Assembly: GCF_009192745.1 (NCBI RefSeq)
Contig: NZ_VTFV01000002.1
Span: 62,001-126,000, forward strand
Origin: Arthrobacter citreus
GTDB taxonomy: Bacteria; Actinomycetota; Actinomycetes; Actinomycetales; Micrococcaceae
DNA: 64,000 bases
Reading direction: 5' to 3'
Positions 1 through 64,000 of this stretch are shown here, in pieces. Positions within the stretch are counted from its first letter, which is position 1. Each line of letters opens with the position of its first letter. Under the pieces are notes generated by a model, which was not told where the DNA came from, made no database searches, and saw only the letters and a list, made by a program, of their open reading frames with translations. Both the position numbers and the translations under genes were made by a program.

Positions 1-943
1 GAAGCTCCACCTTGGCGAGCATTTCCTCTTCCCAGGCCAGCAGCCGCTGGTGTTCCGCGGCGGCTTCCTCGACGGAGGTGTAGGTGAACATCTCCACCTT
101 GTTGAACTGGTGCACGCGGATGATTCCGCGGGTGTCCTTGCCATGGGAACCGGCTTCGCGGCGGTAGCAGGAAGACCAGCCGGCGTAGCGGACGGGCCCC
201 GAGCTGAGGTCCATGATCTCGTCGGCGTGGTAGCCGGCCAGCGGGACCTCGGAGGTTCCGACCAGGTACAGGTCGTCTTCGGCGAGGCGGTAGATCTCGG
301 CGTCGTGTGCGACGTCGAAGCCGGTGCCCTGCATGGTCTCGGGACGGACCAGGGTGGGGGTAATCATCGGGATGAATCCGGCCTTGATGGCCTGGTCCAT
401 GGCCATCTGCAGCAGGGCCAGCTCCAGGCGAGCTCCAACGCCGCGCAGGAAGTAGAACCGGGATCCGGAAACCTTGGCGCCGCGTTCCATATCGATCGCA
501 CCGAGCAGTTCGCCCAGTTCAAGGTGGTCGCGCGGAGTGAAGCCTTCGGCGTCGAAATCACGTGGCTTTCCAACGGTCTTCAGCACGGTGAAGTCGTCCT
601 CGCCGCCGGCGGGAACGCCGTCCTCGACGACGTTGGCGACCCGTCGGACGAGGGCCTCCTGTTCGGCCTGCACTGCGTCGGCTTCGGTGCCGGCAGCCTT
701 GACGGCGGCAGCCAGTTCCTTCACCTCTGCCAGCAGCGCCTGCTTCTCCTCGCCCTTGGCCTGGGCGACGCGCTTGCCGAAGGCATTCTGCTCGGCGCGC
801 AGGGTCTCGTAGCGGGTCCGGGCAACCCGGCGGCGGGCATCCGCGGAAATGATCGCGTCCACCAGCTCCGGCTCGGCCAGCCGGGCGCGCTGGGATGCTC
901 GGAACTTCTCAGGATTTTCTCGCAGCTCATTTACATCGATCAC
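1..943 (-). CDS. serS: Seryl-tRNA synthetase, C-terminal part cut by the window edge
   Basis: Charges tRNA-Ser with serine in the cytoplasm. About 314 codons are visible. The first ~110 residues are the charged coiled-coil tRNA-binding arm (start [18 protein letters not shown]). The class II catalytic core follows, with the [10 protein letters not shown] serine-binding loop and motif 2 around [15 protein letters not shown]. Motif 3 lies beyond the left edge. The start is GTG at 943, which gives the canonical MIDVNEL amino end; no upstream in-frame alternative fits the family. It is divergent from the lipid kinase gene with 66 bases between them. Identification is very secure; only the C-terminus is unseen. 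Confidence 0.97.
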
Positions 944-1009
944 GTCTCAAGAGTACCGAAAACCGCATCTGGGACCCGCACCCTGCCCGGCGGCTATCCT
1001 GAAACCACC

Positions 1010-2125
1010 ATGCCCGCCGAAATCGCCGTACTCCTGCTCATTGTGGCCACCGCCGTCATCGCCTCGATCGCCACCTGGCAGGTGACCTCGCGGCGGCATC
1101 GCCGGCAGGCGGCTGCCGGCCGGATCACCCGTCCGGTTGCATCGGCAAGCCAGCGGGTGGCGGTGGTGATCAACCCCATCAAGGCCCAGGCCGCGGAAGC
1201 GAAAGCTGCACTCGCGGCCGCATGCGAAATGGCCGGGTGGGAACCGCCGCTGGTTTTCGAGACGACAGTGGACTCCCCCGGCTACCGCCAGGCGCAGGAC
1301 GCGCTGGCGGCGGGGGCCGACGTCGTACTGGCCGCCGGCGGTGACGGTACCGTCCGCGAGGTGGCGCGGGCGCTGGCCCACCAGCGTGCGGCGATGGGAC
1401 TGCTGCCGCTGGGAACCGGCAACCTGCTGGCCCGGAACCTTGGGGTGGCGGTAAATGACCTGCCCGGCAGCATCCAGGCTGCGTTGCACGGCACCGAACG
1501 GCGGATCGACATGGGCCGGCTGGAGCTTGAAAACTCACGCACGGGTGCACGCTCGGCCAGCAACTTCCTGGTCATGGGCGGCATCGGCCTGGATGCTGAA
1601 GTGATCGCCGCAACCCGTGATGACCTGAAGCGCCGGGTGGGCTGGCTGGCCTACAGCGAGGCAGGCATCCGGCTGATGCCTGGGCCGCGGCGGCGGATGC
1701 GGATCCAGCTCGACGACGCCCCCGCCCAGGTGCGCAAGGTCCGCAGCGTACTTTTCGCGAACACCGGGAAGCTGCCTGCCGGAATCGACTTCATTCCATC
1801 AGCCGCCCTGGACGACGGGATGCTGGACATTGTGGTGCTTACTCCCCGCACGGTCCTGGGCTGGATGGCGGTTGCGGGCAAAGTGGTGACCCGGCACCGC
1901 AAGGAGCTCTCCCTGATCGACTACACCAGGGCGCGCAAGGTCACCGTCAGCACCGAGGAGCCGATCATCACCCAGCTCGACGGCGACCTGACCGGCGCAG
2001 CAACGCGGGTGAGCGTAAGCGTGGACCCGCGTTCCCTGCTGGTGCGGGCTCCGGACGCAGAAACCGGTCCCGCCGCCGTGACAGGCGGCTGGACCGGCGG
2101 ATTCAGGCGTTTCGGTGCCGCTTAG
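1010..2125 (+). CDS. Diacylglycerol/lipid kinase family protein (DAGK catalytic domain)
   Basis: 371 residues. Predicted to phosphorylate a lipid alcohol such as diacylglycerol at the inner membrane face. Residues ~4-24 form one hydrophobic anchor, followed by a basic stretch (SRRHRRQ). The DAGK domain has the nucleotide-binding GGDGTVREVA motif and the PLGTGNLLARNLG motif typical of the DAGK/YegS/sphingosine-kinase family. The frame is open far upstream, but that part is the antisense of serS; ATG 1010 is the first start outside serS and begins with the membrane anchor. Exact substrate is unknown. It may feed the phosphatidate/diacylglycerol pool, which is also relevant to the lipid operon at 18.8-23.4 kb. 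Confidence 0.9.
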   Translation: MPAEIAVLLLIVATAVIASIATWQVTSRRHRRQAAAGRITRPVASASQRVAVVINPIKAQAAEAKAALAAACEMAGWEPPLVFETTVDSPGYRQAQDALAAGADVVLAAGGDGTVREVARALAHQRAAMGLLPLGTGNLLARNLGVAVNDLPGSIQAALHGTERRIDMGRLELENSRTGARSASNFLVMGGIGLDAEVIAATRDDLKRRVGWLAYSEAGIRLMPGPRRRMRIQLDDAPAQVRKVRSVLFANTGKLPAGIDFIPSAALDDGMLDIVVLTPRTVLGWMAVAGKVVTRHRKELSLIDYTRARKVTVSTEEPIITQLDGDLTGAATRVSVSVDPRSLLVRAPDAETGPAAVTGGWTGGFRRFGAA

Positions 2126-2153
2126 CCGCTTAGCGGCTTAGCGGCTTCGCCGC
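2123..2153. terminator. Hairpin between convergent genes with a UUCG loop
   Basis: Three near-copies of TTAGC(C/G)GC in tandem end in GCGGCTTCGCCGC (2141-2153), a GC stem closed by the very stable TTCG tetraloop. It sits exactly between the stop of the lipid kinase and the stop of the small acidic gene, so it could serve both. There is no clear T-tract. Confidence 0.55.
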
Positions 2154-2435
2154 TTAGTCCTGCGTGCCTTCTGAGTCGGTGTAGCTGCCTTCGGTTTCCG
2201 CGGCAGAATTCGAGGTCGGCGGCGGCTGCTTGCGCCCGTCGGCGTCGGTGTACTCGCCTTCTTCATGCTTCACGGATGCCGGAGAAGCCTGTTCGCGGAT
2301 GAGCTCCTGCTCTTCGGCGAAGCGGAGGTCGTTCCCCTGGTCGCCAATGTCGCCGCGGTAGTTGTCATCACCGCTGGCCTGCCCGCTGGGCTTGGGGTTG
2401 GTGAGCTGCTCGTCTTCGTTCGGGTACTCGCTCAT
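2154..2435 (-). CDS. Small acidic hydrophilic protein, unknown function
   Basis: 93 residues, MSEYPNEDEQ to SEGTQD, rich in Asp, Glu, Gln, Ser and Gly, with no hydrophobic segment; probably disordered and cytoplasmic. The C-terminal half carries an internal near-repeat: EGEYTDADG and EGSYTDSEG, about 24 residues apart. The ATG at 2435 has a good ribosome site (AAAGGCGG) directly upstream, which favours it over the longer open frame to 2504. A gene rather than a shadow because of codon bias, ribosome site and clean intergenic borders. I do not recognise a family. Confidence 0.75.
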   Translation of the reverse strand: MSEYPNEDEQLTNPKPSGQASGDDNYRGDIGDQGNDLRFAEEQELIREQASPASVKHEEGEYTDADGRKQPPPTSNSAAETEGSYTDSEGTQD

Positions 2436-2525
2436 GGTCCGCCTTTCACATTGATGGCTTCTCCCACCGGCGCCGGGCCGGTGGTCTATAAGCATACTTA
2501 CCATAAACCCGGGCCCTTTCGCGGG

Positions 2526-3500
2526 TTATTCGCTCAGCAGTTCCCGCACGGCCGTCTCGGAGGCGGAGTATCCGGCAACCGGAATGACCTCCCCGTCCAG
2601 GAAACGGTCCACCAGCCGGGGATCAACATAGGACTTCCGCGCCACGGCCGGGGTGTTGCCCAGCCGTTCGGCAACCTCCCGAATAGTCTGCGCCACGGCC
2701 TGCTGCTGTGCCCGCTTGGTTGAGGCCGTCCGTGCAGCCCGGGCAAAGCCCATTGCCGCAGAGACGGTGGCCTGCCAGGTCCGGAAATCCTTGGCACTGA
2801 AATCTCCGTTCGTCACTTCCCGAAGGAAGCCGTTCAACTGGGAGGCGTCAATGCTGTGCCACTGCCCGTCCACACCTACGTAGGCAAGGGCAGTGTCCGG
2901 ATCCGGACGCTCCAGCATTGGCGCGAGCGCCGCCACGAGGTCTTCGTCATCAAGCTCCACATGCCATTCCTGGCCGCTCTTGCCCGGGAAGTCCAGCAGC
3001 AGGCGGGTGTCCCGGACCTGGACGTGCTCCACCCTCAGGGTGGTGGTGCCGTAGGACCCGTTCATTTCCGCATACCTGGATCCACCCACCCGCAGGGCCC
3101 CCGAATCAACGATCCGCAGGGCCGCGGCCAGCGCGCGTTCGGGCCCATTGCCGTCCGAGCGGAGGTATTTGGTGATGATCCGGCGTGCGGACGGCAGCGC
3201 CTGGGCAAATTCGAGCGCGCGGTCGAACTTCTCCCGGTCCTTCATTTGGCGCCACTGCGGATGGTAGATGTACTGCCGCCGCCCCGCCCCGTCCTGGCCG
3301 GTGGCCTGGATGTGGCCATTGGCGTAGGGGCTAATCCAGACGTCCTGCCACGCAGGCGGAATGGCAAGGGCGCGGATCCGGCGCAGTTCCACCGGGTCCT
3401 TCAGGACCTCGCCCCGCAGGCCGCGGTAGCTGAACCCCTTGCCCCACCGCAGGCGGGTGTAGCCGGGATGTTCGCAGTTGCTGCGGCGCAGGCGTGGCAT
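2526..3500 (-). CDS. DNA topoisomerase IB (poxvirus-like)
   Basis: 324 residues. Relaxes supercoils by nicking one strand through a 3'-phosphotyrosine bond. Visible family features are the N-terminal domain (WGKGFSYRG), LRVGGSRYAEMNGSYG with the catalytic Arg, DFPGKSGQ with the catalytic Lys, SAKDFRTW with the second Arg, and LGNTPAVARKSYVDP with the nucleophile Tyr291. Length fits bacterial type IB enzymes. The ATG follows the pheA stop by one base, so it is the third gene of a tight rhodanese-pheA-topoisomerase operon. This is a secondary relaxing enzyme, not the essential type IA topoisomerase. Confidence 0.93.
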   Translation of the reverse strand: MPRLRRSNCEHPGYTRLRWGKGFSYRGLRGEVLKDPVELRRIRALAIPPAWQDVWISPYANGHIQATGQDGAGRRQYIYHPQWRQMKDREKFDRALEFAQALPSARRIITKYLRSDGNGPERALAAALRIVDSGALRVGGSRYAEMNGSYGTTTLRVEHVQVRDTRLLLDFPGKSGQEWHVELDDEDLVAALAPMLERPDPDTALAYVGVDGQWHSIDASQLNGFLREVTNGDFSAKDFRTWQATVSAAMGFARAARTASTKRAQQQAVAQTIREVAERLGNTPAVARKSYVDPRLVDRFLDGEVIPVAGYSASETAVRELLSE

Positions 3501-3501
3501 G

Positions 3502-4464
3502 TCAGCCGTTAATCAGGGATTCGAGCCACTGGTCCGCTGCCTCGAAGGCGGAGTCGGAGGTGTGCGGCAGGACATGCGCGCGGCGGTGGTCCGCACGCGG
3601 GTAGGAGCCCAGGAACCTCAGCTCCGGCGACACCCGGTGCAAGCCCTTGAGCGCATCCGCCACCCGGGCGTCGGAGACATGCCCGTCGGCGTCGATGCTG
3701 AAGAAGTAGTCCCCCAGGAAGGCTCCGGTGGGCCGCGACTCGATCCGGCTGAGGTTCACTCCCCGGGTGGAGAACTGGTCCAGGATCTCCATCAGGGCAC
3801 CCGGGCGGTCCTCGGGCAGCGGAATCACCACAGTGGTCTTGTCCGCGCCGGTGGGTTCCGGCAGCAGCCCGGGGAGGCTGATCAGGATAAACCGGGTCAC
3901 GGCGTCGGAAATGTCCCCAATGTCCCGGGCAGCCACGTTCAGGCCCAGCCGCGAGGCAACCAGCGGGGCGCAGATAGCGGCGTCGAATCCGGAAGAATCA
4001 TCCTGCAGCCCGACGGCGGCGGCGGCTGTTGACGAAGCCGGAATATATTCCGCTTTGGGAATATTCGTTTCGGCCCAGTTGCGGCACTGGGCCCAGGCGT
4101 GGCTGTGGGTTGAGACCCTGCGAACGTCTTCGAGTTCAATGCCGGGCCGCACCGCCAGCACGAAGGTGATGGGCACCAGGATCTCTCGAAGGATCCGCAG
4201 CGGCTGCCCAATGGAAATGGCGTCCAGCGTTGCGCTGACACCGCCTTCCACGGAATTCTCGATCGGCACCACCGCGGCGTTGGCGTGCCCCGAACGGACC
4301 ATCTCCAGCGCGGACGTGACGCTGGTGGACGGGATCCTTACCGCGTCGGCGGCACCGGGGACCTGCAGCAGGGCCGCTTCGGTGAAGGTCCCCTCGGGCC
4401 CCAGATATGTGTAGACCATGGTTCCCGGGAGCTTGGGCTGCCCGGCGGTGCCCGCAGGACTCAT
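3502..4464 (-). CDS. pheA: Prephenate dehydratase
   Basis: 320 residues. Converts prephenate to phenylpyruvate in phenylalanine synthesis. The dehydratase domain starts with YTYLGPEGTFTEAALL and contains the TRF catalytic motif (AVTRFILIS). The C-terminal ACT domain carries the GALMEIL and ESRP motifs that bind phenylalanine for feedback inhibition. No chorismate mutase domain is fused. ATG 4464 overlaps the rhodanese stop as ATGA, arguing for translational coupling; an internal ATG at 4419 (MVYTYLGP) is the alternative start. The topoisomerase IB gene begins one base after its stop. Confidence 0.95.
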   Translation of the reverse strand: MSPAGTAGQPKLPGTMVYTYLGPEGTFTEAALLQVPGAADAVRIPSTSVTSALEMVRSGHANAAVVPIENSVEGGVSATLDAISIGQPLRILREILVPITFVLAVRPGIELEDVRRVSTHSHAWAQCRNWAETNIPKAEYIPASSTAAAAVGLQDDSSGFDAAICAPLVASRLGLNVAARDIGDISDAVTRFILISLPGLLPEPTGADKTTVVIPLPEDRPGALMEILDQFSTRGVNLSRIESRPTGAFLGDYFFSIDADGHVSDARVADALKGLHRVSPELRFLGSYPRADHRRAHVLPHTSDSAFEAADQWLESLING

Positions 4465-4787
4465 ACGACGGTCGGTTCCTGACCGTTTTCGGAAACCATT
4501 TCCTTGCCCGCTTCGAGCCAGGCACCCATTCCGCCGGTGACGTTGACCGCAGAGTAGCCGTGGGATTCGAGCCACTGCGTTGCACGTGCGCTCCTCCCGC
4601 CGGAACGGCAGATCACAGCGAGGTCCTGGTCCGGATCAAGGTCATCGAGGCGGTCGGGGAGCTGGTCCAGGGGAATGTGCACGGCGTTCGGAATGTGCCC
4701 TGCTTCCCACTCGTAGTCTTCGCGGACATCCAGGACCCGGGCACCTTCGCCAATCGCGTCCACAGATACGTTTTCCATCTCGCTCAC
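4461..4787 (-). CDS. Single-domain rhodanese-like protein
   Basis: 108 residues, one rhodanese domain. The persulfide-forming Cys60 lies in the loop CRSGGRSARA and is preceded by the typical LDVRE and GHIPNAVHIPL motifs. Such proteins carry sulfane sulfur for various acceptors; the acceptor here is unknown. It is first in the operon with pheA (ATGA overlap at 4461-4464) and topoisomerase IB, an association with no obvious metabolic logic. It is divergent from the amidase with a 137-base intergenic region. Family identification is solid, substrate role is not. Confidence 0.9.
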   Translation of the reverse strand: MSEMENVSVDAIGEGARVLDVREDYEWEAGHIPNAVHIPLDQLPDRLDDLDPDQDLAVICRSGGRSARATQWLESHGYSAVNVTGGMGAWLEAGKEMVSENGQEPTVV

Positions 4788-4862
4788 ACTTCCTCGCAGT
4801 CTCTCTTACCGGGGTCTGACAAGGCACAGAACCAACCCGCTGCGGGGGCGCCCGTGCTGTTT

Positions 4863-4882
4863 ATCCCAGCCTATAGTGGGAT
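4863..4882 (+). promoter_or_regulatory. Possible amidase promoter and dyad
   Basis: A -10-like TATAGT (4872-4877) sits within an inverted repeat ATCCCA / TGGGAT (4863-4868 and 4877-4882), about 45 bases before the amidase start in the divergent rhodanese/amidase gap. No convincing -35 is visible. Inference only. Confidence 0.35.
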
Positions 4883-4924
4883 GCACCGCCAGAGAACAAA
4901 GCCCCCCGCGCACCGGAGGTAACA

Positions 4925-6352
4925 ATGCCCAATGGTCCAGCCGCCCCGTCCCGGTCAGGGACGCCTTCCGGGGAGGGGATCGGTTCGCTCAGCGCCCTCG
5001 CGCTGCGCGATGCCCTGGCCTGCGGCGACGTTTCCGCCCGGGAAGCCACGGAATACTTCCTGGGGCGTATCGAGGCCTTGAATCCGGACTTGGGATCCTT
5101 CATCACCGTCACCGCGGACACAGCGCTGGCTGAGGCACGGCGGGCCGACGACGCAATGGCCGCCGGGCGCCCGCTGGGAATCCTGCACGGCATGCCGCTG
5201 GCACACAAGGACCTCACCGACGTCGCCGGCGTTCCCACAACCATGGGCAGTGCCGCCGTTCCCCCGGTTCCAGCTGGTGCAGACGGCCCCCTGCCTGCCG
5301 TGCTGCGGGCGGCGGGTGCGATCAACTTGGGCAAGACGCAGGTGCCGGAGTTTGGCCTCAGCAGTTACAGCGAGAACCTCGTGGCACCCCCGGCCCGGAA
5401 TCCCCTGAACCCGGCGCTCAGCCCGGGCGGCTCCTCCGGTGGCAGCGCAGCCGCAGTTGCAGCAGGCATGCTGCCTTTCGCTCCCGGTACCGACGGCGGC
5501 GGTTCAGTGCGCATCCCGGCGGCCGCCACCGGGCTGGTAGGCCTGAAGCCAAACCGCGGCAGGGTGCCTTCCGGCGGGGGCCAGCGGGATCTGGGCCAGT
5601 TCGTGGTTGCCGGGCCGCTGGCACGAACGGCTGCCGACGCTGCTCTCCTGCTCGATGCGATGACTGCTGAACCGAACTACCACGCCACCAGCGCACCACC
5701 GGCATCCGGCTCATTCCTTGAGGCGGCACTGCGGGCCGAGGGGAGGTTCCGCATAGGCGTCAGCACCCGCTCCCCCTTCGAATCACGCCTGGACATTGAA
5801 CTGGGGCCGGAGGCGCTGCTGGGCCTGGAAGCCGGAGTCCTGGCCCTGACCGGAGCAGGACACGAGGTCTCCGAAGCCGACGTGCACTACGACGAGCGTT
5901 ACCCCGACGCTTTCGAACTGGTGTGGACCGCGCCGCTGGCCAACATCCCGCTGCCCCCGGAGGGCGAGCAGAAGCTGACCCCGCTGACGGCTGCCATGCG
6001 CCGCCGCGCGCTCCAGCGCTCCGCCGCGGACCTGGCCGGCGCCGTCGAGGTGCTGCGCGGCTTTGAAGAGGAGACCATCTCCCAGTTCTCCGCCTGGGAC
6101 ATGGTCCTCACCCCGACGGTGGCGATGACTCCCCGGCCGATCGGCTGGTACTGGACCGGGGACGCCGCGGATGACTATGCCCTGCAATGCCGCTACTCGC
6201 CGTTCACCTCAATGGTGAACGTATGCGGCCTCCCCGCCGTCACCATCCCGGCCTATGTGACCGCCGATGGCCTGTCCATGGGCGTGCAGCTGATCGGGCG
6301 CCCGGGTGCGGAGGCTGACCTGTTAGCGGTGGCTGCCCAGTTGGGTCTCTAA
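4925..6352 (+). CDS. Amidase-signature family hydrolase
   Basis: 475 residues. Hydrolyses a C-N amide bond through the Ser-cisSer-Lys triad. Visible are Lys95 (PLAHKDLTD), the glycine/serine motif PGGSSGGSAAA with the cis-Ser at 170, and nucleophile Ser194 in TDGGGSVRIPA; the 24-residue spacing between the serines matches characterised members. No signal peptide, so cytoplasmic. ATG 4925 is preceded by GGAGGT at the right distance. The C-terminal PAYVTADGLSMGVQLIGRPG block is typical. It is not linked to gatB/gatC, so it is a stand-alone amidase rather than GatA. Substrate unknown. Confidence 0.92.
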   Translation: MPNGPAAPSRSGTPSGEGIGSLSALALRDALACGDVSAREATEYFLGRIEALNPDLGSFITVTADTALAEARRADDAMAAGRPLGILHGMPLAHKDLTDVAGVPTTMGSAAVPPVPAGADGPLPAVLRAAGAINLGKTQVPEFGLSSYSENLVAPPARNPLNPALSPGGSSGGSAAAVAAGMLPFAPGTDGGGSVRIPAAATGLVGLKPNRGRVPSGGGQRDLGQFVVAGPLARTAADAALLLDAMTAEPNYHATSAPPASGSFLEAALRAEGRFRIGVSTRSPFESRLDIELGPEALLGLEAGVLALTGAGHEVSEADVHYDERYPDAFELVWTAPLANIPLPPEGEQKLTPLTAAMRRRALQRSAADLAGAVEVLRGFEEETISQFSAWDMVLTPTVAMTPRPIGWYWTGDAADDYALQCRYSPFTSMVNVCGLPAVTIPAYVTADGLSMGVQLIGRPGAEADLLAVAAQLGL

Positions 6353-6382
6353 TAACAGGCAGAGCCTTAACGGGGAGCCTTT

Positions 6383-6504
6383 TTGTCCAGCATGTGGACA
6401 AATGTGCCGTTTTAACGGTGATGCTGGCCACATAGCCTTGCATGAAAGCGGGTAAAACACCTTGATTTCCGCTTTTGGCGTTGAATCCGTCACAGCGGTG
6501 TTTT
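6383..6504 (+). promoter_or_regulatory. Structured region before the peptide transporter
   Basis: The 166-base gap upstream of the POT gene contains a 7-bp hairpin TTGTCCA/TGGACAA (6383-6401), a short CCGTT/AACGG hairpin (6407-6418), and a long-range pair AAAACACC (6454-6461) with GGTGTTTT (6497-6504). The last pair ends only 14 bases before the start codon, where no good ribosome site is evident. Could be an attenuator or simply fold by chance. Confidence 0.3.
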
Positions 6505-6518
6505 GGGACTATTAAACG

Positions 6519-7991
<1,473 letters not shown>

Positions 7992-8013
7992 CCCGTTCTT
8001 TCACTTCGCCTAG

Positions 8014-8052
8014 CAAAAAGTGCCCGTTTGGATTCCAAATGGGCACTTTTTG
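8014..8052 (+). terminator. Intrinsic terminator after the peptide transporter
   Basis: An 18-bp stem (CAAAAAGTGCCCGTTTGG at 8014-8031 pairing with 8035-8052, one G-T pair) with a 3-base loop ends in a run of T. The left arm starts with A5, so it can work in both directions. Confidence 0.9.
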
Positions 8053-8188
8053 CGTATCGACTGCTTGCCGAACCACGCCCCAGCGTGTGGACACTCTGGG
8101 GATTTTGAACCCGCAGTGTCGATCATTTGTCCGGCTGCCCCGCGCTCTGGCATGCATCTGTCTCCACGTCGTGCGACACATTAGACAT

Positions 8189-8212
8189 TGTGACTGCCCT
8201 CACAGTTAGTAT
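8189..8212 (+). promoter_or_regulatory. Perfect CRP/GlxR-type site next to a -10 element
   Basis: TGTGA-CTGCCC-TCACA (8189-8204) is an exact match to the TGTGA-N6-TCACA consensus of CRP/GlxR-type regulators. It is followed after two bases by TAGTAT (8207-8212), a good -10 element, giving a predicted start near 8219. A site at this position covers the -35 region, so repression is the simpler expectation. It drives the ABC operon starting at 8360. Confidence 0.6.
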
Positions 8213-8225
8213 CGTTCAATCAGCC

Positions 8226-8339
8226 GGTGCTGAACTGCACCCGTTTGCCGGGCTCCGATCAACGACGTCGGGCCGGGGACCGGATGCCAGCGTCCGGCAC
8301 AACGACACCCTGCCCGGCCGGCGCCGTCCGCCCCCGGGC
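8226..8339 (+). promoter_or_regulatory. Hairpin-rich untranslated leader of the ABC operon
   Basis: Between the predicted start (~8219) and the ATG at 8360 lie three GC-rich stems: GGTGC/GCACC (8226-8241), CCGGA/TCCGG (8280-8297) and GCCCGG/CCGGGC (8312-8339). The last ends just before the ribosome site AAAGGG. No T-box, SAM or other known riboswitch core was recognised. The rest of the gene-free stretch 8053-8188 shows no other structure I can name. Confidence 0.35.
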
Positions 8340-8359
8340 AGCGCACTGAAAGGGCAACG

Positions 8360-9349
8360 ATGAAGCGTTCAAAGACAGGGGCACTGGGGGCCCTGCTGCT
8401 GGGTGCATCCCTCGCGGCGACCGGCTGCGGCTCGGATTCCGCCGCAAGCGGCGATTCGGACATGGTGAGGATCGGCATCACCCAGATCGTGGAGCACGAT
8501 GCCCTGACCTCCGCCAAGGAAGGATTCAAGCGGGCGCTGGCCGAGAACGGCTACACCGAAGGCGAGAACATCTCCTACGACGAGCAGAATGCAGCCGGGG
8601 AGCAGGCCACTGCCACCTCCATCGCCTCAAAGTTCGCCTCTGACGACCTGGACCTGGTGCTGGCGATCGCGACGCCGACGGCACAGGCCGCTGCCCAGGC
8701 CATCACCGACATTCCGATCCTCATCACGGCTGTTACCGAACCGGAAGAAGCCGGGCTCGTCGATTCCTGGGACGCACCGGGCGCCAACCTCACCGGCACG
8801 AGCGACCTCAATCCTGTTGCAGACCAGCTGGCACTGATCAAGGAACTGGCGCCGGACGCCAAGACGGTGGGAATCGTCTACAGCTCCGGTGAAGTGAACT
8901 CCGAAGTGCAGATCGAACTGGCCCAGGAAGCGGCAAAGGATCTTGGCCTCGAACTGAAGCTCGCCGCAGTGAGCAACACCGCTGAGGTGCAGCAGGCTGC
9001 CGAGTCCCTGGACGTGGATGCCTTCTACATCCCCACGGACAACAACGTTGTGGCTGCCCTGGACTCCGTCGTCCAGATTGCGGAAACCAAACAGATCCCG
9101 CTGGTCACCGGTGACGCCGGTGCCGTCGAAGCCGGCGGCCTTGCCACCTGGGGCATCGACTACGAAGCGCTCGGTTACCAGACCGGCCTGATGGCCATCA
9201 AGATCCTGGAAGAGGACGCCGACCCGGCCACCATGCCCATCGAAACCCTGGATGAAGTGCAGCTTGTGGTCAACAAGACCGCCGCCGCCAACATGGGCAT
9301 CGAGATTCCCGCGTCGATGCTCGAAAAGGCCGACAAGGTCATCGAGTAA
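8360..9349 (+). CDS. ABC transporter substrate-binding lipoprotein (TrpX/ABC_sub_bind type)
   Basis: 329 residues. A lipoprotein signal with cysteine at position 23 (LAATGC) anchors it outside the membrane. The mature part is a two-lobed periplasmic-binding fold with the family features VRIGITQIVEHDALTSAKEGF, an alternating KTVGIVYSSGEVNSE lobe motif and DAFYIPTDNNV. Homologues are the solute receptors of TrpXYZ-like importers; some are linked to tryptophan or other small ligands, so the ligand here is not determined. First gene of the operon, with ribosome site AAAGGG and downstream permease and ATPase genes. Confidence 0.9.
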   Translation: MKRSKTGALGALLLGASLAATGCGSDSAASGDSDMVRIGITQIVEHDALTSAKEGFKRALAENGYTEGENISYDEQNAAGEQATATSIASKFASDDLDLVLAIATPTAQAAAQAITDIPILITAVTEPEEAGLVDSWDAPGANLTGTSDLNPVADQLALIKELAPDAKTVGIVYSSGEVNSEVQIELAQEAAKDLGLELKLAAVSNTAEVQQAAESLDVDAFYIPTDNNVVAALDSVVQIAETKQIPLVTGDAGAVEAGGLATWGIDYEALGYQTGLMAIKILEEDADPATMPIETLDEVQLVVNKTAAANMGIEIPASMLEKADKVIE

Positions 9350-9395
9350 TCCTCGAAGCTGCCTTTCCCACCCTGCTGTAAGGAACAGAACTTCC

Positions 9396-10295
9396 ATGAT
9401 CACTGCTGTTGAACTGGGGCTTATCTACGCCGTTATGGCCCTGGGCGTTTACCTCACCTTCCGGATCCTGGATTTTCCGGACCTTACCGTGGATGGCAGC
9501 TTCACCACCGGCGCAGCCGTGGCGGCCATTTCCATCACCAACGGGGTTCCACCCCTGGCCGCCACGGCCGCCGCGTTTGGAGCGGGCCTGGTAGCGGGCT
9601 GTGTCACCGGGCTGCTGCACACCAAGGGCAAAATCAACGGGCTGCTGGCCGGCATCCTGACCATGATTGCCCTGTACTCCATCAACCTGCGGATCATGGG
9701 AACGTCCAACCTTTCCCTGCTCCGCGAGGACACCCTCATCACACCCCTGCGTGAAAACGGCTACCTGGGCGGCGCCGTCGCGATTGCCCTCTTCGCCCTT
9801 TTGGCCCTGGGCGTGAAGCTCTTCCTGGACTGGTTCCTCCACACGGACCTGGGCCTGGCCATGCAGGCCACGGGCGACAACCAGGAAATGGTCAGCAGCT
9901 TCGGCGTCAGCACGGACCGGATGAAGATCCTGGGCCTGGCGCTCTCGAACGGTTTCGTCGGCCTGTGCGGTGCCATGGTGGCCCAGTACCAGGGCTTCGC
10001 GGACATTGGCATGGGCATCGGACTGATTCTTGTGGGCCTCGCATCGGTGATCATCGGCCAGGCCATCTTCGGCAGCCGGCTGATCGTGGTTTCCACCCTG
10101 GCAGTCGTCCTGGGTGCGGTTGTCTACCGGATCGTCATCGCCCTGGCCCTGGACCTGGGCTTCGAGCCCAACGACATGAAGCTGATCTCTGCGGTGCTGG
10201 TTGTGCTGGCCCTGATTCTGCCGCAGTGGAAACTCTTCCGCAGGCTGCCCACCTTCAGCAGCCTGCGCAAATCCACCGTCACCACGGCCAGCTAG
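9396..10295 (+). CDS. ABC transporter permease (LivH-like, TrpY type)
   Basis: 299 residues with about 8 hydrophobic segments. Family sequence around LTFRILDFPDLTVDGSF and the later SNGFVGLCGAMVAQYQGF loop identify the branched-chain-amino-acid-type permease used with ABC_sub_bind receptors. One permease gene implies a homodimer. ATG 9396 follows the receptor stop by 46 bases with an AAGGAA ribosome site; the longer frame from 9252 overlaps the receptor gene and is not used. Second gene of the three-gene importer. Confidence 0.9.
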   Translation: MITAVELGLIYAVMALGVYLTFRILDFPDLTVDGSFTTGAAVAAISITNGVPPLAATAAAFGAGLVAGCVTGLLHTKGKINGLLAGILTMIALYSINLRIMGTSNLSLLREDTLITPLRENGYLGGAVAIALFALLALGVKLFLDWFLHTDLGLAMQATGDNQEMVSSFGVSTDRMKILGLALSNGFVGLCGAMVAQYQGFADIGMGIGLILVGLASVIIGQAIFGSRLIVVSTLAVVLGAVVYRIVIALALDLGFEPNDMKLISAVLVVLALILPQWKLFRRLPTFSSLRKSTVTTAS

Positions 10296-10311
10296 CAGGA
10301 AAGCCAAAACG

Positions 10312-11100
10312 ATGCTGAAAATCGACAACGTACAAAAGACCTTCTTCGCCGGCACCGTCAACGAACGCGTGGCACTGGCGAAAATCGACCTGGAACTGCA
10401 CGCCGGAGAGTTCATCACGGTGATCGGTTCCAACGGTGCGGGCAAGTCCACATTGCTGAACATGGTTTCGGGCAAGCTCCGCCCGGACACCGGATCCGTG
10501 CTGATCGACGGCAAGGACGTCACGAAGCTGGCCGACTACCAGCGGGCCAAGTTCATTGGCCGGGTGTTCCAGGACCCCATGGCCGGTTCCGCCCCGCAGC
10601 TGAGCATCGAACAGAACATGTCCATTGCCTACGAGCGCGGCAAGCGCCGCGGCCTGGGCTGGGGCGTTTCAGGCAAGAAGCGCGAGCTGTTCCGCGAGGA
10701 CCTCAAGTCCCTGGAACTGGGCCTTGAGAACCGGCTGAAGGCCAAGGTCGGCCTGCTCTCAGGCGGCCAGCGCCAGGCGCTCTCCCTGCTGATGGCAACG
10801 TTCAGCGAACCGAAGATCCTGCTGCTGGATGAGCACACCGCCGCCCTGGACCCGCAGCGCGCGGCACTGGTTTCACGCCTCACGGGTGAAATCGTGGCCC
10901 GCCACAAGCTCACCACGCTGATGGTCACGCACAACATGCAGCAGGCCCTGGACCTGGGAACGCGGCTCATCATGATGCATGAAGGCCGGATCATCCTGGA
11001 CCTGGACAGCACCCAGAAGGCCGCAATGACCGTCCCGGACCTGCTGCACGAATTCGAGAAGATCAAGGGCGGGCTGGACGACCGGACGCTGCTCCAGTAG
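10312..11100 (+). CDS. ABC transporter ATP-binding protein (TrpZ type)
   Basis: 262 residues. Energises the importer. Walker A is GSNGAGKST (~residues 38-46), the signature motif is LLSGGQRQALSLL, Walker B is ILLLDEHTAALDP, and the switch His is in TLMVTHNMQQA. It begins 16 bases after the permease stop and is the last gene of the operon; a 56-bp palindrome follows 24 bases later. One ATPase gene implies a homodimer matching the single permease. Confidence 0.93.
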   Translation: MLKIDNVQKTFFAGTVNERVALAKIDLELHAGEFITVIGSNGAGKSTLLNMVSGKLRPDTGSVLIDGKDVTKLADYQRAKFIGRVFQDPMAGSAPQLSIEQNMSIAYERGKRRGLGWGVSGKKRELFREDLKSLELGLENRLKAKVGLLSGGQRQALSLLMATFSEPKILLLDEHTAALDPQRAALVSRLTGEIVARHKLTTLMVTHNMQQALDLGTRLIMMHEGRIILDLDSTQKAAMTVPDLLHEFEKIKGGLDDRTLLQ

Positions 11101-11124
11101 CCCTTCCCCTTCCCAACCCCCCAT

Positions 11125-11180
11125 CGAGAGGACAGTTACGGCTGTTTTGAGCGCTCAAAACAGCCGCAACTGTCCTCTCG
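11125..11180. repeat. 56-bp palindrome, member 1, before pgm
   Basis: Two 28-base halves are reverse complements with a single mismatch. The left half begins CGAGAGGACAGTTACGGCTG and the centre is GAGCGCTC. It lies between the ABC operon stop and pgm. It shares 20 of 28 left-half positions with the palindrome at 12917-12972. It may terminate transcription although no T-tract follows. Confidence 0.8.
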
Positions 11181-11262
11181 TGGAGTTGGGCGGGAGCGCC
11201 ATCGTGAGGCACAAAAGCAAGGTGCCTGCCGGATCACCCGAATGTTTGGCATGCTTGGAGCT

Positions 11263-12894
11263 ATGCCTAATCGAGCCGGTACCCCCGCCCAACCATCCGA
11301 CCTCGTCGACCTGACGGCCCTGCTTGACGCGTATTACGACGTCGCACCGGACCTCTCCGATCCCGGCCAACGAGTAGCCTTTGGCACCTCCGGGCACCGC
11401 GGCAGCTCCCTCAAGGGCTCCTTCAACGAACCCCACATCGCCGCCATCACACAGGCGATCGTCGAGTACCGCACCGGAGCAGGCATCACCGGCCCGCTGT
11501 TCATGGGCAAGGACACCCACGCTCTTTCCGAACCGGCGCAGAACACTGCACTGGAGGTCCTGGCCGGCAACGGCGTCAACGTCCTGATCGACGCGCGGAC
11601 CGGTTTCACGCCCACCCCGGCCCTGAGCCACGCGATCCTGACGCACAACGCCACCCGCACGGACCAGGCGGACGGAATTGTCATCACCCCGTCCCACAAC
11701 CCTCCGGCTGACGGCGGTTTCAAGTACAACCCGCCCACCGGCGGGCCGGCCGATGCAGAAACCACGGCCTGGATCGCCAACCGGGCCAACGAACTGCTGG
11801 AGAACGGGCTGCGCGGCGTGCAGCGCGTACCGCTGGGTGAGGCACGGCTGGCCGAATCGGTGGGCGCCTATGACTTCCTGCAGCACTACGTGGGCGACCT
11901 GGGTTCGGTGCTGAACATGGACGCCATCAAGGCCTCCGGCCTGCACATCGGCGCGGATCCGATGGGCGGCGCGTCCGTTGACTACTGGGGCGCCATCGGC
12001 GAGCAGTACGGGCTGAACCTGACCGTGGTGAACCCCAGCGTGGATCCTCAGTTCGGTTTTATGACCCTGGACTGGGACGAGAAGATCCGCATGGACTGCT
12101 CCTCCCCCGACGCGATGGCGTCCCTGATTGCCCAGGCCGGCCGGTATGACATCGCCACGGGCAACGACGCCGACGCCGACCGGCACGGCATCATCACCCC
12201 GGATGCCGGGCTGATGAACCCCAACCACTACCTCGCCGCCGCCGTAGAGTACCTCTACGCAAACCGCTCCGGCTGGCGCGGCGACGCCATGGTGGGCAAG
12301 ACCCTGGTCTCTTCCTCCATGATCGACCGGGTTACGGCAAGCCTGGACCGCCGGCTGATGGAGGTTCCGGTGGGCTTCAAGTGGTTCGTTCCGGGACTGC
12401 TGTCCGGCGAGGTGGCGTTTGGCGGTGAGGAATCCGCGGGTGCGTCCTTCCTGCGGCTGGACGGCTCGGTCTGGACCACGGACAAGGACGGAATCCTGCT
12501 GGCCCTGCTGGCTTCAGAAATCACCGCCACCACGTCCAAGACCCCGTCCCAGCACTACCGGGAACTGACCAACCGATTTGGGGACCCGGTCTACGCACGG
12601 GTTGATGCCCCGGCCACCCGCGACCAGAAGGCGGCATTGTCCAAGCTGTCGCCGTCGGACGTCACCGCCACTACGCTGGCAGGCGAGGAAATCACCGCGC
12701 GCCTGACCGAAGCGCCGGGCAACGGGGCAGCAGTCGGCGGGCTGAAGGTCACCACGGAGAACGCTTGGTTCGCGGCGCGGCCTTCCGGCACCGAGGACGT
12801 GTACAAGATCTACGCCGAGTCCTTCAAGGGCGCCGAGCACCTCAGCGAGGTCCAGGCGGAGGCGAAGGCCATTGTGGACTCCGTGATTTCCTAG
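11263..12894 (+). CDS. pgm: Phosphoglucomutase (alpha-D-glucose phosphate-specific)
   Basis: 543 residues. Interconverts glucose 1-phosphate and glucose 6-phosphate for glycogen, trehalose and cell-wall sugar synthesis. The N-terminal [11 protein letters not shown] motif, the catalytic phosphoserine Ser144 in TPSHNPP, the metal loop [10 protein letters not shown] and the phosphate-binding [15 protein letters not shown] are all present. ATG 11263 gives the family amino end; ATGs at 11242 and 11251 are alternatives, and GGAG is unusually close (2 bases) to the chosen start. It is a single gene framed by two 56-bp palindromes. Confidence 0.95.
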
Positions 12895-12916
12895 CCCGTT
12901 CCTCCAACGACTTAAA

Positions 12917-12972
12917 CGAGATGACAGAAACTGCCCGTATGAGCGTTCATAAGGGCAGTTTCTGTCATCTCG
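12917..12972. repeat. 56-bp palindrome, member 2, between pgm and ALDH
   Basis: Halves of 28 bases are reverse complements with two mismatches; the left half begins CGAGATGACAGAAACTGCCC and the centre is GAGCGTTC. It starts 22 bases after the pgm stop and ends 3 bases before the ALDH stop, so it can act as a shared terminator for convergent genes. Confidence 0.8.
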
Positions 12973-12975
12973 AAG

Positions 12976-14376
12976 TTAGAGAAGGCGGCGCAGGATCCGG
13001 GCCTTGAAACCGTTGTACGGCGGGTAGGCCACGCGCAGTGTGTCCAGCAGCGTCCCCTTGGAGAACACCGGGCGTGCCTGGCTGAACGTGTCGAAGGACT
13101 GCTTGCCGTGGTACGCCCCCATACCGCTGGCGCCGGCGCCGCCGAAGGGCAGATCCGGCACTGCCAGCTGCACAATCGCGGCGTTGTGGTTCACCGAGCC
13201 CGCCCGCACTCCCTGCTCGAACCGGCGCTGCTGCGCCGCCGAGGACGTGAACAGGTAGGACGCCAGGGGGACGGGGCGGGCGTTGATGATCTCCATCGCC
13301 TCCTCCAGGTCCCGGACCGTAACCACCGGAAGGATGGGCCCGAAGATTTCCTCCTGCATCACCGGCGCGTCCAGCGGTACCCCGGCCAGCACCGTGGGTT
13401 CGATGTAGAGGTCATCCCGGCTGCTGCGGCCGCCGGAAACGACGGTCCCGTCAGCCAGATAGCCCGTGAGCCGGTCAAAGTGCCCCTCGTTGACGATCCG
13501 GCCGTAGTTGGCGCTGCGGGACGGGTCCTTGCCCACAAACTCGCGGAGGACCTTGGACAGGGCCTTGAGGAGTTTGGGGGCTGCATCCTCGGTAACCAGC
13601 ACGTAGTCAGGTGCCACGCACGTTTGCCCCGCGTTGATCAGCTTGCCGTAGGCCAGCCGGCGGGCGACGGCGGTCAGGTTTCCATCCAGTACGACGGCGG
13701 GAGACTTGCCTCCCAGCTCCAGCGTCACCGGGGTCAGGTGCTCAGCGGCAGCGCGCATGACAATTTTGCCCACCCGTTCACCGCCGGTGTAGAAGATGTG
13801 GTCGAAGCGTTCGCCGAGCAGCGCCTGGGATACCTCCTGGGCACCTTCGATGACCACCACTGCCTCCGGGTCCAGGTACGCCGGGAGGATCCGGGCTACC
13901 GCAGCGGACGTGGCTGGTGCAAGCTCGCTGGGCTTCAGTACTACGGCGTTGCCCGCGGCGAGCGCACCGATCAGCGGGGCGAGGAGCAGCTGAACGGGGT
14001 AGTTCCACGGCGCGATGATCAGCACCACGCCCAGCGGCTGCGGTTCAACCTTGGCCGACGCCGGCTGCAGGCCCAGCGGCACCGGTACCTTGGTGGTCCG
14101 GGTCCAGTCCGTCAGGTGCTTCAGCGCGTGGGCTGCTTCGGCCCGGGTGATGGAGATTTCGGTGAGGTAGGCCTCGAGGGGGTTCTTGCCCAGGTCCTCG
14201 CGCAGCGCTGCGGCAAACTCCTGCTCCCGCTCGGAGAGCATCCGCATCAGGGATTTCAGCTGCTCTTTCCGCCATGCCAGCGGGCGGGTACGGCCGCTGG
14301 CATAAACCTTGCGGACCGCAGCTACCTGGGCCGGAACGCTTCCTGCCGGGGAAGGCGCCGGGATGCCCGCGCTCAT
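12976..14376 (-). CDS. NAD(P)-dependent aldehyde dehydrogenase (class 3-like)
   Basis: 466 residues. Oxidises an aldehyde to the acid. Catalytic Cys253 is in AGQTCVAPDYVL, general-base Glu220 in TLELGGKSP, and the cofactor-binding motifs IAPWNYPVQL and FTGG-type YTGGERVGK are clear. The short length and APDY motif fit the ALDH3/coniferyl-aldehyde dehydrogenase group. ATG 14376 overlaps the stop of the upstream SDR gene as ATGA, so the two are coupled. A plausible pair is alcohol to aldehyde by the SDR and aldehyde to acid by this enzyme; the substrate is not visible. Confidence 0.92.
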   Translation of the reverse strand: MSAGIPAPSPAGSVPAQVAAVRKVYASGRTRPLAWRKEQLKSLMRMLSEREQEFAAALREDLGKNPLEAYLTEISITRAEAAHALKHLTDWTRTTKVPVPLGLQPASAKVEPQPLGVVLIIAPWNYPVQLLLAPLIGALAAGNAVVLKPSELAPATSAAVARILPAYLDPEAVVVIEGAQEVSQALLGERFDHIFYTGGERVGKIVMRAAAEHLTPVTLELGGKSPAVVLDGNLTAVARRLAYGKLINAGQTCVAPDYVLVTEDAAPKLLKALSKVLREFVGKDPSRSANYGRIVNEGHFDRLTGYLADGTVVSGGRSSRDDLYIEPTVLAGVPLDAPVMQEEIFGPILPVVTVRDLEEAMEIINARPVPLASYLFTSSAAQQRRFEQGVRAGSVNHNAAIVQLAVPDLPFGGAGASGMGAYHGKQSFDTFSQARPVFSKGTLLDTLRVAYPPYNGFKARILRRLL

Positions 14377-15251
14377 GCCCGATTCCCGGTGCCGGCCGCT
14401 GGCGAGGCTGATGCCCCCGGGTCCGCGGCCGGACGGCCGGTGAAGTGGTCCATGGACTGGTAGACCTTGAAGACCCTGCCTGCCACCACGTCCCATGCAG
14501 GCTGGGGCAGCAGTCCGCGCAGGGCGCTGCCCAGCGGGACGGTCCACGGCAGCTGGACCCGGGCCTTGCCCTCAAGCAGCGCCTTCCAGGCCTTGTCCAC
14601 CACGTATTCAGGTTCCATCAGCGGCGTCATTAGCGGGCCGCGGGCACCTTCGAACATGCCGGTCTTGATGTAGCTGGGGATCAGGGTGGTGACCTGCACG
14701 TGGCCGTGTCCGGCTTCCTCCAGTTCCAGCCGCAGTGAATCGCTCCAGCCGATCACAGCCCATTTGGAGGCGGTGTAGACGCTCATCTTCGGCACCGACA
14801 GGGTGCCGGACGCGGAGGCGACGTTCAGGATCCGGGCGGGGGTGCGCCGTTCGATCATGCCCGGCAGGAAGGCGCGGGTGATGTGCATGGGGGCCAGCGT
14901 GTTGACGTCCATGACGGCGTCAATGTCCGTTCCGGAGTGCTCCCAGAAGTACTTGCCGCGGACAATGCCCGCGTTATTGATCAGCACGTCCGGCGCACCG
15001 AGTTCTGCCAGCACCGCCTCGGCGTTTTCGGCAACTTCGGCTGCTGACGAGACGTCCAGCGTGTACGGCAGGATCTGGGAGGATCCGAGTCCGCGCAGCC
15101 GCTGTGCTGCGGCATCCAGCGCCTCGGCATTCCGGTCCCAGAGCACCACGGCCCGCGCGCCTTCGCGGACTGCCCGTTCGGCGTACAGCTGGCCCATGCC
15201 CATGGCTGCGCCGGTGATGAGTACTGTCCGTCCAGAAACTGAAATTCCCAC
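14373..15251 (-). CDS. Short-chain dehydrogenase/reductase
   Basis: 292 residues, classical SDR. The cofactor motif TGAAMGMG lies near residues 13-20, NNAG follows in VLINNAGIV, and catalytic Ser and YTASK are in NVASASGTLSVPKMSVYTASK. The C-terminal ~60 residues are hydrophobic and basic (LRGLLPQPAWDVVAGRVFKVYQ), suggesting membrane association, as in SDRs acting on lipids or retinoid-like substrates. The start is GTG at 15251; the open frame continues upstream into the uraA promoter region and is not used. Coupled to the downstream ALDH. Confidence 0.88.
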   Translation of the reverse strand: MGISVSGRTVLITGAAMGMGQLYAERAVREGARAVVLWDRNAEALDAAAQRLRGLGSSQILPYTLDVSSAAEVAENAEAVLAELGAPDVLINNAGIVRGKYFWEHSGTDIDAVMDVNTLAPMHITRAFLPGMIERRTPARILNVASASGTLSVPKMSVYTASKWAVIGWSDSLRLELEEAGHGHVQVTTLIPSYIKTGMFEGARGPLMTPLMEPEYVVDKAWKALLEGKARVQLPWTVPLGSALRGLLPQPAWDVVAGRVFKVYQSMDHFTGRPAADPGASASPAAGTGNRA

Positions 15252-15295
15252 GTATGATCCGTCCGTCACAGGCCGCCTTAGGCCCAACTGCTTCC

Positions 15296-15311
15296 CCGGT
15301 AAAATTACCGG
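15296..15311. promoter_or_regulatory. 16-bp palindrome in the SDR/uraA divergent gap
   Basis: CCGGTAAAATTACCGG has 7-bp arms around AA. It sits 45 bases upstream of the SDR start and 86 before the uracil permease start, a good place for an operator controlling both. The regulator is unknown; a further half-site-like CCGGTAA occurs near 15342. Confidence 0.45.
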
Positions 15312-15396
15312 TGCGTGCAACATAGCGTGGCACAGAAGCCCCGCCGGTAACATTCTCCACGAATCAATCCCCCTTTGTCCTTTGGAAGGCACACGC

Positions 15397-16710
15397 ATGA
15401 GCAGGTTCGGCACAGACTGGAAACTCCACGGGAACGGCAAGACAGTTACTCCCGGCTCATTCGTCGCTCCGGATGAAAGACTCAGCTGGCCGCGCACCAT
15501 CGGCATTGGCGCCCAGCACGTGGTGGCCATGTTCGGTGCTACGTTCCTGGTGCCGCTGCTGACCGGCTTCCCGCCGGCAACCACCCTGTTCTTCTCCGGC
15601 GTCGGAACCATCCTGTTCCTGATCATTACCGCCGGGAAGGTCCCCAGCTACCTGGGTTCATCCTTCGCGTTCATCGCGCCGATCGCGGCTGCGGTGAACC
15701 AGCACGGTCCGGGCGGCGCGCTGGGCGGCATCATCATGGCCGGCGCCACCCTGTTCCTGATCGGCCTTGCTGCACAGCTGGCCGGCACCCGGTGGATCCA
15801 GGTCCTGATGCCGCCCACCGTCACCGGTGCGATCGTGGCCCTGATCGGCCTGAACCTGGCTCCCACCACCCGCACCAACTACGAGGCCGGTCCCATCACC
15901 GCCACCGTCACGGTTGTGGTGATCCTGCTGACCACAGTGCTTTTCAAGGGCCTGATCGGCCGCCTCTCCATCCTGGTTGGTGTCCTGGCCGGCTACGCCG
16001 CCGCCGTCATCCAGGGTGAGGTGGACTTCTCCGCCATCAATGACGCAGCCTGGTTCGGCCTGCCCGAGTTCACGGCTCCCACGTTCCACTTCAACGTCAT
16101 TGGCCTGTTCGTCCCCGTGGTGCTGGTGCTGGTTGCGGAGAACATCGGCCATGTGAAGTCGGTGGCTGCCATGACCGGACGGAACCTTGACCCCTACACC
16201 GGCCGGGCACTGATGGCCGACGGCGTTGCCACCATGCTGGCCGGCGCCGGCGGCGGTTCGGGCACCACCACCTACGCGGAGAACATCGGCGTCATGGCCG
16301 CGTCCCGGGTCTACTCCACGGCTGCCTACTGGGTTGCCGGCATCACCGCCGTGCTGCTGAGCCTCTTCCCCAAGTTCGGCGCCCTCATCGCCACTATTCC
16401 GCCCGGCGTCCTGGGCGGAGCGGGCGTGGTGCTCTACGGCATGATCGGGATCCTCGGTGTCCGGATCTGGGTGGATAACCGCGTGAACTTCTCCAACCCG
16501 ATCAACCTTTCCGTGGCCGGTGTTGCACTGGTGGTCGGCATCGCGAACTACACCTGGAACGTTGGTGGCCTGACCTTCGAGGGCATCGCCCTGGGCACCG
16601 CCGCCACCCTGGTGATCTACCACGGCATGACGGCGATCGCCCGCTGGCGCGGCACCATGCCGGATGAGCCCCAGGAAGACGTCGGCGCCACGCCGTCCAG
16701 CCTGGGTTAG
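15397..16710 (+). CDS. uraA: Uracil/xanthine permease family transporter (NCS2)
   Basis: 437 residues with about 14 hydrophobic segments; a nucleobase:proton symporter. Family markers are GAQHVVAMFGATFLVPLLTG near the N-terminus, the AENIGHVKSVAAMTGR motif whose Glu binds the base, and GGGSGTTTYAENIGVMA. The uracil subgroup is suggested by overall similarity to UraA; guanine or xanthine cannot be excluded. ATG 15397 has a GGAAGG ribosome site; the long open frame upstream is the antisense of the SDR gene. No pyrimidine genes are adjacent. Confidence 0.9.
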   Translation: MSRFGTDWKLHGNGKTVTPGSFVAPDERLSWPRTIGIGAQHVVAMFGATFLVPLLTGFPPATTLFFSGVGTILFLIITAGKVPSYLGSSFAFIAPIAAAVNQHGPGGALGGIIMAGATLFLIGLAAQLAGTRWIQVLMPPTVTGAIVALIGLNLAPTTRTNYEAGPITATVTVVVILLTTVLFKGLIGRLSILVGVLAGYAAAVIQGEVDFSAINDAAWFGLPEFTAPTFHFNVIGLFVPVVLVLVAENIGHVKSVAAMTGRNLDPYTGRALMADGVATMLAGAGGGSGTTTYAENIGVMAASRVYSTAAYWVAGITAVLLSLFPKFGALIATIPPGVLGGAGVVLYGMIGILGVRIWVDNRVNFSNPINLSVAGVALVVGIANYTWNVGGLTFEGIALGTAATLVIYHGMTAIARWRGTMPDEPQEDVGATPSSLG

Positions 16711-16714
16711 GAAG

Positions 16715-17824
16715 CTAGGCCCCTTCGAGGGCCGCCTGCGTGGCGCGGGCGACGTAGAACTCTGCCCGCGCCATGGCGTCCGCCGGTCCCTGCGCCAGGT
16801 CAAGCAGACTGACCGCTGCCTCCACGCCATACTCGGCCAGGACCTTCGGGCTCAGCGTGATCGCACCGGCCACCAGTACCACCGGGATTCCCCGCTCCGC
16901 TGCCAGCCGGGCCACCTCCAGGGGCGCCTTTCCGTAACGGGACTGCTCATCGATGGAGCCTTCGCCGGACAGCACCAGGTCTGCCTGGGCCAGCGCCGGT
17001 GCCAGGCCCACCAGATCGGCAATAAGTTCAAAGCCGGGTTCAATCCGCGCATCCGTGAAGGCAAGGAACGCCGATGGGAAACCACCGGCCGCTCCGGCGC
17101 CCGGGACATCGACGTCGACGCCGGTTGCCTCCCTGAGCAGCCGGGCCCAGTTTCCCAATGCTTCGTCCAGCAGCAGCCGGGCCGAGGAATCGGCGCCCTT
17201 CTGCCCGCCAAAGATATGGGCCGCACCGTTGTGTCCCGTGAGCGGGTTGGTCACGTCCGCCGCGATCCGGATGGTTGTGTCCTTGATCCGCGGGTCCAGC
17301 CCGGAGGCGTCGACGGCGGCTGCCACTGCGAGTCCGGCACCGCCGGGCGGAACCGGGTTACCGCCGTCGTCGAGGATCCGCAGGCCCAGGGCGGTTAGCG
17401 CTCCGGAGCCGCCGTCGGTCATCGCCGACCCGCCGATCCCCAGGATGATTTCCTGCGCCCCGGCGTCCAGCGCCGCCGTGATCAGTTGCCCGCTGCCAAA
17501 GCTCGACGCCGCGAGGGAAGTCTGCACGGACGGTTCCACGAGCATCAGGCCCGAGGAACGTGCGGTTTCCAGGACCGCCGTCGTGCCGTCCATCGCCCAC
17601 ACCGCCGTGACTTCGCGGCCCAGCGGCCCGCGGACCCGGGTGGAGCGCTCTTCCGCTCCGGCGGCCAGGGCAGCTTCGAGGGTTCCCTCACCGCCGTCGG
17701 CAACCGGAATCCGGGTGACGTCCGCGTCCGGATAGACGGAGAGCACCCCTTGTGCCATGGCAGCAGCGGCTTCTTCGGCGGTGAGGCTGCCTTTGAACTT
17801 GTCCGGGGCTATGAGCACGCGCAT
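16715..17824 (-). CDS. Glycerate kinase
   Basis: 369 residues, GarK/GlxK family (glycerate 2-kinase). The start MRVLIAPDKFKGSLTAEEAA is diagnostic, as are IPVADGGEGTLEA and the ILGIGGSAMTDGGSGAL core. It phosphorylates D-glycerate arising from glyoxylate, glucarate or serine degradation, feeding glycolysis. It converges on uraA with only 4 bases between the stop codons. No other glycerate or glyoxylate genes are adjacent, so the pathway context is not given by neighbours. Confidence 0.94.
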   Translation of the reverse strand: MRVLIAPDKFKGSLTAEEAAAAMAQGVLSVYPDADVTRIPVADGGEGTLEAALAAGAEERSTRVRGPLGREVTAVWAMDGTTAVLETARSSGLMLVEPSVQTSLAASSFGSGQLITAALDAGAQEIILGIGGSAMTDGGSGALTALGLRILDDGGNPVPPGGAGLAVAAAVDASGLDPRIKDTTIRIAADVTNPLTGHNGAAHIFGGQKGADSSARLLLDEALGNWARLLREATGVDVDVPGAGAAGGFPSAFLAFTDARIEPGFELIADLVGLAPALAQADLVLSGEGSIDEQSRYGKAPLEVARLAAERGIPVVLVAGAITLSPKVLAEYGVEAAVSLLDLAQGPADAMARAEFYVARATQAALEGA

Positions 17825-17879
17825 GGATTACATCCTGCCAGCGAATGCGCGCTGCGGCACAGCGTGGCCGCCCCGGGAA

Positions 17880-18689
17880 TCAGGCGCTGCCTGCACCCTG
17901 CGGCCAGGCACCGCGTACAGAGAGCACCTCGGACAGCAGGTCCGCCCGGTCTGAAACCAGTCCGTCCACGCCCATGTCCAGCAACCCCTCCATCAGCGGA
18001 CGCGTGTTGACGGTCCAGACGTGGACCTGGATTCCGGCCTTGTGGCAGCGCCGCAGGAACACGGGACGCACCACGGGGATCCCGTGGAAGCTGACGGGAA
18101 CCTGCACACAGCGGAACCGGCCCAGCCGTGCCACCAGCCCGGCCAGTCCCAGGGGTGAGAGCAGCAGCAGGGCTGCCGTGCCGGCGGACCCGGCGGAGGT
18201 CGCCGCCGGCCGGGAGAGCCGGCGCAGGCAGTCCAGCCGCCGCCGGTCCGAGAAGGAGGTCACCAGCACCCGGTCATGGGCCTGATGTTTTTCGATCAGG
18301 GCGGCCAGTGCAGCAGCGCCGGCGGTGTCCTTGATATCAACGTTCAGCCGCACGTCCGGCCAGCGGACCAGGACTTCCCCCAGCGTGGGGATCGGCTCGG
18401 TGCCGCCTACCCGGACTTCGCGCAGTTCACGCAGGCTCCGGGCACTGATCGGGCCGGAGGCGTCGGTGACCCGGTCCAGGGTTTCATCATGGAATGCCAT
18501 AAGCACACCGTCGCTGGTGGTCCGGACATCGGTTTCCAAATAGCCGAATCCCAGGTCCACCGCGGCTTCGAAGGCTGCCATGGTGTTTTCCAGCCCGTCC
18601 GGACTGAACCCCCGGTGGGAGAGTCCCAGCGGACCCCCGCAGGACAGCAACGCAGACGGCGGGGTGAAGTACGGCAGGAGTGCGGTCAC
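17880..18689 (-). CDS. Glycerophosphodiester phosphodiesterase family protein
   Basis: 269 residues. Hydrolyses glycerophosphodiesters from phospholipid breakdown to glycerol 3-phosphate and an alcohol. The TIM-barrel signature is intact: HRG at 25-27, ENT at 34-36, ETD at 52-54 and His67 in FHDETLDRV. No signal peptide, so cytoplasmic. The start is GTG at 18689. It is divergent from the membrane-lipid operon beginning at 18825, which suggests but does not prove a shared lipid-turnover role. Confidence 0.92.
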   Translation of the reverse strand: MTALLPYFTPPSALLSCGGPLGLSHRGFSPDGLENTMAAFEAAVDLGFGYLETDVRTTSDGVLMAFHDETLDRVTDASGPISARSLRELREVRVGGTEPIPTLGEVLVRWPDVRLNVDIKDTAGAAALAALIEKHQAHDRVLVTSFSDRRRLDCLRRLSRPAATSAGSAGTAALLLLSPLGLAGLVARLGRFRCVQVPVSFHGIPVVRPVFLRRCHKAGIQVHVWTVNTRPLMEGLLDMGVDGLVSDRADLLSEVLSVRGAWPQGAGSA

Positions 18690-18824
18690 AGGGGTACTTT
18701 ATCGCCTGTCAGCACGCGATCTTGTGAGGCTTCCCGGTCCCTGGGCGGACTCCCGGAATTAGACTGGCTGCACCCGGGGGACGGAAGCCTTCCACCGTTG
18801 CCGGCAAGCCATGGAGGTGGCCGT

Positions 18825-21404
18825 ATGCAGCACGCTTCTGCCCGGCAAACAGCGGGGCGCTGGCTCCGCTGGCCCGCGGACGGACTGCGCGGAACCCTCG
18901 CCAAGTCCCCGGTGACGCTGGTGTTCGTGGTGCTGTTCTGGTTCCTGGGCATCCTGACCTCTTCCATCGTGGACGGTCCGGATGATCCCCTGCTGCCCTG
19001 GGTGAGCGTGTCCGTGGATACCCTGCCGGAATACTGGCCTGCACTGCTGCTTTCCGCCCTGTGGGCCAACGGGCTGGCCGGATACATCAGCGGAACGCTG
19101 CTGACACTGGCCGTGGGCCTGCCTGCCGAGCGCCTCCTGGGCAGCCGGCGGTTCCTTGCGGCCGCGGTGGGAACCCAGGTCATCGGTGCCCTGGCCGGGA
19201 TCGGCTTCGCGGCCGGCCTGAACGGTGCCTTCGAGAACTGGGGCAGGGAACTCAGCACGGATTCGTTTGTTGGCCCGGTGGCTTTGGTCTGCGGGGTCGC
19301 CGCGGCCGCGTCGGCAGGCATGGGCACTCTTTGGCGCCGCCGGGTGCGGCTGGCACTGTTCACCCTCCTGGTGGTCCTCGCCCTGTACTCAGGCGCGCTG
19401 CGTGACGTGATGTCCCTGGCCGCGGCAGTCACGGGCGGGATCTGGGGACCGTACCTGTTTGGCCGGCGTCCCCGCTGGCCCCGAAGCCTGGTGTCCAGCC
19501 GGCGCGAAGCCCGGGTCCTGGTGGGGCTGCTGGTGGTGGCTACCGCCGTCGGGCCGGTCCTTGCCGCACTGAATGTGCGCGCCGTCGGGCCCCTGGCCGT
19601 CCTTGCGTACCTGTTCACCAACGCGGAAACCCTTGACCCGGTGGCGCTGGCCAACATCTGCGCCGATCCGGGCCTGCAGGCGGAGTGCCGGACCGCACGG
19701 CTGGAACAGAGCGCCGGACTGGCGGGCTTCTTCCTGGCAGTCCTGCCACAGGTGCTGCTCATTGTTTTCGCTGACGGACTGCGCCGCGGCCGCCGGTTCG
19801 CTTGGATCAGCGCCCTCATCCTGCAGGGCCTGATGACCCTGGCAGCCGCCATCCGCACCGGCTTCTTCCTCCTCGGCCACACCGGCGGAGTGTATGGCGT
19901 CGGCGGACCCGTGCAGCCCCTGGCACTGGTGCTTCCCATGCTGCTGCCGCTGCTGGTGTTCGTGCTGCTGGCCCTGTCCGGAAGGCTCTTCGCCGTCTCC
20001 GCAGCGCCGGGAACCTACCGCCGGCTGTTCCTGACCTGCGCCACGGCCGGGGTCATCCTGGCCGCCGCGTGGGTGGGAGGCGGGCTGCTGCTGCGCAGCG
20101 GTTTCACGCCGCAGGCAGATATGGAGTCCCTGCTGGAAGACCTGCCGCTGAGGTTCCTGCCGGTGTCCGAGATCATTTCCAGGCCTCCGGAGCTGCTGCC
20201 GCAGTCGCTTCCCGCCATCATCCTCTACGAAGGGGTAGGCGTAGTTTTCTGGATCCTCACCTGTGTACTGCTGCTGCGGTCCTTCCTCGAGCCCGCCTAC
20301 AGCCGCTTCGCGCTTGCCGAAGAGCGGGCCCGGACCCTGCTGACCTCCAGCGGCGGCAGCACGATGGCGTGGATGACGCTCTGGAGCGGCAACTCCTACT
20401 GGTTCTCCCCCACCGGCAATTCCTATGTGGCGTACCGGCTTGGCTACGGCGTTGCCCTGACTGTTGGCGACCCGGTGGGCCCCCCTGCCGAACTCCGGCA
20501 GTCGGTGGAGGGCTTCGCGGCGTACTGTGCGGAATCCGGTGTGACCGCATGCTTCTATTCGGTGAACGAAACCACCCGGGAAGCTGCCGCGGCCCTGGGA
20601 CACACGGACCTGCAGGTGGCGGAGGAAACCCTGCTTCCGCTCGGGTCCCTGGCCTTCCGCGGCAAGCGGTTCCAGGACGTGCGTACGGCCTTCAACCGTG
20701 CCGGGAAAGCCGGGATCCGCGCGGAGTGGACCACCTACCGGACCGCCCCGCTGTCAGTCCTGGACCAGATCAATGCCATCTCCGAGGAATGGGTGGCGGA
20801 AAAGCAGATGCCGGAAATGGGCTTCACGCTGGGCGGGATAGAAGAGATTGACGACGACGGCGTGCGGCTGCTGCTCGCAGTGGACCAGGACCGCACGGTG
20901 CACGGCGTAACCTCCTGGCTGCCGATCTACCGGGACGGGGAGATCACCGGGTGGACCCTGGACTTCATGCGCCGCCGTGCGCACGGTTTCCCGGCGGCCA
21001 TGGACTTCCTCATCGCCTCTGCGGCACTGTCCCTGCAGGACGAAGGGTTTCACCTGCTCAGCCTTTCCGGTGCCCCGCTGGCCCGGAGCCAAGCCGCGGC
21101 GGCAGCACCGGGCGGAGGTTCGTCCGGGGAGAACGGTTCCGGGCGCCGGGACGCCGGGACGCCGCCGGTCCTTGAGTGGCTGATGGAAAGGCTCGGCGCC
21201 ACCCTTGAACCGGTGTACGGCTTCCGGTCCCTGCTTGCCTACAAGGCCAAGTTCCAGCCGGAGTACGTTCCGCTGTACATGACGTACATGGATTCCGCGT
21301 CCCTGCCGGCGATCGCGAACGCCCTGGCCCGTGCCTACCTTCCGCATGTATCCGTGGGACAGACCTTCACCATGGCCCGCCGGATCGTGGGCAACCAGCG
21401 ATGA
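18825..21404 (+). CDS. MprF-like aminoacyl lipid synthase (membrane domain plus DUF2156)
   Basis: 859 residues. Predicted to transfer an amino acid from aminoacyl-tRNA to a membrane lipid (phosphatidylglycerol or diacylglycerol). About 12 hydrophobic segments fill residues 25-500; residues ~60-200 look like a rhomboid-type membrane bundle without recognisable catalytic residues. Residues ~505-855 are the tandem-GNAT DUF2156 domain (TMAWMTLWSGNSYWFS, RLGYGVALTVGDPVGP, LDFMRRR). A Gly/Ser/Ala-rich insertion (~757-780) interrupts its C-terminal part. ATG 18825 has GGAGG upstream; the longer frame is antisense GDPD. Coupled to the esterase by ATGA. The amino acid and lipid acceptor are not readable from sequence. 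Confidence 0.85.
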   Translation: MQHASARQTAGRWLRWPADGLRGTLAKSPVTLVFVVLFWFLGILTSSIVDGPDDPLLPWVSVSVDTLPEYWPALLLSALWANGLAGYISGTLLTLAVGLPAERLLGSRRFLAAAVGTQVIGALAGIGFAAGLNGAFENWGRELSTDSFVGPVALVCGVAAAASAGMGTLWRRRVRLALFTLLVVLALYSGALRDVMSLAAAVTGGIWGPYLFGRRPRWPRSLVSSRREARVLVGLLVVATAVGPVLAALNVRAVGPLAVLAYLFTNAETLDPVALANICADPGLQAECRTARLEQSAGLAGFFLAVLPQVLLIVFADGLRRGRRFAWISALILQGLMTLAAAIRTGFFLLGHTGGVYGVGGPVQPLALVLPMLLPLLVFVLLALSGRLFAVSAAPGTYRRLFLTCATAGVILAAAWVGGGLLLRSGFTPQADMESLLEDLPLRFLPVSEIISRPPELLPQSLPAIILYEGVGVVFWILTCVLLLRSFLEPAYSRFALAEERARTLLTSSGGSTMAWMTLWSGNSYWFSPTGNSYVAYRLGYGVALTVGDPVGPPAELRQSVEGFAAYCAESGVTACFYSVNETTREAAAALGHTDLQVAEETLLPLGSLAFRGKRFQDVRTAFNRAGKAGIRAEWTTYRTAPLSVLDQINAISEEWVAEKQMPEMGFTLGGIEEIDDDGVRLLLAVDQDRTVHGVTSWLPIYRDGEITGWTLDFMRRRAHGFPAAMDFLIASAALSLQDEGFHLLSLSGAPLARSQAAAAAPGGGSSGENGSGRRDAGTPPVLEWLMERLGATLEPVYGFRSLLAYKAKFQPEYVPLYMTYMDSASLPAIANALARAYLPHVSVGQTFTMARRIVGNQR

Positions 21405-22699
21405 ACCTGTCGCTGACCTCGGGAGCTGTGCCCGTGCTGGTGCTTAGCCTCGGTGCTGCCGGACTGTGCTGGCTGTGCTGGGGTCCGCGGCGGTACCTCA
21501 CCAGGGTGGTCCCGTTTGCCCTGATGGGCGCCATGGCCGGAACGGTGCTGCTTTTTGTGGGGGCCGAGCTCTGGCTTGACTGGTGGAACGCTTCCTTCCC
21601 GCGGTACCTGTACTTATATTCCGCCTCAGGAATATTAGCGCTGCTGCTGGTAGTTCCCCGCTGGCGCCTCTCCCGGGACTTTCTCCCGCGGATCCTGACG
21701 GTCCTCTCAGCCGCTGCGGTGCTGCTTGGCGCGGCGTCAGCCACCAACGTAGCCTACGGCCAGTTCCCCACGCTTGAATCCCTTGTGGTGCGTCCCGGCG
21801 ACTCAAACGGCGAGGTCCCCCTCCGGAAACTCGTTCCGGGGCAGGACACCACGCCCAGCACTGAAGCGAACTGGACACCGCCGTCGAACATGCCCGCGGA
21901 AGGCGGGGTCTATGAGGTCCAGATCCCCGAATCCGGTTCCGGCTACGCCGCCGCTTCCAGCCTGGTGTACCTGCCACCGGCATATCTGGGGACTCCGCAT
22001 GCCCAGAACCTTCCCGTGCTGATCGCACTGCACGGGCAGCCCGGCGCACCCGCAGATTGGTTCGCGGGCGGCCAGCTGCAGGAGGTGATGGATGACTTCG
22101 CTGCCCGGCACCACGGGCTGGCTCCCATAGTCGTCCTTCCGGACCTCTCCGGAGGAGCCAACTCCAACTGGTCCCTTTGCCTCGATTCGAAACAGGGCCG
22201 CGGAGCGACTTATCTCGCCGAGGACGTGCCCCGCTGGATCCAGGCCAACCTGTCCGCCGGACTCAGCGGTCCGCAGCAGTGGGCCGCCGCGGGCTACTCC
22301 TACGGCGGTACCTGCGCCGTACAGCTGGCCGTGAACTTTCCTGCTGCCTTCCCCACGTTCATCGACATTGCCGGGGAGAACGAACCGACCATCCCCGGAG
22401 GCATGCAGTCCCTCCTGGACACGTACTTCGGCGGCGACGCATCCGCATTCGCGGCGCAGAATGCGCTGGACATCCTCAAGCAGCAGTCCTTCCCGGACAC
22501 CGCCGGGATAGTAGTGGTCGGCAAGGACGACAGCGTCTACAACGGGGAGGGCCGCGAGGTGTACAACGCGGCCAAGGCCGCGGGAATGGACGTCCAGCTG
22601 CAGGAGCTGCCCGGCGGCCACTCCTGGCAGGTGTGGAAGGCGGGGCTTGTCAACAACCTCGACTGGCTCGGCCACCGCCTTGGCATACTGGGATCATGA
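21401..22699 (+). CDS. Membrane-anchored esterase (alpha/beta hydrolase, esterase D/Ag85-like)
   Basis: 432 residues. Three or four hydrophobic segments in residues 1-115 precede an extracellular alpha/beta hydrolase of the putative-esterase family. The nucleophile is Ser300 in GYSYGGT; the oxyanion region is LIALHGQPG and the catalytic His is in LPGGHSWQVWK. It overlaps mprF (ATGA) and PAP2 (ATGA), so the three are made together. An enzyme that removes the aminoacyl group or acyl chain from lipid is the best guess; alanyl-phosphatidylglycerol hydrolases linked to MprF homologues are a precedent. Substrate unproven. Confidence 0.82.
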   Translation: MNLSLTSGAVPVLVLSLGAAGLCWLCWGPRRYLTRVVPFALMGAMAGTVLLFVGAELWLDWWNASFPRYLYLYSASGILALLLVVPRWRLSRDFLPRILTVLSAAAVLLGAASATNVAYGQFPTLESLVVRPGDSNGEVPLRKLVPGQDTTPSTEANWTPPSNMPAEGGVYEVQIPESGSGYAAASSLVYLPPAYLGTPHAQNLPVLIALHGQPGAPADWFAGGQLQEVMDDFAARHHGLAPIVVLPDLSGGANSNWSLCLDSKQGRGATYLAEDVPRWIQANLSAGLSGPQQWAAAGYSYGGTCAVQLAVNFPAAFPTFIDIAGENEPTIPGGMQSLLDTYFGGDASAFAAQNALDILKQQSFPDTAGIVVVGKDDSVYNGEGREVYNAAKAAGMDVQLQELPGGHSWQVWKAGLVNNLDWLGHRLGILGS

Positions 22700-23430
22700 G
22701 CGACGCCCCCATTGACCGCATCCAGCGTCTGCTCTCCCGGTTGGCGCAGGCCCTGGGCCGCCACGGCATACTGCTGCTGACACTTGCTGCCGGACTGGTC
22801 CCGGCCCTGCTGCTGGCCCTCGTGGCCGGAGGCGTCTACGAGGCCGTAGCGGAGGAGGACGGCGTTGCCGTCCTGGACCACCCGGTACTCGCTGCCGCCA
22901 AGTCCCTGCGCTCCCCGGGACTGGACACGGCGCTGACCTGGCTGACGAATCTGGGCGGCACCATTGGGCTTCCGATCCTGGCAGCAGCGGCCGTGGCGGT
23001 CCTGTGCCGGTGGCAGCGCAGCTGGACGCCGCTGATCCTCACGGCCTCGGCCGCGGCAGGATCCCTGCTGATGACGGTTGCCGGCAAAGCCCTGGTGGGG
23101 CGTTCCCGGCCGCCGCTGACCGACGCCGTTCCACCGTACGAGTACTCGGCGTCCTTTCCGAGCGGACATTCCCTGAACTCCGTGGTGGTGGGCGGAACCA
23201 TCGCCTATCTGCTGTTCATCTACCTGGAATCGAAGCGGGCCCGCATCATCACCGTCCTGATGGCTGCGGTGTTCATAGCGGCCGTGGGACTGAGCCGGGT
23301 CTACCTTGGCCATCACTGGCTGACCGATGTGCTGGTGGCCTGGAGCCTGGGACTGGCTTGGCTGGCCATCCTCATTACGGTTCACCAGCTGCTGCACGCC
23401 CGCCGGATGAGGATGCTTCCGGCGGTGTAG
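22696..23430 (+). CDS. PAP2 family membrane phosphatase
   Basis: 244 residues with about 6 hydrophobic segments. The three PAP2 signatures are complete: KALVGRSRPP, SFPSGH and SRVYLGHHWLTDV. Dephosphorylates lipid phosphates such as phosphatidate, phosphatidylglycerophosphate or undecaprenyl pyrophosphate on the outer membrane face. The start overlaps the esterase stop as ATGA. Being third in the aminoacyl-lipid operon suggests it makes the acceptor lipid (diacylglycerol or phosphatidylglycerol), which is inference. Confidence 0.9.
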   Translation: MSDAPIDRIQRLLSRLAQALGRHGILLLTLAAGLVPALLLALVAGGVYEAVAEEDGVAVLDHPVLAAAKSLRSPGLDTALTWLTNLGGTIGLPILAAAAVAVLCRWQRSWTPLILTASAAAGSLLMTVAGKALVGRSRPPLTDAVPPYEYSASFPSGHSLNSVVVGGTIAYLLFIYLESKRARIITVLMAAVFIAAVGLSRVYLGHHWLTDVLVAWSLGLAWLAILITVHQLLHARRMRMLPAV

Positions 23431-23442
23431 GGCTTCCCGCAG

Positions 23443-24246
23443 CTACCGGCCGCGCAGCAGGTCCTCGAGGACCTGGGCCACACCGTCCTGCGCGAACGGC
23501 GGCGCCTGGCGTGGCACGGCCGCCCGGACGGCAGGATGCCCGGACGCCATGGCGTAGCCGCGGCCTGCCCAGCCCAGCATGCCAAGGTCATTTGGCATGT
23601 CGCCGAAGGCAACAACGTCCGCGGCGTCAATCTTCAGGGAGTCCGCGTATTCTGCCAGTGTCACGGCCTTGTCCAGGCCGGGAGCGGACATTTCCAGCAG
23701 CGGAACCGACGGCGCGGAATGCGTGGTGGAGACCAGGTGGGCCACTTCGGGCTTCACCCTGCGGAGGAACTCATCCGGGTGGATGTCTTCCATCTTGGCG
23801 AGGAACTTCACCACGCGGCTTCCCGGGCCCAGTGATTCGGTGAGCGGTGCGGGGGCGACGGCGCCGAGCAGGTCCGCTCCGGCATCCTGCAGGAATCCCG
23901 GTTCCAGGTGGAAACCTTCCACAGTCTCGGCTGCGAACCGCACTGCCGGGTAGAGGCTTCGAATGATGCCTGCCGCCTGGAACATGCCGTCCAGTGCCAA
24001 CGGCTTAGACCAGGTCACCTGCGCGGATTCCAGGTCGTACAGGATCGCACCGTTGGAGCAGATCACGGTGCCGGTGTGGCCAAGCTGTTCCCTGACGGGT
24101 CCCAGCCAGCGCGGCGGCCGGCCGGTGACGAAAACGACGTGGATGCCGGCGTCCGCGCATTTGCGGAACGCATTGACGGTCCGGTCACTGATCCTGTTGT
24201 CCGGGCCGACTATGGTCCCGTCCAGGTCACTTGCTACCAGCCGCAT
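23443..24246 (-). CDS. HAD superfamily hydrolase, Cof-type
   Basis: 267 residues. Type IIB HAD phosphatase: motif I DLDGTIV (nucleophile Asp8), motif II VTGRPP, motif III Lys around KFLAK/LDKAVTL, motif IV GDMPNDLGML. Acts on small phosphorylated metabolites such as sugar phosphates or flavin precursors; the large cap domain sets specificity and is not diagnostic. It converges with the PAP2 gene. Substrate unknown. Confidence 0.92.
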   Translation of the reverse strand: MRLVASDLDGTIVGPDNRISDRTVNAFRKCADAGIHVVFVTGRPPRWLGPVREQLGHTGTVICSNGAILYDLESAQVTWSKPLALDGMFQAAGIIRSLYPAVRFAAETVEGFHLEPGFLQDAGADLLGAVAPAPLTESLGPGSRVVKFLAKMEDIHPDEFLRRVKPEVAHLVSTTHSAPSVPLLEMSAPGLDKAVTLAEYADSLKIDAADVVAFGDMPNDLGMLGWAGRGYAMASGHPAVRAAVPRQAPPFAQDGVAQVLEDLLRGR

Positions 24247-24304
24247 GCCCCGCCCTTCCGTTGGCTACCAGCCTAGCCGGAACGCGGAGTTTGCGGGCCG
24301 GGAA

Positions 24305-24835
24305 CTAGTGGTCCGGACGCTCCGCCGTTCCCACGATCAGTCCGCGTGCCAGGGTGCGTCCGCGCAGCGCCATGGACAGCACTCCGGGCCTGGCGTCCTG
24401 GGCCACATCCAGCAGCGGCACATCCACTGCGTGGACCGTGAGGAAGTAGCGGTGTTTTCCGTGCCCCACCGGCGGCGCGGCACCGGTGTAGCCGGGTTCG
24501 CCCATTTCGTTGAACAGCTGCAGCGTGCCCTCCGGCATGCCGGCGCGGGAGGCGTTCTCGGTGATGGATGTTTCTTCCACCGGGATGTTGACCGCGGCCC
24601 AGTGCCAGAAAACGCCGGGGATGGGGGCGTCAGGGTCCACCATCGTGACGGCGAAGCTGCGGGTTGCTTCCGGCCAGCCGGACCAGCTGAGCTGCGGGGA
24701 AGCATCCCTTCCTCCGGGCACGGCGCCGGTGGCGTACTGCGACGGCGCCAGCGGACCACCGTCGTCAAAGTTGGCGCTGGTGACCTCGAAGGAGGGAACC
24801 GGGGGCAGGTCTTCGGTGGGATCGTACGCTTCCAT
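24305..24835 (-). CDS. YbhB/YbcL (Raf kinase inhibitor-like, PEBP) protein
   Basis: 176 residues, single PEBP-fold domain. Visible motifs are DGGPLAPSQYATG, PQLSWSG, the anion-pocket VDPDAP and WHWAAVNIP, and GPAPP-type GAAPPVGHGKHRYFLTVHAVD. Bacterial members bind anionic ligands, and their role is poorly known. ATG 24835 is preceded by AGAGGAAGAG; an ATG six codons upstream is less likely. It lies between a HAD phosphatase and a PfkB kinase on the same strand. Confidence 0.92.
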   Translation of the reverse strand: MEAYDPTEDLPPVPSFEVTSANFDDGGPLAPSQYATGAVPGGRDASPQLSWSGWPEATRSFAVTMVDPDAPIPGVFWHWAAVNIPVEETSITENASRAGMPEGTLQLFNEMGEPGYTGAAPPVGHGKHRYFLTVHAVDVPLLDVAQDARPGVLSMALRGRTLARGLIVGTAERPDH

Positions 24836-24882
24836 GGGCGCTCTTCCTCTCATCTGCCGGCCCCTTTAGAGGGTCCGGGACT

Positions 24883-25797
24883 CTAGATCAGTTCACTCCG
24901 CCGGGGCGGGTCCGCACCCGGGCGGGAAACGGTGATGGCTGCTGCCCTTGCCGCATAGGCGATGATGGCTTCCAGGTCACCGACGCCAATTTTCCGCAGT
25001 TCCGGGCGGCGGGCAGCGCCGTCGTAATTCCGGTCCATCAGCCCGGCAATCAGCGCTGACATAAACGAATCTCCCGCACCCACCGTGTCCGCGACCGACA
25101 CGGCCGGCGCCGGAGCCTCGCAGCTCCCGGACTCGGCCACCGCCCAGGGGCCGCGGGACCCGCGCGTAACCACCACGACGGCCGGACCCATGCCGAGCCA
25201 GTCCCGGGCGGCATCCTCCACGGGAAGGTCCGGGTAGAGCCAGGCGAGGTCCTCGTCGGAAGCCTTTACGACGTCGGCCAGCCGGACAAACTTTTCGGCC
25301 TGGTCCCGGGCATAGGAAACGTCGGTGATGATGGTGGGCCGGCAGTTGGGATCGAAGGTGATGGTGGCCTGCGGATGCGCCCGCTCAACGGTGGCGAGCA
25401 CCTCGTGGGCGCCCGGGGAGAGCATGGTGGCGATGGATCCGGTGTGCAGCAGCGTGGTGCCTTCGAGCAGCCGGGGAAGTTCCTCGTCCAATCCGGGCAG
25501 CGACCACTCCAGGTCGAAGGTGTACCGGGCTCCGCCGGCCGGATCCAGGGTAGCCGTGGCAACACTGGTGGGCCGGTCGTCCGCCGGCAGGGCAGCGAGG
25601 ACCGAGTTGTGCTTGAGGTGCTGGGCAATCAGCACGCCGTAGGCGTCATTGCCGTAGCGGCCAATGAACTGCACCGGCCGGCCCAGCCTTGCCACCCCCA
25701 CGGCCACGTTCAGCGGGCTGCCGCCGGGATGGGAACGGCGGGGCGCCGTGTCGCTGAGAACTTCGTCGATAAGGGCTTCGCCGATGACTGTGATCAC
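24883..25797 (-). CDS. PfkB family carbohydrate kinase (fructokinase-like)
   Basis: 304 residues. Ribokinase fold: N-terminal GEALIDEV and HPGGSPLNVAVGVARLG, and the C-terminal signature DTVGAGDSFMSALIAG with the catalytic Asp. These features are closest to fructokinases (sugar to sugar phosphate with ATP). The start is GTG at 25797. No sugar transporter is adjacent, so the sugar is not fixed by context. The C-terminal RPGADPPRRSEL tail is typical of the fructokinase group. Confidence 0.9.
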   Translation of the reverse strand: MITVIGEALIDEVLSDTAPRRSHPGGSPLNVAVGVARLGRPVQFIGRYGNDAYGVLIAQHLKHNSVLAALPADDRPTSVATATLDPAGGARYTFDLEWSLPGLDEELPRLLEGTTLLHTGSIATMLSPGAHEVLATVERAHPQATITFDPNCRPTIITDVSYARDQAEKFVRLADVVKASDEDLAWLYPDLPVEDAARDWLGMGPAVVVVTRGSRGPWAVAESGSCEAPAPAVSVADTVGAGDSFMSALIAGLMDRNYDGAARRPELRKIGVGDLEAIIAYAARAAAITVSRPGADPPRRSELI

Positions 25798-25830
25798 GGA
25801 CTCAACCTACCGAGCACGGACCCGGCGGCG

Positions 25831-26577
25831 CTACCCGGCGGTCTTTGCGGCCGCGTCGTCGAGGGTCCGCAGCACCCCCGCCCAGCCCGGCGTTCCGGGG
25901 GTGATCATTTCAAAGTGGTCACCGGGAATCAGGCGCAGTTCCGCCGTTCCGCCGGCCGCTTCCGCGGCTTTCACGTAATTCTCCGCCAGCTCCAGCGGCA
26001 CGGTGATGTCCTGGGCACCGTGCAGCGCGAAAATCGGCACAGGTACCGGCACCATCCGTACCGGGTCCGCCTTCCGCCAGCGTTCCGGGTCGATTTCCGG
26101 GGCTGTTCCCAGGAAATTCTCCGCAGCCCCGCTGCTCAGTCCCAGCTCATGCGCACGCCCCAGATCCAGCACCCCGGACTGGCTCACGACGGCGTCAAGC
26201 GGCACCCGGGGCGCCTTTCGTCCGGCCGCCCAGACCGCCAGATGCCCGCCTGCCGAGTGTCCCAGGGCGATCACCGGGACCGGAAAGCCTGCAAGTTCCG
26301 GGAGATCTGCCAGTGCGTCTATCCCGGCGCTGATGTCCTCAAACGTCTGCGGCCAGCCGCCGCCGTTGCCCGCACGCCGGTATTCCAGGTTGACCGCGGC
26401 CCATCCCCTCCCGGCCAGGTCCGCGGCGAGGGGGCGCCCCAGTTCCAGGGAGTAGATGGACCGCCAGTAGCCGCCATGGATGACAACGACAGTTCCGCGC
26501 AGCGGCTGTCCTTTCTGCGGGAGCGTCAGCTCCCCGAACTGTTCGGCATGGCTGCCGTAGGTGAACCGCTGTGGCAT
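25831..26577 (-). CDS. Alpha/beta hydrolase, arylformamidase-like
   Basis: 248 residues. The HGGYWRS oxyanion motif near residue 34 and nucleophile GHSAGGHLAVWA place it with the HGGxW group that includes kynurenine formamidases and small esterases. Catalytic Asp (GAQDITVP) and His (PGDHFEMI) are present, so the triad is complete. No tryptophan-degradation genes are adjacent, so the formamidase role is only a family hint. Confidence 0.85.
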   Translation of the reverse strand: MPQRFTYGSHAEQFGELTLPQKGQPLRGTVVVIHGGYWRSIYSLELGRPLAADLAGRGWAAVNLEYRRAGNGGGWPQTFEDISAGIDALADLPELAGFPVPVIALGHSAGGHLAVWAAGRKAPRVPLDAVVSQSGVLDLGRAHELGLSSGAAENFLGTAPEIDPERWRKADPVRMVPVPVPIFALHGAQDITVPLELAENYVKAAEAAGGTAELRLIPGDHFEMITPGTPGWAGVLRTLDDAAAKTAG

Positions 26578-26727
26578 GGGGTGGCTTCCTTAATGGGGGC
26601 GCGCGCGTGCCGCGGAGGCACCGAAGCGGGCCGCCGTCGTCCTAATCTGGAGATGAGCCTAACGGCCGCCCGCCGGACGAGTGTCTGCGGCGTGCCATAG
26701 GCTGGCAGAAACTGCGAAAGGACTATC

Positions 26728-27837
26728 GTGAGCGCGTGGGACACCCTGGATGACCGGCTACGTCCGGTGGTCCAGGCCAGCACGGACGAGTACGCCCGGG
26801 TGCGCCCGGCGCTGGAATCCGTGACGGCGGAAATGGAAGCAAGCCTGCGGGCCGTCTTCGAGGACAGCACGGTCAAACCGCTGTTCATTGCTTCTCGTAC
26901 CAAATCCGTGGAGTCCTTCCGGGACAAGGCGTCCCGTACGCTGCCTTCGGAAAACCCGGACGAGGTACCCACCCTGCTGTTCCCGGATCCGCTGCGCAAC
27001 CTCACCGACCTGGTGGGCGTGCGGGTCATCATGACTCTCCCGCATGAGGTTGATGAGGCAGCCAACCTGATCAAGCGGCAGCGCGCCGAGTTCGACTGCC
27101 GCGGAGACCGGGAGAAGGACATCGGCTCCATCGAGTCCGGAACCTACGGCTATTCCAGCCGCCACCTGATCCTGCGCACTATCCAGAATGAAACGGTCCG
27201 GAACTACCACCGGCTGCTGGAGCCGTCACAGAAGCCCAACGGCAGCTACCTCTTCGAGGTGCAGATCCGCACGGTGCTGGCCCATGCCTGGTCGGAGATT
27301 GAACATGACATCCGGTTCAAGGCCGGCGACCCGCGGGCCTGGAGCCCGTACTTCGACCGGCAGTTCATCGCCACTGCGGCCATGCTGGAGACCGTGGAGA
27401 ACGAGTTCGCTGAACTGCACGAACGCTACGAAACGGTGACCGGGTTCTGGGACGAAGACGGCGAGGGGTCGGCGCCGCTGACACCCAACCGGATCCGGCA
27501 TGTCTGGATGACCCTGCTGCCGCACGTGAACCGCAAGGCCGGGGACGACTGGGGCTGGGCCGCGGAACTGCTGGCCGCGCACGGGCTGAAGACCACCATG
27601 GACCTGGCCGGGCTGCTGCAGGCCGAGGCCATCACCGAAGTCCGTGCCGCCCTTGACCACCGCTACTCTCCGGGGCCCGACCGCCTGCTGGATGACCTGC
27701 TGCTCTGGCGGTTCGGGAAGAAGCACATCGACCTCACTGCCGAGCCGGAGGACGCACCGTCCAAGCCCCGGCGTGAGTCCCTGGGCCGGCGCTACCGGCA
27801 GATGCAGCTGTACCGGGCCCGCGAAGCCGACGCCTGA
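26728..27837 (+). CDS. RelA/SpoT-domain protein (small alarmone synthetase-like)
   Basis: 369 residues. The synthetase domain is visible: SFRDKASR, DLVGVRVIMTLPHEVDEAA, and EVQIRTVLAHAWSEIEHDI, the motif that binds the acceptor nucleotide. There is no HD hydrolase, TGS or ACT domain, so it is not the long bifunctional RelA. The C-terminal ~150 residues are alpha-helical and unassigned. Could make (p)ppGpp or a related alarmone. The start is GTG at 26728 with GAAAGGAC upstream. It stands alone between divergent and convergent neighbours, with a strong terminator after it. Confidence 0.87.
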   Translation: MSAWDTLDDRLRPVVQASTDEYARVRPALESVTAEMEASLRAVFEDSTVKPLFIASRTKSVESFRDKASRTLPSENPDEVPTLLFPDPLRNLTDLVGVRVIMTLPHEVDEAANLIKRQRAEFDCRGDREKDIGSIESGTYGYSSRHLILRTIQNETVRNYHRLLEPSQKPNGSYLFEVQIRTVLAHAWSEIEHDIRFKAGDPRAWSPYFDRQFIATAAMLETVENEFAELHERYETVTGFWDEDGEGSAPLTPNRIRHVWMTLLPHVNRKAGDDWGWAAELLAAHGLKTTMDLAGLLQAEAITEVRAALDHRYSPGPDRLLDDLLLWRFGKKHIDLTAEPEDAPSKPRRESLGRRYRQMQLYRAREADA

Positions 27838-27851
27838 GTTTTTGCTGCCGC

Positions 27852-27895
27852 TTAGCCGTTCTGCTGCCGGTTCTAAACGGCAGCAGAACGGCTAA
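27852..27895. terminator. Perfect 18-bp hairpin between convergent genes
   Basis: TTAGCCGTTCTGCTGCCG (27852-27869) pairs exactly with 27878-27895 across an 8-base loop. It lies between the alarmone-synthetase-like and LacI genes, which converge. There is no clear T-tract. Confidence 0.8.
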
Positions 27896-27927
27896 CCGGA
27901 CGATTTCCTGCGAAGCGGAGCCGATCG

Positions 27928-28956
27928 CTAGGCGGAGGCCCGGCGAACGAGGGTCACCGGAGGCACCGGCTGCGCTGCGGTACCTTCTGATGCTGGCCGT
28001 GTGCCGCCCGCCTGCCTGCCGGCATCTGCATCGGCGTCGGCGCCCAGGAGCGGGGCGATTGCCAGCTGTGCGAACAACGCTCCGAGCATCCTTGCGTGCA
28101 CGCTCACCGTGGTCAGCGGCGGCACTGCCAGCCCGGCTAACGGAAGGTCTTCGGCACCAATCACGGCCAGGTCCCCCGGTGCGGAGAGGCCGTGGGAAGC
28201 GAGCCCCGACAGCAGGGCGAAGGCGTAGTCGTCGTCGAACGCGCAGGCCGCCGTCACCGGTTCGGGCCCCTGCGTCCAGCGCCCGACGGCGGCTGCGGCG
28301 TCGGCTGCCTCCAGGCTGATCCGCTCGACTGCGGGCGGGTGGAGCCCGTGCCGGGCACAGGCATGTTCAATGGCCGCAAGCCGCACCTGCACGCGCCAGG
28401 CGTAGCCGGGGGAATCCGGTACGGCGACCCCGAGGCGCGTGTGGCCTGCTTCCGCCAGATGCTTCACCTGCAGGGCGCCGATGCCGAGGTCCGGCCCCAG
28501 CGGGTCGTCCATCTCCTGCTGCAGGAAGGCGAGCGGCACCTCAAGGGAGCGCAGTGCCGAAAGTTCCTCATCGGGCAGCGGCGTGGTGAGGATCAGCGCG
28601 GCTGGAGCGAGTGAGCGGACCAGTTCATTGGCCCCGCCCGAGGCGGGCAGCCGATGGGCCATGAGCCGAAGTCCATAGCGTTCAACCTGGTCCGACGCAG
28701 CGTCAAGCACCATGGCCAGGGCGCGGCCCAGGGGTTCGGGCGGCAGAAGCATCAGCACAAGGTCGCTTTGGCCCTTGCGCAGCGTCCGGGCGGCGGTCGA
28801 CGGCGCATAACCCAGTTTCGCGGCAGCGGTGAGGACCCGCTGCCGGGTGGTTGCCGAAATGCTCTGTCCGCTCCGGCCATTGAGCACGTAGCTGACGGTT
28901 GCCCGCGAGACGCCGGCAGCCTGGGCGACGTCGTGCGAAGTGACCTTGCGGTGCAC
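27928..28956 (-). CDS. LacI family transcriptional regulator
   Basis: 342 residues. N-terminal helix-turn-helix SHDVAQAAGVSRATVSYVLNGR and hinge KLGYAPSTAARTLR, followed by a periplasmic-binding-type ligand domain. The start is GTG at 28956 with AAAGGAA upstream. It is divergent from the SDR and zinc dehydrogenase genes, and a perfect palindromic operator lies between them, so it is their likely local repressor as well as its own. The inducer is probably a sugar, polyol or a derived acid. Confidence 0.94.
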   Translation of the reverse strand: MHRKVTSHDVAQAAGVSRATVSYVLNGRSGQSISATTRQRVLTAAAKLGYAPSTAARTLRKGQSDLVLMLLPPEPLGRALAMVLDAASDQVERYGLRLMAHRLPASGGANELVRSLAPAALILTTPLPDEELSALRSLEVPLAFLQQEMDDPLGPDLGIGALQVKHLAEAGHTRLGVAVPDSPGYAWRVQVRLAAIEHACARHGLHPPAVERISLEAADAAAAVGRWTQGPEPVTAACAFDDDYAFALLSGLASHGLSAPGDLAVIGAEDLPLAGLAVPPLTTVSVHARMLGALFAQLAIAPLLGADADADAGRQAGGTRPASEGTAAQPVPPVTLVRRASA

Positions 28957-28997
28957 GGAGTTCCTTTCGTGACCAACTGACCCTTCGAAGATACACT

Positions 28998-29017
28998 TTA
29001 CTTACACGTGTAAGTAA
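28998..29017. promoter_or_regulatory. Perfect 20-bp LacI-type operator
   Basis: TTACTTACACGTGTAAGTAA is an exact palindrome with the central CG typical of LacI-family sites. It lies 41 bases upstream of the lacI start and 47 upstream of the SDR start, so one site could control both divergent promoters. Confidence 0.82.
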
Positions 29018-29064
29018 CGGTGGCCGCGCATTCACGGCCGCTCCGTCGATTGAAAGGAACGTTC

Positions 29065-30066
29065 ATGGCGGCCAACAAGCCCCTGACAGCCCAAAACACC
29101 ATTCAGGAGTGGCTCGACCACCCCGAGGGCGGCCCGATCCTGCGCGGTTTCCTGGCCCAGACCGGGAGCGATGAGGCATCCCTCGGCCCCGCCCTCGGCC
29201 TCAAGCTTCAGCAGCTTGTGGACCTGAGCCAGGGCCAGATGCCGCAGGCTGCCGTTGACGGACTGGTGATGCAGGCCAACGGCGGCGTTATGCCCGAAAT
29301 CGAAGAGGATGCCCTGCCCACGGTTGCAGGCCGGTTCACAGGGAAGACCATCATCGTCACGGGTGCCGGCTCCGGCATCGGCCGCGCCACCGCTTCCCGG
29401 ATCGCCCGCGAAGGCGGCCGCGTTATTGCCGTTGACATCGCCGAAGCAAAGATCAATGAACTGGCAGAAGAACTCGGCGAGGCCATTGTTCCGGTGGCAG
29501 CCGACCTGACCGATCTTGCGGCAGTGGACCGGATCGTTGCCGCCGCCGGCGGACAGATCGACGGCCTGGCGAACGTCGCCGGGATCAATGACGACTTCAG
29601 CCCGCTTCACGAGGTCTCCGACGCAATGTGGCAGAAGATCTTTGCCGTGAACGTGGACGGCCTGGTGCGCCTGACCCGCGCCGTCCTGCCCGCCATGCTC
29701 GAAGCCCACCGCGGCACGATCGTGAACGTCACGTCCGAGGCCGGCCTGCGCGGCTCAGCCTCCGGCGTGGCCTACACCGCGTCCAAGCACGCCGTTGTGG
29801 GCATCACCAAGAGCGCTGCGTTCATGTATGCCAAGGAAGGCATACGTGTAAATGCGGTTGCTCCGGGCGGCGTGGCGACCGGCATCCCGATGGGCGGCAA
29901 GACCTCCGAGTACGGCGAGGCCCGGCTGACACCGGCCCGCGTCATGATCCCGGGCCTGGCCTCTGCCGAGGACCTGGCAGCCTCCATCACGTTCCTGCTC
30001 AGCGATGACTCAGTGAACATCAACGGCGCCATCATGCCGTCCGACGGCGGCTGGTCTGCAGGCTAA
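29065..30066 (+). CDS. SDR oxidoreductase with a ~90-residue N-terminal extension
   Basis: 333 residues. The classical SDR domain begins near residue 93: TGAGSGIG (99-106), NVAGIN, NVTSEAGLRGSASGVAYTASK with Ser-Tyr-Lys, and a C-terminal SDGGWSAG end. In front is an extra domain with EWLDHPEGGPILRGFL and LKLQQLVDLSQGQMP, predicted helical, which I recall only from actinobacterial relatives and cannot name. ATG 29065 has AAAGGA upstream. Adjacent to a LacI operator and followed by a zinc dehydrogenase, so oxidation of a sugar or polyol is likely. Confidence 0.9.
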   Translation: MAANKPLTAQNTIQEWLDHPEGGPILRGFLAQTGSDEASLGPALGLKLQQLVDLSQGQMPQAAVDGLVMQANGGVMPEIEEDALPTVAGRFTGKTIIVTGAGSGIGRATASRIAREGGRVIAVDIAEAKINELAEELGEAIVPVAADLTDLAAVDRIVAAAGGQIDGLANVAGINDDFSPLHEVSDAMWQKIFAVNVDGLVRLTRAVLPAMLEAHRGTIVNVTSEAGLRGSASGVAYTASKHAVVGITKSAAFMYAKEGIRVNAVAPGGVATGIPMGGKTSEYGEARLTPARVMIPGLASAEDLAASITFLLSDDSVNINGAIMPSDGGWSAG

Positions 30067-30087
30067 ACAGCAGCAAACACTGCGACG

Positions 30088-30124
30088 GCGGCCGGTTCCC
30101 ATCCATTGGAAGGGAACCGGCCGC
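30088..30124 (+). terminator. GC-rich hairpin after the SDR gene
   Basis: GCGGCCGGTTCCC (30088-30100) pairs with 30112-30124 across an 11-base loop. It starts 22 bases after the SDR stop. The same stem recurs after the next gene (31225-31266). No T-tract follows. Confidence 0.65.
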
Positions 30125-30183
30125 TGTGCTCCAACCGCTGCCAAGCAGCAGCGGGCACTTACCCGATCTACCAGGAAGAGACC

Positions 30184-31200
30184 ATGAAATCTGTTTACGT
30201 CACCGGACCGGGCACCAATGCGTGGGTGGAGGTGGAGCGCCCCTCCGCCGGTCCCCGCGATGTGCTGCTGAAGATGAAGGCCTGCGGTATCTGCGGCTCC
30301 GACGCGATGTACAGCCACATGGGCGGCATTCCGCCCCGCCAGGGCGCTACCCCGCTCGGACATGAACCCGCCGCCGAAGTCGCTGAAGTAGGCGCCCAGG
30401 TGGAGGGCTTCGCCGTGGGCGACCACGTCGTCATCGACACGATGGCCTTCACCGACGGGCTGCTGGGCAGCGGCGGTGCCCAGGGCGGGCTGTCCGAATA
30501 CGTCCTGGTCCGGGACGCTGAACCGGGACGCCAGCTACGGGTCATTCCGCAGGAGATCCCGTGGGAGGTCGCCGCCCTCAACGAGCCCATGGCCGTTGCC
30601 TACCACGCGGTGAACCGCACCAATCCCAAGCCCGGCGACAAGGTGGTGATCTTCGGTGCCGGCCCCATCGGACTCGGCGCGGTCCTGGGTTACCGCCGGC
30701 GCGGTGCCTCGCACATCGTCGTCGTGGACATCATTGGCTCCCGCCTCGAGAAGGCCCTCGAGGTCGGCGCGGACGCAGTGATCAACTCGGCCGAAGAGGA
30801 CGTTGCCGCCCGCCTGGTGGAATTGCACGGCGACGGAGCCACCATGATGGTGCGCGGCACCCGCTCCGGAACCGATATCTTCCTTGACGCCGCAGGTGCT
30901 CCCGTGGTTCCGCAGACCGTGGCCGGAGTCGCGAAGTCCGGTGCGGTGCTTGGCATCGTGGCGGTCCACAAAAAGCCTGTTGAGCTGGACTTCGGTTCCA
31001 TCCTGACCACCGAACTGACAATCGTCTTCGCCATGGGCTACCCGACGGAGATCTTCGAGGTCACCGACGACATCATCGAGAACTGGCAGAAGTACGCGCT
31101 GATCATCAGCGATGTGCTGCCTTTCGACCGCTCGCTCGAGGCGCTGGAACTGGCGCAGACCCCCGGGGCTGCGGACAAGGTCGTCGTCCGTTTCGACTAA
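30184..31200 (+). CDS. Zinc-binding medium-chain dehydrogenase (sorbitol/threonine dehydrogenase-like)
   Basis: 338 residues. Catalytic zinc ligands are visible at Cys37 (CGICGSD), His60 and Glu61 (GHEPA), and the NAD motif is GAGPIGLGAV. The four-cysteine loop of the structural zinc, present in most family members, is absent. Oxidises a secondary alcohol of a polyol or sugar acid with NAD. ATG 30184 has GGAAGAG upstream. Its position after the SDR and the LacI operator suggests two oxidation steps of one pathway, although the hairpin at 30088 may lower its expression. Confidence 0.88.
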   Translation: MKSVYVTGPGTNAWVEVERPSAGPRDVLLKMKACGICGSDAMYSHMGGIPPRQGATPLGHEPAAEVAEVGAQVEGFAVGDHVVIDTMAFTDGLLGSGGAQGGLSEYVLVRDAEPGRQLRVIPQEIPWEVAALNEPMAVAYHAVNRTNPKPGDKVVIFGAGPIGLGAVLGYRRRGASHIVVVDIIGSRLEKALEVGADAVINSAEEDVAARLVELHGDGATMMVRGTRSGTDIFLDAAGAPVVPQTVAGVAKSGAVLGIVAVHKKPVELDFGSILTTELTIVFAMGYPTEIFEVTDDIIENWQKYALIISDVLPFDRSLEALELAQTPGAADKVVVRFD

Positions 31201-31224
31201 GCTTCGGCCTCCTGCCAAAACCGG

Positions 31225-31266
31225 CGGCGGCCGGTTCCCCTTCCTGCGAAAGGGAACCGGCCGCCG
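31225..31266 (+). terminator. GC-rich hairpin after the zinc dehydrogenase
   Basis: CGGCGGCCGGTTCCC (31225-31239) pairs with 31252-31266 across a 12-base loop. The stem core is identical to the hairpin at 30088-30124. It lies 24 bases after the dehydrogenase stop. Confidence 0.7.
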
Positions 31267-31294
31267 TCGTCGCTCGAGCCGCCGTCACTAATCG

Positions 31295-31348
31295 CGAGGC
31301 CAGTTACGGCTCGTTTCACGCCTCTTAAGAGCCGTAACTGGCCTTTCG
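31295..31348. repeat. 54-bp imperfect palindrome, member 3
   Basis: Core CCAGTTACGGCT / AGCCGTAACTGG inside CGAG...TTCG ends, with a mismatched centre. The arm CAGTTACGGCT is shared with member 1 at 11125. It sits between the stops of the convergent zinc dehydrogenase and SRPBCC genes, 7 bases from the latter. Confidence 0.7.
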
Positions 31349-31355
31349 GCGGGGG

Positions 31356-31823
31356 CTAGGAACCGGAAACCGCGGCAGCGAGCTTGTTGAGCGAGCCTTC
31401 GAGCTCTTCCTTGCTGACCATCGGGAAGGAGACCTTCTTGAGGGTTTCCTTGTCCGTGACCTTGCTCCAGTCGTACGTCAGGGTCACTTCGGTTGAATCC
31501 GGGCCCATGGACTCCAGCTCCCACATCCACTCCCAGCCGGCAGGCTCGGTACCGGCGACGGCCGTCTGCCAGGCCAGGAGCTTATTGTGGTCGAACCCGG
31601 TGACGTGGTTGTCCGTCTTGTAGTCGCCCATCTTGGAGTTGTTCATGTTCATGGTGAACACATCACCCACTTTGGCGATGCGGTCGGTCTTCTCGTCCGA
31701 AACCACCATTCCCGACCCGTCCAGCTCATGGTGCCGCTCGGGGTTGGAGAGCAGGTGGAAGATGTCCCCTGCCGGTGCGTCAATGACACGGGATACGGAA
31801 ATGGTCGACTGTTCGTTGGACAT
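31356..31823 (-). CDS. SRPBCC family protein
   Basis: 155 residues. Start-like fold protein (polyketide cyclase/dehydrase and lipid-transport superfamily): SVSRVIDAPAGDIFHLLSNPERH at the N-terminus, a DVFTMNMN strand and the long C-terminal helix KEELEGSLNKLAAAVS. Such proteins form a hydrophobic pocket for small ligands; the ligand here is unknown. ATG 31823 has AAGGAG upstream. It is immediately downstream of phosphoketolase on the same strand (gap to the phosphoketolase stop 58 bases, with its own ribosome site). Confidence 0.88.
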   Translation of the reverse strand: MSNEQSTISVSRVIDAPAGDIFHLLSNPERHHELDGSGMVVSDEKTDRIAKVGDVFTMNMNNSKMGDYKTDNHVTGFDHNKLLAWQTAVAGTEPAGWEWMWELESMGPDSTEVTLTYDWSKVTDKETLKKVSFPMVSKEELEGSLNKLAAAVSGS

Positions 31824-31881
31824 AGTGCTCCTTCGTGTAGACGGATCATGCCATCCCGGCGGGCGGTAGCCCGCGGGAAAC

Positions 31882-34359
31882 CTAGTCTTGCGTGGACCTC
31901 TGGGCCTCTTCGAGCGTCCAGCCGCTGATGAAGGGCGGGTCCTGCCCCTCGTCGCGGGTGTACTGGCGGCAGCGCTCCCGCTCATCCTGCAGCCACTGCC
32001 GGAAGCCTGCCTGGGTGGACCCCAGCGACGGTACGCGGTCCAGCACGTCGATGGCCAGCTGGAACCGGTCGATCTGGTTCAGCATCGCCATGTCGAACGG
32101 CGTGGTGGTGGTGCCCTCTTCCTTGTACCCGCGCACGTGCAGGTTGGAATGGTTCGTGCGGCGGTAGGTCAGCCGATGGATGAGCCACGGGTAGCCGTGG
32201 TAGGCGAAGATGATGGGTGATTCCTTGGTGAACAGGGTGTCGAAATCACGGTCGGAAAGCCCGTGCGGATGCTCCGCAGCGTCCTGCAGCCGCATCAGGT
32301 CCACCACGTTCACCACCCGGATCCGAAGCTGCGGCAGGCGCTCCTTCAGCAGGGCGGCGGCAGCAATGGTCTCCAGGGTGGGCACATCCCCTGCGCAGCC
32401 CATAACGACGTCGGGGTCCGGCTGCGGTCCGGGCCCGCCGCCTTCGCTCCCCGCGAAATCCCAGACGCCGATGCCCCGCTTGACGTGCAGCTTCGCCTGC
32501 TCCGGGTCCAGCCACACGGGAGCAGGCTGTTTCCCGGAAACCACCACGTTCACGCGGTCCCGGGTGCCCAGGATGTGCTGCGTGACTGCGAGCAGGGTGT
32601 TCGCGTCCGGCGGCAGGTACACCCGGATGACGTCGGCTTTTTTGTTCACCACGTGGTCGATGAACCCGGGGTCCTGATGTGAGAACCCGTTGTGGTCCTG
32701 CTGCCAGACGTGGCTGGAGAGCAGGTAGTTCAGCGAAGCGATGGGCTGGCGCCAGGACAGGTCCTTGCTGACCTTTAGCCACTTGGCGTGCTGGTTGAAC
32801 ATTGAATCGACAATGTGGACAAAAGCTTCATAGCAGTTGAAGACCCCGTGCCGCCCGGTGAGGAGGTAGCCTTCCAGCCAGCCTTCGCAGAGGTGCTCGC
32901 TGAGTACTTCCACCACCCTGCCGCTGCGGGCCAGGTGCTCGTCGACTTTCTCGATCCGCTGCTGCCACACCTTGTCCGTGACGCCGTAGACCTCCTGCAG
33001 CCGGTTCGACGCCGTCTCGTCAGGACCGAAGATCCGGAAGTTCTCCGGGTTCAGCCGGATGATCTCCGCCAAATACCTGCCCAGGTTCAGCATGGGGCTG
33101 ACCCGTTCGCTGCCTGGTTCAGCAATGTCGACGGCGAACTCCGCGTAGGAGGGCTGCCGCAGGTCCTGCAGCAGCCGCCCGCCGTTGGCGTACGGGGTGG
33201 CACTCATGCGCAGGTTCCCGGCTGGCGCCAGGGACGCTATTTCCCCGCGGAGCCGGCCCTCGCCGTCGAACAATTCCTCCGGCCGGTAGGACTGCAGCCA
33301 TTCCTGCAGCTGCGCGAGGTGTTCGGGGTTGTCATGAACCTCGGACAGCGGAACCTGGTGAGCCCGCCAGGTTCCCTCCACCGGCTTGCCGCCCACTTCC
33401 CGCGGACCCGTCCAGCCCTTCGGCGAACGGAAGACGATCATGGGCCAGCGCGGCGCGTGGGGGTCGACGTCGGCGGCCCCGGGCGCGTCGGCCGGAACCG
33501 CAAGCTTCTCACCGGTCCGGTACGGGGCCTGGATCGCCTGGATTTCGGCCAGGCAGGTGCTCAGGGCCGCGGCGAAGTCCTCGTGGGCGGCCATCACGGC
33601 GTCGGGATCCTGCACGGTGACGAAGTGCGGGCGGTAGCCGTAGCCCTCAAGCAGCTTCACCAGCTGGGATTCCGGCATCCGGGACAGGATGGTGGGGTTC
33701 GCGATCTTGTAGCCGTTCAGGTGCAGGATGGGCAGCACAGCACCGTCCACCGCCGGGTCCAGGAAGCTGTTGGAGTGCCAGGACGCAGCCAGCGGGCCGG
33801 TTTCCGCCTCGCCGTCGCCAATAACCGTGGCGGCGACCAGGTCCGGGTTGTCGAACACGGCGCCGTAGGCGTGGGCCAGGGAGTAGCCCAGCTCGCCGCC
33901 TTCGTGGATTGAACCGGGGGTTTCCGGTGCCGCGTGGCTGGGCACGCCGCCGGGATAGGAGAACTGCTTGAACAGGGTGCGCAGCCCGTCCTCGTCTTCA
34001 CCGACGTGGCTGTAGATCTCCGAATAGGTGCCCTCCAGCCAGGCGTTCGCCACGTTCGCCGGGCCGCCGTGCCCGGGACCGGTAATGAACAGGAACTCCT
34101 GGCCGGTCTCATTGATCAGCCGGTTCAGGTGCGCATAGATGAAGTTCAGGCCCGGCGTGGTTCCCCAGTGCCCCAGCAGCCGGGCCTTCACGTCCGCCCG
34201 TTCCAGGGGACGGCGCAGCAGCGGGTTGTCCCGCAGGTAAATCTGCCCGGCCGAAAGATAATTCGCGGCCCGCCACCACGCGTCCACCGCCTGCAGCTGG
34301 CTTTCCGGCGGCAGGGCCGTGCCGGGCAGTCGTTCTTCAGGCGTCCGGGTGTCGGTCAT
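31882..34359 (-). CDS. xfp: Phosphoketolase (xylulose 5-phosphate/fructose 6-phosphate)
   Basis: 825 residues. Thiamine-diphosphate enzyme that splits xylulose 5-phosphate or fructose 6-phosphate with phosphate to acetyl phosphate plus a smaller sugar phosphate. Motifs: N-terminal [25 protein letters not shown], the cofactor motif [11 protein letters not shown], and [25 protein letters not shown] near the C-terminal third. Length equals the family norm. No acetate kinase or phosphotransacetylase gene is adjacent, so acetyl phosphate must be used through genes elsewhere. Confidence 0.96.
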
Positions 34360-34409
34360 CGCTGCGTTCCTCCCGTTAGGGGGTGGTTGACGGTCTGAGG
34401 ACGGTGCCC

Positions 34410-36995
34410 CTAGGACGGGGCTGGGATTTCCGGTACGACGTCGGAGGGCTTCTTGTCCGGCCGCAGCCCGCGCCAGACGGGGTGTCGGAGCTTGCCGGTT
34501 CCCGTCCGCTCCGCATACGTCACTTCACCGACCAGGACCGGGCGGACCCAGCGGGCGTCGGAAGCGTCGGCGCGGGGCACGTCGTCCAGCGGAGCGGTCT
34601 TGCGGGATAGTTTCTTCAGCCGGGAACCCACCAGGGCGAGGTCCTTTTCGCTCAGGCCGGATCCCACCCGGCCGATGTACTGCAGTTCGGTTCCGTCCGG
34701 AACTGCAACGAGCAGGGAACCCACCTTGTTTGCCCGGTTGCCTTGGCCCGGCCGCCAGCCGACAATGACCACTTCCTGGCTGAACTGGTTCTTGAGCTTG
34801 ATCCAGCTGCGGGAGCGGGTGCCGACGGAGTAGTCCGAGGAGCGGCGCTTGGCTACGACGCCCTCCAGACCGAGTTCCCTGCTGGCTTCAACGGCGTCGT
34901 CCATGCCCAGGTCCAGGGCCGGCGGAACCTGGACGTGCCCGTCGTCTTCACTGGATTCGACGGCTTGTTCCAGGATTTCGCGGCGCTGTTCCCAGCTGAG
35001 CTCCAGCAGGGAGTTCCCATCCAGCCACAGCAGGTCAAAGACCATGAACTGGACCGGGGTCTTGGCTGCAGCTGCCTCGGCGTCGCGGGCCCGGGTCAGG
35101 TGCATGCGCGGCTGGAGCAGGCCAAAGTCCGGGCGCCCGGCCTTGTTCAGGGCCACGATTTCCCCGTCCAGCACGGCCCGCTCACCGTTCAGCGAGCGGC
35201 CAAGCTCCTGCAGTTCGGGGTAGGCCACCGTCATGTCGTTGCCGTTGCGGCTGATCAGCCGTGTTCCCTCCGGGGTTACTTCTGCGATGGCCCGCACGCC
35301 GTCCCATTTCATCTCAAACGCCCACTCGGCGTCGTCATTGATGTCTGCCCGGGAACCGAGCGTTGCCAGCATGGGTTTCAGCGACGGCATGCCGGAGTCC
35401 TTGATGTCCTTTTTCAGGGCTGCCGTGTCCGGCAGGGGCATTGGATCCGGGCGGGCTTTGGCAGCGGCTTTGGTCACTTGGACCGGGTCTTCTTTCGGCT
35501 TCGATGATTTCTTCGCGGCCGGTTTCCCAGGCACGGCAGGTTCCGCTGTGGCCGGCTGCTCCTTCATCAGGTGCAGCAGCCAGTTGCTCTTCCCGTCCTG
35601 CCCGCCGGTGTGGATAAACGCGAAGCGGCGCACGGCCGAACCGTCACGGGCCAGTCCGCCGTCGGGCTGCCCGTGAACGGTGACGATCACTTCCTTGCCG
35701 GGGCGCCACTTCTCCGTTTCATAGGTGCCGTGGTCCCAGATGGTTACCTCGCCGGCGCCGTATTCACCCTTGGGAATGGTGCCTTCGAAGCCGCCATAGT
35801 CCAGCGGATGATCCTCGGTCTGGACCGCCAGGTTGTTCTTGTCCGGTGTGGTGGGAGGTCCCTTGGGGACCGCCCAGGAGACCAGGACGCCGTCGCGTTC
35901 CAACCGGAAGTCCCAGTGCAGCCGCCCTGCGTGGTGTTCCTGGATGACGAAGCTGTTCCCGTCCCCTTCAACTGCCTTCGGGGCTTCCTCCGGCACGGGT
36001 TCGGGGGTCTTCGCGGCGTCGCGCATGCTCCGGTATTTGTGCAGCTTGTCCGGTCCCTCACCGGCTTCCAGCACCTCGGGGTCGGCTTCGCCCGTGTGCA
36101 TCCCCGCCAGCGGATCACCGATCTCTTCCACGCGCTCCAGGACCTGCTCGTAGTCCAGCTGAGCCAGGTCCGGATCCTCCAGCTCCTCCCAGGTCCGCGG
36201 GGCAGCGACCATGGGACGGAACCGTCCGCGCAGCGAGTAGGGGCAAATAGTGGTCTTGTTGGCGTTGTTCTGGCTCCAGTCCACCAGCACCTTGCCCTTG
36301 CGCAGGGTTTTTTTCATGTCGCTGACCACCAGGTCCGGGTGATCGGCTTCCAGTGCCCGGGCCAGTTCATGCGCGACGGCGCTGACCTCGTCCGAGGTCT
36401 GCCCTCCGTCCAGCGCAGCGTAGAGGTGGATGCCCTTGGAGCCGCTGGTGACCGGCCGGGCGTCCAGGCCCATGTCCGTGAGGATGCTGCGGGCCAGGCG
36501 GGCAACTTCGGCGCAGTCGGCCAGGGAGGCACCTTCTCCGGGGTCCAGGTCCAGGACCAGGCGGTCCGGATTCTGCCGCACTCCGCGCGGGCCAAACTGC
36601 CACTGGGGAACGTGGATTTCCAGGGCCGCCAGCTGGGCGAGCCAGGTCAGCGTCGCCAGGTCGTTGACCAGCGGATAGACGTTGTTGTGGTCCTTGTGCT
36701 CGATTGTGTACCGCTTGACCCAGCTGGGGGCAGAGTCGTCAATGTTCTTCTGAAAGAAAACCTGCCCGGGGTCATCCGGGGTTCCCACGCCGTTGACCCA
36801 TCGCTTGCGCGTGGCCGGGCGGTTGTGTGCGTAGGGAATCAGTGTTGGGGCAATGGCCGCGTAATAGGAAAGGACATCTGCCTTGGTGGTGCCGGTTTCC
36901 GGGTAGAGCACCTTGTCCAGGGAGGTCAGGCGCAGGCGGTGTCCATCCACGTTGACCGTTTCCCGCTGCTTCGGGGCCGTTCCCGTTGTCGCCAT
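34410..36995 (-). CDS. ligD: Multifunctional ATP-dependent DNA ligase LigD
   Basis: 861 residues, non-homologous end joining. Domain order is polymerase/primase (residues ~15-300; VLDLDPGEG metal motif, [10 protein letters not shown]), 3'-phosphoesterase (~345-480; [21 protein letters not shown]), a low-complexity Lys/Pro linker, and ATP-dependent ligase (~535-860) with nucleotidyl Lys563 in EMKWDGVR and the later EGVVAKRR and WIKLK motifs. This is the mycobacterial Pol-PE-Lig order. ATG 36995 begins at the primase domain; the frame further upstream overlaps the divergent gene and is not used. The Ku partner is at 61188. Confidence 0.96.
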
Positions 36996-37127
36996 GCCCT
37001 CTAGTCTTACCGGGATTATGGGGCAATTTCCAGTAGACATCAGCATGCTTACAAAATCTTGAGGCGTTTTTGGGAGGGATAGCGCAAGGGTCACCGAAGC
37101 GGGTCCCGGTGTGTGTATGTTGGGGCA

Positions 37128-38615
37128 ATGGCGGACACTCAGCGGGTCTTGGTCACCGGTGCGACGGGCTATATTGGCGGACGCCTGGTTCCTCTGCTGC
37201 TGGCGGACGGGCGAACGGTGCGGGTACTGGTCCGGTCCCCGGAAAAGCTCAACGACGTTCCCTGGCACGACGACGTCGAGATAGTCCAGGGCGACCTCTC
37301 CGACGCAGAGTCGGTCGAAAACGCTTTCCAGGACGTGGACACCGTGTACTTCCTGGTCCACTCGATGGCTTCCGGAAAGGGTTTCGCGGCCCAGGAGGAG
37401 AACATCGCCAACATCGTGGCCGCCGCTGCCGAGAAGACGGGCGTCAAGCGCATCGTCTATCTGGGCGGCCTGCATCCGGATGAGGGTGAGCTCTCCCCGC
37501 ACATGGCCTCGCGGACCGCCGTCGGAGAGATCCTGCTGAACGGCGCCGTTCCGGCGGTGGTGTTCCAGGCCGGCGTGGTGATCGGATCCGGTTCCGCGTC
37601 CTTTGAAATGATCCGCCACCTCACCGAAACCCTGCCCGTCATGCCTGCCCCGAGCTGGGTGCGCCGGAAGATTGAACCGATCGCCGTCCGCGACGTCCTG
37701 CACTACCTGGTCCGCGCCGCAGACCTGCCCGAAGGCCTGAACCGTACCTTCGACATCGGCTCCGGCGAGGTCCTGGAGTACGCGGACATCATGAACGGTT
37801 ACGCCGAAGTCGCCGGACTGCCCCGCCGGCGCATCTATGCCCTGCCAATTCCTGCCCCCAAGCTGGCCGGGCTCTGGGTGGCCCTGGTGACCCCGATTCC
37901 CCTTTCAATGTCCCGGCCGCTCGTCGAGTCCCTCCAGCACGACGCCGTAGCCAAGGAACGGGACATCAATGACTACATTCCGGCCCCGGAGGGCGGACTG
38001 ACCAACTACCACGACGCCGTCACCCGGGCACTGGGCAAAGAGGCCCGCAATGAGGTGGAGACAACCTGGGCAAGCGCCTCAAGTGCCGCGGACCTGGCGT
38101 CCGAGCCGCTGCCCTCGGACCCGGACTGGGCCGGGCAGACCGTGTACGTGGACCAGCGCCGTCGCGGTTCCTCCGTTGACCCGGCGCACGTGTGGCAGGT
38201 GATCGAGGGGATTGGCGGCAAGAACGGCTGGTATTCCCTGCCCATGGCGTGGGCAATTCGCGGTGTGCTGGATAAGACTGTGGGCGGTGCCGGCCTGACC
38301 AGGGGCCGGCGGAATCCCGCCACCCTGCTGACCGGGGACGTCGTTGACTGGTGGCGGGTGGAGCTCCTGGAGCGCGGCACGCTGCTTCGGCTGCGGGCGG
38401 AGATGCGGGTTCCGGGGAAAGCCTGGCTGGAGCTGCGGGTGGACCCCGACGGCGGGGGCAGCGTCTACAGCCAGCGGGCGATCTACTTCCCGCGCGGGCT
38501 GCTGGGACGGCTGTACTGGTGGCTGATCTACCCGTTCCACGGGCTGATCTTCCCCTCCATGGCGAAGAACATCACGCGTCAGGCCGCGCGGATGGCCGAA
38601 CTCGACGCAGCCTAG
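37128..38615 (+). CDS. NAD(P)-binding SDR-like protein fused to DUF2867
   Basis: 495 residues. The N-terminal ~300 residues are an atypical/extended SDR (NmrA-like) with TGATGYIG at 10-17, GDLSDAES and YFLVHSM. The C-terminal ~155 residues are DUF2867, containing WRVELLERGTLLRLRAEMRVPGKAWLE and a hydrophobic WWLIYPFHGLIF segment near the end. The fusion is known in actinobacteria and proteobacteria, usually annotated only by domain. ATG 37128 is chosen to start just before the Rossmann motif. Divergent from ligD. Substrate unknown. Confidence 0.87.
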   Translation: MADTQRVLVTGATGYIGGRLVPLLLADGRTVRVLVRSPEKLNDVPWHDDVEIVQGDLSDAESVENAFQDVDTVYFLVHSMASGKGFAAQEENIANIVAAAAEKTGVKRIVYLGGLHPDEGELSPHMASRTAVGEILLNGAVPAVVFQAGVVIGSGSASFEMIRHLTETLPVMPAPSWVRRKIEPIAVRDVLHYLVRAADLPEGLNRTFDIGSGEVLEYADIMNGYAEVAGLPRRRIYALPIPAPKLAGLWVALVTPIPLSMSRPLVESLQHDAVAKERDINDYIPAPEGGLTNYHDAVTRALGKEARNEVETTWASASSAADLASEPLPSDPDWAGQTVYVDQRRRGSSVDPAHVWQVIEGIGGKNGWYSLPMAWAIRGVLDKTVGGAGLTRGRRNPATLLTGDVVDWWRVELLERGTLLRLRAEMRVPGKAWLELRVDPDGGGSVYSQRAIYFPRGLLGRLYWWLIYPFHGLIFPSMAKNITRQAARMAELDAA

Positions 38616-38747
38616 ACCACCTGCCGCGGAATGCCGCATTGTCAAGGGTTTGGACAGTTTTTCGCCCTGCCGCGCGCTAAGTGGCGGGTAGGAGCAACGC
38701 CGGGCTAGATTCGTTGCAGCCCCCACCGTTGAAGCGAAAGCGAATCT

Positions 38748-40970
38748 TTGTCCGCGCCTGCCACCCAGCCTGCCTCCCGCGCCCGGATTCCCGCCCGGCC
38801 GCGGCACCGGCCGGGCGGCAGCTTCCGCCACGACATTGAAGGCCTTCGCGCCCTGGCCGTGCTCGCCGTGCTGGCCCACCACCTGCTGGCCTGGCCCGCC
38901 GGGGGCTATGCCGGAGTGGACGTCTTCTTCGTCATTTCCGGGTTCCTGATCACCACCATCCTGCTTCGAGAGATCACCTCCCCGCAGAAGCTTTCGCTGC
39001 CGGATTTCTACCGGCGCCGCATTCGCCGCCTGGTTCCAGCCGCCGCAGCGGTTCTCGCGGTGACCTCTGCAGCGGCGTTCCTCGTCTTTGGGCCCGGACG
39101 AGCCGCTGCCATCCTGGAAGACGCCGTCTGGTCCTTCTTCTTTGTGGGCAACTGGCGCTTCGCTGCCTCCGGCACTGACTACCTCCATGCCGGAACCGCG
39201 GTCTCTCCGCTGCAGCACTTCTGGTCCCTGGGCGTAGAGGAGCAGTTCTACCTGGCCTGGCCCTGGGTGCTGATGGCGGGCATCGCCCTCACCGCTGCAC
39301 TGCGCCTCACCGACCGTGGAATGCGGGTGCTGCTGCTGCTTTTTATTGGGGCGCTGTGCGCCGCCAGCTTCACGTTCGCAGTCTGGGAGACCGTGAACCG
39401 TCCCACCACCGCCTACTTCTCCACGTTCTCCCGCGCCTGGGAACTCGGCGCAGGAGCCCTGCTGGCTGTGGCATCCCCGTGGCTGTCACGGCTCCCTGCC
39501 CTGGGCCGCGCCGCGGCGTCATGGATCGGACTGTCCGGCATAGCAGCGTCCTTCCTCCTGCTCTGCGCGGACAGTGCGTTTCCCGGACCCGCCGCCGCAC
39601 TGCCCGTGCTCTCTGCACTGCTCGTCTTGGGGGCTGGAACCGGAGCCCGCGGCCCGGGGCATAACCGGATCATGTGGCCGCTGACCAATCCGGCCAGCCG
39701 CTACCTTGGCCGGATTTCCTATTCCCTGTATCTCTGGCATTTCCCGGTGGTGGTTTTCGCGGCTGCACTGGCTCCAGCGGCATCACCGATCCTGCCGCTG
39801 GCAGTGACGGCCTGCCTGGCGGTGCTGTCCTTCCACTGGATCGAGGATCCGGTCCGCCGGTCACGCTGGCTGCAACCGCGCTACGCCGCCAGGGAACGCG
39901 GACGTCGCTACCGCCGGCCGGCGCTTGAGCCGCGTCCGGCCCGCCTCGCGGCCATGGCTGCTGCCGGAGGCCTGCTGTCCGCCGCCCTGATCGCCGTCAC
40001 CCTGGATGCAACGCTCCAGCCGTCGGCCGCTCCCGCAGCTGCCAACCCGCCGTCGGCCTCGGTTCCGGCACCTGAACGCCCGGCCGTTTCCCGGCCGGAT
40101 CCCCTGGCACTCCACACCTCGGCTCTCCAACAAGCGCTGGACAGCACGCAGTGGCCTGTACTTTCACCGGATCCGTCGACTTTCACGGAAGGCGGCAGGA
40201 GCGCCAAGCCCGCCGAGTGGATCGTGGACGGGTGCTTGGGCGGAAACGAAGCGCGGGAGGAAGATCCGGTGGCCAACACCGGGCACTGTGTTTACGGGGC
40301 ACCGGACGCACCGCGGGACCTGGTCCTCTACGGTGACTCTGTTGCCATAGCCTATTTGCCGGCCCTGCGCGCCGTCCTGGACCCGGAGGAATGGCGGATC
40401 CACGTCTACACGGCTGCCGGCTGCGCCCCCGCCGACGTTCCGCAGAACCGGATCGGTGGCGCTCCCTACCCGGAATGCCCTGCGTTCCGGGACTGGGCCG
40501 TAGGGCGGATCGGGCAGCTGGCTCCGGACGTGCTGCTGATGGCGTCCTTCCGCTATGACCCGGCGCTGGCCAGCGGTGCCGCCTCAGAAGCAGCCGACGC
40601 CGAATGGCGGGAGGGCACCAGGCGGATACATGGAGAGCTGGCTGGCAGTGCGGGCCGGACGCTGGTGCTTTCCGCGCCCCCGGAGGCGAAGGACCCGGCG
40701 CAGTGCGCCACCCGGTTCAGTACGCCCGCGGACTGCGAGACCCGGCTCGCCGGGAACCACGGTCTTCGGCTGGACCTAGAATCCGCTGCGGCGGCGGAGG
40801 GGAATCCGGACGTGGAATGGGTCGACACCACGCCATGGTTCTGCGTCCAGGAGCGATGCCCGGCATTCGTGGGGAACACACCGCTTTATGCGGATGCGTA
40901 CCATCTCAGCGCTGCCGGGTCCCTGGCCCTGGCCCCGCTGCTGACCGGCGTGCTGGAAAACGCCGGCTGA
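38748..40970 (+). CDS. OafA/YrhL-type acyltransferase with C-terminal SGNH domain
   Basis: 740 residues. The N-terminal membrane acyltransferase-3 domain (about 10 hydrophobic segments, residues ~28-430) has DIEGLRALAVLAVLAHHL and FFVISGFLI. The extracellular SGNH hydrolase-like domain (~510-735) has the GDSV motif with Ser531 and the DAYHLS motif. Proteins of this build O-acetylate cell-surface polysaccharides or peptidoglycan. The start is TTG at 38748 with a weak ribosome site; first codons after it give MSAPATQPASRAR. A peptidoglycan L,D-transpeptidase follows 68 bases downstream on the same strand. Confidence 0.9.
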   Translation: MSAPATQPASRARIPARPRHRPGGSFRHDIEGLRALAVLAVLAHHLLAWPAGGYAGVDVFFVISGFLITTILLREITSPQKLSLPDFYRRRIRRLVPAAAAVLAVTSAAAFLVFGPGRAAAILEDAVWSFFFVGNWRFAASGTDYLHAGTAVSPLQHFWSLGVEEQFYLAWPWVLMAGIALTAALRLTDRGMRVLLLLFIGALCAASFTFAVWETVNRPTTAYFSTFSRAWELGAGALLAVASPWLSRLPALGRAAASWIGLSGIAASFLLLCADSAFPGPAAALPVLSALLVLGAGTGARGPGHNRIMWPLTNPASRYLGRISYSLYLWHFPVVVFAAALAPAASPILPLAVTACLAVLSFHWIEDPVRRSRWLQPRYAARERGRRYRRPALEPRPARLAAMAAAGGLLSAALIAVTLDATLQPSAAPAAANPPSASVPAPERPAVSRPDPLALHTSALQQALDSTQWPVLSPDPSTFTEGGRSAKPAEWIVDGCLGGNEAREEDPVANTGHCVYGAPDAPRDLVLYGDSVAIAYLPALRAVLDPEEWRIHVYTAAGCAPADVPQNRIGGAPYPECPAFRDWAVGRIGQLAPDVLLMASFRYDPALASGAASEAADAEWREGTRRIHGELAGSAGRTLVLSAPPEAKDPAQCATRFSTPADCETRLAGNHGLRLDLESAAAAEGNPDVEWVDTTPWFCVQERCPAFVGNTPLYADAYHLSAAGSLALAPLLTGVLENAG

Positions 40971-41038
40971 CAGACCAGCCCGCCGGGCGGCCTAACGTAG
41001 GATGACTTCAGCAAAGAGAGACGTAGGGGACAGACACA

Positions 41039-42274
41039 GTGCAGGAAAAGAGCAGCCGTAAGCGGTGGATTGCCTTGGCCGCGGCGGCGGGGGTATTGGT
41101 GATCGGCGGCGCCGCGGGCGTCGCGGCCGCCACGGGCGCATTCGACGCCGGAGCGCCATCCGCGCAGAAGTCACAGCCTTCCACTTCCCCGACGCAGGCC
41201 GAACCGGCGGTCCCCGTTGCCTTCACGGCTGAACCGGCCGACAGCTCGGTTGAAGTGAACCCTGTCTCCGTGCCCGTCCTTAAGGTCCAGCACGGCACCA
41301 TTGAATCAGTGCGCCTGGCGCCCAAGGCCGGCGGAGAAGATGTTGCCGGAGACTTCGCAGCCGGTAAGACCGAGTGGGCGGCCACCGAGCCGCTGCAGTT
41401 CAACACCGAGTACACCTTCGCTTTTACCCTCGCGGACGCCAACGGCAAGACCACCAGGGAATCGCAGACCTTCCACACTGTGACGCCTCCCAACGAGGCC
41501 AACGCCTTCATGGCGCCGCTGGACAAGTCAGTGGTCGGCGTCGGGCATCCCATTGAGATCAACTTCAGTGAGCCGGTACTGAACAAGCAGGCCGTCGAAG
41601 CCGCCATTACCGTCACGAGCACCAGCGCCCAGACGGGTGCGTTCTACTGGATCTCGGACACCAAGGCACGCTACCGCCCGGAAACTTTCTGGGAGCCGAA
41701 CAGCACCGTCACAGTGGACATGCAGCTCTTCGGCGTGGACTTCGGCAATTCGATGATCGGGAACTTCAACGAGACGCGCACCTTCCAGGTCCACAATTCC
41801 CGCGTCGCCGTCGTAGACAACCTCACCAAGACCATGCAGGTGTTCATTGACGGGCAGCTCACCCGCACCTTCCCGGTGACGCTGGGAGATTCGGCGTGGC
41901 CTTCCCCCAGCGGATACCAGGTAGTGATGTCCCAGCACGAGAAGCTGCCCTTCCGTGCCGAGAGCATTGGCCTCAAACCCGGCGACCCCGACTACTACGA
42001 GCCTTTTGACGCATCATGGGCCAGCCGGCTGACCAACAGCGGAGTGTTTGTGCACCAGGCGCTGCCCGGAGCCATGGGGGCGCTGGGCGTCATCAACGTA
42101 TCCCACGGCTGCGTGGGCATGTCGCCCGAAGGCGCCAAGTACTTCTATGACATGTTCGAGCCCGGGGACCTGGTGCAGGTCCTCAACACCGGGGTAGGGC
42201 CCGCGGCCATGTGGGACGGCTACGGCGACTGGAACGTGCCCTGGGCTGAGTATTCCTCCCAGCCCAAGGACTAA
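41039..42274 (+). CDS. L,D-transpeptidase with Ig-like domains
   Basis: 411 residues. N-terminal anchor (residues ~10-32), an Ala/Pro/Ser linker, two Ig-like beta domains (~60-270), and the YkuD catalytic domain with Cys358 in SHGCVGMSPE and the upstream His in FVHQALPG. Forms 3-3 peptidoglycan cross-links or attaches proteins in the cell wall; domain order matches mycobacterial LdtMt2-type enzymes. The start is GTG at 41039. It may be co-transcribed with the SGNH acyltransferase, and both modify the envelope. Confidence 0.93.
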   Translation: MQEKSSRKRWIALAAAAGVLVIGGAAGVAAATGAFDAGAPSAQKSQPSTSPTQAEPAVPVAFTAEPADSSVEVNPVSVPVLKVQHGTIESVRLAPKAGGEDVAGDFAAGKTEWAATEPLQFNTEYTFAFTLADANGKTTRESQTFHTVTPPNEANAFMAPLDKSVVGVGHPIEINFSEPVLNKQAVEAAITVTSTSAQTGAFYWISDTKARYRPETFWEPNSTVTVDMQLFGVDFGNSMIGNFNETRTFQVHNSRVAVVDNLTKTMQVFIDGQLTRTFPVTLGDSAWPSPSGYQVVMSQHEKLPFRAESIGLKPGDPDYYEPFDASWASRLTNSGVFVHQALPGAMGALGVINVSHGCVGMSPEGAKYFYDMFEPGDLVQVLNTGVGPAAMWDGYGDWNVPWAEYSSQPKD

Positions 42275-42289
42275 GGTCCTCCCGCCGGA

Positions 42290-42511
42290 CTAGCTGCGGC
42301 GGCGGCCGAACACGAAGTAGCTGATCGGACCAATGAAGTTCACGGCGCAGGCAGCGCTCCAGGCAGCCTTCGGTCCGCGGATTTCACGGCCCGGGCGGCG
42401 CCAGATGTCCACCAGTGCCGCTCCGGCAAGCAGGAACTGGATGCTGGAGAGGACGCCGAGGCCCTTCTTCTGGCCTGAGGTGAGGTCGTTCAGGGTCTTT
42501 TTCCTGCTCAT
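42290..42511 (-). CDS. Small two-helix membrane protein
   Basis: 73 residues. A charged N-terminus (MSRKKTLNDLTSGQKKG) is followed by two hydrophobic segments around GVLSSIQFLLAGAALVDIW and CAVNFIGPISYFVFGRRR. It resembles the PLDc_N-type short membrane module, but the assignment is weak. ATG 42511 has AAAGGAG at good spacing, which strongly supports a real gene. Followed on the same strand by nothing; its stop faces the L,D-transpeptidase stop. Confidence 0.78.
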   Translation of the reverse strand: MSRKKTLNDLTSGQKKGLGVLSSIQFLLAGAALVDIWRRPGREIRGPKAAWSAACAVNFIGPISYFVFGRRRS

Positions 42512-42546
42512 GTGAGCTCCTTTGGAGTATTTACCCGGAGAGATCT

Positions 42547-42987
42547 TCACCGGCCCGTACGCAGCCGGAAGGCCTGCACCTGTTCGATGAACACCTGCAC
42601 GGCGGCGGTCAGTATCCCCAGCATAATCAGGTTCGGTGCCGCCCAGCGCAGCTTCTGGGTCCACGGCTCTACCGGGTACCCGCTCCAGTTAGGCGGCACA
42701 GAGGTGGTCTCGGGCGGGAAAATGTTGTCGGCGAACATAAAGAATGCGCCCATCGCCACCAGTCCTCCGGCCAGGACCCAGGCCACAATCCGGTACTTCC
42801 GCTGATGCCGCTCCAACTCTGAGTAGGCAATCTGTGAGGTCCTGGGCTGTGCGGGCGCGGGCGGCACGTCGGATATCTCCACGACCGCCGGGTGGTCCTC
42901 AACGCTGCGCGAGAGGGACAGCTCTCCGCCACCGCGCTGGTAGGCAGGGTCGTACCTCGGATCGATCTCGTCTTGCCTGCTGGACAT
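42547..42987 (-). CDS. Membrane protein with two transmembrane helices, unknown
   Basis: 146 residues. The first ~75 residues are hydrophilic (MSSRQDEIDPRYDPAYQRGGG) and probably cytoplasmic. Two hydrophobic segments follow: VAWVLAGGLVAMGAFFMFA and NLIMLGILTAAVQVFIEQV, separated by an outside loop with WSGYPVEPWTQ. ATG 42987 has GGAGGGG upstream. It is 35 bases upstream of the other small membrane gene, likely one transcript. No family recognised. Confidence 0.78.
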   Translation of the reverse strand: MSSRQDEIDPRYDPAYQRGGGELSLSRSVEDHPAVVEISDVPPAPAQPRTSQIAYSELERHQRKYRIVAWVLAGGLVAMGAFFMFADNIFPPETTSVPPNWSGYPVEPWTQKLRWAAPNLIMLGILTAAVQVFIEQVQAFRLRTGR

Positions 42988-43095
42988 GGCCGTTCCCCTC
43001 CGGACAAGCTGGGTGCCCCCCAATGGCCGCACCCATGGTCCAGCAACTGTATAGGACCCGGACCCCTGAGGCCCGGGTCCTACGAGGGAGTTTGC

Positions 43096-44046
<951 letters not shown>

Positions 44047-44065
44047 AAGCAAGTAGAATGAATCC

Positions 44066-44632
44066 ATGAACCCTGGTGAGGAACGTGCACACGTGATCGA
44101 AGTGGCCGACCGGCTCTTCTACGAGCGCGGCATCCAAGCAGTCGGCATGGCCGAACTCCGGCGTGAAGTAGACCTGCCGCTGAAGAAGCTCTACTCACTG
44201 TTCCCTTCCAAGCAGGCCATAGTATTCGCAGTGCTGGACCGGCGCCACCGAATCTGGACGGCCGGGCTTCAGGAGCGGATCGACGCCGCCGCGAATCCCC
44301 GGGCCAGGTTGCTGGCCGTCTACGACTACCTCTCGGACTGGTTCGCCGAGGATTCATTCCGCGGCTGCGCCTTCATCAACGCCTTCGGTGAACTGGGCAG
44401 CCAGTCACCGGACATCGCCGAGCGCACCCGGACACACAAAGACTCGTTCCAGCGCGTGCTTGCGGACCTCGTGGCCGCAGCCGGCGGTGAGCCTGCACTG
44501 GCTCCGCAGCTGGCGCTGCTTGCCGAGGGCGCCCAGACGACGGCGGCTATCTCCGGCTCAGCAGAGCCGGCCCGGCAGGCCCGCCAGGCCGCAGAGATCC
44601 TGATCGACGCACAGGTTGCCGGCACGGCCTAG
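44066..44632 (+). CDS. TetR family transcriptional regulator
   Basis: 188 residues. N-terminal helix-turn-helix: VIEVADRLFYERGIQAVGMAE and LKKLYSLFPSKQAIVFAVL. The ligand domain includes FRGCAFINAFGELG, a pattern seen in TetR regulators of the AcrR type. Divergent from the haloperoxidase-like hydrolase across two operator sites; likely represses both its own gene and the hydrolase. Inducer unknown. Confidence 0.93.
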   Translation: MNPGEERAHVIEVADRLFYERGIQAVGMAELRREVDLPLKKLYSLFPSKQAIVFAVLDRRHRIWTAGLQERIDAAANPRARLLAVYDYLSDWFAEDSFRGCAFINAFGELGSQSPDIAERTRTHKDSFQRVLADLVAAAGGEPALAPQLALLAEGAQTTAAISGSAEPARQARQAAEILIDAQVAGTA

Positions 44633-44659
44633 GGCAGGCAATGCCTGGTTTCCAACAGA

Positions 44660-45349
44660 CTAGAGTCCGGTGCCTTCCTCGTTGAACATGGCAAGCCGCA
44701 CGTCCCTGGCAGCAAAGAAGTGGTCCAGGGTGACACCGTAGGCACCATCCAGGTCCCGGGCCGCAATCCTGTCAGTCACGGCAGCCTGGAATTGCCGGGA
44801 CTTCGCCCATCGGCCCGGCGCAGCGACAGCCGGGCGCGCTTCAACGGTCCGGGCCAACTGCAACTTGACCCGATTCAAGGCATCCTCGAGTGCACTGTTG
44901 CGTGCAATCCTCAAAACATGTCCCATAAAGCTGCGGGAGTACTTCACCATCTCTTCGGCAGAGTCAGGATCAACATTGTCGCCATTTGCCAGCGTCGCCC
45001 GGAGCATTTGGAGGTCGCGATCCGTCCGCCGGTCTGCGGCGGTACGCGCCGAAGCCGCTTCCAGATAGGCACGCACCTCGTAGATATCGAGAATCTCCTC
45101 CGGCTCCAGCGCGCGCACCACCAGGCCATTCTCATTCCAGGTAACGAGCGTGTCCTGCTCCAGACGCCCGATGGCCTCTCGAATGGGGGTCCGAGACACA
45201 CCGCACCACTGGGCGAGGGCCGATTCGCTTAGCGGCTGCCCAGGGGCAAACTCACCCGAAATGATGGCATCGCGAATCTTGGTATATGCCGCAATCCGCC
45301 CCTGGGAAGTCGGCATCGCCTTCTGGGACTTGGGTTCTGCTGGAGTCAT
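44660..45349 (-). CDS. GntR family regulator, FCD subfamily
   Basis: 229 residues. Winged-helix domain at residues ~18-80 (YTKIRDAIISGEFAPGQPLSE, VSRTPIREAIGRLEQDTLV) and an all-helical FCD ligand domain (~90-225). FCD regulators commonly bind organic acids and repress catabolic operons. It is downstream of the aldehyde dehydrogenase on the same strand and near the divergent mhp-like operon, so it is the likely regulator of the aromatic block. ATG 45349 has AAAGGCAGG upstream. Confidence 0.92.
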   Translation of the reverse strand: MTPAEPKSQKAMPTSQGRIAAYTKIRDAIISGEFAPGQPLSESALAQWCGVSRTPIREAIGRLEQDTLVTWNENGLVVRALEPEEILDIYEVRAYLEAASARTAADRRTDRDLQMLRATLANGDNVDPDSAEEMVKYSRSFMGHVLRIARNSALEDALNRVKLQLARTVEARPAVAAPGRWAKSRQFQAAVTDRIAARDLDGAYGVTLDHFFAARDVRLAMFNEEGTGL

Positions 45350-45458
45350 TGCCTGCCTTTGGGGACGCACGGAACACACTTACATGCGATCGTACACGAC
45401 GGTGATTTTGGTGCAGGAGCATGCCTGCACGGTGTTCCGCACTGCATTTGCCGGCATC

Positions 45459-46892
45459 TCACGGCATCGTCAGGGTCACGGTTTTTTCCCGGGACATATC
45501 CCGGATCGCATAGGCGGGCCCCTCAGCTCCGCCGAATCCACTCTGCTTATGACCTCCAAACGGCATCAGGTCTGCCCGGCTGCTTGAGGTCTGATTGACG
45601 TACAGATTGCCCACGTCCAGTGCCTCGATAGCCCGGAACGAAGCATCCAGGCTATTGGTAAAGATCCCGGCTGCGAGTCCGAAAGGCGTCGCGTTGGCAT
45701 GTGCAATCGCCCGGTCCAGGGAGGCGTAGGACTGCAGGACTACAGCAGGTCCAAAAAGCTCGGAGGCAACAATTCTGGCATCGTCCGGAACGTCAACCAG
45801 CAGGGTTGGCTCCACTACCGAACCGCGGCGCATCCCACCGTGAACCAGCTGGCCGCCCAGCCGGACAGCTTCCTGGATCCACTCCTCCACCCGGTCCGCT
45901 TCAGAAACAGCGATCAGCGGTCCAACCGTGGTTGCCGGATTCCCCGGATCCCCGGGGACTTCCCTTCCCATCCCGGCAGAAACCAGCCGGATCAGCTCTG
46001 CCTCAACAGTTTCATGGACATACACACGCTGAACTGAGGTACACACCTGCCCCGACTTTCGGAGGGCCCCGGCCACAATGGCGTCGGCTGCGAATTCAAG
46101 GTCGGCATCGTGGCACACAAACGTGGACGAGAGGCTGCCCATCTCCAGTTGCGTGCGCCGCATACCCACAGCCCGATGCAGTTCCCGGCCAACCTGGGTG
46201 CTTCCCGTGAAGGCGTAGTAGCCAATCCCGGGCTCCTCGGCGAGCCACTTCCCCAGCTGGCCGCCCGGCCCGTAGACAAGTCCAATCTTCTCGGGCGGCA
46301 GCCCTGCGTCCAGCAGCACCTGGACGAAGGCATGCGCAGAGAGCGGCGTGAGCGAGGCCGGCTTGAGCAGAACCGAGTTGCCCGCGGCTATCGCCGGACC
46401 CACTTTGTGGGCCACCGTGTTCAATGGTGAATTGAACGGCGTGAGTGCACACACCAAGCCGTACGGTTCACACCTCGTGTAACTGACCCGGCCTGCAGCG
46501 TTCGGAGCACCCGAAATCGGGACCATGTGCCCCACCAGCCTTTTGGCTTCTTCAGCACAGAGCGTGAGTGTCTCCGCAGTCCGGTCCACCTCCTTTGTTG
46601 CATCCGACAAGGCAAAACCAGTATCAGCCTGAACTGCTGCGATCAGCTGCGTGCGGCGCAGCTGCACGATCCCTGCGGCCCGGTGCAGGATCTCCGCCCT
46701 CTGCCGCGGCGGTAAAACCATCCCGTCCTGCGACGCCGCCAGTGCCTCCACCGCCTCATGGACCTGGGCACGTTCCGTCACTGCAACTTCGGCAATGACC
46801 TCCCCGGTGAACTTATCCACGAGGTCGGAGGTGACCCCACCGGAGTTGACCCAGTTCCCAGCAACAAACCCTGCAACAGCTGTTCTTTTCAC
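45459..46892 (-). CDS. NAD(P)-dependent aldehyde dehydrogenase of the aromatic block
   Basis: 477 residues. Non-acylating ALDH: TPFNSPLNTVAHKVGPA, FTGSTQVGREL, general base in QLEMGSLSS and catalytic Cys in SGQVCTSVQRVYVHE. The LE(L/M)GS and SVQRVYVHE pattern is closest to the phosphonoacetaldehyde/succinate-semialdehyde-type group. The start is GTG at 46892 with GAGGCAGG upstream. It is divergent from the meta-cleavage operon and upstream of gntR. Its likely job is to oxidise the aldehyde released by the HpaI-type aldolase (acetaldehyde, if 4-hydroxy-2-oxopentanoate is the intermediate). Confidence 0.9.
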   Translation of the reverse strand: MKRTAVAGFVAGNWVNSGGVTSDLVDKFTGEVIAEVAVTERAQVHEAVEALAASQDGMVLPPRQRAEILHRAAGIVQLRRTQLIAAVQADTGFALSDATKEVDRTAETLTLCAEEAKRLVGHMVPISGAPNAAGRVSYTRCEPYGLVCALTPFNSPLNTVAHKVGPAIAAGNSVLLKPASLTPLSAHAFVQVLLDAGLPPEKIGLVYGPGGQLGKWLAEEPGIGYYAFTGSTQVGRELHRAVGMRRTQLEMGSLSSTFVCHDADLEFAADAIVAGALRKSGQVCTSVQRVYVHETVEAELIRLVSAGMGREVPGDPGNPATTVGPLIAVSEADRVEEWIQEAVRLGGQLVHGGMRRGSVVEPTLLVDVPDDARIVASELFGPAVVLQSYASLDRAIAHANATPFGLAAGIFTNSLDASFRAIEALDVGNLYVNQTSSSRADLMPFGGHKQSGFGGAEGPAYAIRDMSREKTVTLTMP

Positions 46893-46934
46893 GCCTGCCT
46901 CATTTCTGCTTCGGTCCCGCACGCACCTGGGCGG

Positions 46935-46989
46935 ATACTTACACCTACACCTACATCTGCCGCCATGCTACGGTATCCATACGTATACC
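46935..46989. promoter_or_regulatory. Divergent control region with TACA repeats and a dyad
   Basis: The 118-base gap between ALDH and mhpB holds TTACACCTACACCTACAT (46939-46956, TACA every 6 bases) and the dyad GGTATCCATACGTATACC (46972-46989), whose right part also offers a TATACC -10. A related TTACATGCGATCGTACAC lies upstream of gntR (45380-45397). These are candidate GntR sites; assignment is inference. Confidence 0.45.
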
Positions 46990-47010
46990 GATAACAACGA
47001 GGGAGAAAAA

Positions 47011-47892
47011 GTGGCATACAGTTCGATGACCCTGTGCATGTCGCATAGCCCAGGCTTTGCCCGGGACCGCGAAGAGGTTGACGGCCACCAGTTCCGCGCA
47101 GGCGTTTCATCCGCGCGCGGCATTGTCGAAGCGTGGGATCCCACTCTCGTGGTCTTCTTCGGATCGGACCATCGCCGTGCTTTCGGTGAAATCCTGCCCG
47201 CCATCTCGGTGGTTCTGTCCGCCGAGGGCCTGGGGGATTCGGAGTCACCGACGGGCCCCTACGATGTGCCGGCCGAGACCGCCCGCGGACTTGCCGCGCA
47301 CCTCCTCGACGCCGACTTTGACGTCGCGATCACGCGGCATATCGCTCTTGACCATGGTTTCGGCCAAACGACGGCGGACATCCTGGGCGGTCTGGCTGCC
47401 CGGCCGGTCATTCCCATCTTCATCAACTGCGCCACTTTCCCCCTGTCCCGGCCGGGACGTTCCGCTGAGCTTGGACGCGCGGTGGCCGCCTACTTCGCTG
47501 CTACGAACGAGCGTGTCCTGTTCATCGGCTCCGGCGGCATGTCCCACAACCCCCCGACGCTGGCTCTGACCTCGGAAGGACTGAGCGAGGAAGAGCGGCG
47601 CGCCGTCAGCGCCGCTCACCGCGAGGCAGCGAAGGATGACATCCGCCCGGAATGGGACAAGGAGATGCTTGCCCGGCTGGGCGCTGACGACACCAGCTGG
47701 GTGGACGAGGTGACCACTGACCAGCTGCAAGCCGGAGGAGTCGGCGCCCATGAGCTCCGCACCTGGTTTGCCGCCTACGCTGCGGGCAACGAAGGGCTGG
47801 AAACCGTGGCCTATGAACCCGTTCGGGAGTGGCTTACCGGCCTGGGCATCGCCGTCTCACGCCAGGCCGCCGAACTCCGCGTGCCGCGTTAG
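47011..47892 (+). CDS. mhpB: Extradiol ring-cleavage dioxygenase, MhpB family (class III)
   Basis: 293 residues. Cleaves a 2,3-dihydroxyphenylpropionate-like catechol next to the hydroxyls (meta-cleavage) using iron(II). It aligns along its length with E. coli MhpB: LCMSHSPG, FFGSDHRRAF, LDHGFGQ and FIGSGGMSHNPP. With the GTG start at 47011 the catalytic acid/base histidines fall at His115 and His179, the same numbers as in E. coli MhpB, which supports this start. The ribosome site is GGGAG. First gene of a five-gene operon with its ring hydroxylase directly after it. Confidence 0.93.
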   Translation: MAYSSMTLCMSHSPGFARDREEVDGHQFRAGVSSARGIVEAWDPTLVVFFGSDHRRAFGEILPAISVVLSAEGLGDSESPTGPYDVPAETARGLAAHLLDADFDVAITRHIALDHGFGQTTADILGGLAARPVIPIFINCATFPLSRPGRSAELGRAVAAYFAATNERVLFIGSGGMSHNPPTLALTSEGLSEEERRAVSAAHREAAKDDIRPEWDKEMLARLGADDTSWVDEVTTDQLQAGGVGAHELRTWFAAYAAGNEGLETVAYEPVREWLTGLGIAVSRQAAELRVPR

Positions 47893-47907
47893 GTGAAGTT
47901 GCCGAAC

Positions 47908-49410
47908 ATGGATACGAACACCTTCGAATGTGACGTTGCAGTAATCGGACTGGGCCCGGTCGGAGCCATCACAGCAAATCTGCTGGCCCACCAGGGCCTC
48001 CGGGTGGTGGCTTTGGACCGCGAACCGGACGTGATGCAGGTCCCCCGCGGCGTCGGCATTGACGGCGAAATCATGCGGGTCATGCAGACCCTCGGGCTCG
48101 CGGCTTCCCTGGAACCGTTCCTGAAGGTTTTTCGCGGAGCCCAGTACATAGACTCAGCCGGCTCCGTTGTCGCGTCCCGGCCGGCGGCAAGCAGCGTCGG
48201 AAGCCAGGGATGGCCCGACCGGTACAACGTTCACCAGCCGGAATTCGAAGAGGTTCTCCGGACTGCACTTCGGTCGAACCCCCTGATCACCGAACTGGTA
48301 TCAACCGAAGTGGAGAACATCATCCAGTCTCCCGAGGCAGCGCAGGTTCTTGCGCGCAGCACCAAGGACGGCTCCGCCCTGACCGTCACTGCGAAGTATG
48401 TGGTGGGAGCGGACGGCGGCCGCAGTACTGCCCGCAGGATCATAGGCTCAACCTATGAGGACTATGGACTGAACCAGCCCTGGATAGTGGCGGACTTTAA
48501 AGTCTCCGACGCCGCTGACCTGCCCGCAATCAACACGCACTACGCCCATCCGGTGTCCCCGGCGATTTACATCCACGTAGTCCGGGACATTCGCCGCTTC
48601 GAGTTCCGTGCAGCTCCCGGAGAAGATCTGGAGGCTGCGGTTATGCCCGACAGGATCTGGTCAAGGGTCGCTCCCTGGCTCGCGCCGGAGGATGCTGAGC
48701 TCCTGCGGGCAGCGGTTTACACACACCGTTCGCTCGTTGTGGACACCTGGCGCCACGGCAGAGTGCTGCTGGCCGGTGACGCCGCGCACCAGACCCCTCC
48801 CTTCCTGGGCCAAGGCCTGTGCACGGGGGTCCGTGACGCTGCTGCGATAGCCTGGCGTTTGCGCGATGTCCTCCTGCGGGGCGCCCCCGAGGATTTGCTG
48901 GACAGCTACGGCAAGGAGCGTGCGGCACACGCACGCCACTTCATCACCACAGCCACGGAATTGGGCACGAAGCTAACCCAGCCGACCAAAGAGTCCATCG
49001 AACTGCTCAACAGCCGTGTTGGACGGGAGGGCCGCGGAGTGCCTCCGCGCCTCGGTGACGGAATCTACGATGCGGCGTTCGGCGGGGGATACCTGTCTGC
49101 CCAGCCACGCAACGGATCAGGTGTGCTCGTCGACGATCTCATTGGGTACGAATTTGGCCTCATCATCACTCCCGAGGCCTTTTCCGAACTCAGCGAGGAG
49201 GTCCGTTCCAGCCTGCCCGCACTGCGCGTGATCCCGCTGGTGGCAGACGCTGCACTTCACGCTTGGCTGCATGAACAGCAGGCACAGGCCGTGCTGGTCC
49301 GGCCCGACCGGTACGTTTACGGTTCCTACCCGGAAGTTGATGACCTGCTCGCCGGCCTGGACTCCTTGGCCGCCGCACGCGGCCAAAAGGAAAGGGCTGT
49401 GTCTGGATGA
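47908..49410 (+). CDS. mhpA: FAD-dependent aromatic hydroxylase, MhpA-like
   Basis: 500 residues. Group A flavoprotein monooxygenase: dinucleotide motif VIGLGPVGAITANLLA, the DG motif VVGADGGRSTARR, and GRVLLAGDAAHQTPPFLGQG contacting FAD. The family member MhpA adds a hydroxyl ortho to the phenol of 3-hydroxyphenylpropionate, giving the MhpB substrate, and the gene lies right after mhpB. ATG 47908 is preferred with AGGTGA upstream; a GTG at 47893, directly after the mhpB stop, is the alternative. The substrate may be a related phenol. Overlaps the aldolase start as ATGA. Confidence 0.88.
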   Translation: MDTNTFECDVAVIGLGPVGAITANLLAHQGLRVVALDREPDVMQVPRGVGIDGEIMRVMQTLGLAASLEPFLKVFRGAQYIDSAGSVVASRPAASSVGSQGWPDRYNVHQPEFEEVLRTALRSNPLITELVSTEVENIIQSPEAAQVLARSTKDGSALTVTAKYVVGADGGRSTARRIIGSTYEDYGLNQPWIVADFKVSDAADLPAINTHYAHPVSPAIYIHVVRDIRRFEFRAAPGEDLEAAVMPDRIWSRVAPWLAPEDAELLRAAVYTHRSLVVDTWRHGRVLLAGDAAHQTPPFLGQGLCTGVRDAAAIAWRLRDVLLRGAPEDLLDSYGKERAAHARHFITTATELGTKLTQPTKESIELLNSRVGREGRGVPPRLGDGIYDAAFGGGYLSAQPRNGSGVLVDDLIGYEFGLIITPEAFSELSEEVRSSLPALRVIPLVADAALHAWLHEQQAQAVLVRPDRYVYGSYPEVDDLLAGLDSLAAARGQKERAVSG

Positions 49411-50189
49411 AACGCAACCACTTCCTCGACAACCTGGCTGCGGGCCGTCCGCAGCTGGGTTTGTGGAACAACCTCAGAGGCATGGCTGCCACTGAAATAG
49501 CGGCCAGCGCCGGATTTGACTGGCTCTTACTTGACCAGGAGCATTCTCCGCGGTCGCTCGACGAGCTGGCCATATCCCTGAGCGTCATTGAGGGCTGCGG
49601 CACTTCAGCAGTCGTTCGTGTCGGCAGCCATGATCCGCACGAGATCGGAAGGGTCCTCGATCTGGGGGCAAGGACCGTTCTGGTGCCGATGGTTGAAACT
49701 GCTGAACAGGCGGATCGCATTGCTGCGGCCTGCGACTTCGCTCCCCGGGGCATTCGCGGGGTATCTGCACAGACCCGCGGCGGAAGCTGGGGGAATGACG
49801 CTGGCTATCTTCAGGAAGCCCGCGGAAACATCTGCCTCATACTCCAGATCGAATCTCTCGCCGGGCTTCAGAACGCCAGCGGGATCATGGCTGCCGGGGG
49901 CGTCGATGCAGTGTTCCTGGGAACAGCCGATCTGGCTGCCAGCATGGGGCACCTCGGAGAGCCGAAGCACCCGGAGGTACAGGCCGCTGCCCGTCACATC
50001 GTTGAACTGGCCGCGTCCCTGAAGATGCCGCTGGGCACCCTCACTAAGAACCCGGCTGATTGTTCCACAGCCCTCTCAAGCGGCTACGCCTTCGCTGCGG
50101 TGGGCACCGACACGGCCATGCTCGCGGCTACCTACCGCGAAACCCTTTCACACTTCATCAGCACGGAAAAAGGAAACCGAAATGAGTAA
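49407..50189 (+). CDS. HpcH/HpaI family class II aldolase
   Basis: 260 residues. Metal-dependent cleavage of a 4-hydroxy-2-oxo acid to pyruvate plus an aldehyde. All active-site residues known from E. coli HpaI are visible: Asp43 and His46 (LLLDQEH), Arg71 (VVRVG), Glu149 (LQIESLAG) and Asp175 (LGTADLA). The canonical mhp pathway uses the unrelated MhpE aldolase with the MhpF acylating dehydrogenase, neither of which is in the window. This gene is coupled to mhpA (ATGA) and overlaps mhpC by 8 bases, so it is an integral part of the operon. Confidence 0.9.
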   Translation: MKRNHFLDNLAAGRPQLGLWNNLRGMAATEIAASAGFDWLLLDQEHSPRSLDELAISLSVIEGCGTSAVVRVGSHDPHEIGRVLDLGARTVLVPMVETAEQADRIAAACDFAPRGIRGVSAQTRGGSWGNDAGYLQEARGNICLILQIESLAGLQNASGIMAAGGVDAVFLGTADLAASMGHLGEPKHPEVQAAARHIVELAASLKMPLGTLTKNPADCSTALSSGYAFAAVGTDTAMLAATYRETLSHFISTEKGNRNE

Positions 50190-51057
50190 CTCCGCTCCTG
50201 AGTACGCGAGCATTTGGACAGCACTGCGCGAAGTCGCTTTTACGCAGCAGTACATCGACGCTGAGGGGGTTCGGACCCGCGTGGTGACCGCCGGCGATCC
50301 TTCGAAGCCCGCTTTGGTCATGCTGCATGGAACCGGGGGCCACTGGGAAGCCTTCTCCCGAATCCTGGGGCCGCTGTCCGAACACTTCCACTGTGTCGCC
50401 TATGACATGGTTGGCAATGGCTTTTCCGACAAGCCCGACCGCCCGTACGACACCTTTGCCTACGTTGCCCACCTGAAGGCTGTCCTGGCGGCGCTGGGAA
50501 TTGAAAGGACCAGCGTCATGGGTTCTTCTCTGGGCTCCTGGGTCGCTGCCCGCTACGCCCTCGAAAACCCCGAGCTCACCGATCGAGTCATCCTGGTCTC
50601 GCCGGCGGGCCTCATAGCCAGCGCTGACAACATGGCACGAATCATCCGGGAACGTACCCGTGCAGTCAACGAGGCGAGCTGGGAGTCCATCAGCGCTGTC
50701 TTCAGCCACCTCATCGCAACGGATGAAAACCGCATCCCGGATCTGATCGCGCTGCGCCTTGCCATCTACCAGCGCCAGGACACCCGGGACACAGTGCACC
50801 GCATGCTGACCCTTCAGCAGGAGGGCGTGCGCCAGGAGAATCTCCTGACCGAAGACCAGTGGCGCTCAATCCAGGCACCCACCCTTGTGGTCCTCTCGGG
50901 CAAGGACCACCGGGAATACGAGACAACCGCCCGCCGCGTCCTGGAGATGCTCCCGGATGGCCGGGAACTGGCGATGCCCCACGTCGCCCACTGGGCCGCG
51001 TTCGAGGACCCCGGAACATTCGTGGACGCGGCGATCCCATTCCTTAAGGGGGAATAG
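50182..51057 (+). CDS. mhpC: Meta-cleavage product C-C hydrolase, MhpC-like
   Basis: 291 residues, alpha/beta hydrolase. Nucleophile Ser116 (GSSLGSWVAARYAL), acid Asp in VLSGKDHREYETTARR and His in MPHVAHWAAFEDP; the oxyanion motif is LHGTGGHWEAF. Cleaves the carbon-carbon bond of the ring-opened product, releasing 2-hydroxypenta-2,4-dienoate and an acid (succinate if the substrate is phenylpropionate-derived). Role assigned from fold plus position between dioxygenase, hydroxylase and hydratase genes. The start overlaps the aldolase end. Confidence 0.87.
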   Translation: MSNSAPEYASIWTALREVAFTQQYIDAEGVRTRVVTAGDPSKPALVMLHGTGGHWEAFSRILGPLSEHFHCVAYDMVGNGFSDKPDRPYDTFAYVAHLKAVLAALGIERTSVMGSSLGSWVAARYALENPELTDRVILVSPAGLIASADNMARIIRERTRAVNEASWESISAVFSHLIATDENRIPDLIALRLAIYQRQDTRDTVHRMLTLQQEGVRQENLLTEDQWRSIQAPTLVVLSGKDHREYETTARRVLEMLPDGRELAMPHVAHWAAFEDPGTFVDAAIPFLKGE

Positions 51058-51861
51058 ATGCTCACCTCGGAGCAGATCCTCGAAACTGCCCGGCGCCTGG
51101 AACACGCTGCTCAGACCCGGACCCCGATGACTCAGTTGTCGGTCCAGTTTCCGGATATGACAATTGATGATGCCTACGCCGTTCAGACTGCATGGCGCCA
51201 GTTGCAGATTTCACGCGGCCGGAAGCTTGCCGGCCGGAAAATCGGACTGACCTCCCGCACCATGCAGAAAGCCCAGGAAGTCGATGAACCGGACCGGGGC
51301 TTTTTTCTCGACGACATGATGTTCGGGGATGCTGAACTGATTCCACGGGACCGGTTCATCAAACCCCGCATTGAGGTGGAGATCGTCTTTGTCCTGAAAC
51401 GGGATTTGACCGGCCCGGATCTGAGTGTGACCGACGTGCTGGACGCCACTGCGTGGGTGCAGCCCGGCCTGGAGATACTCGACGCCCGTCTCGAGATGCG
51501 CGATCCAGCCAGTGGCCAGGCACGCAAGATCGTCGATGCCATCGGTGACAATGCAGCAAACGGCGGGATGATTCTGGGCGGCCGGCCCATGCGCCCGGAT
51601 CAGGTGGATCTTCGGTGGGAATCAGCCATGTTGTATGTCAACGGAACCGTTGAGGAATCCGGCGTTGCGGGTGCGGTCATGAACCATCCCGCAGCAAGCG
51701 TTGCGTGGCTGGCAAACAGCCTCGCGCCTTATGGAGAGAGCCTTGAGGCAGGGATTCCCATTCTCTCCGGTTCTTTCACACGACCTGTTTTCGCCAACGC
51801 CGGCGACACGTTCCATGCCGAGTTCAGCACCATGGGCTCAGTTACGTCCCGGTTTATCTGA
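51058..51861 (+). CDS. mhpD: 2-Keto-4-pentenoate hydratase, MhpD-like
   Basis: 267 residues, fumarylacetoacetase-fold hydratase. Visible are the GRKIGLTSRTMQ motif, DRGFFLDDMMF, the metal-site PRIEVEIVFVL and the conserved SVAWLANSLAPYGESLEAGIPILSG region. Adds water to 2-hydroxypenta-2,4-dienoate, giving 4-hydroxy-2-oxopentanoate, the aldolase substrate. ATG immediately follows the mhpC stop without a gap. Last gene of the operon, followed by a strong hairpin. The HpaH hydratases of the homoprotocatechuate pathway are related; a longer dienoate cannot be excluded. Confidence 0.92.
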   Translation: MLTSEQILETARRLEHAAQTRTPMTQLSVQFPDMTIDDAYAVQTAWRQLQISRGRKLAGRKIGLTSRTMQKAQEVDEPDRGFFLDDMMFGDAELIPRDRFIKPRIEVEIVFVLKRDLTGPDLSVTDVLDATAWVQPGLEILDARLEMRDPASGQARKIVDAIGDNAANGGMILGGRPMRPDQVDLRWESAMLYVNGTVEESGVAGAVMNHPAASVAWLANSLAPYGESLEAGIPILSGSFTRPVFANAGDTFHAEFSTMGSVTSRFI

Positions 51862-51878
51862 GTATCCCGAAGCTTGTT

Positions 51879-51915
51879 GGCTGCGCTTCCGGCAGGTATT
51901 GCCGGAAGCGCAGCC
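51879..51915. terminator. Perfect 16-bp hairpin between convergent genes
   Basis: GGCTGCGCTTCCGGCA (51879-51894) pairs exactly with 51900-51915 around a 5-base loop, between the hydratase and MmgE/PrpD stops. A T-tract is lacking. Confidence 0.82.
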
Positions 51916-51955
51916 CGGCTGCTGGTATTCATCGGACCGCTGACGGCGGGACAGC

Positions 51956-53326
51956 TTAGTTTCGGAAGAGCCCGTCAACGGATGGCAGGTGCACAAGTTG
52001 CCTGAGCCGGGCCAAGAGCTCACAGGCTTTATCCACATGCAGGACCGATCCCGCCGTTGACATGAACTTTTCATCCACCTCCGCTGGGGTCAGTGGACGC
52101 TCCGCAGATCCCCGGGCGTTTTCGACCCGCACCCGACGAAGGCCCCCTCCCCGCAGGAAGAGGACCAGGTCGGCGTAGCGCCCATCCATGGTCGCGCTCA
52201 GGTCTCCCCGGGCAGTGTCTTCAGTGATGTCTATTGTGTCCATGAGCATACGAACAGCGGGCTCCCGGACTGCGGCGTCAGTGAAATGTTCCATCCGCGG
52301 CGTACCGCGCACCAGCGCTGTGGCGACGGCATAGGGAAGGCTGAACTTGGCCTCCATCCCGCTGGCCGGTTCGTCATACAAGAGGGCCGTGCGGGTCCCC
52401 CAGGGAACCAGCAGCTCGATCCGGTCGATGACCGTCCCCTTGGGAAGGTCCGCGGCCGCGTCCAGAGCCGCGTCGATGGCCAGATGAGATCCCCTGCAGC
52501 ACGGATAGAGCTTGATACCCAAATCGTCGGCTGCTCCCGCCGCCACCTGTTGCAGTGCCTCCGCTGAGAGCAGCTGCGATTGGCTGCCCCGCTCACCAAA
52601 AAGGGCTGTCCCGCCATAGCGGCCGTCCAGGGCCACGGGTGATGCGGTAACTCCGGCCTCTGAGAGCATGGACGCCTCCACGCCCGCCCGTGCCGCCAGC
52701 CCAGCGTGGATGGGTTTCATCAGGGTGCCAAAGTTCGCCCTCACCCCCTGGGTCATTGAAATGGAAATGCTGATGGCATTGGCGACGGCGGCTGCCGGCT
52801 GTCCGCGCACCACCGCACTGCCCACTGCGGCACCCACCACCCCGCACGTCGACGTGGAGTGCCACCCCCTCGAATAGTGTTCAGGTCCATACAGGGCGGC
52901 GACCGCGGACATTGCACCCAGCCCGGCCAGATATCCGCGGACAATGGAGGCCCCGGAGGCGCCGGTGGGGGCCGCAGCGAACACGGCAGGGAGCACAACC
53001 GTGCTCGGGTGCCCATGGATCTGGTAGTGCGTGTCGTCGAAATCGAGCAGGTGACCGGCTGTCGCGTTGAGAAATGCCGCACCAGGCGCAGTGCTAGCTG
53101 CTGTTCCGTCCCAGAAAGGAACTCCGCTTCTCAGCAGGGGCACCAAGGCTGACACAGGGTCCAGGTCCGGCTGCGCCAGACCGAGGACCGTCACTCCAAC
53201 GGTGTCAACGATTGAGTCAAGGACCTTCTCCATCCGCGGCGGAGCGACGCCCAGCCCTGCGCCTACCGCCCACTTCCCCAGCTGGCCGGCCAATGTGGGA
53301 CCAGCTTCCCTATCGAATGTGTTCAT
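51956..53326 (-). CDS. MmgE/PrpD family protein
   Basis: 456 residues. The fold of 2-methylcitrate dehydratase and cis-aconitate decarboxylase. Characteristic motifs: LLDFDDTHYQIHGHPSTVVLPA, GWHSTSTCGVVGAA, and LYPCCRGSHLAIDAAL. Many members dehydrate, decarboxylate or isomerise small di- and tricarboxylates, and no 2-methylcitrate genes are nearby, so the substrate is open. ATG 53326 is favoured; ATG 53332 and upstream starts are possible because no clear ribosome site is visible. Divergent from the ABC importer and convergent with the aromatic operon. Confidence 0.86.
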   Translation of the reverse strand: MNTFDREAGPTLAGQLGKWAVGAGLGVAPPRMEKVLDSIVDTVGVTVLGLAQPDLDPVSALVPLLRSGVPFWDGTAASTAPGAAFLNATAGHLLDFDDTHYQIHGHPSTVVLPAVFAAAPTGASGASIVRGYLAGLGAMSAVAALYGPEHYSRGWHSTSTCGVVGAAVGSAVVRGQPAAAVANAISISISMTQGVRANFGTLMKPIHAGLAARAGVEASMLSEAGVTASPVALDGRYGGTALFGERGSQSQLLSAEALQQVAAGAADDLGIKLYPCCRGSHLAIDAALDAAADLPKGTVIDRIELLVPWGTRTALLYDEPASGMEAKFSLPYAVATALVRGTPRMEHFTDAAVREPAVRMLMDTIDITEDTARGDLSATMDGRYADLVLFLRGGGLRRVRVENARGSAERPLTPAEVDEKFMSTAGSVLHVDKACELLARLRQLVHLPSVDGLFRN

Positions 53327-53422
53327 CTGCATACAGTACGGGACAGTTGAATACATTTGGCGCGTGCGCGGCCAGGTCACATTACGCACATTTGGGATCG
53401 CCCGGCGGCAGCGTCTAGTTTT

Positions 53423-53446
53423 TGTGAGATACGTCGCATAGTATCT
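53423..53446 (+). promoter_or_regulatory. CRP-like site abutting a TAGTAT -10
   Basis: TGTGA-GATACG-TCGCA (53423-53438) has one mismatch to TGTGA-N6-TCACA and is followed directly by TAGTAT (53439-53444). The same bases also form AGATAC-N8-GTATCT (53427-53446). Predicted transcription start near 53451 for the ABC operon. The design resembles the promoter at 8189-8212. Confidence 0.45.
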
Positions 53447-53460
53447 GTTGAAATGCAGAT

Positions 53461-53476
53461 GCATTCAGCTGAATGC
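53461..53476. promoter_or_regulatory. Perfect 16-bp palindrome in the importer leader
   Basis: GCATTCAGCTGAATGC is an exact palindrome located 26 bases before the ABC ATPase start and 134 before the MmgE/PrpD start. It is a likely operator downstream of the promoter. Regulator unknown. Confidence 0.55.
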
Positions 53477-53502
53477 CGCTACACATGGAAGAGAACAGAG
53501 CT

Positions 53503-54330
53503 ATGACAACAAGCACCGAATTGCAGGGGAACCCACCTGCCGAAGGGCGCACGGAAGGTGGTGGACACCTACCCAAGATCGCCGTCAAAAACGTCAGCAA
53601 AGTGTACGGACGCAAAAGCACCGTCACGGCGCTGCAGGATGTGGATCTCGAGATTCAGGAAGGTCAGTTCGTTTGCCTCGTTGGCCCCTCCGGCTGCGGC
53701 AAGTCAACCCTTCTGCGCATGATGGCCAGTTTGCACCATCCCAGCTCGGGGACCGTAGAACTGAACACCTCCCGTGCAACCCACGGAGTGGCGATGGTGT
53801 TCCAGAACTACAGCATCTACCCCTGGAAGACCGTTGAACAGAACATCGGGCTTGGTCTCCAGGTAAAGGGACTGAGCGCGGCGGAGCGGGCAAGCCGCGT
53901 AGGTCCCCTGATGGAACAGATGGGACTCACGGATTTCGCCGACGCCCTGCCCTCAGCCCTCTCCGGCGGAATGGCTCAGCGCGTGTCCATTGCGCGCGCC
54001 CTCGCCGTCCGGCCTGACGTCCTGCTGATGGACGAGCCCTTCGCGGCCCTGGACGCACAGATGCGCCGGGTCCTGCAGGACGAGCTGCTGGCAATCTGGC
54101 AGCAGGACAGGCGCACGGTCGTGTTCGTTACGCACAGCCTGGAGGAAGCCATTCTCCTCGGAGACCGGGTGGTCGTTATGTCCTCGCGTCCCGGAAAGAT
54201 CATCGGCGACTATCACGTGCCCTTTGAACGCCCCAGGCGCCCCGAGATCCGGGGAACTGCCGAATTCGCCGAACTTGAACAGCAAATCTGGTCCCAGATG
54301 CGTATTGAAGTGGATCGAGCCAACTCATGA
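53503..54330 (+). CDS. ABC importer ATPase (SsuB/TauB type)
   Basis: 275 residues. Walker A is GPSGCGKST, the Q-loop is VFQNYSIYPWKTVEQNI, the signature LSGGMAQRVSIARAL, Walker B VLLMDEPFAALD, and the switch THSLEEAILLGDRVVVM. The PWKTV and LDAQMR features are typical of nitrate/sulfonate/taurine importers. ATG 53503 has GGAAGAG upstream. The permease start overlaps its stop (ATGA). The substrate cannot be told from the ATPase. Confidence 0.93.
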   Translation: MTTSTELQGNPPAEGRTEGGGHLPKIAVKNVSKVYGRKSTVTALQDVDLEIQEGQFVCLVGPSGCGKSTLLRMMASLHHPSSGTVELNTSRATHGVAMVFQNYSIYPWKTVEQNIGLGLQVKGLSAAERASRVGPLMEQMGLTDFADALPSALSGGMAQRVSIARALAVRPDVLLMDEPFAALDAQMRRVLQDELLAIWQQDRRTVVFVTHSLEEAILLGDRVVVMSSRPGKIIGDYHVPFERPRRPEIRGTAEFAELEQQIWSQMRIEVDRANS

Positions 54331-55178
54331 GTGAAACAGCAACCCGAAAAGTAGTCATCGCCCCCCGTATGTCGGACAAGGACCCGGCGCGGTACGCCCG
54401 GAGCCAGCGGCTGCGCTCACGGATCCTTGGCATCGGCACCCCGGTCATCCTGCTCTTGGCTTGGCAGATCGCCGCAAGTGTGGGAGCAGTTGACGCCCGG
54501 TTCTTCCCGGCTCCGACGACCATCTTTGCAGAAGGCACCGAGCTGGTCTCCAACGGCCAATTGGCGACTGACCTATGGGCAACCCTGCGGAGTCTTTTGA
54601 TCGGCTACGGACTCGGTTTTGTGGCTGGCCTGGCTACCGGCTCCATCCTCGGCCTGTCGCAGACCGCCCGTGCGGCGCTCGAACCCATGCTTTCGGCGAT
54701 CTACACCATCCCGAAACTCGCGATCCTGCCGCTCCTCCTCCTCATCTTTGGCCTGGGCGAGCTTCCGAAGATCCTCCTCATCGCGCTGGGTGTGTTCTTC
54801 GTGATTTGGGTGACAGTCCTGGAAGCGCTGGAAGACATCCAGCCCACCTACCTGGAAGCAGCCCACATTTTCGAAATCCGGGGATGGCAGCGCTTCCGCC
54901 ATGTCCTGATTCCGGCAATCCTCCCCTCACTCTTTACCGGAATCCGCCTGGCACTGGCCAACGCCGTCCTCATTGCCGTGGCCACGGAATTCGTCAACGG
55001 TGACTCCGGCATTGGCTATCGCATCTGGCACAGCTGGTCCCTCTTCCAGGCAAGCCAAATGTACGTAGGCATAGTCGTGGTCGCTTTCATGGGCTTCCTT
55101 CTGACGTACTTCGTCAAATGGCTCAGCAGCAAGCTGGTGCCCTGGGCGCCCCGTGAGAACAAGCGTTCAGCCACCTAG
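54327..55178 (+). CDS. ABC importer permease (SsuC/TauC type)
   Basis: 283 residues with 6 hydrophobic segments. The EAA loop EAAHIFEIRGWQRFRHVLIPAILPSLFTGIR is the coupling motif for the ATPase, and GLATGSILGLS and TIPKLAILPLLLLIFGLGE are typical of the BPD_transp_1 permeases for sulfonate, nitrate and similar anions. ATG overlaps the ATPase stop. One permease gene implies a homodimer. Confidence 0.93.
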   Translation: MSETATRKVVIAPRMSDKDPARYARSQRLRSRILGIGTPVILLLAWQIAASVGAVDARFFPAPTTIFAEGTELVSNGQLATDLWATLRSLLIGYGLGFVAGLATGSILGLSQTARAALEPMLSAIYTIPKLAILPLLLLIFGLGELPKILLIALGVFFVIWVTVLEALEDIQPTYLEAAHIFEIRGWQRFRHVLIPAILPSLFTGIRLALANAVLIAVATEFVNGDSGIGYRIWHSWSLFQASQMYVGIVVVAFMGFLLTYFVKWLSSKLVPWAPRENKRSAT

Positions 55179-55258
55179 AAACGACGTGCGGGCAGGGCCC
55201 TTCAGTGTTGAAGAGTCCTGCCCGCATCCAACCCACATCGAGAGTAAAGGTAAGAATC

Positions 55259-56290
55259 ATGTCGACGAAAATGACGCGAAGGTCTTTTGCTGCGCTGGCC
55301 GCGGCCGCCGGACTTGTGCTGTCCGGCTGCGCTTCCTCGTCTGAAGCGGCCGGCGGAGCTTCGGAGGAACTCACCGAAGTGACAGTCGCCGTATCCTCGA
55401 AAATTGCGTACTTCGTTCCCTATCTCATGGAAGAACACTGGGGGGAGTTCGCAGCGGAGGGCATCGATCTCAAGGTCGAGATCGCGCCGGCCCAGGATGC
55501 CCTGGTCATGCTGGCCACTGGGAAGCTGGACGCCATGGTGACCGGCCCCAGCGCCAACCTCCTCAATGCCGTGGCGGACGGCACGAACGTCAAGATCGTC
55601 GCTCCGGGCGGAATCGAACCGGCTGACTCGATCAACGGGTGGTATGTCAGCAAGGCTGCCCTGGGAGACCAGGAGTTCGACATTTCCATGCTCAAGGGAA
55701 AGACGCTTGCCTCTTCATCCGGCGTCGCCGGCCCGCCTCTCCTGAGCCTGGCCCGGACGCTGGAAACCGAAGGACTGACACTGGCGGATGTCGACATTAA
55801 GTCAATGAAGCAGGCCGATACCATCATCGCGATCGAAAACGGGGCTGTCTTCGGCGGTACAGCGTCGCAGCCGAATACAGCGATCATCGAAGAAAAGGAC
55901 TCCGGGGTATTCTTCGCCAGAAGTGCGCCCGAGGACTATCCTTCCGTAAACGTTTGGTTCGGTTCGACACTCCTGGACGATGCGCCGGAAGTTGGTGAGC
56001 GCTTCATCCAGGCCCTGCACAATACCTACATGAACCGCCTGCAAGGGGATTGGCTGCACGATCCGCAGAACATTGAGCTGATCTCCGAAGTGCTCGAAAC
56101 AGACGTGTCCATCTTGGAGGATATTCCTTCCACGGTGTACCCCGAAGAATTCACCTTTCCGGACGGTTTCATCGAATCCTACGAGGAAGCCTTCCGCCAG
56201 ATTCCGGGAGTCCTGACCTACGGTGAGGATGACTCGCTTGGCGACTCTGTCATCGACACCAGGTTCATGGACAAGATCAACTCAAAATAA
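55259..56290 (+). CDS. ABC importer substrate-binding lipoprotein (NMT1/SsuA-like)
   Basis: 343 residues. The signal sequence has a twin-arginine-like start (TRRSFAALAA) and a lipobox with Cys24 (LSGC), so it is probably a lipoprotein, perhaps exported by Tat. The mature part has the NMT1/SsuA pattern (EEHWGEFAAEGIDLKVEI, ATGKLDAMVTGPSANLLNAV). Receptors of this family bind sulfonates, pyrimidine precursors, phthalates and other organic anions. Its position beside the aromatic operon makes an aromatic or small organic acid an attractive ligand, which is inference. ATG 55259 has AAAGG upstream. Confidence 0.9.
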   Translation: MSTKMTRRSFAALAAAAGLVLSGCASSSEAAGGASEELTEVTVAVSSKIAYFVPYLMEEHWGEFAAEGIDLKVEIAPAQDALVMLATGKLDAMVTGPSANLLNAVADGTNVKIVAPGGIEPADSINGWYVSKAALGDQEFDISMLKGKTLASSSGVAGPPLLSLARTLETEGLTLADVDIKSMKQADTIIAIENGAVFGGTASQPNTAIIEEKDSGVFFARSAPEDYPSVNVWFGSTLLDDAPEVGERFIQALHNTYMNRLQGDWLHDPQNIELISEVLETDVSILEDIPSTVYPEEFTFPDGFIESYEEAFRQIPGVLTYGEDDSLGDSVIDTRFMDKINSK

Positions 56291-56310
56291 ACCCAAAACA
56301 GGTGACTGAA

Positions 56311-56349
56311 TGGCAGGCATGGGGGCTTCTGCAGCCGCCGTGCCTGCCA
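56311..56349. terminator. Hairpin after the ABC importer
   Basis: TGGCAGGCA (56311-56319) pairs with TGCCTGCCA (56341-56349) around a 21-base loop containing further GC pairing. It lies between convergent genes. Confidence 0.55.
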
Positions 56350-56354
56350 TGCCC

Positions 56355-56885
56355 CTATTGATCCTCCGGCGGCACACCCAGCTTCACCAGGACGTTCTCG
56401 TGGATCATTTCAGCGTTCCCGGATAACTCTGCTCCATCCATGTAGCCGTCAACCACCAGGACGGCCATACCCGCGCGTCCGTCCAGCGTGGTCCCCGGGG
56501 AGGTGCCGGAGACAACGTTTCCCTCCCTGAGCGGGCCCTGGCGGCAGAAAGCGGAGTAGCTTTCACCGGACCCGGTGCGCACCACCACCAGGCAGTAGCC
56601 GCCCCGGCCGCGGGAGACGTAGTAACTGCCCGTACCGCTGGTGGTCAGGAACCGCACTTCGTCCCGGCCGGTATCCAATTCCACCCAAGCGGGCAGCTCA
56701 TCCTGCTCTTTCGGTTCGGCTTCGAACACCGCGAAGGGCGGATCGGGAAGCGGGTCTGCCCGGGAGGAGGAAATCGTGGAGAGCACGAAGACACCGGCGG
56801 CCGCCAGGACGGCGGCGCCTGTCCAGAGGAGGCCGGCAGGCACGGCATCCCGCCGTCCGGTTCGGCGTTTGGCGCTTCGACCCAT
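56355..56885 (-). CDS. Membrane-anchored extracellular protein, unknown
   Basis: 176 residues. A basic start (MGRSAKRRTGRRDAV) and one hydrophobic segment (~17-37, LLWTGAAVLAAAGVFVLST) are followed by an acidic, probably extracellular domain with a cysteine pair (GGYCLVVV and SAFCRQG) that could form a disulfide. ATG 56885 has GGGGAA upstream; the longer open frame upstream overlaps argO. No family recognised. Confidence 0.75.
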   Translation of the reverse strand: MGRSAKRRTGRRDAVPAGLLWTGAAVLAAAGVFVLSTISSSRADPLPDPPFAVFEAEPKEQDELPAWVELDTGRDEVRFLTTSGTGSYYVSRGRGGYCLVVVRTGSGESYSAFCRQGPLREGNVVSGTSPGTTLDGRAGMAVLVVDGYMDGAELSGNAEMIHENVLVKLGVPPEDQ

Positions 56886-56994
56886 AATGTTCCCCGTCCT
56901 CCGTGGAAACCGGACTTCCCTGCGGGGCCGGTCCCGGCGTCCTGCCGCTGCGCCGAACTGTAACAGTTCCGCACGGCGCTGGGCCCGCGAGACG

Positions 56995-57615
56995 TCAAAG
57001 CGATCCGTGCAGGAGGCTGGCGGCCAGCAGCACCATAAAGACTGCGATGGCTGCGTCGAGGATCTGCCAGGCCCTGGGGCGAGCAAAGACCGGAGCAAGC
57101 AGCCGGGCACCAAACCCGAGCGCAGTAAACCACACGGTGCTGGCCGCGACGGCGCCCGCCGCAAAGACCCACCGGCCGTCCGGGCCGTGGGTCGCGGCCA
57201 GTGATCCCAGCAGCACCACCGTGTCCAGGTAGACGTGGGGGTTCAGCCAGGTCAGGCTCAGGCAGGTCAGCACGGCAGCGGTCAGCGTCCCGCCCGTCCG
57301 TCCGGCGGCCTGCAGGCCCGAGGGGTTGAGGGCACGCCGCAGCGAAAGGAAGGCGTAGGCCAGCAGGAACGCGGCGCCCGCCCAGCGAACGATGTCCAGC
57401 GCAAGCGGAGCGGCCTGGGTCAGCCGTCCGATTCCGGCTGTTCCGGCCAGGATGAGGACGGCGTCGCTGAGGATGCACACGGCAACCACGGCCGCCAGAT
57501 GCTCGCGCCGAAGCCCCTGCCTCAGGACAAAAGCGTTCTGCGCCCCGATGGCAACGATAAGGGCCAGCCCGCTGCCGAATCCGGACAGTGCCGGGGCCAG
57601 GCTCATAGTGTTCAT
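56995..57615 (-). CDS. argO: LysE/ArgO family amino acid exporter
   Basis: 206 residues with about 6 hydrophobic segments. The LysE family start GLALIVAIGAQNAFVLRQGL and the motif SLTWLNPHVYLDTVVLLGS are diagnostic. Exports arginine, lysine or other basic amino acids and analogues. It is divergent from a LysR-type gene of the ArgP/LysG group with 71 bases between them, the classic arrangement in which the regulator activates the exporter when the amino acid accumulates. Confidence 0.94.
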   Translation of the reverse strand: MNTMSLAPALSGFGSGLALIVAIGAQNAFVLRQGLRREHLAAVVAVCILSDAVLILAGTAGIGRLTQAAPLALDIVRWAGAAFLLAYAFLSLRRALNPSGLQAAGRTGGTLTAAVLTCLSLTWLNPHVYLDTVVLLGSLAATHGPDGRWVFAAGAVAASTVWFTALGFGARLLAPVFARPRAWQILDAAIAVFMVLLAASLLHGSL

Positions 57616-57686
57616 GAAACCAAGTTATGACCGCACCGTTGAGAAGACTAGCTAATTTTTCTGGACTGTCTTTAGTATTTCTTAAT

Positions 57687-58568
57687 ATGGAGTTCAATGC
57701 GGATCAGCTGCGCGCACTTGCCGCCGTCCTCGACCATGGCAGCTTTGATGCCGCTGCTGCGGCCCTGCACCTGACCACGTCTGCCGTCAGCCAGCGGGTC
57801 AAGGCTTTGGAGACACGGACCGGGTGCGTGCTGCTGAAGCGCACGCGGCCCATCGCAGCCACTGAACCCGGGGCTGTCCTGCTGCGGCTGGCCCGGCAGA
57901 TCAACGCACTGGAGAATGACGCCGTCGAGCGCCTGGGCTTGGACAGCCAGCCCGGACGCACGGCAGTCCAGTTGGTCATCAACGCCGATTCGCTCTCTAC
58001 CTGGGTACTTCCAGCACTGGCGCAGGTAGAGGGAATTGGCTTTGAGTTCACCTTGGAGGACCAGGACTATTCGGCCGAAGGCCTAAGGAACGGAACTGCC
58101 ATGGCTGCAGTAACCTCCAGCCCGGAACCCGTGCAGGGCTGCTCTGTCACCGGCCTGGGGACCATGCGCTACCGGCCAGCCGCCAGCCCGGCTTTCCGCA
58201 GCAGGTGGTTCGACCGCGGTTTTGATGCCGTCCAGGCGGCCTCCGCCCCCATGGTGGTCTTCAACCGGCGGGATGCGCTTCAAGCCCGCTTCCTGGAAGC
58301 GGCTTTTGGGCCGGGACTCCAGCCGCCCCGGCACTACGTTCCTGCATCCTGGGATTTCCTGCAGGCCGTACGCCTTGGGTTCGGCTGGGGAATGCTCCCG
58401 GACCTGCAGTCCGAGGAACTGCTCGCAGAGGGTTCAATCGTGCTTTTGGATCCTGACGCACACCTGGACGTTCCGCTGTACTGGCAGCAGTGGCGGGTAG
58501 ACCTGCCCGCGCTCTCGCGGGTGGCCGGAGCGCTGTCCGCGGCTGCCGGAAAGGGACTTCTCTACTGA
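57687..58568 (+). CDS. argP: LysR-type activator, ArgP/LysG group
   Basis: 293 residues. N-terminal LysR helix-turn-helix: NADQLRALAAVLDHGSFDAAA and LTTSAVSQRVKALE, followed by an effector domain with the ArgP-like INADSLSTWVLPAL. Divergent from argO, its likely target. A TAGTAT -10 at 57673-57678 places the transcript start within a few bases of the ATG and no ribosome site is visible, so a leaderless message is likely. Its stop overlaps the stop region of the convergent flavin reductase by 7 bases. Confidence 0.94.
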   Translation: MEFNADQLRALAAVLDHGSFDAAAAALHLTTSAVSQRVKALETRTGCVLLKRTRPIAATEPGAVLLRLARQINALENDAVERLGLDSQPGRTAVQLVINADSLSTWVLPALAQVEGIGFEFTLEDQDYSAEGLRNGTAMAAVTSSPEPVQGCSVTGLGTMRYRPAASPAFRSRWFDRGFDAVQAASAPMVVFNRRDALQARFLEAAFGPGLQPPRHYVPASWDFLQAVRLGFGWGMLPDLQSEELLAEGSIVLLDPDAHLDVPLYWQQWRVDLPALSRVAGALSAAAGKGLLY

Positions 58569-59083
58569 GGCCGGCGCAGCGCCGAGTGGGCACCCAAGTG
58601 GTGGTACGTGCGGTCGTGGTAGACCAGCGGGGCGGAAGCCGGCCCGGCGTGGATTTCCAAGACCTCTGCGGCGATCAGGGTGGAGCTGCCCGCGTGGGTG
58701 CGGGAAAGGACGCGGCACAGCAGCGCCCGCGGCACTCCGCCCAGCAGCGGCTCTCCACCTGGAAGCGTGCTCCACTCCAGGTCCGGACCAAACCGTTCCG
58801 CACCCCGGGCTGCGAAGAGGGAGGCCAGCTCAGCGTTTTCCGCGCCGAGCAGGTGGACCACAATGGTGTCTGCGCCGGCAATCACTCCTGCCGAACCCAC
58901 CGTGGAGGCGAGGGAGAAAGCCAGGATCGGCGGCGCTGCGGAGACCGAACTCACGGAGGACGCCGTCAGGCCCACGGGACCTTCGGCACCAGCGGCCGTG
59001 ATGATCGCCACGCCTGCCGGGTGTCCACGGAACGCGTCCTTGAATTCATCCACCACCGGATGAGTCACTGCCGTTGAAGTCAT
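58562..59083 (-). CDS. Flavin reductase domain protein
   Basis: 173 residues. FMN-binding split-barrel reductase: HPAGVAIITA, VGLTASSVSSVSAAPPILAFSLA, LLGGVPRALLCRV and YHDRTYHHLG. Reduces FMN or FAD with NAD(P)H, as the small partner of two-component monooxygenases or as a stand-alone reductase. ATG 59083 follows the predicted -10 element by 6 bases, so the message is probably leaderless. It sits downstream of soxR and carries a SoxR box in its promoter, so it is expected to be induced by redox-active compounds. Confidence 0.9.
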   Translation of the reverse strand: MTSTAVTHPVVDEFKDAFRGHPAGVAIITAAGAEGPVGLTASSVSSVSAAPPILAFSLASTVGSAGVIAGADTIVVHLLGAENAELASLFAARGAERFGPDLEWSTLPGGEPLLGGVPRALLCRVLSRTHAGSSTLIAAEVLEIHAGPASAPLVYHDRTYHHLGAHSALRRPQ

Positions 59084-59120
59084 GCCTCCACGGTAAAACC
59101 TCAACAATAGTTGAGGTCAA
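59084..59120 (-). promoter_or_regulatory. SoxR-controlled promoter with a 19-bp spacer
   Basis: Read on the minus strand: -35 TTGACC (59120-59115), a 19-base spacer, -10 TACCGT (59095-59090), then GGAGGC and the ATG. The dyad ACCTCAAC-N4-GTTGAGGT (59098-59117) fills the spacer and matches the CCTCAA-N6-TTGAGG frame of known SoxR boxes. A long 19-20 base spacer is the hallmark of MerR-family activation. Confidence 0.85.
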
Positions 59121-59121
59121 A

Positions 59122-59580
59122 TCAGGAGTCCGGCTCCAGCAGCCGGGCGCCACGGAAATCACGCCCGGAAGCGTCGTCCGGGTTTATGAAACTGCATTCC
59201 GCCAGGGAGAGGCAGCCGCAGCCAATGCATCCGCCCAGGCGGTCCCGCAGGGCCTCCAGCTGCCCAATCCGGTTGTCCAGTTCTGTTCGCCAGGCTGCAC
59301 TGAGCCTGCGCCAGTCTTCCTGTCCGGGCACGCCGTCCTCAGGCAGCTCAGCGAAGACTGCGGCAATATGGGAGAGCGGAATACCCGCCCGCTGCGCGGC
59401 GCGGATCACTGCGACGCGGCGCAGGACGGACCGGTCAAAACGACGCTGGTTGCCGCCGGTACGCCGGCTGCGGATCAGGCCCTGCCGTTCATAAAAATGC
59501 AGGGCGGAAACAGCCACGCCGCTGCGCTGGGCAACCTGCCCTACAGTGAGCTCTTCCAGGGCCCGTGGTGGACCGTCCAT
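59122..59580 (-). CDS. soxR: Redox-sensing MerR-family activator SoxR
   Basis: 152 residues. MerR helix-turn-helix (LTVGQVAQRSGVAVSALHFYERQGLI) and the [2Fe-2S] cluster motif CIGCGCLSLAEC with Cys118, 121, 123 and 129, equivalent to Cys119-130 of E. coli SoxR. The gene is 38 bases downstream of the FAD oxidoreductase and just upstream of the flavin reductase promoter that holds a SoxR box. In actinobacteria SoxR usually responds to redox-active metabolites rather than driving soxS. No soxS is present. Confidence 0.96.
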   Translation of the reverse strand: MDGPPRALEELTVGQVAQRSGVAVSALHFYERQGLIRSRRTGGNQRRFDRSVLRRVAVIRAAQRAGIPLSHIAAVFAELPEDGVPGQEDWRRLSAAWRTELDNRIGQLEALRDRLGGCIGCGCLSLAECSFINPDDASGRDFRGARLLEPDS

Positions 59581-59618
59581 GTGATTGCTGCCGCCTGTTC
59601 GTTCAGACCGGCCGGGAT

Positions 59619-61010
59619 TCAGCCGCTTGCCGTGTCCATTAAACCAAGGGGCGGGACGGCATGCCCGAACCGAAACAGGTTCTGCGGATCCCAGTCGGCT
59701 TTCGCGTTGCGCAGCAGCTCATAGGCCGCGGGTTCCCATGCCCGTGCACGGTCCAGTTCATCACCGGCGGGACCGTGGAAGTTGATCAGGCTGCCGGCCG
59801 CGTAGGGTTCGAATGCCACGGCAAGACGCACCAGCGCAGCCTCCGCCTGGTCAGGCGCAGGAAGTCCGGGCACACCCAGCACAAAAAGGTGGAATCCTGC
59901 GCTTCTCCCGGAAACAGTGTCCGGGAAGGGCGGTTCCTCGGACAGGGCGCCGCCGAGGACACGCAGTTCCAGCATGACCAGCGGGGTGCCGGAACCCGGC
60001 CCAATCTGGCGCAGCAGTTCGGCGGCAGCGGCGTCGTCCAATTCCGTGAGCAGCATGCCGCGCTCCATGGAGGGAGACGGATCCGCGGGATCATTGTGCA
60101 CGGCGTCTATTCCGAGGTAGTCCATGGTCCCGGCCGTGTCACTGACGGCAGGAAGCAGGCGGAAGGGCTCAAGCAGCCTGTCCCCCTCCCCCTCATCACC
60201 AAACAGGCCGAAGCGCAGGATTACCGGGGCCGTTCCACGCAGTTCCGGCGGCAAAAAGGGCACATCCGGCAGGTGCATGAAGGCCAGCGATGCGGACGCC
60301 TCCTTCGGCAGCCCGGGAGCCCATGCGCGGAACGCATCCAGCACCTGCCCCGCCTGGTCTTCGGCAAAGACCAGCTGGCCGCCATAGAAATCGCCCAGCG
60401 GAACGGCAGCCATGGTCATTCTGGTAATGATTCCAAAGTTGCCTTTTCCACCGCGCACGGCGGTGAAGAGTTCCGGCTCGGTTTCCGGATCCACGCTCCG
60501 CTGCGTTCCGTCCGGGGTAATGACGTCGAAGCTTCGGACGTGATCGGAGGCAAATCCAAGAGTGCGCCCCATCAACGGAAGGCCACCGCCAACTGTGTAG
60601 CCGACAACCCCCACCCGGCCACTGGAACCGTGGGCGGCAGTCAGCCCGTGCGGTACCAGCTCCTGCAGCACTGCGTCCCAGCGCACGCCCGCACCCACGG
60701 TGAAAGCGCCCGCTTCCAGGTCGATGTCCAAGTCCTGCAGGCGCGAGGTGTTGATCAGCAGGCCCGCAGCCATGGGCGCCGACGCATTGTGGCCCGTGGC
60801 CTGCACCGCCAGGGGAATACCGCGGCCGGAAGCCCAAGCCACCGCAGCCTGCACATCGCGGTCATCCAGGGCGCCTAGGACGGCATCAGGGTGGTGGACC
60901 TGGGCCAGGTTGAATGCCGCTGTGTCCTGCGCGTAGGCCTCCTCCCCCGGCAGTGACACGATGCCGCGCACGGACCGTCGGAGTGAATCCAGGTCAGCTT
61001 CTTCGATCAT
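59619..61010 (-). CDS. FAD-binding oxidoreductase (berberine-bridge-enzyme type)
   Basis: 463 residues. PCMH-type FAD domain with His74 in QATGHNASAP (the position of the covalent FAD link in relatives), SGRVGVVGYTVGGGLPLMGRTLG, and GGKGNFGIITRMTM. The C-terminal BBE motif is DWDPQNLFRFGHAV. Oxidises an alcohol, sugar or phenol with oxygen or another acceptor. Upstream of soxR on the same strand with 38 bases between, so possibly one transcript and part of the redox-response group. It is divergent from ku. Confidence 0.92.
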   Translation of the reverse strand: MIEEADLDSLRRSVRGIVSLPGEEAYAQDTAAFNLAQVHHPDAVLGALDDRDVQAAVAWASGRGIPLAVQATGHNASAPMAAGLLINTSRLQDLDIDLEAGAFTVGAGVRWDAVLQELVPHGLTAAHGSSGRVGVVGYTVGGGLPLMGRTLGFASDHVRSFDVITPDGTQRSVDPETEPELFTAVRGGKGNFGIITRMTMAAVPLGDFYGGQLVFAEDQAGQVLDAFRAWAPGLPKEASASLAFMHLPDVPFLPPELRGTAPVILRFGLFGDEGEGDRLLEPFRLLPAVSDTAGTMDYLGIDAVHNDPADPSPSMERGMLLTELDDAAAAELLRQIGPGSGTPLVMLELRVLGGALSEEPPFPDTVSGRSAGFHLFVLGVPGLPAPDQAEAALVRLAVAFEPYAAGSLINFHGPAGDELDRARAWEPAAYELLRNAKADWDPQNLFRFGHAVPPLGLMDTASG

Positions 61011-61187
61011 GGGAGTCTCCGGAGAACGAGTAGGAAACCGGCCCCGGCACCGGCGAATTGCTCATTAGGGTAGGACGGCGGCAGGACCACGCCAAGAGGG
61101 GCTGGAAAAGAGGCCGGAAGCGGCGGGGCAGCAGAGGCCCTGATACGGCTCTGGAGATTCACAGCCTGCTTGGTGTTCACTTGGTAC

Positions 61188-62099
61188 ATGAGAGCCATCT
61201 GGAAAGGTGCCATTGCGTTTGGGCTGGTCAACGTGCCGGTCAAGGTGTACTCCGCCACCGAGGACCACGATGTGAGCCTGCATCAGGTGCACGAAAAGGA
61301 CGGGGGGCGCATCCGGTACCAGCGCCGCTGTGAAATCTGCGGTGAGGTGGTCGAGTACAAGAACATCGCGAAGGCCTACGACGACGGCGAGCAGACGGTG
61401 GTGCTCACAGACGAGGACCTGGCGTCCCTGCCGGTGGAGAAAAGCCGGGAGATCGAGGTGGTGGAGTTCGTCCCCAGCGACCAGGTCGACCCCATTCTGT
61501 TTGACCGCACCTACTATCTGGAACCGGATTCAAAGTCCACCAAGTCCTATGTGCTGCTGCGGCGCACCCTGGAGGACACGGACCGGACGGCAATCGTGCA
61601 GTTCTCGCTGCGGCAAAAGAGCCGGCTCGGTGCCCTGCGGGTGCGCGGCGACGTACTCACGCTGCAGACCCTGCTGTGGGAGGACGAGGTCCGCGAAGCA
61701 GCGTTCCCGTCCCTGGAGGAGTCGGTGCGCATCTCCGCGAAGGAGCTGGAAATGTCATCGGCGCTGGTTGATTCCTTCAGCTCCGACTTCGACCCGTCCG
61801 AGTTCACTGACGAGTACCAGGAACAGCTCCGCACACTGATTGAAGCCAAGCTGGAGAAGGGAGAAGCCCTGGACACCCAGGAGACCTTCGGAGAAGAAGC
61901 CGAGGATGAGGGTGGAAAGGTGCTGGACCTGATGGAAGCACTGCGGCGCAGCGTGGAGAAGAACCGGGACAAGTCCGCCTCCGGAAATGCTAAGGGCAGC
62001 CGGAAAGAGGCGAAAGACGACCATAAAGAGGATAAGGAAGAACCAGCCAGGAAACCGGCGGCAAAGTCCTCCGGCCGTAAATCCAGGAAAGGCGCGTAG
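61188..62099 (+). CDS. ku: Non-homologous end-joining protein Ku
   Basis: 303 residues. Binds DNA double-strand ends as a homodimer and recruits LigD. The start MRAIWKGAIAFGLVNVPVKV and RRCEICGEVVEYKNIAKAY are diagnostic; the Ku core ends near residue 250. The C-terminal ~50 residues are a lysine-rich low-complexity tail (KKEAKDDHKEDKEE, KSSGRKSRKG), a feature of actinobacterial Ku that affects DNA binding. ATG 61188 gives the standard amino end although no clear ribosome site is seen; an ATG six codons earlier is not supported. The LigD partner is at 34410-36995, oppositely oriented. Confidence 0.96.
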   Translation: MRAIWKGAIAFGLVNVPVKVYSATEDHDVSLHQVHEKDGGRIRYQRRCEICGEVVEYKNIAKAYDDGEQTVVLTDEDLASLPVEKSREIEVVEFVPSDQVDPILFDRTYYLEPDSKSTKSYVLLRRTLEDTDRTAIVQFSLRQKSRLGALRVRGDVLTLQTLLWEDEVREAAFPSLEESVRISAKELEMSSALVDSFSSDFDPSEFTDEYQEQLRTLIEAKLEKGEALDTQETFGEEAEDEGGKVLDLMEALRRSVEKNRDKSASGNAKGSRKEAKDDHKEDKEEPARKPAAKSSGRKSRKGA

Positions 62100-62102
62100 A
62101 CA

Positions 62103-62357
62103 ATGGGTGTTTCCACTTACTTTCGCGACCGCACGGGCCGGCAGACAGTCTTCCTCCCGCCAAACCTCCCAATCCTGGCATGGGCCGGTCTTGGGACGGC
62201 GTCGGCAATGGCACTGACACCGCGGTACCGGGACCTGCTTCGCCGGGCCAGCCAAGGCGCCATGATGTGGTGGGCGGCCGGGGAAACCTTCCGGGGCCGC
62301 AGCCCGTTCCGCCGGACAATCGGCGCAGCCACGCTGGTCCGCACGCTGACCCGCTAG
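62103..62357 (+). CDS. Small membrane-segment protein downstream of ku
   Basis: 84 residues, starting 3 bases after the ku stop. MGVSTYFRDRTGRQTVFLPP is followed by a weak hydrophobic stretch (NLPILAWAGLGTASAMAL) and a basic C-terminus with MMWWAAGETFRGRSPFRR. Probably translated with ku. I do not recognise a family and propose no function beyond the linkage. Codon bias supports a real gene. Confidence 0.65.
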   Translation: MGVSTYFRDRTGRQTVFLPPNLPILAWAGLGTASAMALTPRYRDLLRRASQGAMMWWAAGETFRGRSPFRRTIGAATLVRTLTR

Positions 62358-62369
62358 GGCCCCGGACCG

Positions 62370-62609
62370 TTATTGCCGGTAGCCCTCCACTTCCCCCACC
62401 GGCCGCACGGCTGCGGCGTCGGGATCTTCTCCGGCGTCCATCCGGGCGCGCCGCTGGCGCAGGAGGTCCCAGCACTGGTCGAGCTGTTCACTGATGTTCC
62501 GCAGCTGCTCGGCGTGGGTCTCGGCGCTTTCACCCGGGCCTGCGCTGCGAAGCGACTGCTCCTGCTCGACCAGGCGTTCGATTTGTGCGTGGATTTGCTC
62601 AGAGTCCAT
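62370..62609 (-). CDS. DUF2630 family protein
   Basis: 79 residues. Short helical protein: MDSEQIHAQIERLVEQEQSL at the N-terminus and ISEQLDQCWDLLRQRRARMDAGEDPDAA at the centre, the recognised DUF2630 pattern, likely a coiled coil. Function unknown. Convergent with the small gene after ku. Confidence 0.88.
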   Translation of the reverse strand: MDSEQIHAQIERLVEQEQSLRSAGPGESAETHAEQLRNISEQLDQCWDLLRQRRARMDAGEDPDAAAVRPVGEVEGYRQ

Positions 62610-62654
62610 TCCCCCACGCTAGGGCGCCGCCGGCGCCGGCACCACAGTACGCAG

Positions 62655-63338
62655 CTAGTTAAGCAGCCCGCGGAGGTAGCCGGAGAAGCCTGCGGGCGCG
62701 CGGCCGGCCATGCGCCCGGAGGTGACGGCACGGATCCAGTCAGTTGCGATCCAGGGGACGCGGGCTGCCTTGATCCGCTCTGCCAGGTCCACGTCCTCAC
62801 CGGTTGTGCCAGGCATGAACCCTCCCCCAGCCCTGTATGCCTCTGCCGAGAATCCCAGGTTGGCGCCGTGGACGTAGGGGTGCCCCTCCCCGAGGGTGTG
62901 CCGGGCCTGCCACAGGGCAAGATGGTCCGCATCCAGGTCCCTGGCATCCGGAACCACGGTTCCCAGCACCATGCCGTAACCGGCTGCCGCAAGGCTGACC
63001 TGCGTCTGCAGCCAGCAGGCGGGAACGACCGTGTCCGCGTCAGTGCCGGCGATCCACTCGGCTCCCAGTTCCAGTGCCGCGGCCGCGCCTTCGGCACGGG
63101 CGGCGCCAACGTTCCCTGCTGCGGTTTCCAGCAGGTGCAGCTCAAGTCCCTGGGCCAGGGACGTGCCGGCGGCTGCGGCGGCGGAGTCGTCGGCGCATGA
63201 GTCCAGGACCACCACCACGCTCACCCGGGCCGGCAATTCAAGCCCCCGGGAGGCAGCGGCCACGGAGGCCAGGCAGCGCGGGAGCAGTTCCTCTTCATCC
63301 CTGGCAGGGATCACGACGCCGATGTGCGCAGGCGTCAA
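62655..63338 (-). CDS. Glycosyltransferase family 2
   Basis: 227 residues. GT-A fold: VVIPARDEEELLPRCLASV, VVVLDSCADDS, the DxD motif GTDADTVVP and the acceptor region GTTGEDVDLAERI. The start is TTG at 63338, overlapping the methyltransferase stop as TTGA, so the two are coupled. No signal or membrane segment apart from a weak C-terminal hydrophobic patch. Donor and acceptor unknown; the methyltransferase partner suggests modification of a glycolipid or surface polymer. Confidence 0.9.
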   Translation of the reverse strand: MTPAHIGVVIPARDEEELLPRCLASVAAASRGLELPARVSVVVVLDSCADDSAAAAAGTSLAQGLELHLLETAAGNVGAARAEGAAAALELGAEWIAGTDADTVVPACWLQTQVSLAAAGYGMVLGTVVPDARDLDADHLALWQARHTLGEGHPYVHGANLGFSAEAYRAGGGFMPGTTGEDVDLAERIKAARVPWIATDWIRAVTSGRMAGRAPAGFSGYLRGLLN

Positions 63339-64000
63339 AGCAGTCCCTCCCGGCGCGCCACCGATTCGGCGGGCGGATGCACCAGGACGTCGATGCGGAA
63401 GTCTTCTTCCACGTGGGCGGAGAGCCGCTCCAGCCCGCTGGATTGAAGGAATGCGTCATGGACACCGTCTCCCGTAAGCGGCCAGCCCTCGTTGGGGTGC
63501 CGCCAGTGGCAGAGCAGGAGGACCCCGTCCCGGGCGAGTGAACCCGCGGCACGCCGAACCGTCTCCGTGAGCTGCCCGGGTGTCAGGAAGTAGCCGATTT
63601 CGGAGATCACCACCAGGTCGAAGGTGCCGTCAGGCCAGTTTTCCGGGATGCTGCCTTCCAGGAGCTCGACGCCGGCTTCAGGTCCTAGGCGCTGCTCCGC
63701 CAGCCGCAGTGCACGGGTACTGATATCCATGGCGGTCACGGTGTCCGCGCGGCGGGCCAGCTCTCCGGTCAGCACCCCAATGGAGCAGCCGGGCTCGAAA
63801 ACCCTGCCGAACCGCTCCCGGGGCAGCATGGCAAGGGTCAGTGCCCGCTTGCGGGACTCGTAGAAGCTGGCCTCAAAGTTCCATGGATCCGCCGAACTTT
63901 CGTAGAGCTCCTCGAATACCCCGCGGGCGCTGCGCGGAATGGTCAGGATGAAAGGTTCAAAGGGTCGTTCAAAATGCGCCAGGACTTCAGGGCTGAGAAG
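63335..64000 (-). CDS. SAM-dependent methyltransferase (NodS-like), N-terminus cut by the window edge
   Basis: At least 221 residues; the frame is open to base 64000 with no start, so the gene continues beyond the window. The region upstream of the internal ATG at 63829 encodes SSADPWNFEASFYESRKRALTLA, a conserved part of NodS-like enzymes. Motif I is VFEPGCSIGVLTGELA, followed by TAMDIS and DLVVISEIGYFL. It overlaps the glycosyltransferase start by four bases (TTGA). Substrate unknown. Confidence 0.9.
   Translation of the reverse strand, partial: LLSPEVLAHFERPFEPFILTIPRSARGVFEELYESSADPWNFEASFYESRKRALTLAMLPRERFGRVFEPGCSIGVLTGELARRADTVTAMDISTRALRLAEQRLGPEAGVELLEGSIPENWPDGTFDLVVISEIGYFLTPGQLTETVRRAAGSLARDGVLLLCHWRHPNEGWPLTGDGVHDAFLQSSGLERLSAHVEEDFRIDVLVHPPAESVARREGLL

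Follow-up and report, generated by a model that had tools for sequence, protein, structure and literature searches.

Which aromatic compound does a block of genes in Arthrobacter citreus degrade, and into which products, when its first genes alone would suggest a hydroxyphenylpropionate operon ending in acetyl-CoA and its hydratase, aldolase, and aldehyde dehydrogenase (ALDH) genes do not support that reading? The block lies in the window, the whole stretch of 64,000 nucleotides that was analyzed. According to the original prediction, a hydroxyphenylpropionate-like substrate yields 2-hydroxypenta-2,4-dienoate and 4-hydroxy-2-oxopentanoate, which is cut to pyruvate and free acetaldehyde, and the ALDH oxidizes the latter to acetate. 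We tentatively favor, at somewhat short of an even chance, a horizontally acquired hybrid island with an Mhp-like top and a Thn/Hpa-like bottom, serving some aromatic carboxylic acid, and its breakdown products are probably other than those first proposed.

Extent and distribution of the island

The gene block for aromatic ring degradation is approximately 11.7 kb long (positions 44617 to 56369, both ends approximate) and has a lower G+C content. Homology comparison revealed that three close relatives, G232, G032, and G058, lack the segment at this site; their homology with the window ends at 44614 to 44616 on the left edge and starts again on the right at 56370 (G232) or 57014 (G032 and G058). 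In G232, the absent stretch ends at most 80 bp from the last gene and approximately 45 bp from the first gene of the set. In G032 and G058, it runs to 57014, past the last gene of the set, which is a point against the favored reading. No exact repeats of at least 9 bp were found between the two island ends, and no tRNA was found near the island. Judged from these comparisons, the island is an insertion, probably acquired horizontally.

The unit comprises gntR, the ALDH gene, mhpB, mhpA, hpaI, a hydrolase gene, hpaH, prpD, and three ABC transporter genes, and the same gene set is present in Microterricola and in one further genome of its family, G1487. The three clusters compared (window, Microterricola, and G1487) represent three genera and two families. 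The predicted gene order and ORF positions were borne out; the unit extends past the proposed end at 51861, since prpD and the transporter genes, reaching 56290, are kept in the other two clusters and lie inside the insertion. No further members of the cluster were found in viral contigs, and in a literature search of titles and abstract openings, no paper was recognized as describing a cluster of this makeup. Two other loci were rejected as the same system: an Agrobacterium vitis plasmid with a PrpD gene beside an MhpA-like gene, its PrpD being 23% identical, and the G813 locus, which has related parts (MhpB, 42%; PrpD, 30%) but is a different cluster.

Upper part of the pathway

The GntR/FCD-type regulator (44660 to 45379, minus strand; PF00392 and PF07729) would control the gene set. 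As predicted, the ALDH beside it (45459 to 46922, minus strand) is of the non-acylating type (PF00171, with Cys294 and Glu260) and lies divergently. The stretch upstream of mhpB (46965 to 47010, plus strand) contains ATGCTACGGTAT at 46965 and the imperfect palindrome CGGTATCCATACGTATACCG at 46971, and a 12-bp element upstream of mhpB is common to the window, Microterricola, and G1487.

The mhpB gene (47011 to 47892, plus strand, GTG start) encodes a LigB-type extradiol dioxygenase, which passes model NF009909 (296.2 bits; cutoff, 286) and whose His115 and His179 align with those of Escherichia coli MhpB. The mhpA gene (47893 to 49410, plus strand) encodes an FAD aromatic hydroxylase (PF01494), which passes NF004829 (453 bits; cutoff, 390). 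That both proteins reach these NCBIfam subfamily cutoffs favors the acetaldehyde route of the original prediction. The overlapping and abutting arrangement reported earlier was also recovered: the mhpB stop and mhpA start meet at 47892/47893, the end of mhpA shares 4 bp with hpaI, the end of hpaI shares 8 bp with the hydrolase gene, and the hydrolase and hydratase genes abut at 51057/51058.

At the right end are an SsuB/TauB-like ABC transporter ATPase (53473 to 54330; PF00005), an SsuC-like permease (54327 to 55178; PF00528), and an NMT1/THI5-type substrate-binding protein (55205 to 56290; PF09084), all on the plus strand and kept in all three clusters. The transporter would import the aromatic acid, the MhpA-like flavoprotein would hydroxylate the ring to a catechol, and the MhpB-like enzyme would open the ring next to the side chain.

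The FAD hydroxylase of the island belongs to the same family as that of the E. coli mhp system (30% identity), and so does its LigB-type extradiol dioxygenase (33% identity). However, the mhp system has MhpD, MhpE, MhpF, and MhpR, whereas the island has an HpaH-type hydratase, neither MhpE nor MhpF, and a GntR regulator. The hcdABC operon for 7-hydroxycoumarin in Pseudomonas mandelii 7HK4 can be likened by its description, in that a flavin hydroxylase, an extradiol dioxygenase, and a hydrolase lie in one operon, but the available part of that description, unlike the island, does not mention a hydratase or an aldolase (PMC6222606).

Hydrolase, hydratase, and aldolase

The alpha/beta-fold C-C hydrolase (50182 to 51057, plus strand; PF00561), with an expected triad of Ser116, Asp242, and His270 by motif places, had been named MhpC. 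It shares only 21% identity with E. coli MhpC and belongs to another subfamily, being 53% and 58% identical to hydrolases of the Rhodococcus plasmid pDK3 and a Streptomyces plasmid, respectively. The genes for these two hydrolases immediately precede hpaH-hpaI, and their clusters further encode acyl-CoA dehydrogenase, acetyl-CoA acetyltransferase, and adenylate-forming enzymes. The hydrolase-HpaH-HpaI triplet is shared by the clusters of pDK3, pLP4 (from neighborhood alone), NBC_00564, and Rhodococcus WAY2; the pDK3 and NBC_00564 hydrolases are of the island subfamily, whereas that of WAY2 is a different one, 21% identical to the island's. Unlike the island, these clusters contain ring-hydroxylating dioxygenase genes and, except in WAY2, CoA-dependent genes. 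From the ring fission product, the island hydrolase would form a side-chain acid together with a 2-hydroxy-2,4-dienoate; with a fused ring as the side chain, it would instead give one linear diacid as in tetralin degradation.

The hydratase (51058 to 51861, plus strand), which would add water to the dienoate, is not the MhpD originally assigned. It passes the HpaH equivalog TIGR02312 (372.3 bits; cutoff, 351.5), as do its counterparts in the other two clusters, and misses the MhpD model NF008461 (180.6 bits; cutoff, 350). It is 54 to 55% identical to E. coli HpaH and 35% identical to E. coli MhpD, and among solved structures, it scores 313.5 bits against PDB 2eb4 and 152.8 bits against MhpD (1sv6). 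These scores, structure matches, and identities rule out MhpD and, together with the hydrolase subfamily, speak against the acetaldehyde route. Passing the HpaH model does not decide the substrate, however, because the hydratase of the WAY2 bphC cluster scores 437.9; that of Sphingobium TomTYG64 reaches 451.8, and both being higher than the island's, the idea that the score proves a C7 diacid substrate was rejected. In WAY2, the order bphC-hydrolase-hpaH-"bphF," in which an HpaI-type aldolase is annotated as bphF, is consistent with the acetaldehyde route.

The HpaI-family class II pyruvate aldolase (49407 to 50189, plus strand) has all of the HpaI residues named earlier (Asp43, His46, Arg71, Glu149, and Asp175) and is 39 to 43% identical to E. 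coli HpaI. It stays below the HpaI equivalog TIGR02311 (cutoff, 368.8) in all three clusters (242.9 in the window and 284.7 and 255.4 in the others). In addition, where AbHpaI binds the tail of succinic semialdehyde, the island aldolase has a loop that lacks one residue and reads QTR instead of ALAR. The missed cutoff and the altered loop excluded a full HpaI assignment and count against the favored reading. Since this loop differs from that of HpaI, the released aldehyde may, on the alignment, be neither acetaldehyde nor succinic semialdehyde. The available text of PMC8560999 bears on the acetaldehyde route in both directions: E. coli HpaI condenses acetaldehyde with pyruvate to 4-hydroxy-2-oxopentanoate, but it prefers a C5 aldehyde over shorter ones. 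The parts of PMC8552027, PMC6710988, and PMC3937715 that were available concern BphI- or DmpG-type aldolases or hold nothing further on ThnE and ThnF.

The E. coli hpa operon likewise combines an HpaH-type hydratase and an HpaI-family aldolase, but the island differs from it in having a C-C hydrolase and an aldolase under the HpaI cutoff. No HpaB, HpaD, HpaE, HpaF, or HpaG assignment was obtained among the island proteins scanned. We give little credence to a hydrolytic homoprotocatechuate route as a special case, in which the MhpB-like enzyme would cleave 3,4-dihydroxyphenylacetate, the hydrolase would release formate from the semialdehyde to leave 2-hydroxyhepta-2,4-dienedioate, and the HpaH-type, HpaI-family, and ALDH proteins would form pyruvate and succinate. 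By the inferred chemistry, this would place the HpaH-HpaI pair on its own known substrate without need of HpaE, HpaF, or HpaG, whose model cutoffs no scanned island protein reached, but the aldolase loop is not HpaI-like, PrpD is left unexplained, and the tetralin hydrolase ThnD refuses such aldehydes, according to the available portion of PMC6563040.

The arrangement of hydrolase, HpaH, HpaI, and ALDH is not new, because tetralin degradation uses it: the same source, as far as available, describes the ThnD hydrolase, two enzymes that resemble those of the homoprotocatechuate pathway (ThnE and ThnF), and ThnG, a non-acylating ALDH acting on pimelic semialdehyde (PMC6563040). This is the only experimentally tested precedent found, and its aldehyde is a carboxylated one, in line with the favored reading. 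Compared by family with this description, the thn genes of Sphingopyxis granuli TFA and Rhodococcus TFB match the island in these four kinds of enzyme but differ in having a ring-hydroxylating dioxygenase instead of an FAD hydroxylase at the top, beta-oxidation genes, and a BphD-like ThnD, and the part of the description available includes no PrpD or NMT1 transporter (PMC6563040). A tetralin-like route, a second special case, in which an alicyclic ring fused to a phenol is hydrolyzed to one linear dicarboxylic acid, would use steps of the same kinds; it is improbable, since no ring-hydroxylating dioxygenase or beta-oxidation genes are among the island proteins.

Released aldehyde and acid

The claim that MhpE and MhpF are replaced by a class II aldolase of the HpaI family and an ALDH of the non-acylating type was upheld. 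Profile searches of the A. citreus genome found no MhpE-type gene (TIGR03217, two matches, the best at 49.9 bits, below the cutoff of 286) and no match to acylating MhpF (TIGR03215); no such pair was thus found elsewhere in the genome by these models, in keeping with the acetaldehyde route. The ALDH reaches no equivalog cutoff; its best model is lactaldehyde dehydrogenase (366.8; cutoff, 650), and it scores 267.1 against HpaE (cutoff, 638.35). All three clusters retain Arg114 and Arg449 of the ALDH, and both line up with arginines of ALDH21 (chain 5mz5), which we take to hold the substrate carboxylate in that enzyme; a search for confirmation of this role found none. Both arginines are absent in five of the six compared ALDHs. 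HpaE has the first and another arginine one column before the second, and its own substrate is a carboxylated semialdehyde. Both arginines are also lacking in the succinic semialdehyde dehydrogenase GabD of E. coli and in the two cluster ALDHs with that annotation, so they are not needed for succinic semialdehyde. The Acinetobacter counterpart of HpaE also accepts succinic semialdehyde, according to the available part of PMC12718150.

The two arginines, suited to an anionic tail, argue against acetaldehyde. Given the HpaH-type hydratase, the other hydrolase subfamily, these arginines, and the aldolase loop, 4-hydroxy-2-oxopentanoate and acetaldehyde are unsupported as stated; the acetaldehyde route, which also leaves PrpD unexplained, is rather unlikely, with free acetaldehyde a possible product. 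The evidence on a dicarboxylic semialdehyde is divided, the ALDH arginines being for it and the aldolase loop against the HpaI binding mode. In the hybrid island that we favor, the aldolase would release pyruvate and an aldehyde most likely bearing a carboxylate, for which succinic semialdehyde is the obvious but not the sole candidate, and the ALDH would oxidize it to a dicarboxylic acid.

The MmgE/PrpD-family protein (51956 to 53464, minus strand; PF03972 and PF19305), whose true start is probably internal, is kept in all three clusters, and its nearest solved structures are the IDS epimerase 2hp0 and Bacillus subtilis IRG1 7bra. Its proposed target is either the substrate or the released acid. 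The Microterricola cluster contains a TcuA equivalog (549.6 bits; cutoff, 369), and copies 68% and 64% identical to it lie outside the clusters in the window genome and G1487, respectively. Because of these TcuA genes and the nearest PrpD relatives, a further route was put forward, in which the substrate would be a hydroxybenzylsuccinate-like aromatic dicarboxylate and the hydrolase would free tricarballylate rather than succinate; a dehydrogenase of the TcuA type would oxidize this acid to cis-aconitate, the C6 tricarboxylate on which the PrpD-family enzyme would act. If true, it would tie an aromatic ring directly to tricarballylate metabolism. The route is very unlikely: it would leave a plain dienoate, with the ALDH arginines unexplained. 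TcuA also occurs elsewhere in the genus, in 6 of 28 further genomes, 5 of which have no MhpB match, the sixth being outside that MhpB search. The TcuA of the window genome may serve free tricarballylate, because its gene is close to others whose translations resemble a tripartite tricarboxylate transporter.

On the hybrid reading, this is a compact, transferable aromatic acid island in which halves of two pathways are combined and supplemented with a PrpD-family enzyme and a dedicated importer. Knowing the substrate would bring PrpD-family chemistry into aromatic catabolism and provide an aldolase with an altered aldehyde-tail loop.

Gene content and borders of the island

The island comprises eleven genes spanning positions 44660 to 56290 of the window, within a 3.55-Mb assembly. 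From 44660, the minus strand carries gntR and an aldehyde dehydrogenase (ALDH) gene; next come mhpB, mhpA, hpaI, a hydrolase gene, and hpaH (plus strand), prpD (minus strand), and, up to 56290, three ABC transporter genes resembling ssuB, ssuC, and ssuA (plus strand). The gene coordinates bear out the overlapping or abutting run from mhpB to hpaH that the original prediction described, and alignment showed that the active-site residues it named (His115/His179 of MhpB and Asp43/His46/Arg71/Glu149/Asp175 of the aldolase) were correct.

The island is an insertion and was recently acquired. Homology to the window ends at 44614 and restarts at 56370 in the close relative G232, and ends at 44616 and restarts at 57014 in G032 and G058, so the stretch absent from G232 fits the gene set closely and that absent from the other two is about 640 bp longer. 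The DNA between the homologous flanks is about 680 bp in G032 and about 90 bp in G058 and G232. The neighbor genes (43096 to 43971 on the left and 57627 to 58568 on the right) are 13.7 kb apart in the window. Of 28 further genomes of the genus searched, 7 (including the 3 in which site DNA was compared) have the nearest matches of these genes 1.3 to 2.0 kb apart, and in the remaining 21 the matches are far apart or on separate contigs. The G+C content of the window is 65.4%, falling to 61.9 to 62.7% in the three bins that cover 44001 to 56000. No exact repeat of at least 9 bp joining the two ends and no tRNA near the island were found. Thus, prpD and the transporter came in together with the ring-cleavage genes, and the linkage recurs in Microterricola and G1487. 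Confidence in the island and its composition is high.

Recurrence of the gene set

The gene set is real and conserved in three genomes. A search of genome contigs with MhpB yielded two loci, one in Microterricola pindariensis (L050, 60% identity) and a distant one (L051, 29%) that was left out of further comparison. The Microterricola cluster contains genes for ALDH, three ABC transporter proteins, PrpD, GntR, MhpB, MhpA, HpaI, the hydrolase, and HpaH, plus an extra TcuA-type flavoprotein. In one family, 12 of 349 genomes had an MhpB match at an E value of ≤1e-40, with G1416, G1487, and, more weakly, G1494 far ahead of the others. G1416 and L050 probably represent one genome rather than two carriers, G1487 has the complete gene set (locus L107), and MhpB of G1494 is surrounded by different genes. 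The gene-order comparison proposed originally finds the set again in Microterricola and G1487, with respective identities to the window of 65 and 69% for HpaH, 62 and 64% for MhpB, 56 and 57% for the hydrolase, 54 and 56% for ALDH, 54 and 53% for MhpA, 50 and 43% for HpaI, and 48 and 46% for PrpD. The window's assembly belongs, like the genomes of the Microterricola family, to the order Micrococcales. Among 295 genomes of the family to which the window belongs, an MhpB-like match (E value of ≤1e-20) was present in 26, counting its own, the only one to exceed 40% identity. In samples of 396 genomes each from the order and the phylum, the window's genome alone passed the cutoff of the MhpB model NF009909; these samples overlap and do not all include the Microterricola and G1487 carriers. 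Another family (186 genomes) gave eight MhpB matches, none above 158.4 bits.

A 12-bp promoter element, ATGCTACGGTAT, lies 5' of mhpB in all three clusters, and GTATAC-centered palindromes occur between ssuB and the ALDH gene in the Microterricola and G1487 clusters (regions: window, 46965 to 47010; L050, 3060 to 3250; L107, 15550 to 15730). Both are candidate GntR sites, and part of ATGCTACGGTAT may be an ordinary -10 region.

Lower-pathway enzymes and their precedents

We have moderate confidence that the top half of the pathway is Mhp-like; the lower pathway, judged from sequence, is not. The genes originally read as mhpD and mhpC encode an HpaH-type hydratase and a hydrolase with 21% identity to Escherichia coli MhpC. 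The hydratase scored 372.3 bits on the HpaH model (cutoff, 351.5) and 180.6 bits on the MhpD model (cutoff, 350), and its match to the HpcG/HpaH structure 2eb4 (313.5 bits) was twice that to MhpD 1sv6 (152.8 bits). The aldolase belongs to the HpaI family but scored 242.9 bits on the HpaI model, below the cutoff of 368.8, and 224.3 on the GarL model. The hydrolase is 53% identical to one from Rhodococcus plasmid pDK3 and 58% identical to one from a Streptomyces plasmid, both encoded immediately 5' of hpaH and hpaI. As originally proposed, the genome was searched for mhpE and mhpF; neither turned up, the better of two MhpE model matches reaching 49.9 bits against a cutoff of 286.

As the tetralin (thn) pathway shows (PMC6563040), a C-C hydrolase followed by an HpaI-type aldolase and a plain ALDH is known chemistry. 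Rhodococcus WAY2, by contrast, carries bphC, an alpha/beta hydrolase gene, hpaH, and an HpaI-type gene bearing the annotation bphF, with an ALDH gene annotated as succinic semialdehyde dehydrogenase (SSADH) close by; the WAY2 hydratase reaches 437.9 with the HpaH model. The substrate cannot be deduced from the HpaH/HpaI pair on its own. Rhodococcus plasmid pDK3 (L052/L112) and plasmid pLP4 (L053/L113) each encode a short MhpB-like dioxygenase (44 to 45% identity to that of the window) about 70 to 75 kb from a hydrolase-hpaH-hpaI triplet. Both also have ring-hydroxylating dioxygenase genes and CoA-dependent ones, suggesting a single, larger aromatic route common to the two plasmids. On a Sphingobium TomTYG64 plasmid (L078), MhpB and hydrolase genes are found about 10 kb or less from hpcG, gabD, and the gene of an HpaI-type aldolase, and a bphC-type dioxygenase gene is also present.

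PrpD, TcuA, and the nature of the aldehyde

The nearest relatives of the island PrpD-family protein are IDS epimerase and IRG1-type proteins, whose substrates have a substituted succinate backbone. TcuA, encoded inside the Microterricola cluster, is absent from the other two; the window's genome has a 68% identical flavoprotein on another contig (G000:C11, near 49027 to 50487), close to genes whose translations resemble, by eye, TctA/TctB-type tripartite tricarboxylate transporter subunits, and G1487 has copies outside its cluster (64 and 41%). With TcuA in 7 of 29 genus genomes (the window's own included), finding it in each of the three genomes that have the cluster carries little weight. 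These PrpD and TcuA observations are the source of a tricarballylate-linked reading, in which the two enzymes tie the aromatic route to tricarballylate from a hydroxybenzylsuccinate-like substrate; we consider it improbable. In G813:C10 (L109, 1318 to 13900), an MhpB-like gene (42%) lies near a PrpD-family gene, SsuB/SsuC-like transporter genes, and two Rieske oxygenase-like genes (labeled by eye).

Ala122 and Ala123 of Acinetobacter HpaI presumably fall, by our own numbering step, in the loop RGVGSALARAS of E. coli HpaI. In a study of the Acinetobacter enzyme (PMC8560999), the backbone NH of Ala122 or Ala123 from the adjacent subunit binds the carboxyl tail of succinic semialdehyde. The corresponding loop, one residue shorter, reads RGVSAQTRGGS in the window's aldolase, RGVSSQTRAGN in that of Microterricola, and RGVSSQTRAGD in that of G1487, which indicates an aldolase tail pocket unlike that of HpaI. 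All 19 other HpaI-family loci compared in the genus have RGVGSALAR or RGVGSSLAR (35 matches were listed, 20 with loci, including the window's own; the 15 left out include three further copies from its own genome), and E. coli GarL likewise has the short loop.

ALDH Arg114 and Arg449 are present in all three clusters. In alignments, they coincide with arginines at positions 139 and 475 (our count) of the ALDH21 chain 5mz5, which we take to be a moss SSADH whose pocket includes Arg121 and Arg457, and with arginines of 5j6b, 5kf0, and 5jry, ALDH chains without a named substrate. Six further ALDHs were compared, and five of them (E. coli GabD and AldA, the ALDH of the Streptomyces cluster, and two cluster ALDHs annotated as SSADH) lack both arginines; the sixth, E. 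coli HpaE, has the first arginine and another one column ahead of the second. This pattern suggests an ALDH substrate with an anionic tail and does not prove succinic semialdehyde. The chances that the aldolase releases a carboxylated aldehyde are about even, and the end products of the island pathway, originally given as free acetaldehyde oxidized to acetate, were probably misread.
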